Source: Bacteroidota bacterium (GTDB lineage: Bacteria; Bacteroidota; Bacteroidia; Bacteroidales; Prolixibacteraceae). Taken from it: DNA of 64,000 nucleotides. This document shows, piece by piece, positions 1-64,000 of this stretch. The notes beneath the pieces are model-generated. The model searched no databases and was not told the DNA's origin. It was given only the letters and a program-made list of their open reading frames with translations. Position numbers and translations under genes: made by a program. Numbering within the stretch: the first letter of the stretch is position 1; every line of letters starts with the position of its first letter. The stretch is from positions 1-64,000 of the forward strand of contig JAHEYU010000013.1 in the NCBI GenBank assembly GCA_023251435.1, written 5' to 3'.

Positions 1-367
1 ATTTAACTTCTTTCGTACAAACATGCCCGAAATTACAAATGGGACACCCATTTCCAAAATTCATCCCAATAAAATCAGGCCTTCCAGAGGCTCTTTTTGA
101 AATGTGCGGAAAACAGGATACCTTTCGGAAACCCCTTCATCTTTTATACAGCATGTAAATGAACTTTCTTTATTTCTAAATTTGTCCGTTTACTTCAGGA
201 CACACTCGACAACAGCGGTTGCCAGCTTTTAGACATATCCCGATGAGCAATGGTATAAGTTTGCCAGAAAAAGACAACAGAATGAAAATAAATGACCAAA
301 ACTGACTGATGCAAAATACCAAATAGGTATGCAAACGGACAATCATATTATTTATAATGAAGTGAGC
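1..367. other. No gene supported at the left edge
   Basis: AT-rich stretch in which neither strand gives a convincing reading frame. A 25-codon + strand frame starting at 24 has no recognisable features. The right end abuts the stop codon of the histidine kinase remnant, so part of this may be its former 3' flank. Confidence 0.5.
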
Positions 368-958
368 CTATAATGGTAATGAAAAATAAAAAGTTGATCC
401 TTTACCTTTCGCCGATTCTACTCCTATTTCACCACCCATTAATTCAATCAGGTTCTTTGAAATGGCCAAACCCAAACCGTTTCCACCATATCGGCGGGTG
501 TTTGCCGTCTCAACTTGCCTGAAGCGTTCAAAAATTAAGTGATGGTGTTCTTTGTCAATACCAATGCCTGTATCACTAACGTAAAATTTAATATTATCAT
601 TTTCTTTTCGGAGCCCTATGTTGATGAATCCCACCTCTGTAAATTTTAAAGCATTTGATACAAAATTCACCAGAACCTGTTTTACGCGGTTATTATCGTT
701 ATCAACATATACTTCTTCTGTTAAATTGTTTGGATCAATGCGCAAACAAATATTTTTCTCTACCGCTTTTTGTGAATATTCTTTTACCAAAGTTTTAAGT
801 AGTTCATTGGCCAGGAATTGATTTTTTTTAATTCTAATCTGACCCGACTCTATTTTCGAGAAATCCATAATGTCGCTAATAATATTGAGTAAGTTATTGC
901 CATTTTCCTGAATGATTTTGGAAAATTCAATGTGTTGTTCGAATCCCGGTAGGATCAC
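368..958 (-). pseudogene. Truncated sensor histidine kinase (ATPase half only)
   Basis: The 196 residues begin inside the second helix of a HisKA domain (NLLNIISDIMDFSKIESGQ, about residues 22-40) and continue through a full HATPase_c domain: N box (NFVSNALKFTE), G1 box (DTGIGID), F box (FERFRQ) and G2 box (GGNGLGLAISK), ending in FYFSLPL. The H box with the phospho-accepting His, and any sensor domain, are absent. The only start is a GTG, and an in-frame TAA lies a few codons upstream, so the frame cannot be extended. A terminator-like hairpin just upstream would also block its transcription. This is what is seen. That it is the dead 3' end of a larger hybrid or ordinary sensor kinase is inference. 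It could still be made as an orphan ATPase domain, but that is unlikely. Confidence 0.8.
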
Positions 959-971
959 GATGAAAATCGCA

Positions 972-1008
972 AAACGCTGTAATTAAGACAATTACGGCGT
1001 TTATTTTT
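972..1008 (+). terminator. Rho-independent terminator-like hairpin
   Basis: Arms at 972-984 and 990-1002 pair over 13 bp with one G-U wobble around the loop AAGAC. ATTTTT follows on the + strand. No + strand gene lies upstream, so it appears orphaned, which fits loss of a gene here. Confidence 0.55.
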
Positions 1009-1247
1009 CAATGGCGTCAAATTTGGTATTAATATCATTAAGGTGTTGATTTCATATTCTCCGGTTTTATTCAAAGGTATTCCTAATTTAAATCAGACAA
1101 GTACTGCATGTAGCAAAAAACTACGGCATAATGCCGCTTCGCAATCTATTCCCTTTCCTTTTGCTATTTGCTTAAAATTTTGAGGTCAAATTGGCTTTAA
1201 CTTATATGATCCATTCAGAAAGCATGAATTGGTCAGGTTTATTGGTG

Positions 1248-1255
1248 TACTTTTG
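1248..1255 (+). promoter_or_regulatory. Candidate housekeeping -7 box for the ECF sigma gene
   Basis: TACTTTTG matches the Bacteroidota -7 consensus TAnnTTTG. No clear TTTG -33 box sits 19-21 nt upstream. Transcription would begin near 1262, giving a leader of about 120 nt before the sigma gene. Otherwise I see nothing in 1009-1383. Confidence 0.3.
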
Positions 1256-1383
1256 TTAGTTGTGGACTGCATATTTTAATGGAATCGATGCAGATTTAGT
1301 GTTTACACTATTCGCTATTTTTAACCTGTAGATAAGTCTGAAATTATTTTACTTTTATTCTTTGAAAATCTAATACGCTTTCG

Positions 1384-1974
1384 ATGGACAAGAACTATCC
1401 GATAAACGAGCTATTCTTATTTGAAGAAATGAAGAGGGGAAAAGAATATGCATTCGATTTTATCTTTAATTATTACTATTCAGGTCTTTGTGTTTACGCT
1501 CAAAAGATGATCTCTTTGCCGGAAGAAGAAGCAAGAGATATTGTTCAGGATGTTTTCGTTAAACTGTGGAATGACCGTGAGAAATTAGATGTCAAATTTT
1601 CAATTCGGTCATATTTGTTTGTCTCTGTAAAAAACAAATGTTTTGACGTCCTGCGAAAGAAAAACAGAAGTATAAAAGTTCAGGAAATTACACCTCAGCA
1701 AGATATTTCTGATGAATCATTTGAAACCTATGTCTTATCTGAACTGGAGGCTCTTTTTAATAATAGCCTGAATAAATTACCGGAACGTTGCCGTGAGATC
1801 TTTGAGCTAAGTCGTTTACAAGGTCTAAAAAACCGTGAAATTGCATTAAAGTTGAATTTATCTGAAAAAACAGTAGAGAATCAGATAACAAAAGCACTCC
1901 ATATTTTAAGAGAAGAATTGAAAGATTACTTACCATTGCTGGCTATTTTCGAGCTTTTTCACTTTCTTCGATAA
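1384..1974 (+). CDS. ECF RNA polymerase sigma factor, Bacteroidota family 1
   Basis: A small sigma-70 factor that would direct core RNA polymerase to the promoters of this locus. Region 2 covers about residues 20-95 (EEEARDIVQDVFVKLWNDRE is the typical sigma-2 helix). Region 4 covers about 125-185 (LPERCREIFELSRLQGLKNREIA followed by the recognition helix LNLSEKTVENQI). The length of 196 aa is normal for the family. A FecR-type anti-sigma gene and a SusC with an STN domain follow, the standard cell-surface signalling set in which substrate at SusC relieves FecR. The 3' end of this gene and the promoter after it recur in decayed form at about 15.6 kb. The ATG at 1384 is the natural start. Confidence 0.95.
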   Translation: MDKNYPINELFLFEEMKRGKEYAFDFIFNYYYSGLCVYAQKMISLPEEEARDIVQDVFVKLWNDREKLDVKFSIRSYLFVSVKNKCFDVLRKKNRSIKVQEITPQQDISDESFETYVLSELEALFNNSLNKLPERCREIFELSRLQGLKNREIALKLNLSEKTVENQITKALHILREELKDYLPLLAIFELFHFLR

Positions 1975-2013
1975 TTCTGATTACTTTTCTTCAATTATTT
2001 TCTGAAATTGTAT

Positions 2014-2042
2014 GGGGGGTAATTCTATAAATTACGTCCTAT
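2014..2042 (+). promoter_or_regulatory. ECF-type promoter copy 1 (before fecR)
   Basis: A run of six G followed by T (2014-2020) and CGTCCTAT (2035-2042), with 21 nt from the first G to CGTC. G-rich -35 and CGTC-containing -10 elements are typical of ECF promoters. The same two blocks with identical spacing occur at 15685 and 20279. It lies between the sigma and anti-sigma genes, as an autoregulated promoter would. Transcription would start near 2049, leaving a very short leader. Confidence 0.7.
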
Positions 2043-2064
2043 GTAATGTAAATACACCTGTAAA

Positions 2065-3102
2065 GTGGGAAACGAAAAAATAATATATCATTTAATTATG
2101 CTGGATTACTCCGGCGAACTGGATAAGCAACAGCATGATGAGTTGCAAACCTGGCTTGATTTGTCTCTGGAGAATAAATCAGAGTACAATAGAGTAGTAA
2201 AATTATTGACTTATTATGACAGACTGGGTGCAATGAAAAGAATAAATGTTGACCGGGACCTTTTAATGGTCAAGAAAAAACTTAAACGTCCAACAAAGGG
2301 AAATACAATAATGCTGAATTTTCAGAGAGTTGCAGCTATACTGATAATACCTCTGCTGATCTATACAGCCTGGACTATTTCTGATGCATCAAAAAGCACA
2401 AAAGAAAATCTTGTCATGAAAAGTTCGGAAACTGCTTTTGGTGTCCGTTCGCAAATTCTGTTAGGCGATGGAACAAAAGTATGGTTGAATTCAGGAAGCA
2501 AATTGACATATCCTGATGAGTTCAATGGCGATTCCCGCGAGGTAAAGCTAACCGGTGAAGCTTATTTTCAGGTAGAATCAGACAAAGATCACCCATTCTA
2601 TGTTGATTTAAATGGATACAAAGTAAAGGTTACCGGTACTCGCTTCAATATATCTAATTATCTGGAAGACAAAGAAATAACCACCTATCTGGAACAGGGA
2701 AAAGTTTCTTTACTGGCATATTCCAAAGCTAAACAGAATGAACTTACTCAACTAAAAGAAAAGGAAATTTTCATTTTAGACAAGGCAGAAAAGCAATACC
2801 GGATTCTTAATGCAGATGGGAAAAAATATTTGGCCTGGATTGATGGCTTACTGATATTTAAGCATGATAATACACACGATGTTGCTACGCGTCTTGGAAG
2901 GTGGTTTAATGCGGAGATCATTTTTGATGATGAATTATCTAAGAGTGGATATGTATTTACAGCAACATTTAAACAGGAATCACTTGAAGAAGCATTAACT
3001 CTTCTGTCTTACAGTTCTCCGATAACTTATAAAATAATTTCAGGTTCAAAACTAGACGATTCATCATTCAGTAAACGAAAAGTGATTATCTCTAAAAAAT
3101 AA
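2065..3102 (+). CDS. FecR-family anti-sigma factor
   Basis: Inner-membrane anti-sigma protein of 345 aa that would hold the preceding sigma factor until a periplasmic signal arrives from SusC. The N-terminal cytoplasmic part (1-88) would bind sigma. One membrane helix lies at about 89-108 (FQRVAAILIIPLLIYTAWTI). The periplasmic FecR domain is at about 120-215 (the segment from LGDGTKVWLNSGSKLTYP to VKVTGTRFNIS), followed by a C-terminal DUF4974-like region at about 255-330. The chosen start is GTG at 2065. An in-frame ATG at 2098 is an alternative and would shorten the cytoplasmic part by 11 residues. It sits directly downstream of ECF promoter copy 1 and 188 nt ahead of susC. Confidence 0.93.
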   Translation: MGNEKIIYHLIMLDYSGELDKQQHDELQTWLDLSLENKSEYNRVVKLLTYYDRLGAMKRINVDRDLLMVKKKLKRPTKGNTIMLNFQRVAAILIIPLLIYTAWTISDASKSTKENLVMKSSETAFGVRSQILLGDGTKVWLNSGSKLTYPDEFNGDSREVKLTGEAYFQVESDKDHPFYVDLNGYKVKVTGTRFNISNYLEDKEITTYLEQGKVSLLAYSKAKQNELTQLKEKEIFILDKAEKQYRILNADGKKYLAWIDGLLIFKHDNTHDVATRLGRWFNAEIIFDDELSKSGYVFTATFKQESLEEALTLLSYSSPITYKIISGSKLDDSSFSKRKVIISKK

Positions 3103-3137
3103 GATTATGCACTAAATCTAAAATTAACTGAACTTAT

Positions 3138-3197
3138 AAAAAAAAGGGAAGCTGTCAACTTCCCTTCAGATTAGTCCTGTGTGGCAAGACCTTATTA
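3138..3197 (-). ncRNA. Candidate cis-antisense small RNA in the susC leader
   Basis: A hairpin with 8-bp arms (AAGGGAAG 3144-3151, CTTCCCTT 3159-3166) is followed by a T-run only when read on the - strand, so it is a - strand terminator although all neighbouring genes are on +. A - strand -7 box (TAAGTTTG, 3203-3210) would start a transcript near 3196, giving an RNA of about 60 nt. Bacteroides PULs of the sigma/anti-sigma type carry such antisense RNAs in the susC leader (DonS in the B. fragilis Don locus). The -33 box is poor. Confidence 0.4.
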
Positions 3198-3202
3198 AAG
3201 TA

Positions 3203-3210
3203 CAAACTTA
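3203..3210 (-). promoter_or_regulatory. -7 box for the candidate antisense RNA
   Basis: The - strand reads TAAGTTTG, an exact TAnnTTTG match. Only an A/T run is present where a TTTG -33 element would be expected. Confidence 0.35.
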
Positions 3211-3290
3211 ATATTTACAAAAATGTAAAAAAATAATCATTTCCAATGTGGGGAAGCGGACATTTATATCCCGCTTAAAAAAATAGAAAG

Positions 3291-6200
3291 ATGAAAATTA
3301 CTCTATTTGTTGTTTTACTATCTGCAATTCAGTTTTTTACGAATAATTTGTATTCGCAAAATACTCTATTTAGCTTAGCAAAAGAGAACACTACAATTGA
3401 GAATATTCTTGGAACAATTGAAGATCAGTCTGAATATTACTTTTTATACAACGGCAAACTAGTGGACGTTGCACAAAAAGTAAGTCTCAAAGTTGAAAAT
3501 CAAAACCTTGAAAACACCTTGAATGCATTGTTCAGGAATACAAACATCAGTTACAAAATATTTGATCGTCAAGTAGTATTGTCTCCAGCTGAAGATGTAG
3601 TTAGTAATCAACAACAAAAATCCATTTCCGGTAAAGTCACCGACTCTTCAGAAGCTGGTTTATCAGGTGTTTCTGTGGTTGTAAAAGGTACAACAACCGG
3701 GGACATTACAGATATGGATGGGAATTATACATTGTCAAATATTCCTGAAAATGCAACATTGCAGTTTTCATTCGTAGGGATGAACAAGCAAGAGATAGCA
3801 GTGGGTAATAAAATAACAATTAACGTAATGCTTACAGACGAAATAATTGGAATTGAGGAAGTTGTAGCCGTTGGTTATGGAGTGCAAAAAAAAGCAACTG
3901 TAACCGGTTCTGTAGCTTCTCTTCAATCTGACAAACTAACTGCTGCGCCAATAGCGAATATTGGAGCTTCCCTGGCTGGACGATTGCCTGGGCTTATTTC
4001 TCAACAATCGAGCGGGTTACCGGGATACGACGCTGCAACATTGCGAATCCGTGGTTTTGGCACTGCAATTTATATTGTAGATGGAATTGAAGCAGATTTT
4101 AATTCGATTGACGCAAATCAGATTGAGGCAATTACAATATTAAAAGATGGTGCTGCAGCTATTTATGGTGCACGAGCCGGTAATGGAGTTGTTCTAATTA
4201 CCACCAAGCGAGGTAAAGAAGGAAAACCGACTATTACGTTGAACACTTCTTATACTATGCAGGGTAATACAATTATGCCCAAAACTTCCAATTCAGGCCA
4301 ATATGCTGAAATGAGCAGAGAAACATGGCTTAATCAGGGTAAACCTGAAGCTACCGCTCCATTTACCGCAGAACAGGTTCAAAAATACTACGATGGTAAT
4401 GATCCTCAATATCCTAATACCAACTGGTACAAAGAATTGATTCGGGACGATGCACCTCTTAAACAGCACAATTTATCAATTGCAGGAGGAAGCGAAAGGA
4501 TAAAATACTACGGCTTCATTGGATATACCGATCAGCAAACTATATGGAAAAATAATGGCGGAAATTATACGAGGTATAATCTCCAATCGAATATTGATAC
4601 AAAAATTCTTGATAATCTGACTTTACAATTAGACATTGCAGCCTCTGATGAAACCCGAAGTTTTCCATATCGAATGCTGCAAAATACCAATTCTGTTAAA
4701 GCATTTGAAGATTTCTGGAATTGCAAACCAATTTATCCTGCTCACTTACCCGATCCATCTAAAAATTCTTATGCAGGAGGCTCTTCGACCGCGAATTTTA
4801 GTACCAATGGAGCAATAAGCGGGTTTAGTAATATTGAGGCGCAGAAGTTAAAGGGAAGTATTGCATTGAACTATACCTTTAAGGCAATAAAAGGCTTATC
4901 AGTAAAAGGCTTTTTTAATTATTTACAGGACTATTCTTTTAGCAAAACTATTGGCAAACCTCAAGTGACATATAATTATGATATTGCAAGTGATACCTAT
5001 ACAATAGCTTCCAGTTTGAATCCAAAGGCTACGCTTTCAGTAGGTGATCTTAGGGGGCGTACTTTGACAAGTCAATTCTCTTTTAATTATGATAATACAA
5101 TAAAAAATGACCATCACCTTAATATTCTGGCTCTTTATGAAGCGATTGGTTACAGAACTGATCTCGTATATGGAGGCAGAAGCAACTTTTTAACCCCTGC
5201 TATTGAAGAATTATTTATGGGCGATGTTTCAACATCATCTATTGATGGGATGGCTACTGAAATGGGAAGAAAAAGTTACGTAGGAAGATTAAACTACTCT
5301 TTCAAAAATAAATATTTGTTGGAGTCCATATTAAGGGCCGATGCTTCCGCTAAATTCCCTTCCTATGCACGATGGGGGTATTTCCCAAGTATTTCATTAG
5401 GTTGGCGTGTTAGTGAAGAAAACTTTATGAAAAAAATCAGTTTTCTCGAAAGTCTGAAATTAAGAGCGAGCTATGGTGAATCGGGGCTGGACAATGTGGG
5501 TAATTTCGCGTATTTGTCAGGATATAGATTAGGTGCGCCCACTATATTTGGTGGCATTCAAGTTCAGGGAATGGCTTCTACCGGATTGGCAAATCCGGAT
5601 TTAACATGGGAAAAAGTTGCAATCTCTAACGTTGGCATCGATTTTTCATTGTGGAGGAGAAAATTATATGGTGAGGGAGATGTTTTTTATCGTGAACGTA
5701 CTGGTATTCCAAGTACTTTAATAACTTCTTTGCCTTCGACCTTTGGATCATATTTACCACCTGTAAATATAAATAGCCTAAACGACAGGGGGTTCGAATT
5801 CAAACTGGGAAGTTATGGCAAATTGGGAAGTTTTGATTATGATATTAGTGGAAACATTTCATGGTCACGATCCAAATGGGATCATTTTGAGGAACCTACC
5901 TACACGGACCCCGATCAGAAAAGTGTCTATGAAATGTCGGGCAGATGGACAGACCGAACTTTTGGTTATGTCTCGGAAGGATTATTTACCAGCCAGAATG
6001 AAATTGATGAATTGGAATTTGATTTAGATCAAAAAGAGAACAAAACTCTTCGTCCGGGAGACATAAGGTATAAAGATACTAACAATGATGGCAAATTGGA
6101 TTGGAAAGACCAGGTTGAAATTGGTCGGGGTACATTTCCACATTGGATGTTAGGCTTTGATATCAACATAAAGTATAAAATGTTCGATCTGTCAGCCTTG

Positions 6201-6608
6201 TTTCAGGGTGCATTTGGCTATGATAAATATATTAACATCGGTAGAATGTCCAGTTTTTTAACAAACGCCGAAACATATAAGTTGAGATGGACTTCTGCAA
6301 ATAACAATCCCGATGCATTGGTTCCACGTTTGGGCGGTGCAGCAAGTAATGGTTTGTTTTCGGATTACTTCTTTAAAAATGCTGGTTATTTAAGATTGAA
6401 GTCTATAAATATTGGGTTTAATATGCCTAAACATTGGTTGCAAAAAACCAAAATTAGTGGATTCAGATTTTATATCGCCGGAACTAATCTTTTAACTTTC
6501 GATAAATTAAGAGAATATCAGATAGATCCGGAATCCCCGTCAGGTGAGTTCGGTTATTATTATCCACAACAGAAAACCAAATCTCTTGGAATTAATATAA
6601 CTTTTTAG
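3291..6608 (+). CDS. susC: SusC/RagA TonB-dependent transducer with STN domain
   Basis: Outer-membrane beta-barrel of 1105 aa that imports oligosaccharides with SusD as lid. In order: signal peptide (about 1-22), STN secretin/TonB N-terminal domain (about 25-100, ending in FDRQVVLSP), carboxypeptidase-regulatory-like domain (about 112-200, from SISGKVTDSSEAGLSGVSV), plug (about 205-315, with the TonB-box-adjacent segment EVVAVGYGVQKK and GVVLITTKRGKEGKP), and barrel to the terminal SLGINITF, which ends in Phe as outer-membrane barrels do. The STN domain marks it as a transducer that talks to FecR. SusD follows after 25 nt. Expression is likely shared with fecR, with a possible antisense RNA in the leader. 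Confidence 0.96.
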   Translation: MKITLFVVLLSAIQFFTNNLYSQNTLFSLAKENTTIENILGTIEDQSEYYFLYNGKLVDVAQKVSLKVENQNLENTLNALFRNTNISYKIFDRQVVLSPAEDVVSNQQQKSISGKVTDSSEAGLSGVSVVVKGTTTGDITDMDGNYTLSNIPENATLQFSFVGMNKQEIAVGNKITINVMLTDEIIGIEEVVAVGYGVQKKATVTGSVASLQSDKLTAAPIANIGASLAGRLPGLISQQSSGLPGYDAATLRIRGFGTAIYIVDGIEADFNSIDANQIEAITILKDGAAAIYGARAGNGVVLITTKRGKEGKPTITLNTSYTMQGNTIMPKTSNSGQYAEMSRETWLNQGKPEATAPFTAEQVQKYYDGNDPQYPNTNWYKELIRDDAPLKQHNLSIAGGSERIKYYGFIGYTDQQTIWKNNGGNYTRYNLQSNIDTKILDNLTLQLDIAASDETRSFPYRMLQNTNSVKAFEDFWNCKPIYPAHLPDPSKNSYAGGSSTANFSTNGAISGFSNIEAQKLKGSIALNYTFKAIKGLSVKGFFNYLQDYSFSKTIGKPQVTYNYDIASDTYTIASSLNPKATLSVGDLRGRTLTSQFSFNYDNTIKNDHHLNILALYEAIGYRTDLVYGGRSNFLTPAIEELFMGDVSTSSIDGMATEMGRKSYVGRLNYSFKNKYLLESILRADASAKFPSYARWGYFPSISLGWRVSEENFMKKISFLESLKLRASYGESGLDNVGNFAYLSGYRLGAPTIFGGIQVQGMASTGLANPDLTWEKVAISNVGIDFSLWRRKLYGEGDVFYRERTGIPSTLITSLPSTFGSYLPPVNINSLNDRGFEFKLGSYGKLGSFDYDISGNISWSRSKWDHFEEPTYTDPDQKSVYEMSGRWTDRTFGYVSEGLFTSQNEIDELEFDLDQKENKTLRPGDIRYKDTNNDGKLDWKDQVEIGRGTFPHWMLGFDINIKYKMFDLSALFQGAFGYDKYINIGRMSSFLTNAETYKLRWTSANNNPDALVPRLGGAASNGLFSDYFFKNAGYLRLKSINIGFNMPKHWLQKTKISGFRFYIAGTNLLTFDKLREYQIDPESPSGEFGYYYPQQKTKSLGINITF

Positions 6609-6633
6609 GTTTCAAATTATAAACAACAACCTA

Positions 6634-8418
6634 ATGAAAAAATATATAGGAATTCTAATCTGCCTTTTAGGACTGGCATCTTGTCAAAAGGAGGTTCTGA
6701 ACAGTCAGCCTTTGGATATAATTTCAGATGCTGTTTTATGGAACGACCCTATTTTGGTAGATACCTATCTTTCTGATATATATGCGCAAATGACTGTTTT
6801 TGACCGTGAATGCAATACCCTGTATCGTATTACTAAAAATTGGACCGAGGATGATATTTATACTGGTTTGTTTGCCGCAAATTTGGTGAGCGACGATTGC
6901 AGAGATGGTTACCAGGGTTCCGCATATTCCCGCTATAAGTTTGGGTTAGACATAAATGGGGGGCTAATGGACTGGTGGGATAAGGGATATTCTCAAATAA
7001 GAAAATGTAATGAATTTATTACCAGAGTACCTTCCTCGTCAATAGATTTGGCTCTAATTAAAGGAAAAGTAGCAGAAGCCAGGTTTTTAAGAGCTTTTGC
7101 CTATTTCAGCCTTGTTAAACGATATGGCGGTGTACCTTTAATAACAAAGGCACAGGGAATATACGATCCGCAAGCTGAATTATATCCCCAAAGAGACAAT
7201 GAAGAATCTGTGTATAATTTTATTCTTTCTGAAATTGATGCAATCGTAAATGATCTTCCGGAAACTGTTTCCAACGTTAATATTGGAAGACCAGGTAAAT
7301 ATGCCGCTTTAGCATTAAAATCAAGAACTGCTCTATATGCAGGAAGTATTGCTCAATTTGGCACCGTAAAATTAAATGGAGTGGTTGGAATTGATCAATC
7401 TAAAGCAAATAGTTTTTACCAGCAATCTTACAGCGCTTCGCAGCAAATTATAAATAGTGGCTTGTTTGCTCTTTACAATAAATATCCTGGCGACAAGGTG
7501 AAAAATTACAGACAACTATTTTTAGATAAATTCAATTCTGAAGTAATTTTCGCGAAAGATCATAACAGTATATTATTCAAAAATGGCGGATTGGGAACCG
7601 GCTTTGACTTCTTCAATGGCCCAAATCCAAATGGTTGGGGTGGTGGCTCAACTGAAAATCCTTATCTGGAAATGGTTGAACAATATGAGTACATTGATGG
7701 CAGTTCCGGAAAACTTGATGCAACTGTCATTCAAAATGGCTTGTGGACGATGGATGAATTGTGGGCAAATAAAGATCCTAGATTTTTCGCCACCATTTAT
7801 ACAAACCAAACACTTTGGAAGGGAAAACATCTTGACTATCACAATGGAATTCTGCTACCAGACGGAAACATAGAAACGGCTAAATCATTTAATGGCATTC
7901 TGCCTAAAGGAAATCAAAATATCACTAGTACATGTTTTGGAGTACTGAAGTATCTTGATGAAAATAATGATGGTAACTGGGGTAATTCACAACAATGTTT
8001 TCAGATTTTCAGATATGGCGAAATATTGTTGAATTATGCAGAAGCAGCTTTTGAACTTGGAAAAACCGGAGATGCTTTGAATGCGGTTAATCAAATAAGA
8101 GACAGAGCCGGTATTGCTCAAATGGGGAGCATTGATCGGGAGAAAATAAGGCATGAAAGACGAGTTGAACTGGCATTTGAAACCCATCGCTATTTTGATA
8201 CGCGCAGGTGGAGAACGGCAGTTCACGATCTATCTGCAAATGGATCAGGATTGCGTTATATACTGGATTATCAAACCCTTAAATACAAATTGAAGATCGT
8301 TCCAAATTTTGAGGGAACCGTTAAAGTTCCGGTATTTTTTGAGAAGAATTACTATTTACCTATTACGTTGGCCAGGACAGGCGCTAATCCAAATCTATTG
8401 GAGAACCCCGGATACTAA
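6634..8418 (+). CDS. susD: SusD/RagB surface glycan-binding lipoprotein
   Basis: A 594-aa lipoprotein that caps the SusC barrel and binds glycan at the cell surface. The signal peptide ends in a lipobox (LGLASC, Cys 17). The helical TPR-rich core includes the SusD signature KGKVAEARFLRAFAYFSLVK (about 145-165). The C-terminal part has the usual GEILLNYAEAAFELG and RRVELAFETHRYFDTRRW motifs (about 460-540). It is slightly longer than average. The 105 nt after it hold nothing recognisable. Confidence 0.95.
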   Translation: MKKYIGILICLLGLASCQKEVLNSQPLDIISDAVLWNDPILVDTYLSDIYAQMTVFDRECNTLYRITKNWTEDDIYTGLFAANLVSDDCRDGYQGSAYSRYKFGLDINGGLMDWWDKGYSQIRKCNEFITRVPSSSIDLALIKGKVAEARFLRAFAYFSLVKRYGGVPLITKAQGIYDPQAELYPQRDNEESVYNFILSEIDAIVNDLPETVSNVNIGRPGKYAALALKSRTALYAGSIAQFGTVKLNGVVGIDQSKANSFYQQSYSASQQIINSGLFALYNKYPGDKVKNYRQLFLDKFNSEVIFAKDHNSILFKNGGLGTGFDFFNGPNPNGWGGGSTENPYLEMVEQYEYIDGSSGKLDATVIQNGLWTMDELWANKDPRFFATIYTNQTLWKGKHLDYHNGILLPDGNIETAKSFNGILPKGNQNITSTCFGVLKYLDENNDGNWGNSQQCFQIFRYGEILLNYAEAAFELGKTGDALNAVNQIRDRAGIAQMGSIDREKIRHERRVELAFETHRYFDTRRWRTAVHDLSANGSGLRYILDYQTLKYKLKIVPNFEGTVKVPVFFEKNYYLPITLARTGANPNLLENPGY

Positions 8419-8522
8419 ATACGATTTTGTCTTCGGACAATAAGATGAATTGATTTTACTGATACACCGGAATATTTCTGGTTTAGAAATACAAATTCGA
8501 AATTTAACCTAACAAACATAAT

Positions 8523-10082
8523 ATGAAACTTCAATCGACTACTTATTTGTTCTTGTTATTCTTCTTTTTACTGCAAGTTACACCAATCGAATCTTATTGC
8601 AAATCAATCGAAAAGCAAATAGAAACATCTCAACCCGAGGTGTTAACACCTGCATCGAAACCTCAACCCAGGATCAATGGACCACTGGTTTATGGCTGCC
8701 GGCCCGGACATCCCTTTCTATATCGAATTCCTTGCCAGGGGGAACGTCCGATTCGTTTTTCAGCAAAAGGATTACCTTCAGAACTAAAACTCGATTCTTC
8801 AACCGGTATTATTTCCGGAACAGTTCCTGTAAAAGGAGAATTTGAGATCATTATTCAGGCAAAGAATTCAAAAGGGAAGGATAAACGGAGCTTTAAGATT
8901 ATTGCTGGCGACAAAATTGCCCTCACGCCACCGATGGGATGGAATTCCTGGTATGCCCATTACGACAGAATAACTGATGAGATGACACGCGAAGCGGCTG
9001 ATTTGATGATCAGTAGTGGAATGGCAGATGTTGGCTACACTTATGTGAACATTGACGACTGTTGGTCGAATGCTATAACGTACAAGAAGGATCCTAAACG
9101 GATAGGTCCACCAAGAGATGATCAGGGAAATATTTTGCCTAATTTTTATTTTCCTGACATGAACGGTTTGACCGATTATATCCATAGTAAGGGACTGAAA
9201 GCAGGGATTTACACTTCACCTAGCAATATCACCTGTACCGGTTTTACCGGAGCGTATGGACATGAGGAACAGGATACCCGGCAGTTTGCCGCCTGGGGCT
9301 TCGATTTTCTGAAATATGACTGGTGCTCGTATAGTAAAATGCCTGGTGTTGATGAAAGTCTTGAGTCTTTACAAAAGCCTTTTCGTCAAATTGGATCTGC
9401 TCTGAAATCAATTGACCGCGACATAGTTTATAATATCTGTCAGTCGTGGGATGCGGGCGAAGCCCCGAAATGGGGCGCTGAAGTTGGTGCTCATACCTGG
9501 CGTACTGGCCAGGATCTTGGTCTCGAACTTGACAAAATTTTCGAAGTTGCCATTAATAACAGTAAATACCGTGAGTATTCAAAACCGGGTGAGTGGAACG
9601 ATCCTGATTACATTCAGATCGGGTGGATTGGTAACGCCCGCAAACTTGGCGCACCTGAGCTTACCTCGATGCCTGCTTCCAAGCAATATGCTTTCATGTC
9701 GATGTGGAGCCTGATGGCAGCTCCTATATTTTACAGTGGCGATTTGTCGAGACTTGATGAATTTACCCTTAATATACTTTGCAATCCTGAAGTTATTGAG
9801 GTGAATCAAGACCAGCTAGGCGAAAGTGGATTGGTAATTAAGAAATCTGAAGGTAGTTTCCTAATGGTGAAGAATCTGATTGACGGTTCGAAAGCTGTGG
9901 GTCTTTTCAATCCGGGCAAAAGTGCTGCGAATATGGAGGTAGATTGGAAAGAATTGCATATTTCAGGAAAATATTTGGTTCGTGATCTTTGGCGCCAAAA
10001 GGATTTGAGTAAATGCAGCGATAAATTCACGATAGAGGTTCCGGCCGAAGGAGTTGTAATGGTTAAAATTAGCAAACATTAA
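8523..10082 (+). CDS. GH27 alpha-galactosidase with N-terminal Ig-like domain
   Basis: Exported retaining alpha-galactosidase of 519 aa that would release alpha-linked galactose. A signal peptide covers about 1-25. A putative Ig (He_PIG-like) domain spans about 50-128 (LPSELKLDSSTGIISGTVP). The catalytic TIM barrel begins at TPPMGWNSW (135-143). The nucleophile is expected at Asp 266 in FLKYDWCS, and the acid/base at about Asp 331 in HTWRTGQDLG; both motifs are intact. A small C-terminal beta domain ends the protein. GH27 also includes isomalto-dextranases and beta-L-arabinopyranosidases, so the sugar is likely but not certain. It is the first of three enzyme genes in close series after susD. 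Confidence 0.9.
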   Translation: MKLQSTTYLFLLFFFLLQVTPIESYCKSIEKQIETSQPEVLTPASKPQPRINGPLVYGCRPGHPFLYRIPCQGERPIRFSAKGLPSELKLDSSTGIISGTVPVKGEFEIIIQAKNSKGKDKRSFKIIAGDKIALTPPMGWNSWYAHYDRITDEMTREAADLMISSGMADVGYTYVNIDDCWSNAITYKKDPKRIGPPRDDQGNILPNFYFPDMNGLTDYIHSKGLKAGIYTSPSNITCTGFTGAYGHEEQDTRQFAAWGFDFLKYDWCSYSKMPGVDESLESLQKPFRQIGSALKSIDRDIVYNICQSWDAGEAPKWGAEVGAHTWRTGQDLGLELDKIFEVAINNSKYREYSKPGEWNDPDYIQIGWIGNARKLGAPELTSMPASKQYAFMSMWSLMAAPIFYSGDLSRLDEFTLNILCNPEVIEVNQDQLGESGLVIKKSEGSFLMVKNLIDGSKAVGLFNPGKSAANMEVDWKELHISGKYLVRDLWRQKDLSKCSDKFTIEVPAEGVVMVKISKH

Positions 10083-10109
10083 AATTGGAATATTATAAAA
10101 AAACCAAAG

Positions 10110-11912
10110 ATGAATAAAAAAAATATTCTGAATTTAGCTAAATACCAGATCTTTATCTTTAGTCTGTTATTGTGTCTTCCGGGTTACAGCCAGATAAATA
10201 GCACCGTTTTTCATGAAGATTTTGAAAGTACTCCAAGTAGTATCAGTGCGCTTTGGTTACCAGCTGCAAATTACTCGGTTACTACAGGTTTTAGTGGAAA
10301 TGGGTTGCTATTTAACAGCACTACTTCCAATACCAATCTTACATCGTCGGCTAACATTCCAATTGCGAACCTGTTAGGCGCAACAATTGTCGTATCAGCA
10401 AATATTAAGGGAGAAAATTTGACTGGAAGTGGACTTCCCGGAATGGTCATCCAGCTGGTAGCAAAGCCAAGCTCCGGCTCGTTAAGGTATTATAGAATAC
10501 CTGTAGAAATAGGTTCATTTGACTGGAAGTTAGTAGGAAGAACTCTCAGTATAGATTCTGATATAATAAGCCTAAGTTTGAATATAGGGATTTATAATGC
10601 AACAGGGAAATTTTGGCTCGACAACATAGATATTCAGGCAATAAGCAAACCCATGCCGCCTGCCCGCGACCCATCCATTGTGATAAATAAAACCCACAGC
10701 GGAATGTACAGAGGGATGAATGTCAGGAGCAATAGCATAAAAAAAAGTGATCTGGATGAGTTAAGATATGATTGGAAAGCTAATTCGATACGTTGCCAGA
10801 TTGGAGGGAGCCAATATACCGACGGTTTATTACGAACTGATTATGAATCCATACTACAAAAAGAAATGATTAAAATGGATACCTTGGTTAAATGGTGTAG
10901 TGCCAATGGACTTCACATGAATGTTGGTCTGGCAGGCTTAGCGCAGGGGTTATTCAGTAGTAAAGCTGCTCAAACCAGACTCATTGAAGCATGGAAACTG
11001 ATTGCCGAAAGATATAAAAATTCACAAATAGTTTGGGCTTATGATCTTGCAAATGAACCAATTGCAAGTGAATACCCATATAGTTATCCCTTTCCTTTAG
11101 ACAAAAACATCTTATTATGGCCTTCTTTGGCCGATACGCTTGTAAAATCTATCAGGAAAATTGATGCAGAAAAGGCCATCATTATTGAGAGTTTTAATTA
11201 TAGTATAAAGATGGATGATGTAAATCCTATTGATCCTTCAATCCCGAATATCATTTACAGCTCACACATGTATGTGCCCCATCAATTTACACATCAACAA
11301 TTTTCCTCGAAGACTCCATCTTACACCTATCCTGGTACGATTGATGGAAAATATTACGACAAAAGCGTTTTAAGAGATATACTTCAGCCACTTAAGGATT
11401 ATCAGGAAAAATACCGTGTTCCCATATATATTGGGGAATTTAGCTGCATACGATGGGCTCCGGGCAAAAGTTCGTATAATTATATACGCGATTGTATTGA
11501 ACTTTTTGAGGAATATAAATGGGATTATAGCTTTCATGCATTTCGCGATTGGGATGGTTGGAGCGTAGAACATTCAACCGGTTGGTACGACTCAGTTCTT
11601 CCTGCTGCTAAAACGGATAGAGAGCTACTTTTTCGTTCATATTTTAAGCAAAATGTTACCCAGTTAAATTATCTGGAAAGTAAGCCGCTTCCCTTGAAAT
11701 GTTATCCTAATCCGGTGAATGACGTTTTGCATATTCAAATGGCTGATAATAATAGCCAACTTAAGCTGTACGATATAATTGGCAATAAACTGTTCGACCA
11801 GTCAATTTCTTCTGATTATAAGTTAGATATGAGTGGCTTTAAATCGGGTATTTACTTTCTGAAAGTTGAGAATTCGGTAGGAAGAAAGATCGAAAAAGTG
11901 ATTAAGAAATAA
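10110..11912 (+). CDS. GH5-like endo-glycanase secreted by T9SS
   Basis: A 600-aa secreted enzyme. Signal peptide (about 1-27); a beta-sandwich, CBM-like N-terminal domain (about 30-178, ending FWLDNIDIQAISKP); a clan GH-A TIM barrel (about 195-515) with acid/base Glu 316 in YDLANEP and nucleophile Glu 443 in IYIGEFSC; then a T9SS type A sorting domain (about 528-600, starting CYPNPVNDVLHIQM and ending KVIKK). The sorting tail places it on the cell surface or outside, ahead of SusCD. The GH5 subfamily, and so the backbone it cuts (mannan, glucan, galactan), cannot be told from motifs alone. Confidence 0.85.
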   Translation: MNKKNILNLAKYQIFIFSLLLCLPGYSQINSTVFHEDFESTPSSISALWLPAANYSVTTGFSGNGLLFNSTTSNTNLTSSANIPIANLLGATIVVSANIKGENLTGSGLPGMVIQLVAKPSSGSLRYYRIPVEIGSFDWKLVGRTLSIDSDIISLSLNIGIYNATGKFWLDNIDIQAISKPMPPARDPSIVINKTHSGMYRGMNVRSNSIKKSDLDELRYDWKANSIRCQIGGSQYTDGLLRTDYESILQKEMIKMDTLVKWCSANGLHMNVGLAGLAQGLFSSKAAQTRLIEAWKLIAERYKNSQIVWAYDLANEPIASEYPYSYPFPLDKNILLWPSLADTLVKSIRKIDAEKAIIIESFNYSIKMDDVNPIDPSIPNIIYSSHMYVPHQFTHQQFSSKTPSYTYPGTIDGKYYDKSVLRDILQPLKDYQEKYRVPIYIGEFSCIRWAPGKSSYNYIRDCIELFEEYKWDYSFHAFRDWDGWSVEHSTGWYDSVLPAAKTDRELLFRSYFKQNVTQLNYLESKPLPLKCYPNPVNDVLHIQMADNNSQLKLYDIIGNKLFDQSISSDYKLDMSGFKSGIYFLKVENSVGRKIEKVIKK

Positions 11913-11951
11913 AGATTTAGAACTAAATAAAAACCAACTAATACATTCATT

Positions 11952-13841
11952 ATGAAGAATTTATTCACAATTTGTTTTCTAACTTTGGTATTTCCGGTTA
12001 TTCTGGCAGCACAGCCAAAATCAGTTTCGCAACATGACAAAGTTTTTAGCAACCCCCTGAATTTAACCCATCTGGACGGCTATTTAGGTAGCCGGATCGA
12101 TCTTTGCATCAGTGAGCGCATTAAAAAACAAGATGTTGACCACCTGATAGAACCTTTCCGCCACCGCACCGAAGAAAAATACTGGCAAACTGAATTTTGG
12201 GGAAAATGGATACTTTCGGCCATTGCAGCCTATGAGTACAATCACGACCCCGAACTTTTGACCATTATCCGTAATGCGGTTACAGGATTACTGGCCACTC
12301 AAACTCCGGATGGATATATAGGTAATTATTCGCCGGAAGCTCAGCTTAAGCAATGGGACATCTGGGGTCGAAAATATACGCTGCTTGGTTTATTGGCTTA
12401 CTACAATATTTCAGAAGATAAAAAGGTACTGGAAGCTGCGAAAAGATCGGCCGATTATCTATTTACTCAGGTAGGACCTGGAAAGGTTGATATTGTGAAA
12501 ACCGGGAATTACAGAGGAATGCCTAGCAGTTCTATTTTGGAACCAATGGTAATGCTGTATAATAAAACCGGCGAGAAACGATACCTCGATTTTGCAAAAT
12601 ACATTGTCGCTCAATGGGAATCGGGTGATGAACCTAAATTGATCAGTAAGGCATTGGCAGGTGTTGCTGTAGCCGAACGCTTTCCTGCTCCAAAATACTG
12701 GTTCTCAAGAGAAAATGGACAAAAGGCTTATGAGATGATGTCGTGTTACGAAGGATTGCTCGATCTGTACCGGATAACCGGTGAACCAAGCTATCTAAAA
12801 TCAGCAGAAATGGCGGTTCAAAACATCATCGATACAGAGATTAATGTTGCCGGATCGGGAACTGCTTTTGAATGTTTTTACCACGGAGGCAAACGCCAGA
12901 CTGAGCCGACTTACCATACCATGGAAACCTGTGTTACCTTCACCTGGATAAAGCTGTGCAGCAATCTGCTCCAACTCACCCATAATCCGATGTATGTCGA
13001 CCAGATTGAAAAAACGGTTTATAATGCTTTGCTGGCTTCGATGAAATCTGATGGTTCGCAGATTGCAAAATACAGTCCGCTGGAAGGTAGACGAAGTGCT
13101 GGTGAAGAGCAATGCGGGATGCACATCAACTGCTGCAATGCCAATGGCCCACGGGCCTTTGCACTTTTGCCCAAAATTGCAGTGCAAGCATCACTCAGCG
13201 AAGTCTATGTCAATCTGTATTGTCAGTCTAAGGCAGTTGTGCCAATTAATCCAAAAAATAAAATTACTGTCGAGCAGAACACCAACTATCCTGTATCCGA
13301 TGAAATTGAAATTATAATTCAGCCCGAAAAATCTGAAAACTTCACTTTAGCTCTTCGTATTCCGGAATGGAGCAATCAAACAACGATTTCGGTGAATGGT
13401 GCTCCTGTTGAGGGCATAAAATCAGGCACTTATCAAAAAATATCCAGAATATGGCAAAAAGGTGATAAGGTAATCCTTAAACTTGACCTTAGTGGTCGCC
13501 TGATCAACCTGAATGGTTATCAAGCTATTCTTAGAGGTCCTGTTTTACTTGCCCGTGATAGTCGTTTTTCTGAAGGTTTTGTAGATGAAACAGCTGTGAT
13601 CCAGCATAAAAATAACCTGGTAGAACTTCATCCATCGTCAGTAAAACCTGAACATGTTTGGATGTCATTTACTGCCCCATTAGTCTTGGGAACTGACCTC
13701 GAAGGTGAATTTAAAAAGCCCCGGCAGGTTCATTTCTGTGATTTTGGTTCCGCCGGAAATACCTGGATGGAGGACTTGCGTTACCGCGTGTGGATTCCTA
13801 AAACACTGAATGTGATGAATACAGAATATAAGGCATACTGA
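11952..13841 (+). CDS. GH127-type beta-L-arabinofuranosidase (DUF1680)
   Basis: A 629-aa exported enzyme with a signal peptide (about 1-20) and an alpha/alpha-barrel followed by beta domains. The family's zinc-thiolate centre is present: Glu 325 and Cys 327 in METCVTF, and Cys 394/Cys 395 in HINCCNANGPR, where one Cys is the nucleophile in characterised GH127 enzymes such as HypBA1. Expected activity is removal of terminal beta-L-arabinofuranose. The related GH146 family shares these motifs and is the main alternative. It follows the GH5 gene by 39 nt, consistent with co-transcription. Confidence 0.88.
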   Translation: MKNLFTICFLTLVFPVILAAQPKSVSQHDKVFSNPLNLTHLDGYLGSRIDLCISERIKKQDVDHLIEPFRHRTEEKYWQTEFWGKWILSAIAAYEYNHDPELLTIIRNAVTGLLATQTPDGYIGNYSPEAQLKQWDIWGRKYTLLGLLAYYNISEDKKVLEAAKRSADYLFTQVGPGKVDIVKTGNYRGMPSSSILEPMVMLYNKTGEKRYLDFAKYIVAQWESGDEPKLISKALAGVAVAERFPAPKYWFSRENGQKAYEMMSCYEGLLDLYRITGEPSYLKSAEMAVQNIIDTEINVAGSGTAFECFYHGGKRQTEPTYHTMETCVTFTWIKLCSNLLQLTHNPMYVDQIEKTVYNALLASMKSDGSQIAKYSPLEGRRSAGEEQCGMHINCCNANGPRAFALLPKIAVQASLSEVYVNLYCQSKAVVPINPKNKITVEQNTNYPVSDEIEIIIQPEKSENFTLALRIPEWSNQTTISVNGAPVEGIKSGTYQKISRIWQKGDKVILKLDLSGRLINLNGYQAILRGPVLLARDSRFSEGFVDETAVIQHKNNLVELHPSSVKPEHVWMSFTAPLVLGTDLEGEFKKPRQVHFCDFGSAGNTWMEDLRYRVWIPKTLNVMNTEYKAY

Positions 13842-13855
13842 TATGAAACGAGCCA

Positions 13856-13920
13856 TCCCGATTAATCGGGAAACAGAAGCATGATTATTGCTGGCGAGTT
13901 CTCCCGATTATACATCGGGA
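13856..13920. repeat. Two dyads with identical arms
   Basis: TCCCGAT-TA-ATCGGGA (13856-13871) and TCCCGAT-TATAC-ATCGGGA (13902-13920) share the same 7-nt arms with different spacers and lie 30 nt apart between the GH127 gene and the DoxX fusion gene. They could be a REP-like element, an mRNA processing or attenuation site, or operators. No T-run follows either. Confidence 0.6.
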
Positions 13921-13957
13921 CAAGCTATCTGACAATTAAAAAACAAATTATAAACAG

Positions 13958-15574
13958 ATGAATAGGAATGTAATTTATCTTCTCACGATATTAAGAATCC
14001 TGGTTGGCTGGCATTTTTTGTACGAGGGGATTTCAAAAATTATTGCTGGCAACTGGAGCTCATCAGCATACCTTGCAGGGTCAAAGTGGATTTTTGCACC
14101 TGTTTTCCATTGGATGGCGGGCAATGCAGGAGTCATTCAAGTGGTTGATTTATTGAATATTTGGGGAATGACGCTTGTAGGTGTTGGTCTGATTTTAGGA
14201 TTATTTTCCCGATGGGCCAGTGCCGGTGGCGCATTGATGCTGCTCTTTTATTTTATTGCTTATCCACCGGTTCCGGGTTATATGTTTGCTGTCCCCATGG
14301 ATGGAAGTTATCTTTGGGTGAATAAAACCCTGATCGAATTTTTTGTTTTAGCAGTACTTGTATTTGTTTCTTCTGATGACTTATTTGGTATTGATCGTTT
14401 ATTTTCGCGATGGAGGGAAGAAAAAGCCCGAAGGCCAATACCGGTTTTTTCTGACGAATCGAAAAAAGGACTTTTAAGACGGGATGCAATTAAAGACTTA
14501 ATCTCTGTCCCTTTTATTGGCGCCTTCGCTTATGCACTTTACAAGAAAGACAAATGGGATAACTTTGAAGAAAAACTTCTCAAAGTTGAAGGCATTGATG
14601 CAAATTCCAGCGCTACTTTACTTAAATTCAACTATTCTACGCTTAACGACCTCAAAGGTCAAATTCCCAGGGGGATTATCAGATATACCGATAAAAACGG
14701 ACAACCTGCCCAATGGGAGATTAGCCGACTGATTATGGGAGGAAATCTTATTGGTGGATTTACTCATGCACGCGACCTAATCTATATATCAAAGCTGGTA
14801 AAGACCTATCATACTGATGAAAAGGTAATGCAAACACTTGCATTGGGTGAAAAATGCGGGATGAATGCCATTATATCCAATCCGGCACATGGCAGGATAT
14901 TTCAGAAATTCAAACATGAATTTAGAAGCAACATGAAATTCATATCGGATTGCGGAATCGGCAACGATTTTCAGAAAGGAATTGCCTTGTCACTTGCTTC
15001 CGATTTTGATGCACTTTACTGTCAGGGCGAAATTACTGATCGCTGGACGAATGAACAATACGATGACGGCAAAGGAAATACAGTTGCTCAACACATGGAA
15101 TTGATACGCCAGGGACTGGAAGAGATACGTCGTCATGGAAAGCCTGCAGGTATTGGCGCCCACAAGATTGAAGCCATTAAGGTTTGTGTTGAACATGGAT
15201 TAAAACCTGATTTTTGGGTCAAAACCTGTCATAATTACAACTACTGGTCGGCCAGGTCAACTGTTGATAAACCTGAAAATGCAGATTATTGGAAGGGAAA
15301 GCACCAACAGGGATTAGATTGGCATGATAACGTATTCGACTTTGATCCCAATGAGACTATCAGATTCATGGGCACACTTAAAGAACCCTGGATAGCATTT
15401 AAGGTTTTAGCAGCCGGCGCAATTCACCCAAAGGAAGGATTGAATTATGCATATACAAATGGAGCGGATATTGTATGTATGGGGATGTATGATTTTCAAA
15501 TAGTCGAAGATGTCAATATAGCCTTAGACGCATTGGATCGTGCCAAAGTTCGCACTCGACCGTGGATAGCTTGA
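13958..15574 (+). CDS. DoxX membrane domain fused to a Tat-like segment and a TIM-barrel-like domain
   Basis: A 538-aa fusion. Residues 1-150 form a DoxX-like unit with about four membrane helices (RILVGWHFLYEGISKIIAGNW is the family's first-helix signature). Residues about 165-190 read LLRRDAIKDLISVPFIGAFA, a twin-arginine-like motif with a hydrophobic stretch. The rest (about 215-538) is a soluble alpha/beta domain with a TIM-barrel look (ISRLIMGGNLIGG, KPAGIGAHKIEAI, GLKPDFWVKTCHN, GADIVCMGMYDFQIV), as in aldo/keto-like proteins. The soluble part is probably outside the cytoplasmic membrane. No catalytic activity can be named. The position suggests a role with the sugar released by the neighbouring enzymes. 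Confidence 0.75.
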   Translation: MNRNVIYLLTILRILVGWHFLYEGISKIIAGNWSSSAYLAGSKWIFAPVFHWMAGNAGVIQVVDLLNIWGMTLVGVGLILGLFSRWASAGGALMLLFYFIAYPPVPGYMFAVPMDGSYLWVNKTLIEFFVLAVLVFVSSDDLFGIDRLFSRWREEKARRPIPVFSDESKKGLLRRDAIKDLISVPFIGAFAYALYKKDKWDNFEEKLLKVEGIDANSSATLLKFNYSTLNDLKGQIPRGIIRYTDKNGQPAQWEISRLIMGGNLIGGFTHARDLIYISKLVKTYHTDEKVMQTLALGEKCGMNAIISNPAHGRIFQKFKHEFRSNMKFISDCGIGNDFQKGIALSLASDFDALYCQGEITDRWTNEQYDDGKGNTVAQHMELIRQGLEEIRRHGKPAGIGAHKIEAIKVCVEHGLKPDFWVKTCHNYNYWSARSTVDKPENADYWKGKHQQGLDWHDNVFDFDPNETIRFMGTLKEPWIAFKVLAAGAIHPKEGLNYAYTNGADIVCMGMYDFQIVEDVNIALDALDRAKVRTRPWIA

Positions 15575-15595
15575 AAATATAAAGCCAGGAGTCAT

Positions 15596-15880
15596 TTATT
15601 TGCCATTACTGGCTCTTTTCAATCTTTTTCACTTTCTCCAATCATTCCAATTACTTTTCTTTAGTTATTTCTCTTTGATTACATGGGGGGTAACTCTAAA
15701 AATTACGTCCTATAAAATGATAGTTCGTTTAAAGAGTGAAATAATATCCTATTCCATTGAAAAAGTTGACAGAAATTTTATTCAATACGTTTTTGCTGGC
15801 ACCTTTTGGCATTTTAACACAAACTTTCAATATCTATTTTATTTGTTGTCCCAATGTCAAACTGAAGGATTTAAAGATAG
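15596..15880 (+). pseudogene. Chimeric scar: sigma-gene 3' end joined to decayed GH28 5' end
   Basis: 15601-15660 matches 1931-1990, the 3' end of the sigma gene, at 50 of 60 positions. The match runs into promoter copy 2. From 15707 to about 15833 the sequence instead follows 20301-20428, the leader and signal peptide of the GH28 gene. It then jumps to match 20831-20876, an internal GH28 stretch, so about 400 bp are missing. The jump lies at an AATAT direct repeat found at both ends. The frame is open through the scar and would add 96 spurious residues to the next gene. Confidence 0.8.
15685..15713 (+). promoter_or_regulatory. ECF-type promoter copy 2 (before the epimerase/TRAP operon)
   Basis: Six G plus T at 15685-15691 and CGTCCTAT at 15706-15713, with the same 21-nt spacing as copies 1 and 3. 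Although it lies in a decayed scar, its core is intact, so it may drive the epimerase, isomerase and TRAP genes with a leader of about 165 nt. Confidence 0.6.
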
Positions 15881-15887
15881 TTCGATT

Positions 15888-16715
15888 ATGAAATCTGCAG
15901 TAAACATATCATTAATACCAGAGATCAGCAACACCCCCCATATTCCATTTGGTAATTTTGAGGAAATATGTAAAATTATATCTGATTATGGATATGATGC
16001 AGTTGAACTTTTCCCAAGAAGCGGAAAGGACATTTCCGTTTCAGAAATTAAGGAAATAACGGAGGCCAATAATCTAAAAGTCTGTGCCTTTGGCACCGGT
16101 GCCGGAAAAGTATTATACGGCCTTACCCTAACAAGCCCCGACAAATCTGTAAGAAAGGGGGCAGTAAGTTACATTAGTGAAATTATTAAGGTCGCCTCCA
16201 ATTTCAATTCGTTGGTAATTATTGGTTCCATGCAGGGTTCTGTTGACGGAACAATTGGCAGAGGTCAAACTACCGAATGGCTTACTGAATGTTTAAATGA
16301 ATTGTCCAACATTGCATGTGAGTACAATGTTACCCTTGTTTTTGAACCCATTAACAGGTACGAAAGCAACTTCATCAATAGCCTGGGACAGGGTATTGAA
16401 TTAATAAAAAATACCGGGAGCAATAACATTAAATTGCTTGCTGACTTATTCCACATGAATATAGAGGAACGTTCAGTGGAGCAATCCATTATCCAGACAG
16501 CCTCATATATTGGTCATATTCATTTTGCTGACAGTAATCGTCTTTACCCCGGTTTGGGGCATACCGATTTTAGCAAAGTTTTTAAAGCACTACACCAAAT
16601 CCAATTTGAAGGCTATCTATCTGTTGAGGCGATGGTAACCAATGTCCACACAGATTTGCAGCATGCAATAGCGGTTTTTAATGCCTATGCAAAAAATAAC
16701 ATATTAACCAAATAA
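15888..16715 (+). CDS. Sugar epimerase/isomerase, xylose-isomerase-like TIM barrel
   Basis: A cytoplasmic 275-aa TIM barrel of the AP-endonuclease-2 superfamily (hydroxypyruvate isomerase, tagatose/psicose 3-epimerase and similar). Metal ligands expected for the family are visible: Glu in VFEPINRYE, Asp/His in LLADLFHMN, His in GHIHFADSNR and Glu in LSVEAM. The ATG at 15888 is chosen because everything upstream in the same frame derives from the sigma/GH28 scar and is not protein sequence of this family. RpiB/LacAB-type isomerase and TRAP genes follow closely, so it probably interconverts the sugar that the TRAP system imports. The exact substrate is unknown. Confidence 0.85.
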   Translation: MKSAVNISLIPEISNTPHIPFGNFEEICKIISDYGYDAVELFPRSGKDISVSEIKEITEANNLKVCAFGTGAGKVLYGLTLTSPDKSVRKGAVSYISEIIKVASNFNSLVIIGSMQGSVDGTIGRGQTTEWLTECLNELSNIACEYNVTLVFEPINRYESNFINSLGQGIELIKNTGSNNIKLLADLFHMNIEERSVEQSIIQTASYIGHIHFADSNRLYPGLGHTDFSKVFKALHQIQFEGYLSVEAMVTNVHTDLQHAIAVFNAYAKNNILTK

Positions 16716-16726
16716 AAAATAACATT

Positions 16727-17194
16727 ATGAAAATTTCAATTGGATGCGATGTTTCCGCATATTCTCAGGTTTGCGATAATCTGGTAATTTATTTAGAAAA
16801 TGAAAAACATTGCAAAGTAGTTAAATGTGGGGCAATGGCAGGCAATGTTAAAGCAGATTATATAGACGCTGCTATTGAAGTTGCAGAAATGGTCGCGAGT
16901 AATGAAGTCGACTACGGTATATTGTTATGCAATACAGGAACAGGTGTATCCATTATTGCAAATAAAGTCCCCGGTGTACGTGCCGCTGTATGTGTTGATA
17001 GTTTTGCTGCAAAAATTTCAAAATTAGCCAACAATGCTAATGTACTTGCCTTAAGTATAAGGTATTGTGGCGAAAAATTGCTTATTGAAATAATCGACAC
17101 CTGGCTGGAAACCCAGCCTTCAAATGAAGAAAGGAGAATTGTGTTTCATAAAAAAACAGAAGAGGTTGATACGAAATACAGGACCAAACTATAA
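16727..17194 (+). CDS. RpiB/LacA/LacB-family sugar isomerase
   Basis: A 155-aa cytoplasmic isomerase that moves the carbonyl between C1 and C2 of a (usually phosphorylated) sugar. The catalytic Cys 68 lies in LLCNTGTGVSI and the following IANKVPGVRAAVCVDSFAAK is typical. The usual active-site His region (HNDAN in RpiB) reads NNANVLALS here, so the substrate may differ from ribose 5-phosphate. It is 11 nt from the epimerase gene and 53 nt ahead of the TRAP binding protein. A second, different RpiB paralogue lies at 38.9 kb. Confidence 0.88.
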   Translation: MKISIGCDVSAYSQVCDNLVIYLENEKHCKVVKCGAMAGNVKADYIDAAIEVAEMVASNEVDYGILLCNTGTGVSIIANKVPGVRAAVCVDSFAAKISKLANNANVLALSIRYCGEKLLIEIIDTWLETQPSNEERRIVFHKKTEEVDTKYRTKL

Positions 17195-17247
17195 ATTTTA
17201 AAAGTATCATCTCAGCTATTTTAGAAACTAAAAGACAAACACAATTA

Positions 17248-18231
17248 ATGGGTTATAACCGACTTATAAAAATGTTATGCGTAATAACATTGCTGCCAAT
17301 TTTCTCATGCATAGGTACTTCTAAAAAAAAAGAATTGAAGCTTGCACACGCATTGCAAGTCAGTCACCCGGTACATCAAGCTATGGAGTATCTGGCTCTA
17401 CGGGTGGGAGAACTATCTGAAGGAAAACTGATGATTAAGGTTTATCCGGCTGAGCAGTTGGGGTCGGAACAACAGTGCGTTGAGCTGTTGCAAATTGGTA
17501 GCCTGGCCATGACCAAAGTTTCGACTGCTGTATTGGAAGGTTTTATAAACGATTACAAAGTATTTGGGTTACCATACCTTTTCAAATCAAAAGAACATAT
17601 TTTTAAAATTATGGATGGGGAGATTGGCAAAGAACTCCTATTAAGTACTGAAAGTAAATGGATTAGAGGTTTGTGTTATTACGATGCGGGTTCACGTAGT
17701 TTTTACACCAAATCGAAATCCATTAATTATCCTGATGATTTATCTGGTATGAAAATGAGGGTTCAGCCTAGCACTACGGCTGTAGAAATGACCAGGGCTT
17801 TAGGAGGATCAGCAACGCCAATTTCATACGGAGAATTATACACTGCTTTGCAAAGTGGTGTTGTTGACGGTGCCGAAAATAGCCCCACGAGCCTATATAT
17901 TTCACGACATTATGAAGTATGTAAATTTTTCTCCCTTGACGAACACACTACCATCCCTGACATTCTTGTGATTAGTAAGCTTATTTGGGATAAACTGAGT
18001 TCGCAGGAAAAACTGTGGGTTCAGCAAGCTGCTGATGAGTCTGCTTTGTTACAAAGAGAACTTTGGGCCAAATCGGAAATAAAAGCAATTGAGAATTTGC
18101 AAAAAGCAGGTGTTCATATCTATTATCCTGAAAAAGAACCCTTCATACTAAAAGTACAATCCTTGTTGGAAAGTTATAAAAGCAACCCGGTAATCTATTC
18201 TTATATAAAAAGAATTCAAGCTTTTGAATAA
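17248..18231 (+). CDS. dctP: TRAP transporter substrate-binding protein, DctP family
   Basis: A 327-aa solute-binding protein made as a lipoprotein: the signal ends in LPIFSC, with the lipidated Cys at position 21. The DctP fold is clear from LAHALQVSHPVHQAMEYLA, GGSATPISYGELYTALQSGVVDGAENSP (about 195-220) and the conserved MRVQPS substrate-arginine region (about 167). TRAP DctP proteins mainly bind organic acids including uronates, which would suit a pectin-related locus; that link is inference. It is followed by both permease subunits. Confidence 0.93.
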   Translation: MGYNRLIKMLCVITLLPIFSCIGTSKKKELKLAHALQVSHPVHQAMEYLALRVGELSEGKLMIKVYPAEQLGSEQQCVELLQIGSLAMTKVSTAVLEGFINDYKVFGLPYLFKSKEHIFKIMDGEIGKELLLSTESKWIRGLCYYDAGSRSFYTKSKSINYPDDLSGMKMRVQPSTTAVEMTRALGGSATPISYGELYTALQSGVVDGAENSPTSLYISRHYEVCKFFSLDEHTTIPDILVISKLIWDKLSSQEKLWVQQAADESALLQRELWAKSEIKAIENLQKAGVHIYYPEKEPFILKVQSLLESYKSNPVIYSYIKRIQAFE

Positions 18232-18242
18232 ATAGTAATAAC

Positions 18243-18722
18243 ATGACTATTCGAAATTATATTGACAAAGTACTGGAATGGGCACTAGTTTTTCTAATGA
18301 GTATCCTCGTAATAGATGTACTGTGGCAGGTCGCCAGCCGTTTTCTTTTAAACTCGCCCAGCAGTTTTACCGACGAACTGGCAGGCTTTCTGCTTATCTG
18401 GGTTGGCTTACTTGGTGCAGCTTATGTTGCCGGGAAACAAGAACACCTCGCAATTGATTTACTGAACCAGAGCAGCGGTCCAAATGGGAAATTAAAGCTT
18501 AATATGATCACTAGTATCATCATTGTCATTTTTGCTGTTTCGGTAATGATGATCGGAGGTTGCTGGCTTGTTTATACGCGGTTTTACCTGTCTGTTAAAT
18601 CGGCAGCTATGGGCATACCACTGGGTATTGTTTACCTTGTGTTACCCATAAGTGGTTTGTTGATCGCTTATTTCGATATTGATAATATGTGCAAAATGGT
18701 TAAGGAAAACCGGAAAAAATAA
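18243..18722 (+). CDS. dctQ: TRAP transporter small permease, DctQ family
   Basis: A 159-aa inner-membrane protein with four helices (about 12-32, 48-65, 90-112 and 128-148). The conserved SSFTDELAGFLLIWVGLLGAAY segment is diagnostic for DctQ. It begins 11 nt after dctP and ends 4 nt before dctM. It pairs with DctM to form the membrane part of the sodium- or proton-driven TRAP importer. Confidence 0.93.
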   Translation: MTIRNYIDKVLEWALVFLMSILVIDVLWQVASRFLLNSPSSFTDELAGFLLIWVGLLGAAYVAGKQEHLAIDLLNQSSGPNGKLKLNMITSIIIVIFAVSVMMIGGCWLVYTRFYLSVKSAAMGIPLGIVYLVLPISGLLIAYFDIDNMCKMVKENRKK

Positions 18723-18726
18723 GATA

Positions 18727-20193
18727 ATGGAATATCTCGAAATGTTTGTACTCGTCTTTAGTTTTATTGTTTTGCTGGCTATTGGTGTGCCTATTGCATT
18801 CAGTATTGGTATCTCGGGTATTTTAACCATGCTGGTGAGTATCGACATGATTCCCGCTTTTACCACCTTTTCGTATAGAATGGCCACAGGGCTTAATAGC
18901 TTTGCTTTGCTGGCGATACCATTTTTTGTATTAGCCGGAAATATAATGAACAGCGGAGGGATCGCAATCCGCCTGATTGACTTTGCCAGAGTACTGGTAG
19001 GTGGAATTCCTGGAGGAGTGGCCATTGTTAATGTGCTGGCGAATATGCTTTTCGGTGCTATATCCGGTTCTGCAGCCGCATCAGCTTCAGCTATTGGCAG
19101 CATTATGACCCCCGAAATGAAGAAAGAAGGTTATCCTGAAAACTTCAGTGCAGCTGTGAACATCACTTCTGCAACTACCGGTTTATCTATTCCTCCTAGT
19201 AATATCCTAATTGTTTACTCGCTGGCAAGCGGAGGTGTTTCCATTACTGCCTTGTTTCTTGCTGGTTATCTGCCGGGTATACTTACGGGGATTGCAATTA
19301 TGATTGCAGCGGTATTAATGCTTATCAATAAGAGCAAAGGCACCAAAACCGCATTCAAAGCTGCGGGTACGGTAGTATTGATTATCGTTGCCTTCACCTT
19401 GCTCTTTTATGGGTTTTCATTCGCCAGGGCAGAATTCTCACCTGTTGTAAACCGTATCTTATTAATTTTGGCTTTAACTGCTTTAGCCGTTCTTATCTTT
19501 TTCAGGACAAAAAATAACAAAGAAAAGGCATTGATGGGTACCAAAAAATTCCTGGATGCCGTTCCAAGCTTGCTGATGCTGATTATAGTCATTGGCGGGA
19601 TTGTAGCCGGGTATTTTACTGCCACCGAAGCTTCGGCTATCGCTGTTTTGTACTCCCTGATCCTAGCATTTATTTACCGTATGGTTTCCTTCAGGCATTT
19701 GCCTATAATCATCCTGAGATCGGTTAAAACAACAGGAATTGTGTTGCTTCTGGTGGCTACTTGTTTGGGCCTGTCATGGATTATGGCTTATGAAAATATT
19801 CCTCAAAATGTAAGCGAATGGCTGTTATCTGTTTCCGATAATCCTATTATCATATTGCTCATCATTAATCTGATCCTGCTTTTTGTTGGCATGTTTATGG
19901 ACATGACACCCGCTGTATTGATTTTTACGCCTATTTTTTTGCCAATTGTAACGGGTATGGGAGTCGATCCTATCCATTTCGGAATCATTATGGTGGTCAA
20001 CCTGAGTATTGGACTTTGTACACCTCCAGTGGGTTCGGTGCTCTTTATCGGGTGTAGTGTAGCAGGCCTAAGTATCGATAAGGTTATCAAACCGCTTATA
20101 CCCATGTTTCTTGCGATGTTAATTGTTTTGTTGCTGGTTACCTACTTACCACAAATCAGCTTATGGCTTCCGGCACAATTTGGCTTCCAATAG
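18727..20193 (+). CDS. dctM: TRAP transporter large permease, DctM family
   Basis: A 488-aa inner-membrane protein with about a dozen helices that carries the transport path. Family motifs include GIPGGVAIVNVLANMLFGAISGSAAASASAIG (about 96-128), PSNILIVYS and the repeat-half DMTPAVLIFTPIFLPI (about 390). The ATG at 18727 directly after the dctQ stop is preferred to a TTG 48 nt further upstream, because the extension would be hydrophilic and would overlap dctQ. The linker between the two halves (about 200-260) is longer than in classic DctM, with two added helices. Confidence 0.93.
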   Translation: MEYLEMFVLVFSFIVLLAIGVPIAFSIGISGILTMLVSIDMIPAFTTFSYRMATGLNSFALLAIPFFVLAGNIMNSGGIAIRLIDFARVLVGGIPGGVAIVNVLANMLFGAISGSAAASASAIGSIMTPEMKKEGYPENFSAAVNITSATTGLSIPPSNILIVYSLASGGVSITALFLAGYLPGILTGIAIMIAAVLMLINKSKGTKTAFKAAGTVVLIIVAFTLLFYGFSFARAEFSPVVNRILLILALTALAVLIFFRTKNNKEKALMGTKKFLDAVPSLLMLIIVIGGIVAGYFTATEASAIAVLYSLILAFIYRMVSFRHLPIIILRSVKTTGIVLLLVATCLGLSWIMAYENIPQNVSEWLLSVSDNPIIILLIINLILLFVGMFMDMTPAVLIFTPIFLPIVTGMGVDPIHFGIIMVVNLSIGLCTPPVGSVLFIGCSVAGLSIDKVIKPLIPMFLAMLIVLLLVTYLPQISLWLPAQFGFQ

Positions 20194-20278
20194 CTCTGTT
20201 TTTGTTTTGATTTTTATCTGTCAATCAGTAAACTGAAAATCTTAACAAAAAGAAGCAATATATTTTCGAAAATTGAAT

Positions 20279-20307
20279 GGGGGGTAACTCTAAGATTTAC
20301 GTCCTAT
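20279..20307 (+). promoter_or_regulatory. ECF-type promoter copy 3 (before GH28)
   Basis: Six G plus T at 20279-20285 and CGTCCTAT at 20300-20307, again 21 nt apart. Transcription would start near 20314, 37 nt before the GH28 start codon. It lies 85 nt after dctM. Confidence 0.68.
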
Positions 20308-20350
20308 ATAGTGATAGTTCGTTCAAAGAATAAAAAAATATCCCATTCCA

Positions 20351-21847
20351 TTGAAAAAATTAACAGAAATTTTATTTGTTGTGTTTTTGCTTGCACCTTT
20401 TGGCATTTTAGCACAAACTTTCAATATTAAAGACTTTGGTGCATTGGCCAATGGCAAAACAATAAATACACAAGCCATTCAATCCACCATCGATAAATGC
20501 TATACCCAAGGCGGGGGCGAAGTGATAGTGCCTGCTGGCGTATTTTATACCGGAACCATTTTCCTGAAATCGAACGTGTACCTGCATCTATTGCCGGGAG
20601 CCGTTTTGCAGGGAAGTTATAATCCTGCCGATTATCCCGAGCATAATATTCTTTCGCACCAAAAGTTCGGAACGATTACACATGACGGACAATTTGCAAA
20701 ATTCGAAAAAGCTTTAGTCATTGCCGATAATGCACAAAATGTAGGGATTATCGGTGAGGGTACGGTGAAAGGAGCAGGAGATGGCGAAGCATTCCAAGTG
20801 GGAATGAATAAGGATAATAGACCAATGAATATCTATTTTATTGGTTGTAGCAATGTCAAACTGAAAGATATAAAAGTGCTCAACGCAGCTCAGATTACTA
20901 TTTCTATTTCGAAATGCGAAAAAGTGTTTGTAGATGGTTTGTATGTCAATAGTCTGGTTAACTGGAATAACGATGGAATGGATGTGGACTCGCGCGAGGT
21001 GGTGATTTCAAATTGCATTATCGAAGCAGAAGACGATGCGCTTTGTTTCAAAAGCGAATACCTAAACAAGATGTGCGAGAATATTACGGTAACGAATTGT
21101 GTCGTTTCTTCAAGTTGCAACGGTATAAAGCTGGGGACGGGTTCACGTACTGGGTTTAGAAATATTACGGTGAATAATTGTATCATAAAACGCGGCCAGG
21201 AAGACAAATACTTACATTGGAAAATGACTCCCGAAATTGTGTTCAAGGAAACCACACCAAGCGTAAACACGGGTATCGTAATTTTGGGTGTTGATGGTGG
21301 AGTGGTGGAGAATATTAGTTTTTCCAACATTGTAATGACCGATGTGGTGAGCCCTATTTTTATCCGTGTGGGTAAACGTTTCCTGAATCCGGAAGGCAAG
21401 CCATCAGTAATGAAAAATATTAGTATTCAAAACGTAATAGCCCAGAGTAGAAGTATCATTCCATCAATTGTGGCAGGCTTGGAAGAAAGTCCTGCCAAAG
21501 ACATTCGCCTTTCCAATATTCGTATCTCCATTCCTATTGTTGTGACTGCCGATTTTTTAAAAAGCTTCCCTGCAACAATTACTGAAGACATAAAAGGATA
21601 TCCCGAAAACCGCATGACTTTTGGCAAATTATTACCTGCTTCCTCATTTTATGTGCGTCATGTAGAAGGCATTACAATGAATGACATTACCATAACTTAT
21701 GGAAATGATGAAGCCCGCCCGGCATTTTATTACGATGATGTAAGAAATATACAGTTGAGGAATGTGATTGTTAATGATCATAAAATAGATACAAATACAA
21801 CATTAGTGGAAAGTAAAAATAGTGATATGATAGGTTTTGGAAAATAA
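20351..21847 (+). CDS. GH28 polygalacturonase-like enzyme
   Basis: A 498-aa exported right-handed beta-helix. Signal peptide at about 1-21 (start TTG at 20351; no better in-frame ATG precedes the signal). Pectin-lyase-fold signature at FNIKDFGALANGKTINTQAI. GH28 catalytic carboxylates are in WNNDGMDVDS (206-213) and EAEDDALCFKS (225-235). The usual GHG motif is replaced by SSCNGIKLG (254-262), seen in rhamnogalacturonan- and exo-type relatives, so plain endo-polygalacturonase activity is doubtful. It has its own ECF promoter. Its 5' end was the source of the decayed copy at 15.7 kb. GH97 follows after 80 nt. Confidence 0.85.
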   Translation: MKKLTEILFVVFLLAPFGILAQTFNIKDFGALANGKTINTQAIQSTIDKCYTQGGGEVIVPAGVFYTGTIFLKSNVYLHLLPGAVLQGSYNPADYPEHNILSHQKFGTITHDGQFAKFEKALVIADNAQNVGIIGEGTVKGAGDGEAFQVGMNKDNRPMNIYFIGCSNVKLKDIKVLNAAQITISISKCEKVFVDGLYVNSLVNWNNDGMDVDSREVVISNCIIEAEDDALCFKSEYLNKMCENITVTNCVVSSSCNGIKLGTGSRTGFRNITVNNCIIKRGQEDKYLHWKMTPEIVFKETTPSVNTGIVILGVDGGVVENISFSNIVMTDVVSPIFIRVGKRFLNPEGKPSVMKNISIQNVIAQSRSIIPSIVAGLEESPAKDIRLSNIRISIPIVVTADFLKSFPATITEDIKGYPENRMTFGKLLPASSFYVRHVEGITMNDITITYGNDEARPAFYYDDVRNIQLRNVIVNDHKIDTNTTLVESKNSDMIGFGK

Positions 21848-21927
21848 GGGATATGAATTGCAAATATCCTAATTGCGTTATAAATGAAGTGTTTACAATA
21901 TAACTTCAGTCTATAAAATCTGAACCA

Positions 21928-23796
21928 ATGAAACGAAGATTAATTTTCGTCGCCGTAATATTTTTTTCGCTTTTATCATTTGAAAAAAGTGATAAAAATT
22001 TAGTTTGCACTTCACCAGACGGAGCGATTAAATTACTCGTTGAAACAAAGAATCTGGCAGGTAAAGCCTGTTTTTCAATTGTCTTCAACCATGACACTAT
22101 TGTCAAAGCAACGTCACTTGGTATAATTGTAGATGATGATCAATATAGTTTTGCAAGTGGTTTATCACTCCAAAATACAGAAAAAAAAGTTATTGATGAA
22201 GTATATGAAATGAAAACCGGGAAGCAATTAAAGCGAATAAACCATTGTAATGAACTGCTTTTAAGACTTAAGAATCCATCAGAAAATATGGTTAATTTGG
22301 TTTTTCGTGTTTATGATGACGGAGTAGCTTATCGTTACGAATTGAACAATAATCAAAAAATTGGCATAAAAAAAGAATACTCAGAATTTCACTTTAATGG
22401 TATTTCTAAAATTTGGGCCTCAAATTACAGCAAATTCGACGAACAACCGTTTCAAAAATGGAGATCTGTTCCTGAAATAGTAAATACAAATTTATCCTTT
22501 CCGGTTCTTGTAAATACCTCATCAAATTATTGGGTCTTGGTGTCAGAGGCAAATGTATCGAACTATCCGTTAAGTGTTGGCAAATTTGATGGAAACCACC
22601 TTTATTATACATTCCCTTCAGCGATAGAAGGAATAAATACTGTCGAACAAAACTATATTTCTCCTTGGAGGCTAATGATTTTGGGTAAGGACTTAAATAC
22701 CATTGTTGAAAGTTGTTTAATCGACCACTTAGCTCCTCCCACCAAGATAAAAGATTTATCATGGGTTGTACCTGGCATTACCTCATTTCCCTGGTGGGGA
22801 GATAACCTGGCCAATTCAAATCCGGAGTCAATTAAAAAGTATATAGACTTGTCGGCAGCAATGAACTGGAGATATGTTGAATTTGACATAGCCCTCATTG
22901 GCTCACCTTCTTTATCGGTCGAAAAATGGAAATCAGTTAACTGGATCAAAGATGTTACTGATTACGGAAAGCAAAAAGGCGTTTACTGTTACGGTTGGGA
23001 TGACTTCAAAAACCTGAATAGCCCAGACAAAAGAAAAGATATTTTCCAACGCTACAATGATTTGGGCATTGTGGGGATAAAAGTTGATTTTGTTGATAGC
23101 TACACCCAGCAAACACGCAGTGCTGTTGAAGAATTGATCCGTGACGCTGCGCAATACAGGCTGATGGTCAGTTTTCACGGTGCACCATCGCCAAGAGGAT
23201 TTGCCCGTCAATATCCGAACGTAGTCACTTTTGAGGCTGTGCGTGGGGCAGAATATTACCTCACAGTCAATGGGGAAAAAGGGGTAACCCCACAACATAA
23301 CTGTACTCTTCCCTTCACCCGTAATGTATTAGGCTCCATGGACTATACACCGGTTGCTTTCAGTTCAAAAATCAGGCAGACAACCATGGCCCACGAACTG
23401 GCATTGTCGGTTATTTTCGAATCGGGCTGGCAGGTGATGTGCGATGTGCCTGAATCATACCTGAATTCAGTGGCTAAACCATTTTTATCACAGCTGCAAA
23501 CCGCGTGGGATGAAACAAAATTTCTGGATGGATATCCCGGTGAATATTGTTGCCTGGCAAGACGAAAAGGTAACACATGGTTCATTGCAGGCATAAATTC
23601 GGGAGATGCCAGAATTGTCTCTTTAAAATTGCCTATTTCAGGTTCATGTTCGGTACAGGTTTATAACGATTTGGACAACGGACTGAATAGCCTGGGATCA
23701 ACCGAATATTCAATATCGGGAGAAAAACCATTTGAAATAACCATTCAGGAGAATGGAGGTTTTGCAATGATCGTCGAGATTTCAAAAACTCTGTAA
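21928..23796 (+). CDS. GH97 glycosidase, probably retaining alpha-galactosidase type
   Basis: A 622-aa exported enzyme with a hydrophobic N-terminus (about 3-17), a beta-supersandwich, a TIM barrel and a C-terminal beta domain. GH97 motifs: VVPGITSFPWWGD (about 275-287), GIKVDFVDS (about 385), HGAPSPRGFARQYPNVVTFEAVRGAEY (about 420-445) and the terminal ENGGFAMIVEI. An Asp in KVDF is the nucleophile of retaining GH97 alpha-galactosidases, whereas inverting SusB-type alpha-glucosidases use Glu bases elsewhere. The Asp therefore favours the retaining type. Together with GH27 this gives the locus two alpha-galactosidase candidates. Confidence 0.88.
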   Translation: MKRRLIFVAVIFFSLLSFEKSDKNLVCTSPDGAIKLLVETKNLAGKACFSIVFNHDTIVKATSLGIIVDDDQYSFASGLSLQNTEKKVIDEVYEMKTGKQLKRINHCNELLLRLKNPSENMVNLVFRVYDDGVAYRYELNNNQKIGIKKEYSEFHFNGISKIWASNYSKFDEQPFQKWRSVPEIVNTNLSFPVLVNTSSNYWVLVSEANVSNYPLSVGKFDGNHLYYTFPSAIEGINTVEQNYISPWRLMILGKDLNTIVESCLIDHLAPPTKIKDLSWVVPGITSFPWWGDNLANSNPESIKKYIDLSAAMNWRYVEFDIALIGSPSLSVEKWKSVNWIKDVTDYGKQKGVYCYGWDDFKNLNSPDKRKDIFQRYNDLGIVGIKVDFVDSYTQQTRSAVEELIRDAAQYRLMVSFHGAPSPRGFARQYPNVVTFEAVRGAEYYLTVNGEKGVTPQHNCTLPFTRNVLGSMDYTPVAFSSKIRQTTMAHELALSVIFESGWQVMCDVPESYLNSVAKPFLSQLQTAWDETKFLDGYPGEYCCLARRKGNTWFIAGINSGDARIVSLKLPISGSCSVQVYNDLDNGLNSLGSTEYSISGEKPFEITIQENGGFAMIVEISKTL

Positions 23797-23799
23797 GCA

Positions 23800-23807
23800 T
23801 ATTTTTG
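23800..23807 (+). promoter_or_regulatory. Candidate -7 box before the lamin-tail protein
   Basis: TATTTTTG matches TAnnTTTG 69 nt before the start codon. No TTTG -33 partner is at the right distance. Confidence 0.25.
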
Positions 23808-23875
23808 AATTTATATGATAAAAACATATTGATAGATGCTATTTCTTTTAATTACTTAATTTAAAACTAAACATT

Positions 23876-26800
23876 ATGAAATTTAAACTTTTACTTCTTT
23901 TTCTGGTAGTGATGGGTTTTAGTGCATTGGTTTATGCACAGAAAAAACCTTACGACAATTTAATTATCTCGGAGGCAGTGATGTATCATCCTCATCAGAA
24001 TTATGTTGAGTTTACAAACATGGGGACGGAAACCATCGACTTATCTAATTTTGAGTTCGGTCATATCTCTCCATGGGATTTGCCCTGGACTCCTGCTCCA
24101 CTTCATTTTTTTAGGCTTCCCGGCAAGATGCTGGCTCCTGGTAAATCTTATCTGATTTCAAATGCTTTTGCGTTTTCGCCTAAAATGTGGCAAAAAACCC
24201 AAAATTCTAAACTTTATTCTGAAAGGGTTACCAAGATAGATTTATTAAAAATGGCTGATCAGTTGATATATTACCCTGAGTTTGGTATGACTGCCAAGGA
24301 TAGTATCACACCGTATTACCTCACTACAAATGCATACAATGGTCGGGAATGCTGGTACCTTAGGCATCATTTTATCAACGATGCTGGAGTAAAAGACTCA
24401 GTCGTAGTTGATCAGGTTGGTGGCGTTTTTGACAGAGAAGGTGGTTTTAATAATGACTATGCGTATGATGTTGCCGGCGTTACAAAAGCAACCGGCAACT
24501 GTGTATTAATCCGCAAAACTTCTATTAAAAAAGGAAACATTAATTTTAATTCTGCCAGAGGACTTGACCTTGCTGACTCTGAATGGATTCCTGTTCCAAA
24601 TCTTAGTACTTATCAGTGGCGCGACGCTTTCTGGACAGCTGGTAATCAGGCTGTAGGCGCAGTACTGAATGCCAATACCCTGGTTTCGAAAACCGGGAAA
24701 GTCGCAGTAGATATTGCAAACGGAACCATTACAATCCCTTGGGGTGTGCGCAGAAATGACTCCATTATGAGGCAATTTGTTTACAAACCAGGGTTGGCAT
24801 GGCAGTATGACCTTGCCGCAAGAACTGAAGACTCTGCTTATATTTCAGCACGGACAGGAGATTTATTAACTCTGTATGTTTGCGGTGATGAAGCAACCAT
24901 TAAAAAATTCTCCATAAAGGTTCAGGAACCAACATCTTCAGACAATATTGTAATTCCTAAAAACAGTTATAATTATACAAAAAAAGCTTATTACGGAACC
25001 TTAGCTCCTGCTGGAGGCTGGCGCATTAGCGACGGAGTAAAGGGTATGGATACCATTAGTTTTGTTGGATTCGCAACACGCGTTGACACTCTTTTCAGAT
25101 ATTTGGAAAAACCTCCCAAAGCAACCTGGAAAATTGTATATAAAGAAGGTATTGCAAAACCCGACCTTAAAACAGGCGATAAACTGCAGGTAACTTCTGA
25201 AAATGGAAAGGTTAAGGAGTATTACCTGAAACTTCTGAAATTAGTTACCAATGACGATAGTAACTTAAGTTCAATTACATGGCCCGATATACCTTCATTC
25301 TTTAAAGGCGATATTGCAAAATCATACGGATGGAAAGGGGATACAATTCCAATGTTTAGCAAAACTAAAACCGATTATGTAGTTAGAATCCCTTTGGAAT
25401 ATGATGGTATTCCAGCATTGGCTTATACAAAAAGTCATCTTAACTCTAATGTGGTCGTTAACCGAGCCAAATCATTGACGGGTTCACCCGAAGATCGCAC
25501 TGTATCCTTTAGAGTAACGGCAGAAAATGATACTATAGTTACAACTTATACTGTTCGTTTCGAAAAGGAGAAAGATAATTCAAAGATTCAACCCTGGAAA
25601 GCTGAGCCATTTCTGTCACAAATCGTATATAAAGAATCTTATGCATTTCCATGGGTAGAAATTGTAAACCCTGGAACTGAAATGCTCGACCTTAGTCATT
25701 ATATGATTATGTGTAGTACTGCCGGGCGGGTTACTGCTTTTGGTCATTTCAATGCAGTTGGAACCCCTTATGCTAATGGCCCATACCGTAAATATGTTCC
25801 TGGCAGGAAATGGCAAAATAAATATGACTGGGAAGTACAACCCCGAATACTTGAATTGGATTTAGCTGTAAATTCTATCGTTTACCCCGGTGAATGCTTT
25901 TCAATGACTCAGAACAGCGGAGGAGGACTTTTGCCCGGAAATATTGGCTCTTTAGAGCTTTTTGGAAGTGGGGTGAATGTAAATTTTGCTACAGGAAAAA
26001 ACCCTTGGGGTTACACTATGATTAACGACAATGCACTCAATAACGGAGGGAATGCAAATTATTATTTATTCAAAATCCTGAACGATTCAGTGATAAATGG
26101 ATTAAAACCAGCAACAAGTTACAATGATTTTCAATTGGTGGACGTATTTGGGTCTGAAGACGGAAAAGCCTGGGTTGTTGGCGGAACCGCCTCCGGCCAG
26201 AATCATGCATATACCAGAAAACCAAATGTTTACAAAGGAAATACTGAACCAAAAGGTTCATGGGGAACTAACGCTGACAACAGCGAATGGATAATGTGGA
26301 ACCAGAAATATTGGCAGGGTCTGGGCATTGGTTACCCACGTTACTGGTACAACCTCGCTACGGGTATTGGATCTCACATAATGAATGAAGTAACCATTTA
26401 CAGGTCAACCATTTCTTCAATAATCTACAAAGTTAGTGAAGGGTATTCCATGAACGAAAATATCAAGGGAATAACTACCGGTACAACATTAACCACATTC
26501 TATAATAATATTATAAAAGCAAATCAATTGCAGACGCTTAAAGTAATGTCAAACGGAATAGAATTGGCAGAAGCTGCAGCAATCAAAAATGGCGATGTTC
26601 TGACAGTTCTATCGGCTGATAGTAAAAATACTTCAAAATATATGCTTGAAGTAACAGCCGAAGGCTTGAGCTCTAATGCAGTACTGACTTCTGCTACTTT
26701 GACCATTGATGTAACAGGAACAACCGGAACTGTTAGCGGATTTAAACAAGGAACTTTTTTGTCAAAAATCGTTTCCGGAGTTGTTGTTCCACCGGGAGCC

Positions 26801-27727
26801 ACCATGACAATGGTTGATGAGAATGATGACTATATGACCTTGTGGAAACTGAGGTATGATACGGCTTTTGTTAGAGTTATTGCAACAGACAAAGTTTATT
26901 TTGAAGTAATTGCTGAAAACGGTATAAAAAAGATTCTTTATCGGTTGCAGCCTACTTCAAATCCAGGTGATGCTTATATTACATCAGACATGTACAGTGT
27001 TGACCAATTTGCTTCCCTGATTCAATTTGTTCCTGTTGGCACTTCTGTATCAACATTAATTTCTAATGTTGCTCCTGCACCGGGTGCTAAAGTTGTTGTA
27101 TTTGATAAAGCTGGTTATGAGCGTAAAGAAGGTCCTGTTTACAGAGATGATAAGTTGATTGTAACTTCTGCCGATGGTAAAACAACCAAAGCATACTATT
27201 TCTCAATGCTTAATTTCAATGTAAATACTTATCTGGCTTATGTAATTTCTGATGATTACCAGATTGATCAGATTTCGTTTACAATTAAAGGTCCTGAAAC
27301 GCTTACAATAAACGAATTCTTCAACAGGTTATATCCGTCGTTTGGTGCTACTTTATCAGTCATTGATAAAAACGGAAATGTCAATACATCTGCTAAGTTT
27401 AATAAAGGTGATAAATTGTTGGTAACTGCCGCTGATGGATTAACAACTGCAACTTATAACATTTCTGTTATAACCAAAGCGATTGATGTGAATGCCGAAT
27501 CAATTAAAATGTATCCTAATCCAACCACCGGACGAGTAATCGTTCAAGGCCTTGTAAAAGGAAACCGGGTACGTGTAATAAATGCAGCAGGTATCATTTT
27601 GCGCGATGTAATTATAGATAATTCAACCGATTACGTTTCTCTTGCCGCACAACCTTCCGGTATTTATGTATTTGTTATCTCTGATGGTGATAAATTAATC
27701 AATATTCAAAAGATTTTTAAACGATAA
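23876..27727 (+). CDS. Giant T9SS cargo protein with two lamin-tail domains and tandem repeats
   Basis: A 1283-aa secreted protein of unknown function. Signal peptide (about 1-21). Lamin-tail-like domain 1 at about 25-115 (NLIISEAVMYHPHQNYVEFTN) and domain 2 at about 575-700 (IVYKESYAFPWVEIVNPG). Between and after them lie at least four degenerate beta modules of 80-100 residues, each ending in a pattern like GDKLxVTSADGKTTKxYxxxL (near 440, 900, 1100 and 1180). A T9SS type A sorting domain closes the protein (about 1215-1283, KMYPNPTTGRVIVQG to IQKIFKR). No catalytic motif is seen. A surface scaffold, adhesin or glycan-binding role fits the modules and the PUL position, but is inference. Confidence 0.8.
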   Translation: MKFKLLLLFLVVMGFSALVYAQKKPYDNLIISEAVMYHPHQNYVEFTNMGTETIDLSNFEFGHISPWDLPWTPAPLHFFRLPGKMLAPGKSYLISNAFAFSPKMWQKTQNSKLYSERVTKIDLLKMADQLIYYPEFGMTAKDSITPYYLTTNAYNGRECWYLRHHFINDAGVKDSVVVDQVGGVFDREGGFNNDYAYDVAGVTKATGNCVLIRKTSIKKGNINFNSARGLDLADSEWIPVPNLSTYQWRDAFWTAGNQAVGAVLNANTLVSKTGKVAVDIANGTITIPWGVRRNDSIMRQFVYKPGLAWQYDLAARTEDSAYISARTGDLLTLYVCGDEATIKKFSIKVQEPTSSDNIVIPKNSYNYTKKAYYGTLAPAGGWRISDGVKGMDTISFVGFATRVDTLFRYLEKPPKATWKIVYKEGIAKPDLKTGDKLQVTSENGKVKEYYLKLLKLVTNDDSNLSSITWPDIPSFFKGDIAKSYGWKGDTIPMFSKTKTDYVVRIPLEYDGIPALAYTKSHLNSNVVVNRAKSLTGSPEDRTVSFRVTAENDTIVTTYTVRFEKEKDNSKIQPWKAEPFLSQIVYKESYAFPWVEIVNPGTEMLDLSHYMIMCSTAGRVTAFGHFNAVGTPYANGPYRKYVPGRKWQNKYDWEVQPRILELDLAVNSIVYPGECFSMTQNSGGGLLPGNIGSLELFGSGVNVNFATGKNPWGYTMINDNALNNGGNANYYLFKILNDSVINGLKPATSYNDFQLVDVFGSEDGKAWVVGGTASGQNHAYTRKPNVYKGNTEPKGSWGTNADNSEWIMWNQKYWQGLGIGYPRYWYNLATGIGSHIMNEVTIYRSTISSIIYKVSEGYSMNENIKGITTGTTLTTFYNNIIKANQLQTLKVMSNGIELAEAAAIKNGDVLTVLSADSKNTSKYMLEVTAEGLSSNAVLTSATLTIDVTGTTGTVSGFKQGTFLSKIVSGVVVPPGATMTMVDENDDYMTLWKLRYDTAFVRVIATDKVYFEVIAENGIKKILYRLQPTSNPGDAYITSDMYSVDQFASLIQFVPVGTSVSTLISNVAPAPGAKVVVFDKAGYERKEGPVYRDDKLIVTSADGKTTKAYYFSMLNFNVNTYLAYVISDDYQIDQISFTIKGPETLTINEFFNRLYPSFGATLSVIDKNGNVNTSAKFNKGDKLLVTAADGLTTATYNISVITKAIDVNAESIKMYPNPTTGRVIVQGLVKGNRVRVINAAGIILRDVIIDNSTDYVSLAAQPSGIYVFVISDGDKLINIQKIFKR

Positions 27728-27740
27728 CTGTTTAAGTAAA

Positions 27741-27770
27741 AATAAGGGTTCCGCAAGGGCCCTTATTTTT
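27741..27770 (+). terminator. Rho-independent terminator closing the first PUL
   Basis: AATAAGGG (27741-27748) pairs with CCCTTATT (27760-27767), and the second arm runs into a T-tract. It starts 13 nt after the lamin-tail gene's stop codon. Confidence 0.85.
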
Positions 27771-27771
27771 A

Positions 27772-28839
27772 TTGTATTTGTGTCTGAGAATGTGGTCAAA
27801 ATACCGAGTCATACTGAGCAATAACAACAGGTGGATGCGCAATAAAATCAACTATCTACAAAGGCTTATCAAACAATTTATAGATTTCATCAAGATAAAT
27901 ACAGGAGAACATCAGTTTAATTTTCAAACTGCTGATAGTAACTGCTTAGGGAATTATTTTCCGATTTTTAATGATATTAATGAGTTGAATAATCGGTTTG
28001 TCGAGCATAAAAATGTTGATTTCTTGAGTCGCAGGTAAGATCATAACTATGAGATACCCCAGCTAGAAAACGATGTTAAAAACTTAACTATTGTTATCGT
28101 TTTAGACAATATTGAATTACGAAAATTTTTAAACAAATCATTATCTGCGATTTACAATTGTCTAATAGCCACCAATGTACAAAACGGATATGACTTAATC
28201 ATCAAAAACATTCCTGATATTGTGATTTCAGATGTTCTTATGACTAAAATAGACGGGTTCGAACTATGTGAAAGGATAAGGGAAAATAGCAAGATATGTC
28301 ATATTCCAATCATTTTGCTTACTGAAGAAAATGCTAACGACCATATTGTCGTGGGATATGAAAAAGGAGCAGATGCATGTATCACCAAGCCATTAAAAAT
28401 AGATATTCTGGAAGCTCAGATTTCACGGTTGATTAAAAACCGGGAATTAATAAGAGAGAAATACCTCACCCAGAATTTTATGGTTGAAATTTCTTCCACA
28501 AATTTGAAAAGGGATGATGAATTTATTGCCCGATTGAGACAATTACTTGAAGAAAATCTCTCTGATTTCGATTTTAATGTGCAAGAGCTTTCTTCCAGAT
28601 TAAATATGAGTAATACAACATTGTATAGAAAAATAAAAATTATTACCGGGCTTTCTCCGGTTGAATTCATGCTAATTTTTAAGATGCAGAAGGCTTACGA
28701 TTTACTATCAACATCAGAATCAATCAAATCAATTGGATATGGTCTGGGATTTAGACATCTGTCATATTTTAGCAGATGCTTCAAAAAACAGTTTGGAGTC
28801 ACTCCGTTTGTTTTTAGACAAAAGGGTTTATGTACTTAA
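27772..28839 (+). pseudogene. Decayed hybrid two-component regulator (kinase stub, REC, AraC)
   Basis: One reading frame runs through the region but carries a TAA at 28036-28038. Before it, about 27820-28035 resembles the second HisKA helix (IKQFIDFIKINTGEHQFNF). The HATPase domain is missing altogether. After the stop, residues from LTIVIVLDNIELRKFL (about 28082) form a complete receiver domain with the phospho-Asp in VISDVLMTK and Lys in CITKPLK, followed by an AraC-type helix-turn-helix ending at 28839 (FNVQELSSRLNMSNTTLYRKIK). The receiver has lost one of its paired N-terminal acidic residues. The REC-AraC part could be translated from GTG 28222, but that would begin inside the receiver. 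Most likely this is a dead PUL regulator. Confidence 0.8.
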
Positions 28840-28924
28840 AAAAAAGCATAATCCTGAAAGCAAGCAATTTGCAGCACTATTGAGATCACTTGTGACCTAA
28901 AACTCCCGGATTTGACTGGTCGAA

Positions 28925-29180
28925 GTTTGATAAGTTTATTAAATCGGTCCGCGGCTTCGTCTTTCCGCATAATTTTGAACAAAGCCAAACCCTGAAAATA
29001 GATCGTGTCAGGTTGCTGATCGTTGTGAAAAATAGCTGGTAAAGGTTCATCCAGGCCGCTTGTAGTCTTTTCCGAATTTTCTGTAGCATTCCCCCACTCT
29101 TCCAGCTCGTCAAAAAAAGCATTCCCAACAAATAAAATTACCGATTTGATCAGTAATTTTCGGCCAGAGGTTAACATCCC
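28925..29180 (-). pseudogene. Fragment of a TPR/DUF5107-like protein
   Basis: On the - strand, about 70 codons read like the TPR-rich C-terminal part of DUF5107 proteins (EPLPAIFHNDQQPD, IYFQGLALFKI, EAADRFNKLI). The conserved stretch is cut off on both sides, and the downstream frame turns into non-protein-like sequence. The family call is from memory of the motif and should be searched. The fragment is not expected to be functional. Confidence 0.5.
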
Positions 29181-29189
29181 GGCACTGCG

Positions 29190-29254
29190 GTCTTGTGAAT
29201 TAAGACCGATAAGAAAATCAATGAGGTCATCATCGCTCGCTTCATGCTGTTAAA
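29190..29254 (-). repeat. Decayed copy of the TonB-receptor signal-peptide region
   Basis: The - strand here encodes MKRAMMTSLIFLSVL and at DNA level resembles the start of the receptor gene at about 33545-33596 (MKRAILTSLIFLTG) over about 45 nt. The frame stops after 24 codons. Confidence 0.5.
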
Positions 29255-29293
29255 TAGATCCAACTTTTGAAACTCTAAGAGGAATTTGACTTG

Positions 29294-30740
29294 CTATTTA
29301 ATAATTGTAGACGAATCAAATGTGAATATACCCGATGGAGTCCGTGCATTTGCCATTAGTTCCAGCAGTTCTTTAACCACTTCAGGATGTTGAGCTGCAA
29401 CATTGTTCGTTTCTCCCGGATCGGTATTTAAATCATATAATACCGTGGTTGTTTTATCTGCTTTAAGCACATCGTATCGAACCAATTTCCAGTTGTTTTT
29501 CCTGATTGCCTGACGACCTCCCAGTTCATGAAATTCCCAATACAAATAATCATGTTTTATTTGTTCTTTTTTCCCAATAAAGTTGGAAGAAAGGAAATGC
29601 CATCAATATTTTCGGGTGATTTCATGCCAGCCAATTCAGCAATAGTTGGCATTATATCCCAAAAGGCCGAAATATGGTCGGTTGTAGAACCAGCTTTAAT
29701 TGAACCAGGCCAAATAGCAATCATCGGCACGTGGATTCCGCCTTCGTACAAATCGCGTTTATAACCTCTAAAAGGGCCATTGCTATCAAAATAATCAGGG
29801 TCGGCGCCACCTTCCTGATGCGGGCCGTTATCGGATGTATAAATAATCAATGTGTTATCGTAAATGCCCAATTCCTTTAATTTGGCCACTATTTCGCCCA
29901 CCTGCATATCCAAATAATCAACCATGGCGGCAAAAGCGGCATGCGATTCGGGTTGCGATCCATAGCCGCCAACTTTATAATCCGGGCCGTCGTCAACACC
30001 TTTGTACTCTTTTTCAGGAAGAAATTTACCCCTGTATTTTGCGATGTATTCTTCAGGCGCAAACAATTCAGCATGCGGAATAATGGAAGGATAATACATA
30101 AAAAAAGGCTTGCTCTTGTTGTCTTCCAGAAATTTCAGCGCTTGTTTATGAATGACTTCAGGACCATATTCTTCTGTTTTTTTGCCTTCGTTTCCGGCTA
30201 ATATAATGTTCTCCTGATTGTGCCACAAAGAGTAAGGATAATAATTATGCCCCATGCGCTGGCAATTGTACCCGAAAAATTCGTCGAATCCCTGCTTATT
30301 CGGATCGCCTGATGTTCCGATAAAACCCAGACCCCACTTGCCAAAAGCTCCGGTTGCATAACCTTTTTGTTTCAGAACCTCGGCAATGGTTACCGAGTTA
30401 GCGTCCATAGGAGTTTGACCTTCCTGAGTTTTAACTCCTTTATTGTCGCGAATAACTGTTCTCCCGGAGTGCTGCCCGGTCATAAGCACCGATCGTGAAG
30501 GCGCACAAACAGTACTTCCGGAGTAATGGTTGGTAAAACGGATGCCTTGTGCTGCCAACTTATCGATATTGGGCGTTTTAATCACTTTCTGGCCGTAGCA
30601 ACCAAGGTCACCAATACCCAATCGGCAAGAATATAAATGATGTTGGGAGCGCGGTTCTTCTTTTCAGCTGCCGAAGATTGAAACGACATACTAACAGAGG
30701 CTAATATTCCGCACGCAATTTTGATTCCTGTAACTTTCAT
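29294..30740 (-). pseudogene. Sulfatase broken by two frameshifts
   Basis: A formylglycine-type (S1) sulfatase in three pieces. It would start at ATG 30740 with a signal peptide (KIACGILASVSMSFQSSAAE) and the lead-in PNIIYILAD. At about 30620 four bases are missing, which removes one Asp of the metal-binding Asp-Asp pair and shifts the frame. The body then reads on from GIGDLGCYGQ through the formylglycine motif CAPSRSVLMTG to FLPTLLGKKNK. At about 29560 one G is missing, ending the frame, and the last 80 residues (YWEFHELGGRQAIRKNNWKL onward) resume in another frame. Restoring both indels gives one full-length protein. Sequencing error at either site cannot be excluded, but two independent shifts favour a real pseudogene. 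Confidence 0.85.
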
Positions 30741-30862
30741 GATATTTTTTTGATCTGATTATTTTTAGTTTTTATTATTGATATCAAATCGCTTATTGAG
30801 ATCGCAAAACTTTTCAGCACACAGCGTTATTTTTGCTTTTGAGGCATGCAATTGAATACCGA

Positions 30863-30870
30863 CAAAACTA
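30863..30870 (-). promoter_or_regulatory. Candidate -7 box of the sulfatase pseudogene
   Basis: The - strand reads TAGTTTTG (TAnnTTTG), which would start a leader of about 115 nt. No -33 partner is visible. Confidence 0.25.
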
Positions 30871-30912
30871 AAAGGAATAAAGGTCTAATCGGGATTGTTT
30901 TATTTCAATTAG

Positions 30913-30943
30913 AAAAAAAAAAGGCACAAGCCACTTTTTTTTT
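30913..30943 (-). terminator. Weak terminator downstream of the TonB receptor
   Basis: GGC-ACAA-GCC (30923-30932) is flanked by an A-run on one side and a T-run on the other, so it could stop transcription in either direction. The GC stem is only 3 bp. Confidence 0.4.
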
Positions 30944-31025
30944 CAAAAAAGACTCATGCAAAAAAAGAAATACCTATCAGACCAATAAATGCAATATAAA
31001 TTGGTTATAAACTTAAGGAGCTGTT

Positions 31026-33593
31026 TTAGAACTGCTCTTTTCCGAATGTACTTTCTGCTTTTTTACCGCTTTTGCTTTTCGAATTAAACGAATAGCTGAT
31101 GCCTAATTCAACAATTCCACCATTTCTGTAATAATCGGTGGTCTGGTAAAAAATCTCATTGCCTTGCTTGTTGAAAGCCTGCGTATCCAATCCTTCCACA
31201 TTCGAACCAAGTACATCGAGCACACGCAATGAGAAATCCCATCCCTTTAATTTGGCTGGAGTATAACTTAGTGCCGAATTGGCGAGGTAAAGTAAATCGT
31301 TCTGCCCCTGCGCGGTAATGGTAGCCGATTTCAGGCTAAAATCGGCTGTGAATTTCAGTTCTTTCGTGAAAATCAGGTTCATGTTGGCTTTCAGGCTCCA
31401 GTTGGTACTGCTGTTATCGACCTGGTAACCGAAAATATCACCTTTTACCCTATAGTTGTACAATGAACCTCCAATGAAAAACTTGGCAAATTTTCCAGCA
31501 TCAATATTTGCATTCAGCTCGGCACCCAACGATTGTGAATTTCCGGCATTGGTAAAACTTCGGATCAGCACTTCCTCTTTGGTTACAGCAAAAACCCTGG
31601 CATTTTCGTTGGTAATGGTATTTACCCTGAAAACAGCGTTGTCAACACCACGGTAAAAGCCAATCAGGGTAAACGAATGTTTACTGATTTTCTGATCGAC
31701 CGACAATTCAGCATTCAGCATATATTCTGGTTCCAGTTCCGGGTCGCCCACTTCGTAAACTTCGAGGTGGCGGCGATATAAAAATGGCGTCATGCTTTTT
31801 ACAGGCGGACGGCTCACCCTGCGGCTGGTTGCAAAATTAAGCTTATGTTTATCGTTCAATTCCCACGAAAGGTGCAGTGTGTGAAACAAATCAAGCTTTT
31901 GGGAATGATAATTCGACTTTTTAGCTCCATCGAACAACGAAAAATAATTGGCTGACAAAATATCAATTTGCTGATCGGTGTATTCCATGCGGAGACCAGC
32001 AATGTATTTCAGCTTATTGATGTTTCCGGAGTAATCTGCATAACCGGCCCAGATAGCCCGGCTCATTGCAAGCTCGTTTTCAAGCTCTGAATAAGGCAAA
32101 AGCTTTCCGGTTTTTATATTAAGCGTGTCGTAATTAAAACCACCTTCAATCTGAAGATATTGCGGCTGGAAACCCAGTCCCAGTTTCGAACCATTTTCAA
32201 GCTGTGTGGAATAATCAACTGAAAGGCGGTAACCATCTAACGGCGTATCGTCGGTTTGACGGTACTGAAGTTCTTTGGCTCCAATCTGATCGGCTGCCGG
32301 ATTAAACGTGTAATTTTCGTTGCTCAGTTCGCGGCTCAGGTTCGAATGTTCGTACAATCCGGAAATTTTCAATTCACTGGTTTTACTGAAATTGTGCACG
32401 AAATCGAGGTTCGCGGTGTGAAATTCACCCAACCTGTCGTCGGTATTCGGATTGTAGATCCAAACTTCCCTGCGATTGACGCCCGGAATACTCACTTTAT
32501 TTTTGTCGGCATAGAAGTTATTATATATGTAAAATGCGGAACGGCCTTCAGTTCGGTTTCCGTAGAAATAAGCACCTGAAAAAGTTGATTTGGCTGAAAA
32601 TTTATAGTCGAACCCGGCATTGGCCGACATCGATTCGTACCATTCTGGGCGTTCGCCAGCCGCAACCATGTGGCGATAAACATTGTCTTTAACGAGTATC
32701 CTTGCATCGCCGGTTCGATCGCCATTCACATTCCTGCGGTTGTAATTCAAGCCACCAAAAAGGCTGATTTTATCCTTGAAATACATCAGGTTGATTCCTC
32801 CGCCATAGCGGTTGTCGTTATTTTCAAATCCGCTGAACCGATCGGTGAGATTCCCCCACGGCGCTCCGCCAATTAATCCGTTTGTTGAAACAGAAAGACC
32901 TTCAGCGCCGGTTCGTTTGGTGGTTATGTTGATGATTCCGCCTTTTCCCTGTGCATCGTATTTGGCGGTTGGAATCGAAATAATCTCCACATTCTCTATT
33001 TGCGATCCTGAAATTTGTCCCAATAAGGTGGAAGGATCAATCTGGGTAGGTTTCCCATTCAGGTAAACCATAAAATCTGTCGTTCCACGAACCGAAACGC
33101 TTCCATCGGGATCGACCGAAACCGAAGGTAATTTGCTCAACAAGTCGGTTGCCGTTCCTCCTTTGGCCGTTTCAAAATCGGCTGCACGGTACGTTTGCCG
33201 ATCGATTTTACTGGTCGCCGTTTTCGAATTGGCCTGTACCTGAACTTCTTCCAAATCAATGGAAGCAGGTTTTAAGCTGATGTTACCAATATTCATTTTA
33301 GGATTTTGCCTGCTCAAAACGATTTTGCTGATCGTGTCGGTTTTATAACCCATAAACGAAATCAGCAGTTTGTAATTACCTGGTTTTAAATTACCGATGG
33401 TAAACACACCTTCGCCGTTCGATATACTTCCGTTCTGAAAAGGTTCATTCTCCGAAATAACAGTAACTGCTGCAAAAGGAATTTTATCGTTCGTAACCTG
33501 ATCGGAAACTGTTCCCTGAATACTGCCGTTTTGGGCCAAAAGAAAACTAAAACCGGTAAGAAAAATCAATGAGGTAAGAATCGCTCGCTTCAT
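31026..33593 (-). CDS. TonB-dependent receptor with carboxypeptidase-like N-domain
   Basis: An 855-aa outer-membrane receptor of the OMP_b-brl_3 type rather than the SusC type. Signal peptide MKRAILTSLIFLTGFSFLLAQ; CarboxypepD_reg-like domain (about 22-105, GSIQGTVSDQVTNDKIPFA); plug (about 115-240, with SKLPSVSVDPDGSVSVRGT and GGIINITTKR); then a beta-barrel. The start at 33593 is chosen because the signal peptide begins there; an ATG ten codons upstream would bury it. No SusD partner is adjacent, and the C-terminus (KAESTFGKEQF) ends in Phe. The substrate is unknown. Confidence 0.88.
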   Translation of the reverse strand: MKRAILTSLIFLTGFSFLLAQNGSIQGTVSDQVTNDKIPFAAVTVISENEPFQNGSISNGEGVFTIGNLKPGNYKLLISFMGYKTDTISKIVLSRQNPKMNIGNISLKPASIDLEEVQVQANSKTATSKIDRQTYRAADFETAKGGTATDLLSKLPSVSVDPDGSVSVRGTTDFMVYLNGKPTQIDPSTLLGQISGSQIENVEIISIPTAKYDAQGKGGIINITTKRTGAEGLSVSTNGLIGGAPWGNLTDRFSGFENNDNRYGGGINLMYFKDKISLFGGLNYNRRNVNGDRTGDARILVKDNVYRHMVAAGERPEWYESMSANAGFDYKFSAKSTFSGAYFYGNRTEGRSAFYIYNNFYADKNKVSIPGVNRREVWIYNPNTDDRLGEFHTANLDFVHNFSKTSELKISGLYEHSNLSRELSNENYTFNPAADQIGAKELQYRQTDDTPLDGYRLSVDYSTQLENGSKLGLGFQPQYLQIEGGFNYDTLNIKTGKLLPYSELENELAMSRAIWAGYADYSGNINKLKYIAGLRMEYTDQQIDILSANYFSLFDGAKKSNYHSQKLDLFHTLHLSWELNDKHKLNFATSRRVSRPPVKSMTPFLYRRHLEVYEVGDPELEPEYMLNAELSVDQKISKHSFTLIGFYRGVDNAVFRVNTITNENARVFAVTKEEVLIRSFTNAGNSQSLGAELNANIDAGKFAKFFIGGSLYNYRVKGDIFGYQVDNSSTNWSLKANMNLIFTKELKFTADFSLKSATITAQGQNDLLYLANSALSYTPAKLKGWDFSLRVLDVLGSNVEGLDTQAFNKQGNEIFYQTTDYYRNGGIVELGISYSFNSKSKSGKKAESTFGKEQF

Positions 33594-33679
33594 GCCTGAA
33601 TGGTTAGAATATTTAAAAGTCATTTAGAACAAAACACTGTTGCAATCAACAATACCCCATCGGCCTATGTTCACGACTT

Positions 33680-33799
33680 CTACAATTTACCCGAAAGTAT
33701 ATCTTCACCATCCTTGTAAATCAGATAAAGATCAAAACATTGCATGTTGCGAAGCTCCATTGCCAGATCGTAATCAGGATTTGCCGTTGTCCAGATTTC
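33680..33799 (-). other. Possible small gene remnant between ribB and the receptor
   Basis: A 39-codon open stretch on the - strand reads like protein (NPDYDLAMELRN, CFDLYLIYKDGEDI) and ends at a TAG. An ATG at 33760 would give 25 residues. I do not recognise it. It may be the 3' end of a lost gene or chance. Confidence 0.2.
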
Positions 33800-33820
33800 T
33801 TAAAAAGAAATAGCCTTTGT

Positions 33821-34462
33821 CTAAAGGTTATACTTTTGACGGTACAAGTAAATATCTTCGATCGTTATAACTGTCATGTTATACTGTTCGGCAAAATCAA
33901 TGATTTCGGGTAATTTCGCCATACTTCCATCAATGTTGGTTAATTCGCAAAGAATGGCCGAATCGCCCAAACCTGCAAGTCTGACAATGTCAATACTTCC
34001 TTCAGTATGTCCACTACGATCGAAAACCCCGTTTGCACATGCTTTTAATGGAAAAATATGTCCTGGATGTGCTAAATCATCAGCTTTTGCGGTATCCGAA
34101 ATGGCAGTCCGAATGGTCTGAAGACGGTCGGCTGCCGAAACTCCGGTTGTTACACCTTCCTTTGCTTCAATCGAAATGGTAAATGCCGTCTGATTTTTGC
34201 TGGTATTGGCGGTAACCATTGGGTGTAATTCAAGTTCCGCACATTTCCCGGGAGTCAGGCATAAACAAACTATTCCGCTGCATTCACGAATCATTAAAGC
34301 CATATCGGCAACGGTCATTGTTTTTGCAGGATAAATCAGGTCACCTTCGTTTTCGCGATTTTCATCATCAACCAACAATATTCCTTTTCCTGAATTTAGA
34401 TCATCAATCGCCCGATTGATACGCTCTTCGAAGTTTGAACCAAAAATTTGAATAGATTGCAT
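33821..34462 (-). CDS. ribB: 3,4-dihydroxy-2-butanone-4-phosphate synthase
   Basis: A 213-aa cytoplasmic enzyme that turns ribulose 5-phosphate into the four-carbon unit of riboflavin. The DHBP-synthase motifs are complete: [22 protein letters not shown] (about 24-45), the conserved SGIVCLCL segment (about 64-71), and the C-terminal [14 protein letters not shown]. No fused GTP cyclohydrolase II domain is present, so it is RibB alone. It stands alone under an FMN riboswitch, which explains its control. The start ATG has AAGGG immediately upstream, which the riboswitch can mask. Confidence 0.95.
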
Positions 34463-34464
34463 TT

Positions 34465-34506
34465 TGCCCTTTTTATGTGTTTTTGAAATAGTAATACTTC
34501 AGGGCA
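34465..34506 (-). promoter_or_regulatory. Expression platform of the FMN riboswitch (SD-masking hairpin)
   Basis: On the - strand TGCCCT (34506-34501) can pair with AGGGCA (34470-34465), which contains the ribosome binding site three nt before the ribB ATG. The same region reads TGCCCTGAAG (34506-34497) and is also perfectly complementary to CTTCAGGGCA (34651-34642) at the 5' edge of the aptamer. The two pairings exclude each other, giving a translational on/off switch. Confidence 0.65.
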
Positions 34507-34543
34507 ATGCCAATATGAACAGGTAACACTACCTGTCATTTTT

Positions 34544-34654
34544 CTTCTATCATCCAGACTTTTACTGTCGGTTTTGGAATTGCACCAAATCAATCCGGTT
34601 AAGGAGTCGCAGACTATCACCGCCGGTAGGGAATCACGCCCTGCCCTGAAGAAA
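34544..34654 (-). ncRNA. FMN riboswitch (RFN element)
   Basis: Conserved RFN blocks are present in order on the - strand: AGGGCAGGG, CCGGCGGTGATAGTC, GGATTGATTTGGTG, AAAACCGACAGTAAAAGTC and GGATGATAGAAG. The P1 stem pairs TTTTCTTC with GAAGAAAA. It lies directly upstream of ribB. FMN binding would stabilise P1 and lower RibB synthesis. Confidence 0.95.
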
Positions 34655-34663
34655 ATTCGGTCG

Positions 34664-34671
34664 CAAAAATA
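34664..34671 (-). promoter_or_regulatory. -7 box of the riboswitch-ribB transcript
   Basis: The - strand reads TATTTTTG. Transcription would start about 7 nt downstream, right at the first base of the aptamer, which supports the call although the -33 box is weak. Confidence 0.5.
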
Positions 34672-34759
34672 TAAAAAATCTTCATTTTAAATCAGAACAA
34701 TAAAATCGTTCATTCAAAATGCAAGATATGCTGGAAAACACAGATACAATTAATTGGAT

Positions 34760-34792
34760 ATTGTATTTTGTATACAATTTAATCTATTTTTG
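34760..34792 (+). promoter_or_regulatory. GntR operon promoter with palindromic operator in the spacer
   Basis: A -7 box TATTTTTG (34785-34792) and a weak -33 ATTG (34760-34763) are 21 nt apart. Between them lies the perfect palindrome TTGTATACAA (34768-34777), the type of site bound by FadR/FCD-class GntR repressors. Binding by the GntR protein encoded next would block RNA polymerase. Confidence 0.55.
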
Positions 34793-34908
34793 AAATACGA
34801 TTTCAATCATGTATGCAAATCAGAAGAAATGTTTGGGATGAATTTTGAATTTTAATTTCAAATACTGATTAAATCACCTTTCAAACAACAACGTAGAAAT
34901 AAAATGCC

Positions 34909-35544
34909 ATGGAAATACAACATCAAGATTTAAGCTACGAAATATACAAACGACTAAAAGCTATGATTTTAGCCAACGAGTTTGAGGCTGGGGCGAAACT
35001 AAAACAGGAACAAATCGCATCTATGTTTGGCGTTAGCCGGATGCCGCTGCACCGGGCTTTTCAAATGCTCGAAAACGAAATGTTGATCGAGAGTATTCCT
35101 CGCAGGGGGTATTTCGTAACTAAAATAAATGCAAATCAACTGATTGACGCATTCGAATGCCGCGAGGCGCTTGAAGGGGTTGCTGCCCGCCGGGCTGCAC
35201 AGAACATTACCAAAGATCAGTTGGAATACCTGAAATCGCTTTTTGAAAAGTTTATCGGGGCACAAGAGATCAATGTACCTGAATACCTTGAATCTGATCA
35301 GGAATTTCATAATATGATCATGAAAATAAGCGGAAATCAAATTCTCAACCGGCTCGAACTTCTTGGGAACAATACAATAAGGACATTCCGTGGCGGCTTG
35401 TTGCGACCCCCAAGAGAAACCTTGCCCGAACATTTGGGCATACTGGCTGCCATTGAAAAAGGCGATGGAGAATTGGCCGAAAAACTGATCAGGGAACATA
35501 CGCACAAATCGATGGAAACATTGAGAGAAAGAAATAAGAAATAG
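34909..35544 (+). CDS. GntR-family regulator with FCD ligand domain
   Basis: A 211-aa DNA-binding protein. Winged helix at about 8-72 (AGAKLKQEQIASMFGVSRMPLHRAFQMLENEMLIESIPRRGYFV). The FCD helical ligand domain is at about 78-205, with the metal-ligand pattern of the subclass (EFHNMIMKISGN, and His in LPEHLGILAAIEKGD and IREHTHKS). FCD regulators often sense organic acids or sugar acids. It heads a co-directional run of genes to 46.6 kb and is only 7 nt from the MFS gene, so it is probably the local repressor of that operon. Confidence 0.92.
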   Translation: MEIQHQDLSYEIYKRLKAMILANEFEAGAKLKQEQIASMFGVSRMPLHRAFQMLENEMLIESIPRRGYFVTKINANQLIDAFECREALEGVAARRAAQNITKDQLEYLKSLFEKFIGAQEINVPEYLESDQEFHNMIMKISGNQILNRLELLGNNTIRTFRGGLLRPPRETLPEHLGILAAIEKGDGELAEKLIREHTHKSMETLRERNKK

Positions 35545-35551
35545 CAACTAA

Positions 35552-36823
35552 ATGAAAAAAACAATCATTCCTATTCGCTTCGTACTAGTATTCAGCACTT
35601 TTCTTCTGACCGTTTTATTATATGTCGACCGTGCCTGCATATCGGCAGCAAAAGGCGATATCAGTTCCGACCTTGGATTCAGCATGACTGATTTTGGCTG
35701 GATCATGGCTGTATTTACACTCGGATATGCCCTTTTTCAGACCCCAGCCGGGAAATTAGCCGACACCAGAGGTGCTCGCGGAGTAATTGCAGGAATCGTA
35801 ACCATCTGGTCGCTTTTAACCGCCATTACCGGTTTTGCATGGAGTTATACATCAATGCTTGTTATTCGCTTTCTCTTCGGAGCAGGCGAAGCTGGTGCCT
35901 TCCCTGCCCTGTCGAAAGTTGTTTACAATTGGTTTCCTATCAGCGAAAGAGGTATCATTCAGGGGATAAATTTTTCAGGATCGCGCATTGGCGCAGCTTT
36001 TGCCATGCCTTTGGTGGCGTGGATGCTCGCAGAAATTGGCTGGCGCCATACTTTTCTCGTATTCGGGGTCTTCGGAATCCTTTACGGCGTATTGTGGTTC
36101 CTGATTTTCAGGGAAAAGCCTGAACAAGGACGATTTATTGGCAGCAACGAAGTAGAATACATTACAAAGAACCGTCAGCAATCGGAACCCGGCGTAAAAA
36201 AAGCGCTTCCTTTCAGTACCATTCTGAAATCGGCAACCATGTGGAAAACAATGGTTCAATACATCTGCAGTAATTTTACGTTCTACTTTTCACTCACCTG
36301 GATGTATCCCTACATTCAGGAGCGGTTCCAACTTGGACTGGTCGAAGCCGGATTTTACACATCCATACCGCTTGTTGCCGGAGCAGTTGGTAACTGGCTG
36401 GCCGGTATTCTGGTCGATGCCATTTACCGGAATGGAAAATGGAAACTTTCGCGCCGTCTGCCAGCCATCATCGGTTTCGCTATTTCAGCCATCGGCATGA
36501 TAATGGTAACACAAGTTTCCTCGCCGGTACTTTCGGTAGCATTTATGGCGCTGGCCGTATTTGGCGCCGACATGACCTTGAGCCCATCATGGGCATTCTG
36601 TATCGACATTGGAAAAGAAAATGCAGGAGCTGTTTCGGGAACCATGAACATGGCCGGAAACCTTGGAGCCTTTGTTACCATCATTGCATTCCCCTACCTC
36701 TTTAAATGGACAGGCCAATACGAACCCTTCTTTTACATCTGTGCAGCATTGAGCATTGTGGCCATACTAATGTGGTCGACCATGAATCCTGAAAAACCTA
36801 TTGTCAACGAATCAAAAATCTAA
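35552..36823 (+). CDS. MFS transporter, anion:cation symporter (ACS) type
   Basis: A 423-aa inner-membrane importer with 12 helices. VDRACISAAKGDISSDLGFSM, then GWIMAVFTLGYALFQTPAGKLADTRGAR (about 45-75) and RFLFGAGEAGAFPALSKVVYNWFP (about 108-130), are ACS-family signatures as in hexuronate and galactarate carriers. It likely imports an acidic or small sugar made by the exported enzymes downstream. It is tightly linked to the GntR gene (7 nt) and to the lipoprotein gene (13 nt). Confidence 0.9.
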   Translation: MKKTIIPIRFVLVFSTFLLTVLLYVDRACISAAKGDISSDLGFSMTDFGWIMAVFTLGYALFQTPAGKLADTRGARGVIAGIVTIWSLLTAITGFAWSYTSMLVIRFLFGAGEAGAFPALSKVVYNWFPISERGIIQGINFSGSRIGAAFAMPLVAWMLAEIGWRHTFLVFGVFGILYGVLWFLIFREKPEQGRFIGSNEVEYITKNRQQSEPGVKKALPFSTILKSATMWKTMVQYICSNFTFYFSLTWMYPYIQERFQLGLVEAGFYTSIPLVAGAVGNWLAGILVDAIYRNGKWKLSRRLPAIIGFAISAIGMIMVTQVSSPVLSVAFMALAVFGADMTLSPSWAFCIDIGKENAGAVSGTMNMAGNLGAFVTIIAFPYLFKWTGQYEPFFYICAALSIVAILMWSTMNPEKPIVNESKI

Positions 36824-36836
36824 CACATAAAACTAT

Positions 36837-37943
36837 ATGAAGCCAACTATTTTAAACATCCTTCTCATTTCGTTCATTCTCTTTTCATGTTCGGGTAATC
36901 TGGAAGCAAAACCCTATAAAAAGGGGCAAACGATCGTCAGTATTCAAGGAGAAAAATTCCTGATAAACGGACAGCCAACCTACAAAGGCCGCATTTGGCA
37001 AGGTTATCCCGTTGAAGGACTGCTGATGAACTCGCGCATGGTGCAGGGCATTTTCGACGATTTAAATCCTGAAACCGTTGGTAAATGGAAATACCCGGAT
37101 ACCGAAAAATGGGATGCCGATCGCAATACCAGCGAATTTATTGCAGCAATGGATTTATGGTATGCAAAAGGATTGCTTGCATTCAATATAAACTTTCAGG
37201 GAGGAAGCCCCGAAGGTTATTCAAAAACCCAACCCTGGGAAAACAATGCTTTTGAGCCCGATGGAACTCTTCGCCCAGCCTATATGAAAAGGATGGAGCG
37301 CATTGTTGACAAAGCCAACCAATTGGGAATGGTGGTAAATCTGGGTATTTTTTATTTTGGGCAAGACCAACGGCTGAAAGATGAAAAAGCTGTAATTGCA
37401 GCAGTTGATAATACCGTAGCATGGATTCAGAAAAAGAAATATAAAAATATTATCCTCGAAGTGGCCAATGAAAGCAACAACAATGGCTATCAGCACAAGA
37501 TTATTGGTCAGGACCGCATACACGAATTAATACTTAGAGTTAAGAAAAATGCCCCTGACTTACTGGTTTCAACCAGCTTTAATGGCAACTGTATTCCTCC
37601 TGATAAAGTTGTAGAGGTTTCTGATTATGTTTTAATTCACGGGAATGGGGTAAGCGACCCGAAACGAATTACACAAATGGTTCAGGAGGTAAAAGCCTTG
37701 CCATCGTATCGACCCATGCCAATCGTGTTTAACGAAGACGACCACTTCGATTTTGACAAGCCATCGAACAATTTTGTTGAAGCCGTGAAAGCTTATGCAT
37801 CATGGGGATATTTCGATTTCAGGATGAAAGACGAAGGTATTGATGAGGGTTATCAGTCAGTTCCGGTAAACTGGGGAATCAGTTCTGAACGCAAAAAAGG
37901 TTTTTTTAATAAATTGGAAGAAATCACAGGAGGATTAAAATAA
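36837..37943 (+). CDS. Lipoprotein with clan GH-A-like fold, unassigned
   Basis: A 368-aa lipoprotein: the signal ends in LFSC with Cys 18. The rest looks like a TIM barrel with a glycosidase layout: IILEVANESNNNGY (about 200-213) places a Glu where clan GH-A enzymes have the acid/base, and MPIVFNEDDHFDF (about 294-306) places a Glu where they have the nucleophile. FDFRMKDEGIDEGYQ follows near the end. I cannot give a family. The position next to an importer and isomerases suggests it frees the operon's substrate at the cell envelope. The stop codon overlaps the next start by 1 nt. Confidence 0.65.
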   Translation: MKPTILNILLISFILFSCSGNLEAKPYKKGQTIVSIQGEKFLINGQPTYKGRIWQGYPVEGLLMNSRMVQGIFDDLNPETVGKWKYPDTEKWDADRNTSEFIAAMDLWYAKGLLAFNINFQGGSPEGYSKTQPWENNAFEPDGTLRPAYMKRMERIVDKANQLGMVVNLGIFYFGQDQRLKDEKAVIAAVDNTVAWIQKKKYKNIILEVANESNNNGYQHKIIGQDRIHELILRVKKNAPDLLVSTSFNGNCIPPDKVVEVSDYVLIHGNGVSDPKRITQMVQEVKALPSYRPMPIVFNEDDHFDFDKPSNNFVEAVKAYASWGYFDFRMKDEGIDEGYQSVPVNWGISSERKKGFFNKLEEITGGLK

Positions 37944-38806
37944 TGAAGTTTGCATTAAACACACTCGTTTACGAGGTAGGAAACAAAGGCCCGGAAGAAT
38001 CATTGCGCAGTGCCGCTAAATTCGGCTTTAAATACATCGAATACGCTGGTATTCGCAAAGGAAATCCATTGACGATGACAGCCGAACAAAAGAAAGAAGT
38101 GGTTCGCATAGCCAAAGGCGAAGGCCTTGTAAATACCCAAATGTTGCTTGTTGCAACCAAAAATACGGCAAGTTCAGATCGTAAGCTGTTCGATGAAACA
38201 TTCGACTACATGAAAGCCTGCGCCGAATACCAGAAAGATTTGGGCGGCCGGCAATTGCTGGTTTGCTGGGGCGGTGGCTTGTACGAACTAGGCACTTCTC
38301 CTGAAAAATCGTGGGGCTTGATGTGCGAAAACGTTGGACGTTTTGCCGAATATTGCCAGAAAGAAAACATGCTGGTGGGTATCGAACTCGACCCGCACGT
38401 CTATTTTATCTGCAACAACACTTACAAACTGGCCAAAGCGATGGAAGACATCAATTTGCCCAATCTCTACCCTAATGTAGATGTGGGCCATCTGGTAATT
38501 ACCCGCGAAGAACCCAACCAATTGGAAAAACTGAAAAGCAGATTGCTGCATGTTCACCTAAGCGAAACCGAATCCTTTGCCCACACCAACAGCATTTTGG
38601 GAACCGGAGCTGTCGATTTCAAAGCGTATGTCGATAAACTGATTGAACTGGGAATCGAAGAAAACTGCATTAAATACGGTGAACCTTGTGTGGCGGGTAT
38701 CGAAATGGGCAGCGAAGCCAGCGGCGGTTTTGTTGAAGACCCGGATATGTGGGTGGAAGAAAGCCTGAAATACCTTGCGAAGATTATGCCTGATATTACC
38801 AGATAA
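37943..38806 (+). CDS. Sugar phosphate isomerase/epimerase (TIM barrel)
   Basis: A 287-aa cytoplasmic protein of the xylose-isomerase-like superfamily. Metal ligands expected: Glu in VGIELDPH (about 151), Asp/His in YPNVDVGHLV (about 178-181), His in LLHVHLSETE and Glu in VAGIEMGSE. The start overlaps the previous stop (TAATG), indicating translational coupling. With the RpiB gene downstream it fits a sugar-phosphate interconversion path. In erythrulose pathways a TIM-barrel enzyme (LerI) acts between the DAK-type kinase and RpiB; that assignment is inference. Confidence 0.85.
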   Translation: MKFALNTLVYEVGNKGPEESLRSAAKFGFKYIEYAGIRKGNPLTMTAEQKKEVVRIAKGEGLVNTQMLLVATKNTASSDRKLFDETFDYMKACAEYQKDLGGRQLLVCWGGGLYELGTSPEKSWGLMCENVGRFAEYCQKENMLVGIELDPHVYFICNNTYKLAKAMEDINLPNLYPNVDVGHLVITREEPNQLEKLKSRLLHVHLSETESFAHTNSILGTGAVDFKAYVDKLIELGIEENCIKYGEPCVAGIEMGSEASGGFVEDPDMWVEESLKYLAKIMPDITR

Positions 38807-38822
38807 CAACAAAAAGAAAAAT

Positions 38823-38887
38823 AACCACATAGGCACATAGGGCACAATAGTAATATTCTTCTATGTGAACTATGTGTCTATGTGGTT
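38823..38887. repeat. Long imperfect inverted repeat built on CTATGTG
   Basis: Arms of 24 nt (38823-38846 and 38864-38887) pair at 21 positions around a 17-nt loop; each arm repeats the CTATGTG/CACATAG unit. Such elements are common between genes in Bacteroidota. It sits 16 nt ahead of the RpiB start and could act as an mRNA stabiliser. Confidence 0.75.
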
Positions 38888-38902
38888 CAAAATAAAAAGA
38901 AT

Positions 38903-39358
38903 ATGAAAATATGTATCGACTGCGATGATGCTGCAGTTAACCTGAAAAAGGTGCTGTATGATCATTTGAAAAGTAAAGGAATTGATATTACCGATTTGGA
39001 TTACAGCGCTTCAAAAAATGGAGCCATGTATCCTGAAATTGGCTTCAATCTGGCCAAACAGATTCAGGCCGGAAACTACGACCGGGGAATCAGCATTTGT
39101 GGAACCGGTTTGGGAATGGCCATGATTGCCAATAAAGTGGAAGGCGTTTATGCCGGTGTTTGCCACGATGTATTCTCGGCCGAGCGTCTGCGAAAAAGCA
39201 ACGATGCCCAGGTAATCACTATGGGCGAGCGGGTTATCGGGCCTGAATTAGCTAAAACAATTATCGATGCCTGGCTGGTGTCTGAATTTGCCGGTGGTGG
39301 TTCAACAGCTAAAGTTGATCAAATGAGAGAATTGGAGAAGAAATCGTTTCACCCATAA
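38903..39358 (+). CDS. RpiB-family sugar-phosphate isomerase
   Basis: A 151-aa enzyme. Catalytic Cys 66 in ISICGTGLGMAMIANK and His 88 in AGVCHDVFSAER are in place, and MGERVIGPELAKTIIDAWL closes the fold. Start 38903 is chosen because the RpiB fold begins at MKICIDCDD; a start 7 codons upstream would lie in the inverted repeat. Beyond ribose 5-phosphate, RpiB homologues include EryI/DerI, which convert erythrulose 4-phosphate to erythrose 4-phosphate. The neighbouring DAK-type kinase makes such a role attractive here. Confidence 0.88.
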   Translation: MKICIDCDDAAVNLKKVLYDHLKSKGIDITDLDYSASKNGAMYPEIGFNLAKQIQAGNYDRGISICGTGLGMAMIANKVEGVYAGVCHDVFSAERLRKSNDAQVITMGERVIGPELAKTIIDAWLVSEFAGGGSTAKVDQMRELEKKSFHP

Positions 39359-39370
39359 AACAGAAATAAC

Positions 39371-40282
39371 ATGAAAAAAACATTGGTTACTGTATTAACC
39401 TTGTTGGTTGTTTTTACTTCAGTTTTTGCTCAAACACCACTATGGCAGGGAAAAGGCAGAATTGCTATCAGTTCGGATGGCAACGAACACGACTACGATG
39501 ATTGGGCAGCAACACCATTATCACTGGCATTACTGGCTGCATCCGGGCTTCAAGACAACCTTGTTCTTTATACGTTCAGCGACCATGTCTGGGGCAGCAA
39601 TCAGGACCATCCAACTTCTCCTTCGGGCTTAAACTCCTATGAACATATGCGCGAAAGTGCACTCGGTGGCCAAAAATGGTTTGGCTTCCAAAACTCAAAA
39701 TTTATTTGTGCAGTAGATAATGCGATCGTGGCTTATAATGCACTTCGCGACGAAATCAACAAATCATCGGAAGAAAATCCATTGTTTATCGTAGCAGCAG
39801 GGCCAATGCAAGTGGTTGGTGAAGCAATTAGCCGCGCCCAAATGGAAAAACGGCAATTTGTAACTGTGATTTCTCACTCTGAATGGAATAACCGTCATTC
39901 CGACCAACACTCAAAACAAGAATGGGATGTTCATACAGGCTGGACTTTCCTGGAAATAAAGGACAACTTCTCAACCGCTGAAGGCGGTAATCTGAAATGT
40001 GTGCAAATTCTCGATCAAAACGGAGGTGCCGATTACCTTTCATTTAATACTGCCAAAGAAAAATTTGATTGGATAAAAAATTCTCCTGCACGAAGCAACT
40101 CCAATTATAAGCCGGGGGCTTGGGATTGGTTGTATTCACGAATCGAAACATGTACAAAAAATAAAGGGCAAAACTTCGATCCTTCCGATGCAGGAATGAT
40201 TGTTTTTATGCTGACCGGAATCGAAAAAACCGACCCGGATATGGCACGCGAAATCATGGAAAATCCAAAACAAAAAAAATAA
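39371..40282 (+). CDS. Exported nucleoside-hydrolase-like protein
   Basis: A 303-aa protein with a clear signal peptide (cleavage after VFAQ, about 21). The mature N-terminus reads RIAISSDGNEHDYDDWAATPLSLALLAAS, which resembles the calcium-binding Asp cluster and first helix of nucleoside hydrolases, where the pattern is DxDxxxDD. LFIVAAGPMQVVGEAI and FVTVISHSEWN fit later strands of the fold. Export and low overall likeness argue against a purine nucleosidase. It may cleave an N- or O-glycosidic bond in the operon's substrate. Six nt separate it from the kinase gene. Confidence 0.6.
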   Translation: MKKTLVTVLTLLVVFTSVFAQTPLWQGKGRIAISSDGNEHDYDDWAATPLSLALLAASGLQDNLVLYTFSDHVWGSNQDHPTSPSGLNSYEHMRESALGGQKWFGFQNSKFICAVDNAIVAYNALRDEINKSSEENPLFIVAAGPMQVVGEAISRAQMEKRQFVTVISHSEWNNRHSDQHSKQEWDVHTGWTFLEIKDNFSTAEGGNLKCVQILDQNGGADYLSFNTAKEKFDWIKNSPARSNSNYKPGAWDWLYSRIETCTKNKGQNFDPSDAGMIVFMLTGIEKTDPDMAREIMENPKQKK

Positions 40283-40287
40283 CTGTC

Positions 40288-41295
40288 ATGCAAAAATTCA
40301 TCAATAATCCATCACGAGTGGTTGAAGAAATGCTTGAAGCATACGTAATTGCACATGCCGATTTAGTTTCGAATACCGAAAACGAACGGGTAATCAAATA
40401 TAAAAATGCGCCAATCAAAGGCAAAGTGGGCATTGTAACTGGCGGTGGCTCTGGCCACAAACCGGCATTTATTGGTTATGTAGGCCGAAACATGGTTGAT
40501 GCCGTTGCTTGTGGCGAATTGTTTTCGTCGCCACCGGCACAAATGTTTTACGACGCTGTAAAAGCGGCAGATGGAGGCAAGGGTATTGCCATTCTCTACG
40601 GAAATTATGCCGGCGATAACATGAATGTGGCCATGGCCATGGAGGAACTGGAAGACGAAGGCATTGAAGTAAAAAAAGTAGTAGCCAATGACGATGTTCC
40701 CTCTGCACCAAAAGGCGAAGAAGCCCGCCGCCGGGGAGTCGCTGGCGAGATTCTGATGTGGAAAGTAGGAGGCGCCAAAGCTGCCATGGGCGCATCGCTC
40801 GATGAAGTGATTGCAGCAGCTCAAAAAGCCATTAACAATACCCGGAGCATGGGTGTAGGCCTTGCTCCATGTACACTTCCTGAAGTTGGACATCCCAATT
40901 TTACCATTCCTGAAGGAAAAATGGAAATCGGTATCGGCCACCACGGAGAACCCGGTATCGAAGTCGTTAATTTAGAACCTGCAGCTAAAGTTGCTCAACG
41001 CATGTGCGATGTAATTATACCCGATCTGCCATTCGAAGCTGGCGACGAAGCAGTTGTGCTGATATCAGGATTGGGTTCAACACCTGTAATGGAATTGTAC
41101 ATTCTTTTCAACGATGTACAAAGAATCCTGAAGGAAAAAGGAATTAAAATCCATGTATCGTACATCGGGAATTATTTCACCTCGCTCGAAATGGCCGGTG
41201 CTACGCTAACTTTGATGAAGCTGGATGAAGAATTAAAAGCCTGCATCGACTACGAATGTGACTCGGTTGGTATGCGACAATTTCAAAGAGTATAA
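40288..41295 (+). CDS. DhaK-like subunit of a ketose kinase
   Basis: A 335-aa protein covering the full DAK1 domain. TGGGSGHKPAFIGYVG (51-66) and YGNYAGDNMNVAMA (104-117) are conserved, and His 218/219 in IGIGHHGEPGIE includes the residue that binds the ketone substrate covalently. It follows 5 nt after the preceding gene and is followed at 3 nt by a DhaL gene. No DhaM phosphotransferase subunit is in the window, so ATP is the likely donor, as in the DAK-family erythrulose kinases. Dihydroxyacetone is the alternative substrate. Confidence 0.92.
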   Translation: MQKFINNPSRVVEEMLEAYVIAHADLVSNTENERVIKYKNAPIKGKVGIVTGGGSGHKPAFIGYVGRNMVDAVACGELFSSPPAQMFYDAVKAADGGKGIAILYGNYAGDNMNVAMAMEELEDEGIEVKKVVANDDVPSAPKGEEARRRGVAGEILMWKVGGAKAAMGASLDEVIAAAQKAINNTRSMGVGLAPCTLPEVGHPNFTIPEGKMEIGIGHHGEPGIEVVNLEPAAKVAQRMCDVIIPDLPFEAGDEAVVLISGLGSTPVMELYILFNDVQRILKEKGIKIHVSYIGNYFTSLEMAGATLTLMKLDEELKACIDYECDSVGMRQFQRV

Positions 41296-41298
41296 CAA

Positions 41299-41940
41299 AT
41301 GCAAACATTTACAAACAATGCAGGTTCGGCGATTGTCGATCAGCTGATCCTGACCATTCAGGAAAACAAACAATATTTGAGCGACATCGATGGGTTGATC
41401 GGAGATGGTGACCACGGCATCAATATGAACAAAGGCTTCACGATGTGCCGCGAAGAACTGGACAAAAACCCAGGAGATTTGGCTCATGGACTGAAAACAC
41501 TTTCGAAGATTCTGATGATGAAAATCGGAGGATCGATGGGGCCACTTTACGGAAAATTCTTCAAAGCCATCGCCCTTTCACTGGAGGGAAAAGAAGAAAT
41601 CGGAATCAACGAAATGGGCGAAGCATTGAAAGCGGCTGTTGATGCCATCGCATCCATTTCGCCGGCTAAAGTGGGTGATAAAACCCTGATCGACACGCTG
41701 ATTCCAGCTTTGGCTGCTTATGAAAAAGCACAGACTGAAGGTAAATCGTTCACCGAAGCATTGGAAGCCATGAAAATTGCAGCGATTGAAGGCCGTGATT
41801 CAACCAAAGATATGGTTGCCAAATTGGGTCGCGCCAGTCGCTTGGGCGAACGTTCTCGCGGCGTTCTCGATGCCGGTGCTACCTCATGCTGCCTCATCCT
41901 CGAAACCATTGCCGACGAAGCGGGACAGCTCATAAAGTAG
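41299..41940 (+). CDS. DhaL-like nucleotide-binding subunit of the kinase
   Basis: A 213-aa DAK2-domain protein. The Mg-nucleotide motif GLIGDGDHGINMNKGF (about 31-46) and the GGSMGPLYGKFF segment (about 75-86) are intact, and SRLGERSRGVLDAGATSCCLIL ends the domain. It is separate from DhaK rather than fused, the arrangement of PTS-dependent systems, yet DhaM is missing. It lies 3 nt after the DhaK gene. Confidence 0.92.
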   Translation: MQTFTNNAGSAIVDQLILTIQENKQYLSDIDGLIGDGDHGINMNKGFTMCREELDKNPGDLAHGLKTLSKILMMKIGGSMGPLYGKFFKAIALSLEGKEEIGINEMGEALKAAVDAIASISPAKVGDKTLIDTLIPALAAYEKAQTEGKSFTEALEAMKIAAIEGRDSTKDMVAKLGRASRLGERSRGVLDAGATSCCLILETIADEAGQLIK

Positions 41941-42002
41941 TCTAGAGTTTAAAGTATCAAGAATCGAGTATCCAGTATCTAAAAATCAAATATCACAAAA
42001 TA
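41941..42002 (+). repeat. Short degenerate AGTATC/GAGTATC repeats
   Basis: The gap between the kinase and isomerase genes holds several AGTATC-like units (AGTATCAAG, GAGTATC, AGTATC). No promoter or terminator is evident. Confidence 0.35.
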
Positions 42003-42962
42003 ATGAAACAAGGAGTAATTATTGGCTTCCTGGGTAAAACACAGGATCGCTTTTCAGAATACCAAAAACCCGCCACCACGCGTGAAAAACTGGAAATAGT
42101 TTCGAAAATCGATGGTTTCGATGGCGTTGAAATGGTGTTTCCCTACGAGAACACTACACCCGAAGAAACTGCCGCGTTGATGAAAGAGTTCAACCTGAAC
42201 TTTGCAGCCATCAATGTGAATATTAAGAAAGAAGCCGAGTGGGTTCCGGGCGCACTTTCAAGACCAGACAAAGCCATTCGCGACCGCGCTGTGGCCATGA
42301 TAAAAAAAGCGAAAGATTTCGCGAAAGCAGTTGGAGCACCTCACGTTACCTGTTGTCCGCTGTCAGATGGTTACGATGTGCTATTTCAAATCAATTATAA
42401 AACAGCATGGAATAGTATGGTGGAAACCATTGGCGAAGCTGCTGACTATCTGCCCGAAATTCCACTATTTATTGAGCCTAAATATTCTGAAACCCGCGTA
42501 CATTGCCAGATAGACTCAACCGCAAAGGGTTTATTGCTGTTGAAAGATGTGCAATGCAAAAACACCGGAATCACGCTCGATATGGGTCACTCGCTGCAAA
42601 GTCAGGAAAACCCTGCACAGGCGCTTTCGCTGATTTATGAAAGTGGTTTCGATGCCTACATCCACACCAACGACAACGACACCAAGGCCGATTGGGATTT
42701 GATTGGTGCGAGCCGTCATTTTTTAGGCTATGTTGAACTGATGTTCTGGGCACAGCAATACAATTACGACAAGTATTTCACAACCGATGCTTCACCACGT
42801 ATTTTCAATGTGGTCGAATTCTTTAACCGTCATTCCGAAATCACAGTTGGTGCTTACAATCTGGCAAGATCGCTGAATCAGGAACAGGTGCTCGAAATGA
42901 TGAAAAACGAAGATTTTAACGGACTGATGAAGTTTGTAAACAAGAGCATTTACCGAATCTGA
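42003..42962 (+). CDS. Xylose-isomerase-like TIM barrel, second in the operon
   Basis: A 319-aa cytoplasmic protein. It begins directly with beta-strand 1 (GVIIGFLGKTQ) and has IPLFIEPKYSE (about 158-168), GITLDMGHSLQS (about 190-201) and YIHTNDND (about 218-225), the expected metal-ligand strands. The C-terminal helices (NLARSLNQEQVLEMM) resemble those of L-rhamnose isomerase-like sugar isomerases. It probably isomerises the free or phosphorylated ketose handled by the kinase. Its stop overlaps the next start (TGATG). Confidence 0.83.
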   Translation: MKQGVIIGFLGKTQDRFSEYQKPATTREKLEIVSKIDGFDGVEMVFPYENTTPEETAALMKEFNLNFAAINVNIKKEAEWVPGALSRPDKAIRDRAVAMIKKAKDFAKAVGAPHVTCCPLSDGYDVLFQINYKTAWNSMVETIGEAADYLPEIPLFIEPKYSETRVHCQIDSTAKGLLLLKDVQCKNTGITLDMGHSLQSQENPAQALSLIYESGFDAYIHTNDNDTKADWDLIGASRHFLGYVELMFWAQQYNYDKYFTTDASPRIFNVVEFFNRHSEITVGAYNLARSLNQEQVLEMMKNEDFNGLMKFVNKSIYRI

Positions 42963-43396
42963 TGCAAAAGCTTATTCAAAAACATACGCTGACCCTCGAG
43001 GCAACAAAAAGTCTGATTGCCTTTGCCATCCTCAAAGCCAAAGAGCTTGGGGTTGGCGGGGCTATTGCAGTTGTCGACGATGGAGGTCACCTTATATGCC
43101 TCGAACGCATTGATGGCACTATGGTTGCTGCGGCAAACATCGCAATAGGAAAAGCTGCGACAGCCATTGGGTTTAAACGTTCGGGTGCCGTTCTTGAACA
43201 AACAGTCGCTTCCCAACGACCCGCCATGCAAACACTAAACAGCGTAACTCCTGCACCTTTTGTGCCTTTAAAAGGCTCCTACCCCATCGAAATTAATGGT
43301 GAAATTATTGGAGCAATTGCAGTTGCCGGTGCTATGAACGGAGAAAACGATGAAGCCATTGCCCTTTTTGCCCTTGAAAAATTCCTAAACCAATAA
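42962..43396 (+). CDS. GlcG/HbpS-family (DUF336) protein
   Basis: A 144-aa protein with the family's GGAIAVVDDGGHLICLERIDGTMVAAANIAIGKAATA core (about 33-70) and the terminal GEIIGAIAVAGAMNGENDEAIA. Members occur next to diol, glycerol and dihydroxyacetone pathways and in PduO, and some bind heme or cobalamin. The biochemical role is unsettled. It is translationally coupled to the preceding isomerase by a 1-nt overlap. Confidence 0.88.
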   Translation: MQKLIQKHTLTLEATKSLIAFAILKAKELGVGGAIAVVDDGGHLICLERIDGTMVAAANIAIGKAATAIGFKRSGAVLEQTVASQRPAMQTLNSVTPAPFVPLKGSYPIEINGEIIGAIAVAGAMNGENDEAIALFALEKFLNQ

Positions 43397-43406
43397 CACA
43401 TAAATC

Positions 43407-46400
43407 ATGAAGCTAAAATCATTTTTAGCGCTTGGACTTTTTTTGTTCAATGCGACAGCTTTACTTCAGGCCCAAACCGAAAAACCAATTGTTAACGACC
43501 AGCTAATTTTTGAAGAAAAAAATGGAGTAGTTGCCGTTGAAGCCGAGTTGTTTTACAAACAGTCGCTAACAGAAATCCGCCAGTGGTACATTACCAGTTC
43601 AGGGAAACTGCCATCGGTAACACCCAATCCCGACCCCGAATATATTGCCGGAGCAAGTGGCAACGCGTACATCGAGATTTTACCCGATACGCGTGTTACC
43701 CATTCAGATAAAATAACAGATGGCATCAACTTCTCCGGAACACCGGGAAAAATGGCAGTTGTTCACTACAAGTTAAAAATCAATCAACCAGGCAGGTATT
43801 ACGTTTGGGTGAGGTGCTATTCTTCAGGATCAGAAGACAATGGATTACACGTTGGGTTCAACAATACCTGGCCCGAACATGGGCAGCGAATGCAATGGTG
43901 CGATGGCAAGAATGCCTGGACCTGGGCAAGCAAACAGCGCACCGAGAAAGAGCATTGCGGTGTGCCGAAAGAAATCTACCTCGATATCGACAAAGCCGGC
44001 GTTCACGATATTCAGTTCAGTATGCGCGAAGATGGTTTCGATATGGACAAATTCATTCTGACCAACAACATGGATTATATTCCTGAAGGTGAAGGTCCTG
44101 CAATGAAAATATCCGCAGGAAAATTGCCGGCCCCTTTCCCGAAAGTTGCAGCTGTTGCCCCAAAAGAATCACCGGCAGCGCCACAATCGAAGCTGACTTA
44201 TTTCGAACAGCTTACCAAAACTGTAACCGGAAATCTGGCACTGAAAGCAGCCCAATTTCCGGTTGAAGGAACAAAATTCTATGTCGATAAAAATTGGTTA
44301 GCTATTAATCCGGAACAAAACAAAGAAGCTACAACAACCACAATATTTCCGTATGAATCAGCAAGCTACGATTTGGTATTTGCCGGAGTTGGCGAAAATG
44401 ATGGTCAATCTACTTTTCAGGTATTAGTTGATGGTCAGGATGTGGGTAAATATTCAACTCCAATAAGTAAAAGCTCATTCGAAGAAGGTACGCAGTACAA
44501 CGACCTGTGGGAAGGAATCAGTATTAAAAAAGGCGATAAAATAACTGTGATCTCAAAAGTTGGCAGTAAAGACGGGCAGGAATACAGTCGCGGTCGCTGG
44601 GCCGGAATTATTTTTGCGCAGGTAACCAAGGGTAAAGATGTGCTCGAAAAATCGAAAACACTTTCAACAAAGCAAAATGTAGGTTCGGCTGCTGTGGTTA
44701 ACGGAGTGGTACAGGCTGCAACCGAAGGCAATGCTGAACAACCAGTGGTAGTAATCAAAGATGGTAAAGGTGAGGTTGCCATTTCAGGAGAATTAAAACA
44801 ATGGCACAAAGTGACGCTGACGCTCGATGGCCCGTTTGCAACAGAAACCGACACACGTCCAAATCCTTTTACCGATTACCGGATGACTGTTACTTTTACA
44901 CACGAATCGGGGTCGCCTTCATACCAGGTTCCTGCTTATTTTGCTGCCGATGGCAGCGCTGGCGAAACCAGTGCCAGCGAGGGTAATAAATGGCGTGCAC
45001 ATCTTTCGCCTGATAAAACCGGCAAATGGAACTACAAAGTTTCTTTCCTGAAAGGTGCAATGGTGGCAACCGCCGATATGCCCTGGATGAAAACACTGGC
45101 GCCGTACAACGGAATCGAAGGTTCATTCACTGTTACTGAAACCGACAAAGCAGGCCGCGATTTCAGGGCAAAAGGTCGTTTGGAGTATGTGGGTAAAAAC
45201 CATTTGCAGTTCAAAGGTTCAGGCGAATATTTCTACAAAGCCGGTGCCGATGCTCCTGAAACCCTGTTGGCTTTCGAAGATTTCGACAACACTATTACCA
45301 TGAAACCCAAAGTGCCTATAAAAAAATATACGGCGCACATTCAGGATTATAAGGAAGGAGACCCAAGCTGGAAAAACGGGAAAGGAAAAGCCTTGATTGG
45401 TGCAGTGAATTATCTGGCCGGAAAAGGCGCGAATGCTTTTTCATTCCTGACTTACAATGCCGGTGGCGATGGCGACAATGTTTGGCCTTTTGTAAGCCGC
45501 AACGAAAAATTCAATTACGACTGCTCTAAACTTGACCAATGGCAGATTGTTTTCGACCACGGACAAAGCAAAGGAATGTACCTGCATTTCAAGACACAGG
45601 AAACAGAGAATGATGACAATATTAAAGGCCATGATAAGGCAGAACTGATTCCGGAAGCACTTGATGGTGGTGACCTGGGGCCAGAACGTAGACTGTATTA
45701 CCGCGAACTGATAGCTCGGTTTGGATATCTCCTGGCATTGAACTGGAATATTGGCGAAGAAAACACCCAATCGACAGAAGCCCATGTTGAAATTGCCAAA
45801 TTCTTTCACAAGAACGATCCGTATCGCCACAACGTTGTTTTACACACGTATCCGAACGAACAGGACAAAAGATATACTCCACTGCTTGGTAACAAAAGCG
45901 AATTGACCGGACTTTCGCTTCAAAACGACTGGGCCGTTGTTTTTAAACAAACCCTGAAATGGGTTACCGAATCGAATAAAGCAGGTAAACCGTGGGTAGT
46001 TGCCAACGACGAGCAAGGTTCGGCTGCCAAAGGTGTACCTGCCGACCCGGGATACAAGGGTTTTGACGCGTCAACCGTAGGATACGATATTCATGATATT
46101 CGTAAACAAACTCTTTGGGCAAACATCATGGCTGGTGGAGCCGGGGTTGAATATTACTTCGGATACCAGTTGCCCGAAAACGATCTGGTTATGGAAGATT
46201 TCAGAAGCAGGGATATGTCGTGGGACTATTGCCGCAATGCAATCAATTTCCTCGCAGATTACAAAATCCCTTTTCAGGAGATGAAAAACCGTGATGCGCT
46301 GATTGGAAATACAGATCAGAACAAGGACAAGCACTGTCTGGCAAAAGACGGTGAAATCTATCTGGTAAATCTGGCTTACACAAAAACTACATCACTCGAT

Positions 46401-46568
46401 CTGACAGGCATTTCAGGAGAATTTACCGTGGAATGGTTCAATCCGGTGCTGGGTGGAAAACTACTAAAAGGAAGTATAAAAACTGTGAAGGCCGGAAAAA
46501 TGGTGGCATTGGGAAATGCTCCGTCAAAGGCCAATCAGGATTGGGTTGTTGTTGTCAGGAAGAAATAA
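43407..46568 (+). CDS. DUF5060-type multidomain glycoside hydrolase, exported
   Basis: A 1053-aa exported protein. Signal peptide (about 1-22); a CBM-like beta domain (about 30-225, NQPGRYYVWVRCYSSGSEDNG); a second beta region (about 255-430); DUF5060-type domain (about 445-560, WHKVTLTLDGPF); a TIM barrel (about 600-960) with Glu in LNWNIGEENTQST and Glu in WVVANDEQGSA as candidate acid/base and nucleophile; and a small C-terminal domain (EFTVEWFNPVLGGKLLKG). Relatives with this layout are putative glycosidases of varied substrate. It is the last gene of the GntR operon and ends at a shared terminator. Confidence 0.82.
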   Translation: MKLKSFLALGLFLFNATALLQAQTEKPIVNDQLIFEEKNGVVAVEAELFYKQSLTEIRQWYITSSGKLPSVTPNPDPEYIAGASGNAYIEILPDTRVTHSDKITDGINFSGTPGKMAVVHYKLKINQPGRYYVWVRCYSSGSEDNGLHVGFNNTWPEHGQRMQWCDGKNAWTWASKQRTEKEHCGVPKEIYLDIDKAGVHDIQFSMREDGFDMDKFILTNNMDYIPEGEGPAMKISAGKLPAPFPKVAAVAPKESPAAPQSKLTYFEQLTKTVTGNLALKAAQFPVEGTKFYVDKNWLAINPEQNKEATTTTIFPYESASYDLVFAGVGENDGQSTFQVLVDGQDVGKYSTPISKSSFEEGTQYNDLWEGISIKKGDKITVISKVGSKDGQEYSRGRWAGIIFAQVTKGKDVLEKSKTLSTKQNVGSAAVVNGVVQAATEGNAEQPVVVIKDGKGEVAISGELKQWHKVTLTLDGPFATETDTRPNPFTDYRMTVTFTHESGSPSYQVPAYFAADGSAGETSASEGNKWRAHLSPDKTGKWNYKVSFLKGAMVATADMPWMKTLAPYNGIEGSFTVTETDKAGRDFRAKGRLEYVGKNHLQFKGSGEYFYKAGADAPETLLAFEDFDNTITMKPKVPIKKYTAHIQDYKEGDPSWKNGKGKALIGAVNYLAGKGANAFSFLTYNAGGDGDNVWPFVSRNEKFNYDCSKLDQWQIVFDHGQSKGMYLHFKTQETENDDNIKGHDKAELIPEALDGGDLGPERRLYYRELIARFGYLLALNWNIGEENTQSTEAHVEIAKFFHKNDPYRHNVVLHTYPNEQDKRYTPLLGNKSELTGLSLQNDWAVVFKQTLKWVTESNKAGKPWVVANDEQGSAAKGVPADPGYKGFDASTVGYDIHDIRKQTLWANIMAGGAGVEYYFGYQLPENDLVMEDFRSRDMSWDYCRNAINFLADYKIPFQEMKNRDALIGNTDQNKDKHCLAKDGEIYLVNLAYTKTTSLDLTGISGEFTVEWFNPVLGGKLLKGSIKTVKAGKMVALGNAPSKANQDWVVVVRKK

Positions 46569-46602
46569 ATATCTTAAGAAATCAGGACCTTTCATCAGTA
46601 TA

Positions 46603-46647
46603 AAAAATCAGGTTACTTGTTTTAAAAACAAGTAACCTGATTTTTTT
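46603..46647. terminator. Bidirectional terminator between convergent operons
   Basis: A perfect stem of about 20 bp (46603-46623 with 46625-46645, core CAGGTTACTTG/CAAGTAACCTG) with A-rich and T-rich ends serves both the + strand DUF5060 gene and the - strand paralogue that ends at 46661. Confidence 0.9.
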
Positions 46648-46660
46648 AATGCTATTGAAT

Positions 46661-49600
46661 TTACTGTACTACGATATTGTGGGTCGAAATATTATTGTCT
46701 GATTTTACCTGAACAACAATCAAACCTTTTAATTTCAGTGCTTTAACATCGAGTTGCAGAGAATCATTTGGCGCATGTGAATTATATAAAACCAATCCCA
46801 CCGAATTAACTATATTAACCTCTTTGTGTTTCAATCCGTTTGGGAAAACAATATTCAAGGTTTCTGATACAGGATTTGGATATATTTCGATATCATTTAA
46901 TCGTATCAAATTATTTGAAGTAACCATATTGGTAACCTTGATATTGGTGATGTAGTAAAATTCATCTCCAAAACTTGTTGCACATCTAACAATTATCTCA
47001 AGTTTTTTCCCTGTAACACCTGAAGCTGAAACTGTTTTCAGGCTAAAAGATCCGTTAAGTTGGGCAATTGGCTTTTCAACTCCACCATCGATCTTGTAAA
47101 ATATTCTACAATAATCTGAATTATCGGCTCCAACCCCTTCTAAGTTAGCAGAAATCATTACACCACCCGGGGCACATGAAATATCTATAGGTCCAAACGT
47201 TTTATTGACAGTAGCTTTATTTACAGTAAAACCTGCATCAGTCCATGGAAATTCACAACCGGCGGTTTCGACAAAATAGGCAATTAATTGTTTATCGCTT
47301 TCAATTGTAAACTTGTAATAAATATCTGACGAAACCATTACATTGTTTTCCATCCAACGAACAAATCGATAACCTGCCTTTGGAATTGCCTTCACTATCA
47401 CTTCATCGCCCGGATTGTAGAGTCCTGCACCACTGGTACTTCCTTTGGCATCATCGTTCGACGAAAGGCTTACGTTGAAGCTTTTATCTCCGCAAATAGG
47501 TGAGCCGGTGCCTCCAAGATCGGTATAATCCTTTAGCACAGCGGCATCAGCAAACTTCCAGTCTGGTTTAATTTGCATGTTTCTGAATGAATCTCCGTAG
47601 TAATCTTTTTCCATTGACCTGGTGTAAGCTATCCATTTGCAATATGCTTTGCTCATTTCTTCTCTGGCTTTAACAGTTTGTCCGGCTTTTAGAAAGGTTG
47701 CTCCTCTTACTTTATGAGCGTAATACAGACTTAGATAAGCCATCTGCCTGATATTATTAACTGCCATTTCCAAATCGACATTTCCATCACTACTCATGGT
47801 GCTAACAAGAGAAAGGGCTTTTTCAGCATCGGCCTGCATCTCGTCAGCAACTGTATATGACGACTTTTTACCATTGCAAGTGTTTGCTGCTGAATTCGGA
47901 ATGTCGCAAAGGTCGGAACCATTGGCAACAGTTGTTGCTTTTGCATTTGGATGAGTGCTTAGATTAGCAAAATCATATACAGTTCTAAAACCAGTACATC
48001 TACCCGGGTCGCTGTTACAACCTTCAGGATACCAATCAAAATCGAGACTCCACTCTCTCATTATAAGTTCTGTAACCCTGGGTAATGGTCGCGATGAGAG
48101 CGTCCATGCCTGAAAAAGGTTATCGGCAGAAACCGAAGGGAATCTTTTTGCCAGCATATTTATAAATACGTCGTCGCTTACTTGTGGATTGTATGAAATG
48201 CGGCCCCAAAGCATTTCCATATACCATCTCCGCTCTACTTCCAGTTGGCCATTCAATGCCTGATTTTTATAGAAATAGGTACGACTTGGAGTATAGCCGT
48301 CTGAACCAATATACATTCCTGTTACCGCTTGCTTATTGGGGATGCCAGCCATGTAGTCGCGGACAAATTTGGGGTCGCCCCAGTTAATGTAGAAATAATC
48401 GTCGTTACGAATGGTTAACCATGTTTTTGCACCAAGGCTATTAATCGTGTTTATAGAACTTGTTGTCCAGGCAGGCTTTGGGGTTGAGTACATGTGAGCC
48501 TGTGCATATTTAACCGAATAATTTGATGTTACATTCGGAACCGTTTTTAGGGGTGCAAACTTTTCATTCCAGGTTTCGACCGATGTACCGATTCCCCTGT
48601 GAATCAGATTGAATTTCCGGGTTGGGTTTGCGGTAAGATAATCTTTTACCGCCTTACCGTAAACTTCCCATGTCCATTGTGTTTTCAGGTTGTTATCATT
48701 ATTAAAGCCTTGCTCCGAACCCATCATTCCATCGCCTGCAGAAATTCCAAAGCCATCCAGTTCAGGGTAGGTGTTAATAAGTGCATACATGCTTTTATAA
48801 CTGTAATCTTTTGTGGCTAAGTTGTTTCCGTTTGCAGTAAGCGTTGGATACTGGTCCTTCGCATAATCGAGATACACATTCCAGTTAAAGAAATAAAATT
48901 TCATACCACGACTGTGGGCGTACTGCATTACTTCGCGCCAAAAAGCAACTCTTTGGTCATGATTTAATGCCAAAATAGTTCCATTATAGAGTTCTATATT
49001 GGGCAAAGACGCTTTTGGATAATCGGTCAATTTTACAAGCGCCGGGAAAGGGTGATGAACCCACACCGACAATACGTTGTAGCGATAACGGGCTTGCTGG
49101 TCAATCAACTTTTTCCAGAACGTCATATCCCAAATATGTGGGATGGCTTTTTGTGTTGAAGTAGAAGACCATCCGCCCACATAAGTAGGAATACGTTTGT
49201 CGAGCGGCATGTTGAGTTTCATACCACGGTTTAGTAAAAATGGGGATTCCTGGCTATTGTAGATCCCGCTAAATCCGTTTGCAGAGATATTTTCGGCAAT
49301 TTGCAAACCACCATACATTGCACCGTTTGCATCACCCCCAAGCACCCAAAATGAAGTCTGAGGCGTGGTTGTTGTGCGCAAAGCATAAGCTTGTTCCCCC
49401 AAACCAGAAGGAATTGTTCCACTTTGACTTTTAAGGATATCAGTCACATTGGTATTAGTTGCCAATGCAATAACGACCTTCCTTTTGGCATAAGAGGCAT
49501 CAAGAGATGATAATGAAAGCATTTCTACCGTGAAGCTTTTTGCCTCAAGTGCAATTTTAACATCTTCGGCGGCAAATTTGCATTGCGCCGCATTCGAATC

Positions 49601-49702
49601 GAAAAACACCCCAACCGTTTCGGCAAATAGCATTGCTGGCATGACAAGTGCCATGATACACGTTGTGCAAATCCGCACTATTTCATTTTTAAGCATAATC
49701 AC
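46661..49702 (-). CDS. Tandem GH-like paralogue 1, with InlB-like repeat and T9SS tail
   Basis: A 1013-aa secreted protein. Signal peptide (about 1-27); an alpha/beta domain (about 28-145) ending FWVLGGDANGAMYGGLQIAENI, like the N-domains of GH67, GH84 and GH115 enzymes; a TIM-barrel-like core (about 155-560) with FFNWN (271-275), DGFGISAGD (316-324), LIHR (366-369), AHMYSTP (402-408), IRNDDYFYINWGDP (431-444) and YIGSDGY (464-470); a helical domain with a CX9C pair (LCDIPNSAANTC). Only this paralogue adds an InlB-B-like repeat (about 735-795), a further beta domain and a T9SS tail (about 940-1013). Function unassigned. It is last in the - strand series. Confidence 0.75.
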   Translation of the reverse strand: MIMLKNEIVRICTTCIMALVMPAMLFAETVGVFFDSNAAQCKFAAEDVKIALEAKSFTVEMLSLSSLDASYAKRKVVIALATNTNVTDILKSQSGTIPSGLGEQAYALRTTTTPQTSFWVLGGDANGAMYGGLQIAENISANGFSGIYNSQESPFLLNRGMKLNMPLDKRIPTYVGGWSSTSTQKAIPHIWDMTFWKKLIDQQARYRYNVLSVWVHHPFPALVKLTDYPKASLPNIELYNGTILALNHDQRVAFWREVMQYAHSRGMKFYFFNWNVYLDYAKDQYPTLTANGNNLATKDYSYKSMYALINTYPELDGFGISAGDGMMGSEQGFNNDNNLKTQWTWEVYGKAVKDYLTANPTRKFNLIHRGIGTSVETWNEKFAPLKTVPNVTSNYSVKYAQAHMYSTPKPAWTTSSINTINSLGAKTWLTIRNDDYFYINWGDPKFVRDYMAGIPNKQAVTGMYIGSDGYTPSRTYFYKNQALNGQLEVERRWYMEMLWGRISYNPQVSDDVFINMLAKRFPSVSADNLFQAWTLSSRPLPRVTELIMREWSLDFDWYPEGCNSDPGRCTGFRTVYDFANLSTHPNAKATTVANGSDLCDIPNSAANTCNGKKSSYTVADEMQADAEKALSLVSTMSSDGNVDLEMAVNNIRQMAYLSLYYAHKVRGATFLKAGQTVKAREEMSKAYCKWIAYTRSMEKDYYGDSFRNMQIKPDWKFADAAVLKDYTDLGGTGSPICGDKSFNVSLSSNDDAKGSTSGAGLYNPGDEVIVKAIPKAGYRFVRWMENNVMVSSDIYYKFTIESDKQLIAYFVETAGCEFPWTDAGFTVNKATVNKTFGPIDISCAPGGVMISANLEGVGADNSDYCRIFYKIDGGVEKPIAQLNGSFSLKTVSASGVTGKKLEIIVRCATSFGDEFYYITNIKVTNMVTSNNLIRLNDIEIYPNPVSETLNIVFPNGLKHKEVNIVNSVGLVLYNSHAPNDSLQLDVKALKLKGLIVVQVKSDNNISTHNIVVQ

Positions 49703-49821
49703 TACTTTTTACAAAAAAAACTTCAAAAAATGCATTGCTCCAAAATTATTCGAACAAATAGCTAAATCGGGATAGTAATATTTCATCTTGGGTATATTCA
49801 TCGACCAAAACACAAATTTCT

Positions 49822-52800
49822 TTATTTAAAACCCAATTTTTTAAGTTCAATTTTCTTATACATCGACGAAATTCTATTTGCATCAAACTCCTTTGATTGC
49901 AACCGTTTAAAATACTTTTCGGCCTCAACCAGATTTCCGGCGTTGTAATAACTTTCACCAATATTGTAAATAAGTTCAGTTTTCGATATGTAAGATGAAC
50001 CGGGGCCATTGGGTTGTTGAAATTGCATTAAACTCTTAAAGGCTTCTGCGGCCTCGGCACTTCGCCCTGCTCCGGTAAGTATCATCGCCAAAATATACTG
50101 AAACTGCTCTTCTTGTCCTTGTGAGATTTCTATCGAGCGTTTCACCAGCTCAACAGCATCGTTCATTTGTTGTGGATTAACAATTGAATTATCGATACGA
50201 TAGTACTCTATAAGACCATTTAAATAGGCAAACAATGCTGAATTATCATTGGGGTTTAATTCATTCATCATGCGCAATTCATCTAGTTGCGATTCTCTTA
50301 ATCCTGCATCGGGCAATCGTAAATCCTGAGATATTTTTGCCAGCATTGACAGAGCCTCCTGATTTTCAGGATTCATTGTTAGCCCTTTTCTTAAAGCCGT
50401 ATAGGCAATAGCAAAATCGCCAATATGCGAACCACTTCGGTAACGGGCTATGTTCAGGTAGTTTTCGAATGTCAAGGTGCGCTGCTTCCCGTATTCCGAA
50501 AACCATAAATTTTTATCCTGAAAGGAAAATCGCTCATCCAGGCTATCTAAAACAGTAACCGATTGGTGCGTGAAAAGTGCAATTGGGGCTAAAAATTCCA
50601 GGGGCGATTTGTCGGCATTGTTCACTTCACTTTTTGTGTAAGCATAAGGATTGTTACGCGCCGAAATCACCTGGGTAGAGAGGAATGTGGGCACATCGAA
50701 TATCTTAATCCGGGATAAATCCTGTGCTATTTTGGGCTGATTGATCTTTAGCTCCATCGCATCAAAATCTATTGACAGAGGATTTGAGGATGCTAGAATT
50801 ATAATGTCAGCATCGGATGCTTTCCAGATAGAAACATGAGGGAAAACGCTGCTTATGGTACTCAAAACAAGTCTGAAAATATCGTTATTAACATCATAAG
50901 TATGAAACCATTGCGTTAGTACGCCGTTTGGGTTTAGCCGAGCTTTGCAAATATTAAAAAACTCTACGGAATACAAATTGCTTATTCCTGCAATCCAGGG
51001 GTTAGAAGGCTCGCTAATGATATAGTCGTATTTTTTCGAAGATGTTTTAAGTTGTGTGATGGCATCGTCGATGTAAATTTTCACACGGGGATCGGCCATG
51101 AAATTATTGTTTTCCCTAGCGAAAAAGTGGTTGCATTCTACCACCTCTGATGCAATTTCAACCACATCGAGTGATTTTACAGGATGGCGAAGCACAGAGC
51201 CACAGGTAATTCCACTTCCTAAGCCAATTACAAGTGCATCACCCGAATTTGGGACAAGCATCAAAGGAATCTGACCCAATAGTATTTGAGTATTCAAATC
51301 GGCAACAGAACTGGCATCGGCCTTGCCATTGATAACCAAAGTTTTTTGAATGGTATCGCCAAATTTCGATTCCCGAATGGCAACATTGGCATTTATCCCC
51401 TCTTTGTGCCAAAGTATTTTTTGACCTTCATTTTGCTGTTTTTTCAACTCGCTGTAAGATGGAACGCCTTGGGTATATAAGGTGCGAAACACTCCCGAAA
51501 TTAAAAAGTTCTGATTCCAATTGGGAATAAACACCTTATATCCAACCGCAAATAGAACAAAAGTGATTGCAAAACCCATCTTTAACTGGCTTGATACTCT
51601 TGCTTTCATTAAAATTATTAACCCGAGCACTCCATTCAGAAGTACTCCGATTTCGAGTGTTGACTTAATTCCCAATAACGGGATTAAAACCAGACTGGTA
51701 ATCAATGTACCTGCAACCGAACCAATGGTGTTGATTGAGAAAATTCCGCCAATCGATTTGCCTAAAACCTTCATATCGTTATTGGCTATGCGGCTTGCAA
51801 CAGGAAGCGACATGCCCGAAAAAATGGTAGGCACAAGCATTATCAGGAAACAGAACAAAAATTCATACGTGAGAAAAGTTGAAAAATTCTCCGGACGGTT
51901 AGGGATTTGTGCCGATAATCTGGTTAGAAAATAGGGCAATCGCTCATAAAGCGGGAGCATCAGTATCATCGAAAAGGCAGTACCAAACTGACATAAGGCT
52001 AAAAATGCAACCAGATTTTTGATTTTTTTTATCATGAACGATACAATCAAGCTTCCTATGGCAATACCGCTGATAAAAGCGATTAACATTACTGTAAAAG
52101 AGTAGGTTGTAGAACCAAGAATATTAGAAAGTAACCGTATCCAGGCCAATTCGTAAAGCATCGCTATAAATCCCGATGCCAAAGCAGTATATATGGCAAT
52201 ACGTATGGCAGTTGTTGAATAGATTTGTGGATTTGTATCTTCTTTGTTCGCAGTTGAAGTTTTTTCAGGAATGATGTTCCTGAAAGATTTTGAAACAACT
52301 ATCGCTGCCAACCCAATCACAATATTAACCAATGCAGCAATCCATACGGTACTTTCCACGCCATATTTGCGGATAAGAAAAAAGCCTGCGAGCCCGGTGC
52401 CAATAACAGCTCCAAAGCTATTGATATAGTATAGCACGGCTACATCCTTTCCCGAGTCATTGATGCGCCTGGTAAAAAACTTCGTCAGAATAGGTAGCGT
52501 TCCTCCCATTAAAAATGTAGGAAGAATTAGTGTGATAAAGCTAAGCAAAAACTTAAGGGTAAGTATTCCACCCTTATTTGCACCATCGCCAAACGAGGTT
52601 GCCGTGTGAATAAACAGATTTCCAACAATTTCGATTATAAAAGGATAGGCCAAACAATAAATTCCAATACCCACCTCGAGCAATCCATAAAGCTTTAATT
52701 GATTCGAAACCTTGTCGGAATATCCTCCCAAATAAAAAGCACCAAGCGCCAATCCGCCCATGTAGGTTGCCAGCACAATCATGTGCGACCAGGCCGTACT

Positions 52801-52911
52801 GCCTATAAATAAAGCCAGATATTTTGACCAGGCTACTTCGTAAATAAGTCCGCAAATCCCCGATAGAATAAAGAGAAATATTACTACAATTTTGATATTT
52901 ACAGACTTCAT
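49822..52911 (-). CDS. Fused MFS / spermidine-synthase-like / TPR membrane protein
   Basis: A 1029-aa inner-membrane protein. Residues about 1-490 hold some 14 helices in two MFS-like halves (SGICGLIYEVAWSKYLALF at the start, ALASGFIAMLYELAWIRLL at the second half). About 530-750 form a spermidine-synthase-type methyltransferase fold with the nucleotide loop DALVIGLGSGITCG and YDYIISEPSNPWIAG, where polyamine synthases have a catalytic Asp. The C-terminal 250 residues are TPR-like (GESYYNAGNLVEAEKYFKRL). Such fusions are widespread but their reaction is unknown. Finding it among glycosidase-like genes is unusual. Confidence 0.85.
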   Translation of the reverse strand: MKSVNIKIVVIFLFILSGICGLIYEVAWSKYLALFIGSTAWSHMIVLATYMGGLALGAFYLGGYSDKVSNQLKLYGLLEVGIGIYCLAYPFIIEIVGNLFIHTATSFGDGANKGGILTLKFLLSFITLILPTFLMGGTLPILTKFFTRRINDSGKDVAVLYYINSFGAVIGTGLAGFFLIRKYGVESTVWIAALVNIVIGLAAIVVSKSFRNIIPEKTSTANKEDTNPQIYSTTAIRIAIYTALASGFIAMLYELAWIRLLSNILGSTTYSFTVMLIAFISGIAIGSLIVSFMIKKIKNLVAFLALCQFGTAFSMILMLPLYERLPYFLTRLSAQIPNRPENFSTFLTYEFLFCFLIMLVPTIFSGMSLPVASRIANNDMKVLGKSIGGIFSINTIGSVAGTLITSLVLIPLLGIKSTLEIGVLLNGVLGLIILMKARVSSQLKMGFAITFVLFAVGYKVFIPNWNQNFLISGVFRTLYTQGVPSYSELKKQQNEGQKILWHKEGINANVAIRESKFGDTIQKTLVINGKADASSVADLNTQILLGQIPLMLVPNSGDALVIGLGSGITCGSVLRHPVKSLDVVEIASEVVECNHFFARENNNFMADPRVKIYIDDAITQLKTSSKKYDYIISEPSNPWIAGISNLYSVEFFNICKARLNPNGVLTQWFHTYDVNNDIFRLVLSTISSVFPHVSIWKASDADIIILASSNPLSIDFDAMELKINQPKIAQDLSRIKIFDVPTFLSTQVISARNNPYAYTKSEVNNADKSPLEFLAPIALFTHQSVTVLDSLDERFSFQDKNLWFSEYGKQRTLTFENYLNIARYRSGSHIGDFAIAYTALRKGLTMNPENQEALSMLAKISQDLRLPDAGLRESQLDELRMMNELNPNDNSALFAYLNGLIEYYRIDNSIVNPQQMNDAVELVKRSIEISQGQEEQFQYILAMILTGAGRSAEAAEAFKSLMQFQQPNGPGSSYISKTELIYNIGESYYNAGNLVEAEKYFKRLQSKEFDANRISSMYKKIELKKLGFK

Positions 52912-52957
52912 AGATATTTCTGAAATGAGCTAATTGCTATTTTCTAAAACTAAACTT

Positions 52958-55141
52958 TTATTTACAATCAGGGATACCTACTCCACCCAGATCGGTGTAA
53001 TCCTTCAATTGCCAGGCATCAGCATAATGCCAGTCGGGTTTAATTTCAACCGTTCTAAATCTATTGCCTTTATACATGGCATCCATTGAATTTACATATT
53101 TCATCCACCAACAGTAAGCTGAACCCATGGCCTCGCGTGCACTTTCTGTTTGGTTGGCTTTTTTAAAGGTAGCTGCACGTATTTTATACGCAAAATGAAT
53201 TCCCAGATAAGATAATTGTTTGATATTATTTAATTTAACTTCCAATTTCGCATCACCCTGACTTTTTAGATCTTTGATTAAGGCAAGTGCTTTTAGGGCA
53301 TCGGCTTCCATTTCGTCGGCTAGCTGATAAGTGGTTTTTGCAGTTCCACAAGTTCCGGAAGCAGATTTTGCAACACTGCACAGATTCGAAGACGATGCCC
53401 TGGCTACTTCTGTACCCATAAAATCATTAAGGAATCTAAAATTGGAGTTTCCATCGTTTGGATACAAAGAAGCTTCGGCATACCAATGGGCATCCAAACC
53501 CCAACTTCCTTGTGTTAGTTCCTGAACCTTAGGCAACTGACGTGAAGCCAGCGCCCATGCTTTAAATAGTATTTCGGAGGATACTTGTGGAAAGCGTAGC
53601 GCCATGTGTTTTTTGAAAACATCGTCGGAAATATTTTTATTATAAGCTGTACGCCCCCACAACATTTGTATATACCAGTTCCGCTGAATCTCAAGCTGCC
53701 CGTTCATGGTTGTATCTTTACACCAGTAGGTTCGGGTAGGGTGGTAAATGTCGGAACCGATATTGAAGCTATTGATTACCTGACGGTAAGGGATATTTTT
53801 CAAATACCCACGTACAAATTCGGGGTCGCCCATATCCATGTAAAAATAATCGTCGTTGCGTAAGGTTAACCAGGTTTTTTGACCGGCATCAGCAGCATCT
53901 TTCATATCAGTCTCATACCATTTGGGCGTAAGGGTCGAATACATGTGCGCATTGGCATATTTTACAGAGTACTCAAACTTCATATTGGGCAGCTTTGTAA
54001 TTGGACCCCAATCTTCGTACAATTTCAGAATTCCTGCACCAAGTCCGCGATGAATCATGGTAAATTTTCTGTCAGGGTTAGCAAGAGCGTACTCGTATGC
54101 AGCTTGTCCATAAGCCTTCCATGTCCAGGGACCTCTTGAATCTTTCGGGAGTTTCATATTATCGCCTGCACTAATTCCAAAACCATCCAATTCGGGATAA
54201 GTTTCGAGTAGAGCTTTCATACTTTTACTCAGGTAATCAATTGTTGTAGGGTTGTCTTCTTTTTCGGTTATTACACCCGGATACATATCTTCGGCATATT
54301 CAGCACAAACATTCCAACAGAAAAAATAGAACGAAAAACCACGGTTGTGGGCGTAGGTCATTACCTGACGCCAAAAAGCAATTCTTTTTTCGAGCGTGAG
54401 TGTGGGGTCAGCATAACCAAAGAAGCCTTCAATACTTGGCAAACAGGCCTTTTCGTATTCGGGAACCTTAACCAGGGCCGGAAATGGATGATGCACCCAC
54501 ACCGACAAAACATTGTATCGGTTGCGGGCCTGCTGATCAAACCAGGCTTCCCAGAATTTCATATCCCAAACATTCTCAACGGCATACTGGGTTGAAGTAT
54601 TACCCATATACCCCGAATAAGTAGGTACTCTTCTATCCATTGGCAAATTAAGTTTTACGCCGCGCTGCTTAAAGTCGGGCGACACCTGCTCGTTATAAGT
54701 ACCTGACAAACCATCGAAAGTAATATTCTCTGCCAATTGCAATCCACCATACATTGCACCATTCACATCGCCACCAAACACCCAATATGAGCTTTGCTTT
54801 TGTGTCGTAGTTTGTAGTGTGTATGCTTGTTCTCCTAAGCCATCGATCACCTTTCCTCCTACTTCAGTAAACAATTTTATTATCTTTTTATCCGATTGAA
54901 GTGCGATGACGATTTTTTTGTTGGAATAGCCCGATTTAAGCTTCGACAATTCGTTCATTTCCACCTTAAATCCTTTCGATTCGAGAGCAGACTTTACATC
55001 GTTGGCAGCAAATTTTATTTGCGGTACCGAATTGTCAGAGAATATTCCTACGGTTTCTGCAAAAAGCAAGGCTGGTATTGTGAGAAGCATGATTACCAGT
55101 GTGCTTATTCGCTTAATATTTTTTTGAAACTTGGTTTTCAT
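52958..55141 (-). CDS. Tandem GH-like paralogue 2
   Basis: A 727-aa exported protein of the same family, clade A. Signal peptide about 1-28; N-domain to WVFGGDVNGAMYGGLQLAENI; core motifs FFCWN, DGFGISAGDNM, MIHRGLG, AHMYSTLTPKW, LRNDDYFYMDMGDP and NIGSDIY (Gly after Asp replaced by Ile, unlike the others). The CX9C pair (LCSVAKSASGTC) is kept, and it ends LKDYTDLGGVGIPDCK. It is first in the second transcription block, upstream of the MFS fusion gene, with a terminator before it. Confidence 0.75.
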   Translation of the reverse strand: MKTKFQKNIKRISTLVIMLLTIPALLFAETVGIFSDNSVPQIKFAANDVKSALESKGFKVEMNELSKLKSGYSNKKIVIALQSDKKIIKLFTEVGGKVIDGLGEQAYTLQTTTQKQSSYWVFGGDVNGAMYGGLQLAENITFDGLSGTYNEQVSPDFKQRGVKLNLPMDRRVPTYSGYMGNTSTQYAVENVWDMKFWEAWFDQQARNRYNVLSVWVHHPFPALVKVPEYEKACLPSIEGFFGYADPTLTLEKRIAFWRQVMTYAHNRGFSFYFFCWNVCAEYAEDMYPGVITEKEDNPTTIDYLSKSMKALLETYPELDGFGISAGDNMKLPKDSRGPWTWKAYGQAAYEYALANPDRKFTMIHRGLGAGILKLYEDWGPITKLPNMKFEYSVKYANAHMYSTLTPKWYETDMKDAADAGQKTWLTLRNDDYFYMDMGDPEFVRGYLKNIPYRQVINSFNIGSDIYHPTRTYWCKDTTMNGQLEIQRNWYIQMLWGRTAYNKNISDDVFKKHMALRFPQVSSEILFKAWALASRQLPKVQELTQGSWGLDAHWYAEASLYPNDGNSNFRFLNDFMGTEVARASSSNLCSVAKSASGTCGTAKTTYQLADEMEADALKALALIKDLKSQGDAKLEVKLNNIKQLSYLGIHFAYKIRAATFKKANQTESAREAMGSAYCWWMKYVNSMDAMYKGNRFRTVEIKPDWHYADAWQLKDYTDLGGVGIPDCK

Positions 55142-55183
55142 GAGTAGTTAGTTTGTTGGAAATGAATTGTAATGCAATTATAA

Positions 55184-55209
55184 AAACCGACGGATTAACC
55201 CGTCGGTTT
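55184..55209 (-). terminator. Rho-independent terminator after paralogue 3
   Basis: AAACCGACGG (55184-55193) and CCGTCGGTTT (55200-55209) form a 10-bp stem with a 6-nt loop, and on the - strand a T-rich tail follows. It divides the - strand series into two blocks. Confidence 0.8.
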
Positions 55210-55224
55210 ATGTCTGTTTCGAAT

Positions 55225-57441
55225 TTACTTACAGTTTGGAATACCAACACCGCCAAGGTCGGTATAATCTTTTAATACATCGGCATCGGCATACTTCCAG
55301 TCGGGAAGAATTTGCATATTTCTAAACGCAGTTCCATGATAATCTATTTCCATCGATCGGGTATACGACAGCCATTGACAATATGCTACCGCCATCTCGT
55401 CGCGTGCTTTATCTGTTTGTCCGGCTTTTAGAAATGTTGCTCCTCTCACCTTGTGGGCATAATACAAACTAAGGTATGCCATTTGTTTGATATTATTTAT
55501 TGCCCCCTGCAAATCCTGACTTCCGCCACTCTTCATTTTATCAACAATTTTAAGAGCAGTTTGAGCATCCGCCTGCATTTCGTCGGCTACAGTATAGCTC
55601 GACTTTTTACCGTCGCAGGTGCCTGCTGCCGAGTTGCTGATATCGCAGAGATTGGAGCCTTTTGCTACGGTTGTTAACTTGGCATTTTTATGCGTACTCA
55701 TGTTTGCAAAATCGAATACCGTTCTAAAACCGGTACATCTACCCGGGTCGCTATTGCAACCTTCGGGATACCAGTCGAAATCGAGGCTCCATTTATCCAT
55801 AATAAGTTCTGTTGCACGAGGCAAAGGTCTCGAGGCTAGTGTCCATGCCTGAAACAGATCAGCTCCTGAAACTGTAGGGAATCTTTTTGTAAGCATATTT
55901 TTAAACACATCGTCGCTCACTTTCGGGTTATACGAAATTCGTCCCCATAGCATTTCCATATACCAACGTCGTTCAACCTCCAATTGTCCATTCAATGCCG
56001 GATTTTTATAAAAATAAGTCCGTGTTGGCGTATATCCATCCGAACCAATGTACATTCCTGTTACAACTTCTTTGTGAGGAATACCCGCCATAAAATCGCG
56101 TACAAATTGGTGGTCGCCCCAGTTAACGTAGAAATAGTCGTCGTTACGAACTGTTAACCAGGTTTTATCACCCTGGTCTTTAATCGCTTTAATCGAACTT
56201 GTTGTCCAACTTGGAGTTGGAGTTGAATACATGTGCGCCTGTGAGTATTTTACCGAATAGTTTGTAGATCCATTCGGAAGTTCTTTGAGAGGAGCATATT
56301 GCTTACTCCAAATTTCGGCCGATGAGCCAATGCCTCTGTGAATCAGGTTAAACTTTCGGTTTGGGTTGGCCTTTAGATAATCGTATACTGCTTTGCCCAT
56401 CGCATCCCAGGTCCACTTGGTTTTTAGGTTGTTATCGTTATCAAATTCCTGATCTTTGCGCTGCATACCATCTCCGGCCGAAATTCCAAAACCAGCAAGG
56501 TCGGGATAGGTAGCGATAAGCGCCTGCATGCTCTTATACATGTAATCCAATGTTGTAGTATTTGTGCGAGCTTCGGTAATATTGGGATATTGGGTTCTGG
56601 TGTATTCGAGATGAATGTTCCAGTTGAAGAAATAGAATTTCATACCACGATCGCGCGCATAAGCCATCACTTCGCGCCAAAAAGCCACGCGCTGTTCATG
56701 ATTCCATTCTTTTACATACCCATCAAATCCTTCAATATTTGGTAAACATGCTTTTGGATAATCCGGTAATTTTACCAGAGCCGGAAATGGATTGTGTACC
56801 CAAACCGACAACACATTGTAACGATAACGAGCTTGCTGGTCAATCAGTTTTTTCCAGAATGTGATATCCCATACATGTGGAATTGCCAATCCGGTTGAAG
56901 TTGACGACCATCCACCAACATACGTAGGAATTCGTTTGTCGAGCGGCATGTTGAGTTTCATTCCCCGGTTCAACATAAATGGTGTTTCCTGATTGTTGTA
57001 AGTACCGGAAAATCCATCGGCATCGATGTTTTCAGCAATTTGAAATGATCCATACATGGCACCATTTGCATCGCCACCCAACACCCAATAAGAGGCTTTT
57101 TTCTTATTGGTAGTGCGTAAGCTGTATGCCTGCTCACCCAAACCAGTTGGAATGGTTCCACCTTCGGCCGTAAGTAACTTTGCAACATCGGCATTTGATG
57201 CCAGAGCAATAACCACTTTTTTGTTCTTATAGCCCGGGTTCAACTTCGATAACGCATTCATTTCCACCCTAAACCCTTTAGATTCAAGTGCAGTTTTCAC
57301 ATCGGCGGCGGCGAATTTTATTTGCGCTATCGAATTGTCTGAAAATATGCCTACTGTTTCAGCAGAAACAACAGTTTGTAAAGCTAATGCCAATACAATA
57401 CTGGTGAAGATGCGTGTGATTGTAATTTTTGATAAAAACAT
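55225..57441 (-). CDS. Tandem GH-like paralogue 3
   Basis: A 738-aa exported protein, clade A and the closest relative of paralogue 1 (shared GGWSSTST, FWKKLIDQQARYRYNVLSVWV, GCNSDPGRCTGFRTV). Signal peptide about 1-27; all core motifs present: DGFGISAGDGM, LIHRGIG, AHMYSTPTPSW, VRNDDYFYVNWGD and YIGSDGY. It ends at LKDYTDLGGVGIPNCK, exactly where paralogue 1 continues into extra domains, so it shows the basic unit. It lies 35 nt after the GH43 gene and ends at a strong terminator. Confidence 0.75.
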   Translation of the reverse strand: MFLSKITITRIFTSIVLALALQTVVSAETVGIFSDNSIAQIKFAAADVKTALESKGFRVEMNALSKLNPGYKNKKVVIALASNADVAKLLTAEGGTIPTGLGEQAYSLRTTNKKKASYWVLGGDANGAMYGSFQIAENIDADGFSGTYNNQETPFMLNRGMKLNMPLDKRIPTYVGGWSSTSTGLAIPHVWDITFWKKLIDQQARYRYNVLSVWVHNPFPALVKLPDYPKACLPNIEGFDGYVKEWNHEQRVAFWREVMAYARDRGMKFYFFNWNIHLEYTRTQYPNITEARTNTTTLDYMYKSMQALIATYPDLAGFGISAGDGMQRKDQEFDNDNNLKTKWTWDAMGKAVYDYLKANPNRKFNLIHRGIGSSAEIWSKQYAPLKELPNGSTNYSVKYSQAHMYSTPTPSWTTSSIKAIKDQGDKTWLTVRNDDYFYVNWGDHQFVRDFMAGIPHKEVVTGMYIGSDGYTPTRTYFYKNPALNGQLEVERRWYMEMLWGRISYNPKVSDDVFKNMLTKRFPTVSGADLFQAWTLASRPLPRATELIMDKWSLDFDWYPEGCNSDPGRCTGFRTVFDFANMSTHKNAKLTTVAKGSNLCDISNSAAGTCDGKKSSYTVADEMQADAQTALKIVDKMKSGGSQDLQGAINNIKQMAYLSLYYAHKVRGATFLKAGQTDKARDEMAVAYCQWLSYTRSMEIDYHGTAFRNMQILPDWKYADADVLKDYTDLGGVGIPNCK

Positions 57442-57476
57442 TTTGATTCGTATTAGAATTAATTAAACTTAGCACA

Positions 57477-59291
57477 TCAATCCACAAATTTGATCCAATT
57501 TAAATTAAGTATTTGAGAGGCATTACTATATTTTTCTTCCTCTTCACCTCTGAATACCAGGAATATATGATTAACACCCGCAGGTGCATTCACCATGCAT
57601 TCTTTGGTCACCCATTTTTGTAAGCCTTCAGTATTTTCAAACTCACAGTTGCCCAACAGGGTTCCTTTTTCGCTATCCAAACGGATCTCAATACTGCCAG
57701 GTTTTAGCGAGGATAATCTGGCCTGAAATGTCAATGAGTTATTTGCTTTCGGGCCAAAATCAATTTTATAGGAAGAATAACTCAAATTTTTAAGATTCGA
57801 AATACATCTGATTGGTCCATCGTCTTTCGAATTACTTGTTCTAAGTACGTTATAACATATAAGATCTTCAGCCTCAATCTGCCTGAATGCACTTACTGAT
57901 GGTGCCGATGCAGTTGGTTTGGCTGCTAAAATTATTGGCTTAGCTTTAGGCGGTTCCACAATAGCACCGGTTGAAGTAACGGTTAACCAATCAAGATTTG
58001 CAATATTCCCAGCTACTCCCTTATACACAAGGTAAATGTTTGTAAGTCCCTGTTTGTTTTTAAGTTTTGTTGACACAGTTTGATAGGTCGACAGACTTCC
58101 TGTATTGGGAACTGCAATTTTACCCAGTACTTTTCCTGTAGGTTTATCGTGACGAATTTCGATGATACCACCATTATTAGCTGAAGAAACAAGAATGTTT
58201 ATGGTTGCTTTTGCAGCAACATTAAGAACTCTTGGATAATAAAGTGATGCATTATTAGTCAGGTTACTAACAACAAATCCCGATGCAATCTCCTGTTTTC
58301 TTGTTCCATCCGATGCTGCAAAATACCATTCAGCCTCTATTTTTTTTGAACAATCGTACTGTCCTACCCCAATGAATGAATCACCAACATCGCCATCGGC
58401 AAAAATATCGCCATTGTCTTTATAATGCACATAAGTTAAATGTGTTTTGCGGAAAAATTTACCCACATCGCCCATTCCAAATGCACAATAGGTTTGATTG
58501 TTCCAATTAAAAATTGTTGGGTGATCAATCCAATTTTTATAAAATTTACCTCTGTATGTATATGGCCCATAAATGTTCGTGGCAGTTTTATAGCTGGTAC
58601 CGTGTCCGTTCAGGTAATAAACCCCATTGCGTTTGTGCATAAAACCTCCATCTCCCTTCCAATCAACAGTGGTATGGATAAGTTCTTTGGGTTCCTCTGC
58701 CAACGATATCATATCATCATTTAGTCTGGCAATTTTATAAGGAAATCCGGCTGTTATAAGATACGGAGTTTTGTTCGCATCATCATCAATAAAAACCGTT
58801 GGATCATAGCTGACGCCTATTGACTTACCCAACGCGTCTTTATATGGGCCTCCGGGACCATCGGTACTTACCGCTATACCTGTATTCCAATTTCCTGATA
58901 CATAAAAGTAATATTTGCCATTTCTTTCGGCGCCATCAACCGCCCAGGCATTATTGGTTGGACCGACCCACATATCTTTCGGAAATAAATTGAATTCCAA
59001 TTCCCAATGCACCAAATCAGACGAAGACCAGATCCACCAATCATACATTCCATAAAAACTTTCAACAGGTTCTCTGTCGTGCGATGCAAAAAGATATGCT
59101 TTGTTATTGAAAATGTGAATGTGTGGATCGCAAACGCCCATCCCCTGAATAATGGGATTGTTAACGACTTTCTCTGCTGAAGAGCCTTTGGTATCTTTAG
59201 GTTTTGAATTCTTACTGAATAGGAAATGTGGATTTAAAACAAAAACCGTTGTTGCAATTACTGCACATACATAAATCTTTAATTTATTCAT
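57477..59291 (-). CDS. GH43-like enzyme with two CBM6-like domains
   Basis: A 604-aa exported protein. Signal peptide (about 1-26); five-bladed propeller (about 45-345); two CBM6-like beta-sandwiches (about 345-440 and 470-604). The base Asp in VCDPHIHIFN and the pKa-modulating Asp in VSYDPTVFIDDD are present. Where GH43 enzymes carry the acid Glu (EGP followed by a KRNGxYYL pattern), this protein reads GDGGFMHKRNGVYYL, an Asp. It may be an altered arabinofuranosidase/xylosidase/galactosidase or a binding protein. It is set between paralogues 3 and 4 with gaps of 27-35 nt. Confidence 0.82.
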   Translation of the reverse strand: MNKLKIYVCAVIATTVFVLNPHFLFSKNSKPKDTKGSSAEKVVNNPIIQGMGVCDPHIHIFNNKAYLFASHDREPVESFYGMYDWWIWSSSDLVHWELEFNLFPKDMWVGPTNNAWAVDGAERNGKYYFYVSGNWNTGIAVSTDGPGGPYKDALGKSIGVSYDPTVFIDDDANKTPYLITAGFPYKIARLNDDMISLAEEPKELIHTTVDWKGDGGFMHKRNGVYYLNGHGTSYKTATNIYGPYTYRGKFYKNWIDHPTIFNWNNQTYCAFGMGDVGKFFRKTHLTYVHYKDNGDIFADGDVGDSFIGVGQYDCSKKIEAEWYFAASDGTRKQEIASGFVVSNLTNNASLYYPRVLNVAAKATINILVSSANNGGIIEIRHDKPTGKVLGKIAVPNTGSLSTYQTVSTKLKNKQGLTNIYLVYKGVAGNIANLDWLTVTSTGAIVEPPKAKPIILAAKPTASAPSVSAFRQIEAEDLICYNVLRTSNSKDDGPIRCISNLKNLSYSSYKIDFGPKANNSLTFQARLSSLKPGSIEIRLDSEKGTLLGNCEFENTEGLQKWVTKECMVNAPAGVNHIFLVFRGEEEEKYSNASQILNLNWIKFVD

Positions 59292-59318
59292 TTTTCACTT
59301 CTATTTTAAATTTACTTT

Positions 59319-61466
59319 TTAAAAAGTAGGTATCCCTACACCACCATTATCATGATATTCTTTTAATACAACATCGTCTTGAAAATGCCAGTCAGGCATT
59401 ACAGGATTAGTACGCTGATTGGCTTGTCCCATATACATACTATCCATCAAATTTGTATAGTTCATCCACCAACTGTATGCTTTACCCAGTGCGGTTGTGG
59501 TGTTCGAAGCCTGGCCAGCCAATTTATAAGTAGCTCCACGAATTTTTTCAGCATAATACAACGACAGGTACGACAATGCTTTTATGTTGTTGATCGCCAC
59601 TCCGAGTTCTGTATTTGGTTCGGCTTTCATGGTACTGATTGTTTTTAAAGCTTCCTTTGCATCAGCTTCAATTTCATCAGCAAGTTGATACGAACTCTTT
59701 TTACCTTCACAATTGCCCGCAGCACTATTTTTTATATTGCAGAGCAAAGAACCTGGACCAATATCAGCTGCTGCAAATAAATCAACTGTTGCAAAACCCT
59801 TATAGGTAAGGCAAGCCTCCGGATACCATTTAAAATCCAAATCAAAATCTTCATGCATCAATTCTGTTGTTTTTTGTATTCCGCTCGACGCCTTGCTCCA
59901 TGCGGCAAACAACTCATCAGATGAAGCAACCGGATATTTCAACTTAATATGATTTTTAAATAGCAAGTCGGGTGTTTGTGGGTTATAAGCTAACCTGCCC
60001 CAAATCATGTTCATATACCATTGTCGTTGAACCTCAAGTATTCCTTGCGAAACGCTATTTTTGCAGAAGAAAGTACGGGTTGGACAAAAACCATCAGAGC
60101 CAATATAGAATCCGGCAAAATGTTTTCCATATTCCATCATCCCATTCAGGTAGGTTCGTGCATAAGAAGGATCGCCCCAGGTATGGTAAAAAAAGTCGTC
60201 GTTACGAACTGTAAACCAGGTTTTCATGTCGTTCTCCACCAGTTGCTTCGATGTGTTGTATTTATCGAAGTGTTTGGGAACAGGGGTTGAATACATGTGC
60301 GCTTTTGAGTATTTGTACGACATCTCAAAAGTTACGTTTGGCAGCTCGAAAAGTCCGGCAAATGTTTTCTTTATATCCGCAAGGCTTGTCTGATGCCAGC
60401 GGTGAATAAACCGTAGCTTACGTTGGGGGTTTTTAACTGCATAATCGTACATAGCCTTTCCGTAAGCAGCCCATAAAAAATCCTGATTGCTTTTATTTTC
60501 GCCATTGGTAACGCCAAACCCATCGAGGTCGGGATATGTTTCGAGCAGCTTCAGCATACTTTTGTACATATAGGCCTTATTGGCATCCGACGTTTCAGCA
60601 TTGGCAAGCCCATATTTCCCATGAGCGTTAGCGACCCAAACGTTCCAGTTGAAAAAAAGAAATTCGAAACCACGGGCATGTGCGAGTTTCATCACCTGTC
60701 TCCAGAAAGCGATCTTTTCTTCGATAGACATTTTCTTCGAATATCCATTAAATCCGGTTACATCCTGAATAGCCAAATCGGGATAATCGGGCAGTACAAC
60801 CAACGATGTAAACGGGTGGTTGTTCCATACAGAAACCATGTTATACCGGTGGCGTGCCATTTCATCGAACCAAGTCTCCCAGAAAGTGATGTCCCAAACA
60901 TGGGGTATTGCTTTCTGGTACGATGTTCCCTTGCTGTTACTTTCATAAGTCGGACTTTTTTCGTCAAACGGAAGATTGAGTTTAATCCCTCGCTTTAAAA
61001 TCGCAGGAGACTCCTGACTATTGTAAGTTTCCTTATAACCATTAAATTTGATATTTTCGGCTATTTCTAATCCGCCATACATGGCACCATTTATGTCGCC
61101 ACCCAAAACCCAATATGATTTTTGTGGCGAGTTGGTAGTCCGTATTCCGTAAGCCTGTTCGCCCAAATTGGTTGGAATGGTTCCACCTTGTAAGGTTAAT
61201 AATTTTGCAACTTCAGCATCCGAAGCCAGCGCAATTATTATTTTCTTTTTCGTGTATTTCGCATTTAAAGCCGAAATCGAATTCATTTCAACCTTAAAAC
61301 CTTTCGATTCGAGAGCGGTTTTTACATCACCGGCAGCAAACATTATTTGCGCCACATTCGAATCAAAAAATACACCCACAGTTTCGGCATAAATTACAAT
61401 TGGTGAGGAAATCGCCAATGCAATGATAATTAAGAAGCGAACGATTGATATTCTTTTTAAGAACAT
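59319..61466 (-). CDS. Tandem GH-like paralogue 4
   Basis: A 715-aa exported protein, clade B. Signal peptide about 1-27; N-domain to WVLGGDINGAMYGGLEIAENI; core FFNWN, DGFGVTNGENKS (Glu where clade A has Asp), FIHRWHQTS, AHMYSTPVPKH, VRNDDFFYHTWGDP and YIGSDGF. CX9C pair LCNIKNSAAGNC. It ends LKEYHDNGGVGIPTF. It shares WFDEMARHRYN and GFNGYSKKMS with paralogue 5 rather than with clade A. The gap to paralogue 5 is 86 nt with no terminator. Confidence 0.75.
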   Translation of the reverse strand: MFLKRISIVRFLIIIALAISSPIVIYAETVGVFFDSNVAQIMFAAGDVKTALESKGFKVEMNSISALNAKYTKKKIIIALASDAEVAKLLTLQGGTIPTNLGEQAYGIRTTNSPQKSYWVLGGDINGAMYGGLEIAENIKFNGYKETYNSQESPAILKRGIKLNLPFDEKSPTYESNSKGTSYQKAIPHVWDITFWETWFDEMARHRYNMVSVWNNHPFTSLVVLPDYPDLAIQDVTGFNGYSKKMSIEEKIAFWRQVMKLAHARGFEFLFFNWNVWVANAHGKYGLANAETSDANKAYMYKSMLKLLETYPDLDGFGVTNGENKSNQDFLWAAYGKAMYDYAVKNPQRKLRFIHRWHQTSLADIKKTFAGLFELPNVTFEMSYKYSKAHMYSTPVPKHFDKYNTSKQLVENDMKTWFTVRNDDFFYHTWGDPSYARTYLNGMMEYGKHFAGFYIGSDGFCPTRTFFCKNSVSQGILEVQRQWYMNMIWGRLAYNPQTPDLLFKNHIKLKYPVASSDELFAAWSKASSGIQKTTELMHEDFDLDFKWYPEACLTYKGFATVDLFAAADIGPGSLLCNIKNSAAGNCEGKKSSYQLADEIEADAKEALKTISTMKAEPNTELGVAINNIKALSYLSLYYAEKIRGATYKLAGQASNTTTALGKAYSWWMNYTNLMDSMYMGQANQRTNPVMPDWHFQDDVVLKEYHDNGGVGIPTF

Positions 61467-61552
61467 GTTTTTCTAAGTTTATTGAATAATTACTTTGTGT
61501 GCTGATATTTTTTTCAATTCCTCCATTTTTATCGTTGACCGAAAAGAAATAG

Positions 61553-63739
61553 TTAGTTGCTTACGCCATCGCACGAAGGAATTCCAACTCCTCCGTTATC
61601 ATGATATTCTTTCAACACATTAGCATCCTGATGGTGCCAATTGGGGAAATCATCAACTCGTTGCATGGTCATCCCATCGTACATTTGATCCATCAAATTT
61701 GAATATTTCATCCACCAGCAGTATGCCTTTGCCAGGGATATAGTTACCTCTGCAGGTTTACCTGCCTTTTTGTCGGTTGCAGCGCGAATTTTAAAGGCAT
61801 AATAAATGGTAAGATACGACATGGCTTTAATGTTGTTGATCGTTACGCCAAACTCGGTGTTAGGATTAATGGTTGTTATATCAACAAGTTTTAAAGCTGC
61901 CAGAGCATCTGCCTCAATTTCGTCGGCAACCTGATAGGTGCTTATTTTTCCATTGCAGTTATTTTCTGCACTGTTTGCGAAGCCGCATAACGATGATCCT
62001 GGCGACACGTTACTCGAATTGAACTTATCAATAGTCACGAAACTGTTAGAACTTCTACCAGAATGGCAAGCTTCGGGCCACCAATGAAAGTCGAGATTTA
62101 AGTTTCCTGCTATCAATTCCGACATTTTAGGAATTCCACTTGAAGCTTTTTTCCAGGCATCGAACAGACTTGTCGAAGATATATCCTGATATTTTAAAGC
62201 CATGTAGTTTTTAAAAACATCGTCCGGGGTATTGGGATTGTACGAAAGTCTTCCCATTAGCATAAACATATACCATTGGCGTTTAACCTCCAGAATGCCT
62301 TGTGATACACTGTTTTTGCTGAAAAACGAACGTGTTGGGCTAAATCCGTCAGAGCCCATATAGAAACCTTTTAAATAGCTTGTTTTACCGGGCATGCCAT
62401 TAATATAGGCACGAACAAAAGCTGGATCGCCCCAATTGTGATAATAAAAATCGTCGTTGCGAACGGTAAACCAAGTTTTTAAGTTATTGGAAGTAAGATC
62501 TGATTGGTCGTTGCCATCCCACCATGTTGGCGTCGGACATGCATACATGTGAGCCTGAGAGTATTTAAACGACATGCAAAAATCGACATTTGGGAGTGTG
62601 AAAAGCGGTTGAAATACTCCTTTTAAATCAGAAAGTTTTGTGAAATGAAAACGATGGATAAAACCAAGTTTACGGTTGGGATTAAGAAGCGCATAATCGT
62701 AAACTGCCTTTCCATAGGTTTCCCATAAAAACTTTTCGTTGGCAACAACGTCTCTGGTCATTTTCTCGCCTGCGGTAATCCCAAAACCATCTAAATCGGG
62801 ATATGTTTCCAGCAATTTTTTCATGCTTTTGTACATGTATTTTAATGTTGCCGGATTATCAATTTTACTGGTGATGCCATATTTGTCGGTTGCGCCATAA
62901 GTAAACAGGTTCCAATTAAAGAAGTAAAATTCGAATCCCCGGGCATGTGCGTAAGCCATTACCTTTTTCCAGAAATCAATTTTCTGATCCATGGTCATGG
63001 TTTTCGTAAATCCATTAAATCCGGTTACGTTTTGTATTGCAACATCCGGGTATTCATCCATTTTAACAAGTGAAGTAAAGGGATGGCAAAGCCATAACGA
63101 AACCACATTGTAGCGGTTTCGCGCCATTTCGTCGAACCATTCGGTCCAATAACTCATATCCCAGATATTTGAAATTGCATTTTTATAGGAAATACCTTCG
63201 AAAGTTCCATTGTCGTGTTTGCCGTAGGTTGGATTATTCGCATCTAATGGATAGTTGAGTTTTATCCCCCTTTTCAAGATTGCCGGAGCTTCCTGATTAT
63301 TGTAAGTCCCAGAAAAATCGTTGAACTTGATGTTTTCAGCAATTTGTAATCCACCATACATAGCTCCGTTGGCATCGCCACCAAGAACCCAGTAAGACTT
63401 TTGCGGTTTTGAAGTTGTATGCAAGCCGTATGCCTGTTCGCCTAATCCGGTTGGGATTTTTTCACCTTGAGACGATAGTAATTTTGCAGCAGTTTTATCA
63501 GATGCCAAAGCAATTACCACCTTTTTGTTCTTATACGACTTTTTGAGAGAGCCGATCGGAAGCATTTCGACTGTATAGTTTTTAGACTCCAACGCTGCTT
63601 TTACATCTGTAGCTGCAAATTTTATTTGAGCCACATTCGAATCAAAAAATACACCTACAGTTTCGGCTAAAACTATTGCTGGTAAAGCAAGAACCACAAT
63701 ACTTATTGTGCAAATACGCACCATCCATTTTTTTAGCAT
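61553..63739 (-). CDS. Tandem GH-like paralogue 5
   Basis: A 728-aa exported protein, clade B, and the first gene of the - strand series. Signal peptide about 1-26; N-domain to WVLGGDANGAMYGGLQIAENI; core FFNWN, DGFGITAGEKM (Glu), FIHRFHFTK, AHMYACPTPTW, VRNDDFYYHNWGDP and YMGSDGF. CX9C pair LCGFANSAENNC. It ends LKEYHDNGGVGIPSC plus a short tail. It has no sorting tail, so it is periplasmic or exported another way. Confidence 0.75.
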   Translation of the reverse strand: MLKKWMVRICTISIVVLALPAIVLAETVGVFFDSNVAQIKFAATDVKAALESKNYTVEMLPIGSLKKSYKNKKVVIALASDKTAAKLLSSQGEKIPTGLGEQAYGLHTTSKPQKSYWVLGGDANGAMYGGLQIAENIKFNDFSGTYNNQEAPAILKRGIKLNYPLDANNPTYGKHDNGTFEGISYKNAISNIWDMSYWTEWFDEMARNRYNVVSLWLCHPFTSLVKMDEYPDVAIQNVTGFNGFTKTMTMDQKIDFWKKVMAYAHARGFEFYFFNWNLFTYGATDKYGITSKIDNPATLKYMYKSMKKLLETYPDLDGFGITAGEKMTRDVVANEKFLWETYGKAVYDYALLNPNRKLGFIHRFHFTKLSDLKGVFQPLFTLPNVDFCMSFKYSQAHMYACPTPTWWDGNDQSDLTSNNLKTWFTVRNDDFYYHNWGDPAFVRAYINGMPGKTSYLKGFYMGSDGFSPTRSFFSKNSVSQGILEVKRQWYMFMLMGRLSYNPNTPDDVFKNYMALKYQDISSTSLFDAWKKASSGIPKMSELIAGNLNLDFHWWPEACHSGRSSNSFVTIDKFNSSNVSPGSSLCGFANSAENNCNGKISTYQVADEIEADALAALKLVDITTINPNTEFGVTINNIKAMSYLTIYYAFKIRAATDKKAGKPAEVTISLAKAYCWWMKYSNLMDQMYDGMTMQRVDDFPNWHHQDANVLKEYHDNGGVGIPSCDGVSN

Positions 63740-64000
63740 GTCTTTTTGAGTATTAATTTATAAATTCATAAAAAGATCCCAGTGATTTCCTATACTTTCA
63801 GAGGCAAAACTATCAGAATTAAACCTATCTAAGGGATTGATTTATTCCATTTTGGTCAACAGATCGGTACAAGTTGTTTAATCTGGATTCGAAATAAGAA
63901 AAACGGCTGTCACGGGTATCAACGACCAATCTATTGATAGTTTATTTTACAATTGAGCAGAAATTAATTCTATTCCCTTCTTTTTACCTAAGTTTCGTGA
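63740..64000 (-). promoter_or_regulatory. Upstream region of the paralogue operon with a -7 box
   Basis: The - strand box TAGTTTTG at 63805-63812 matches TAnnTTTG and would start transcription near 63797, giving a 58-nt leader. No -33 box and no gene can be supported in the rest of this stretch. Confidence 0.35.

Follow-up and report, generated by a model that had tools for sequence, protein, structure and literature searches.

The 64,000-nucleotide stretch of a Bacteroidota genome analyzed here (the window, whose coordinates are those of contig C55) contains five paralogous genes, A to E, and a sixth copy, F, lies beyond its end. We hold it about as likely as not that their products belong to a sister family of GH138 and work as exported glycoside hydrolases, each of which would take an acidic sugar of the uronic type off a polysaccharide. 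The homology to GH138 and the lack of its residue Glu361 are firm, and we infer that the proteins are likely hydrolases of acidic sugars because of their GH138 ancestry, the residues Arg369 and Lys398, and the presence of sugar-acid genes in the locus. A search of the open literature, which covered few subscription journals and left preprints aside, found no paper on this family.

Five Tandem Paralogs in the Window

All five genes are intact open reading frames on the minus strand, as the preliminary description had proposed; its count was nevertheless incomplete, given the sixth copy and a total of 11 family genes in the genome (12 match rows, as one ORF accounts for two). Paralog A (46661..49702, 1013 aa) has a GH138-like core, followed by a divergent InlB B-repeat domain, an unassigned stretch, and a T9SS C-terminal sorting tail; its ORF is listed from a GTG codon, and an ATG two codons later is an equally likely start. 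The other members of the array are the GH138-like paralogs B (52958..55141, 727 aa), D (59319..61466, 715 aa), and E (61553..63739, 728 aa), and paralog C (55225..57441, 738 aa), which is without the T9SS tail and serves as the reference for residue numbering of family positions. At the position of GH138 Glu294, A, B, and C carry Asp, while D and E carry Glu. Identity to C amounts to 73% for A, 55% for B, 51% for D, and 50% for E, and the scores of A to E with a profile common to the five (1302–1385 bits) exclude a chance resemblance. The short motifs quoted earlier for these proteins (W-N, G-F-G, I-H-R, A-H-M-Y, R-N-D-D, and G-S-D) are found in the alignment, some with deviations, B having GSDI and E having AHMYAC. 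The GC content of the array is 0.403 vs. 0.397 for positions 1–43400, and a foreign composition of the array was thus rejected.

A to E all begin with a hydrophobic stretch that terminates near A-E-T-V-G. These N-terminal stretches, read by eye, are putative Sec signal peptides, in agreement with the earlier view of the proteins as exported. The T9SS tail was detected in A only, that is, in one of the 35 family members scanned, and the InlB-type repeat domain in A only among A to E. Since the nearest relative of A is C (fork support of 99 in a quick tree built from 53 rows) and the tail is confined to A, one of the two sisters is probably located at the cell surface (A) and the other in the periplasm (C).

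Homology to Family GH138

The preliminary description could not match the proteins to any named glycoside hydrolase family, and in our Pfam scan of A to E, no family exceeded its cut-off in the core region. This claim did not withstand the comparison with NCBIfam and PDB: the alpha-d-galacturonidase model NF049878 matches all 35 family members scanned at E up to 0.001 (73.4–77.4 bits for A to E, curated cut-off 1300), and a profile of the 35 members matches the alpha-galacturonidase BPa0997 with an E value of 2.6e-48 over profile positions 17–693 of 725. Alignment by hhalign with four GH138 proteins, namely those above the NF049878 cut-off, gave a probability of 100 and an E value of 2.6e-44 over 659 columns with 18% identity. 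One of these four proteins matches BPa0997 with an E value of 0, which ties the model and the structure together. We take BPa0997 (PDB 6hze/6hzf/6hzg) and BT0997 to be representatives of CAZy family GH138. Its N-domain, barrel, and helical part are homologous to the family of A to E along the full length, and the previously suggested barrel core with a helical C-terminal part would follow from the homology to the solved BPa0997. The B. theta alpha-galacturonidase BT0997 is reported to cleave an alpha1,2-GalA linkage in RG-II (PMC7939467).

The two groups have in common an acid at the Glu294 position and 23 positions that are shared by at least 55 of the 58 members of the set defined below and by all four GH138 proteins, including Arg369 and Lys398. 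This homology through the barrel and the helical region, together with the acidic Glu294 position in 58 of 58 members, would also suit A to E being outlying members of GH138 that share its alpha-galacturonidase chemistry, and CAZy might place them there. We consider this unlikely, given that A to E reach 73–77 bits against the cut-off of 1300, that this cut-off is passed by only four proteins among 61 relatives and by none in their own genome, that the Glu361 column is without an acid in 58 of 58 members, and that the C-terminal part of GH138 (about residues 714–893) has no counterpart in the family alignment. These differences lower the probability that the proteins are GH138, not that they work like an alpha-uronidase. 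The earlier proposal of a new family hence survives in a weaker form, as a sister of GH138: a match to a characterized family exists, but it lies far under the membership cut-off and the family is without Glu361.

The next PDB matches of the 35-member profile, GH84 NagJ (6pv5, E value of 7.1e-4) and GH67 (E value of 0.028), are confined to the N-domain. An N-domain recalling GH67, GH84, and GH115 had been noted before; the first two likenesses stand, whereas that to GH115 was not seen in A to E. In the case of GH67 alpha-glucuronidase, GH67N (PF03648) is sub-threshold in two of the five paralogs and over E 0.001 in three of 35 members, and hhalign of the family with GH67 (probability of 87%, E value of 3.8e-6, 240 columns; GH138 itself reaches 91% against GH67) ends just before the strand-4 acid, leaving strands 5–8 unaligned. 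No GH67M catalytic domain was detected in A to E (Pfam, E up to 1), and assignment to ordinary GH67 was rejected on these two grounds. The likeness to GH84/GH20 is likewise limited to the N-domain (Glyco_hydro_20b, PF02838, in six of 35 members), the catalytic barrel being without a match.

Conserved Acids and the Putative Active Site

Active-site positions were compared in a set of 58 members, comprising sequences that the A2 profile scored at 500 bits or more; the starting alignment contained 75 sequences, and the fragments L025_9989 and L041_1495, GH138 proper, and remoter rows below 500 bits (L029_6213, L039, L044, and others) were left out. Glu361 of BPa0997, for which PDB entry 6hzg is labeled E361S, is presumably catalytic. 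The corresponding column holds Ala in 46, Ser in 11, and Gly in one of the 58 members, identically in four MAFFT settings, and at any position from 397 to 408, at most five of the members have an acid. Two of these settings align GH138 Glu396 (L048 numbering) with Asp435, and the remaining two set a gap opposite it.

The LGEA glutamate of GH138 (residue 294 by manual count), whose role in that family is our presumption, aligns with position 324, where Glu (45 members) is replaced by Asp in 13 of 58, a conservative change. Position 434 is occupied by Asp (46) or Glu (12) and position 468 by Asp (47) or Glu (11); Asp554 and Glu560 are kept in 58 of 58 members, and Arg369 and Lys398 are invariant in these and in four of four GH138 proteins. 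The invariants that belong to the family rather than to GH138 are Arg432, the acids at 434 and 468, and Glu560. As judged by eye and by homology, position 324 would follow predicted strand 4, position 434 strand 7, and position 468 strand 8.

In the proposed mechanism, the carboxylate would be bound by Arg369 and Lys398, and the proton for the leaving group would come from the Glu or Asp at position 324, at the end of strand 4. In place of Glu361, one of the acids at 434, 435, and 468, at the ends of strands 7 and 8, may act as the base, by analogy with an inverting alpha-uronidase. In GH67 enzymes, whose mechanism is of this type, the catalytic acids sit on strands 4, 6, and 7. Since the GH67 alignment ends before the strand-4 acid, any naming of the catalytic base in the new family is a guess.

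Subtypes and Their Co-occurrence

The Asp-324 sequences form a clade of 11 rows (A, B, C, and eight from elsewhere) with a support of 100, nested among the Glu types in the quick tree; two further Asp rows, from L040 and L053, have a different motif (LADW) and belong to a different clade. Paralog B pairs with a gene of L019 (support of 100), an 84% identical ortholog, D groups with genes of L019, L022, and L035 (support of 100), and E joins the D group at a support of 87. Moreover, A/C-like, B-like, and D-like genes occur on one contig in L019. Putatively specialized subtypes thus recur together in other genomes. A Glu type is also present in seven of the eight loci with an Asp-clade gene (the window and L019–L025, within the stretch covered for each), the exception being L020, a contig of 6.6 kb; this count excludes L040 and L053, includes the fragment L025_9989, and represents six genomes, as L019 and L022 come from one MAG and L020 and L025 from another.

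Such co-location, and the restriction of the Asp types to one 11-row clade among Glu types, could mean that some copies, notably A, B, and C, do not hydrolyze but serve as sugar-binding or regulatory proteins, active only beside Glu types. We hold this to be quite improbable, since the remaining pocket acids do not vary among the Asp types, Asp is itself a possible proton donor, and tandem duplication also yields such co-location. On the reading of all copies as glycoside hydrolases, the subtypes would instead cut different linkages or neighbors of one polymer. Nei-Gojobori dN/dS estimates were finite in six of 11 pairs and ranged from 0.068 to 0.171 (dS of 0.72–2.26), the other five being saturated; the copies with finite dN/dS are under purifying selection. 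The duplication under selection suggested at the outset fits orthologous subtypes maintained in this way.

Phylogenetic Distribution

Among 41 close genomes, six have matches at E up to 1e-3, of which G000, G009, and G038 remain after sorting; G005 and G030, which encode GH138 proper, and G006, which encodes a remoter group, were removed. Matches at E up to 1e-30 were found in eight of 395 drawn Bacteroidota genomes, with the own genome counted. A scan of genome contigs recovered 21 loci in MAGs of Bacteroidetes, Verrucomicrobia, Planctomycetota, Acidobacteriia, Fibrobacteria, and Spirochaetaceae, some of these phylum labels possibly reflecting misbinning; two Bacteroidetes MAGs have up to 12 and nine match rows. 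An origin from a phage or horizontal element was rejected: a tblastn search of 50,697 phage records with D as the only query gave no match, and viral contigs contained no relative, none of 43 pattern stretches being confirmed.

Genomic Context of the Array

The array is the downstream part of a 19-gene same-strand SusCD run that extends from A to SusC and ends at C55:83671. Beyond E, the run encodes a DUF362 protein, a PF06439 (3-keto-disaccharide hydrolase) protein, GH2, a glyoxalase-domain protein, and a 2-hydroxyacid dehydrogenase, then an isomerase-like protein, glycerate kinase, a KdgT-type permease, an enolase-superfamily protein, F (C55:75764-78445, 893 aa, on the same strand as A to E and outside the window), SusD, and SusC, after which lies a PrpR_N/sigma-54 activator gene. 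Genes of the run overlap by 4 bases or stand 6–119 bases apart, except for gaps of 207 and 474 bases. The sugar-acid module adjoins the sixth copy, at least 6.6 kb from E. Glycerate kinase is over its cut-off and KdgT is recognized by Pfam; the NCBIfam cut-offs are not reached by TIGR00793 (kdgT) or by the equivalogs for the dehydratase and the dehydrogenase, so that the catabolic module is of the sugar-acid type only in a general sense. A separate plus-strand SusCD locus occupies the first 28 kb of the window.

Between the paralogs, a GH43-like gene and a membrane protein had been reported, and both are present. The former (57477..59291, minus strand) encodes a GH43 domain with CBM6/CBM35-like modules and has a 77% identical counterpart next to the D-type ortholog in L035. 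The latter (49822..52911, minus strand) is a fused MFS/spermidine-synthase-like protein with TPRs (NF037959 over cut-off); it was rejected as a conserved partner, having no homolog near members in the loci compared. The DUF362 gene was also dropped as a conserved partner, being near members in G000 and G455 and absent from four of eight genomes searched.

The convergent neighbor of the array (43407..46568, plus strand) encodes a protein with a GH115_C-like (sub-threshold) N-terminal part, DUF5060, and Collagen_bind_2, and has homologs in seven ORFs of related loci (35–62%). Across 18 genomes, 10 of 67 cases show a DUF5060 gene at a distance of up to 10 kb from a member, vs. 0.58 expected under uniform placement (Poisson 6.6e-10); 69 member rows were typed after the removal of some short rows that were second fragments of genes already represented, and two DUF5060 rows, from G009 (members on another contig) and from G012, were also left out. 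Uniform placement takes no account of the tendency of carbohydrate genes to cluster in general, and the count therefore shows an association with the family, not a partnership.

Sulfatases and neutral-sugar glycoside hydrolases are also found nearby, and the polymer need not be a uronan. Sulfatases occur near members in seven of 21 related loci, and the own genome has 35 sulfatase matches vs. 1–24 in 14 congeners, some of them incomplete, and 30 in one order-mate. Together with the neighboring GH43-CBM6, GH2, and melibiase-like genes, these counts would accord with A to E being active glycosidases on neutral or sulfated sugars rather than uronic acids, the shared Arg and Lys being structural. 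The sulfatase figures are raw counts, however, and sulfatases are common in Verrucomicrobiota and Planctomycetota. The GH138 ancestry and the KdgT and glycerate kinase genes indicate acids, and we give an activity confined to neutral or sulfated sugars a low probability. For hydrolases of acidic sugars, we envisage that A would act at the cell surface via its T9SS tail and B to E in the periplasm after SusCD import, and that the product would enter through the KdgT-like permease and be degraded to glycerate.

Implications for the Family

Our broader proposal, which we put forward at slightly less than even confidence, is that these proteins represent a glycoside hydrolase family that is new and the sister of GH138. 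Its catalytic set would be rearranged, with no strand-6 Glu, with three always-acidic positions (324, 434, and 468) at which Asp and Glu are swapped between clades, and with an invariant Glu560 from the C-terminal part. Its co-inherited subtypes may break down an acidic polysaccharide for which no enzyme is known to date. If so, the lone GH138 would gain a large multi-copy sister with different conserved acids in several phyla, and the orthologous subtypes would be ready for expression and for finding the acidic polysaccharide attacked. Genomes with up to 11–12 copies could then be read as those of specialists on that polysaccharide.

Relatives of the paralogue family and other loci of the window

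A remoter group of genes from three related loci (L044:28-2649, L029:6213-8575, and L039:9944-14842) is kin to both the paralogue family and GH138; several of the family's conserved acids are missing in this group. The window contains a SusCD locus (2065-27727, + strand) distinct from that of paralogues A-E, which encodes FecR, SusC, SusD, GH27-like, GH5 with a T9SS tail, GH127, TRAP transporter parts, GH28, and GH97. Directly upstream of ribB (33821-34462) lies an FMN riboswitch (RF00050, 34538-34657, - strand, 109.9 bits).

Candidate regulator and other genes in and around the paralogue locus

On the same contig (C55), a PrpR_N/sigma-54 activator (L014:4022-5881 = C55:84022-85881) adjoins SusC and possibly regulates the family's SusCD locus, within which a fused MFS/spermidine-synthase-like protein with TPRs is encoded (window 49822-52911, - strand). 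Two PF06439 3-keto-disaccharide hydrolase domains in and near this polysaccharide locus (L013:5610-6335 = C55:65610-66335 and L014:13137-14810 = C55:93137-94810) hint at an oxidative cleavage route alongside ordinary hydrolysis.
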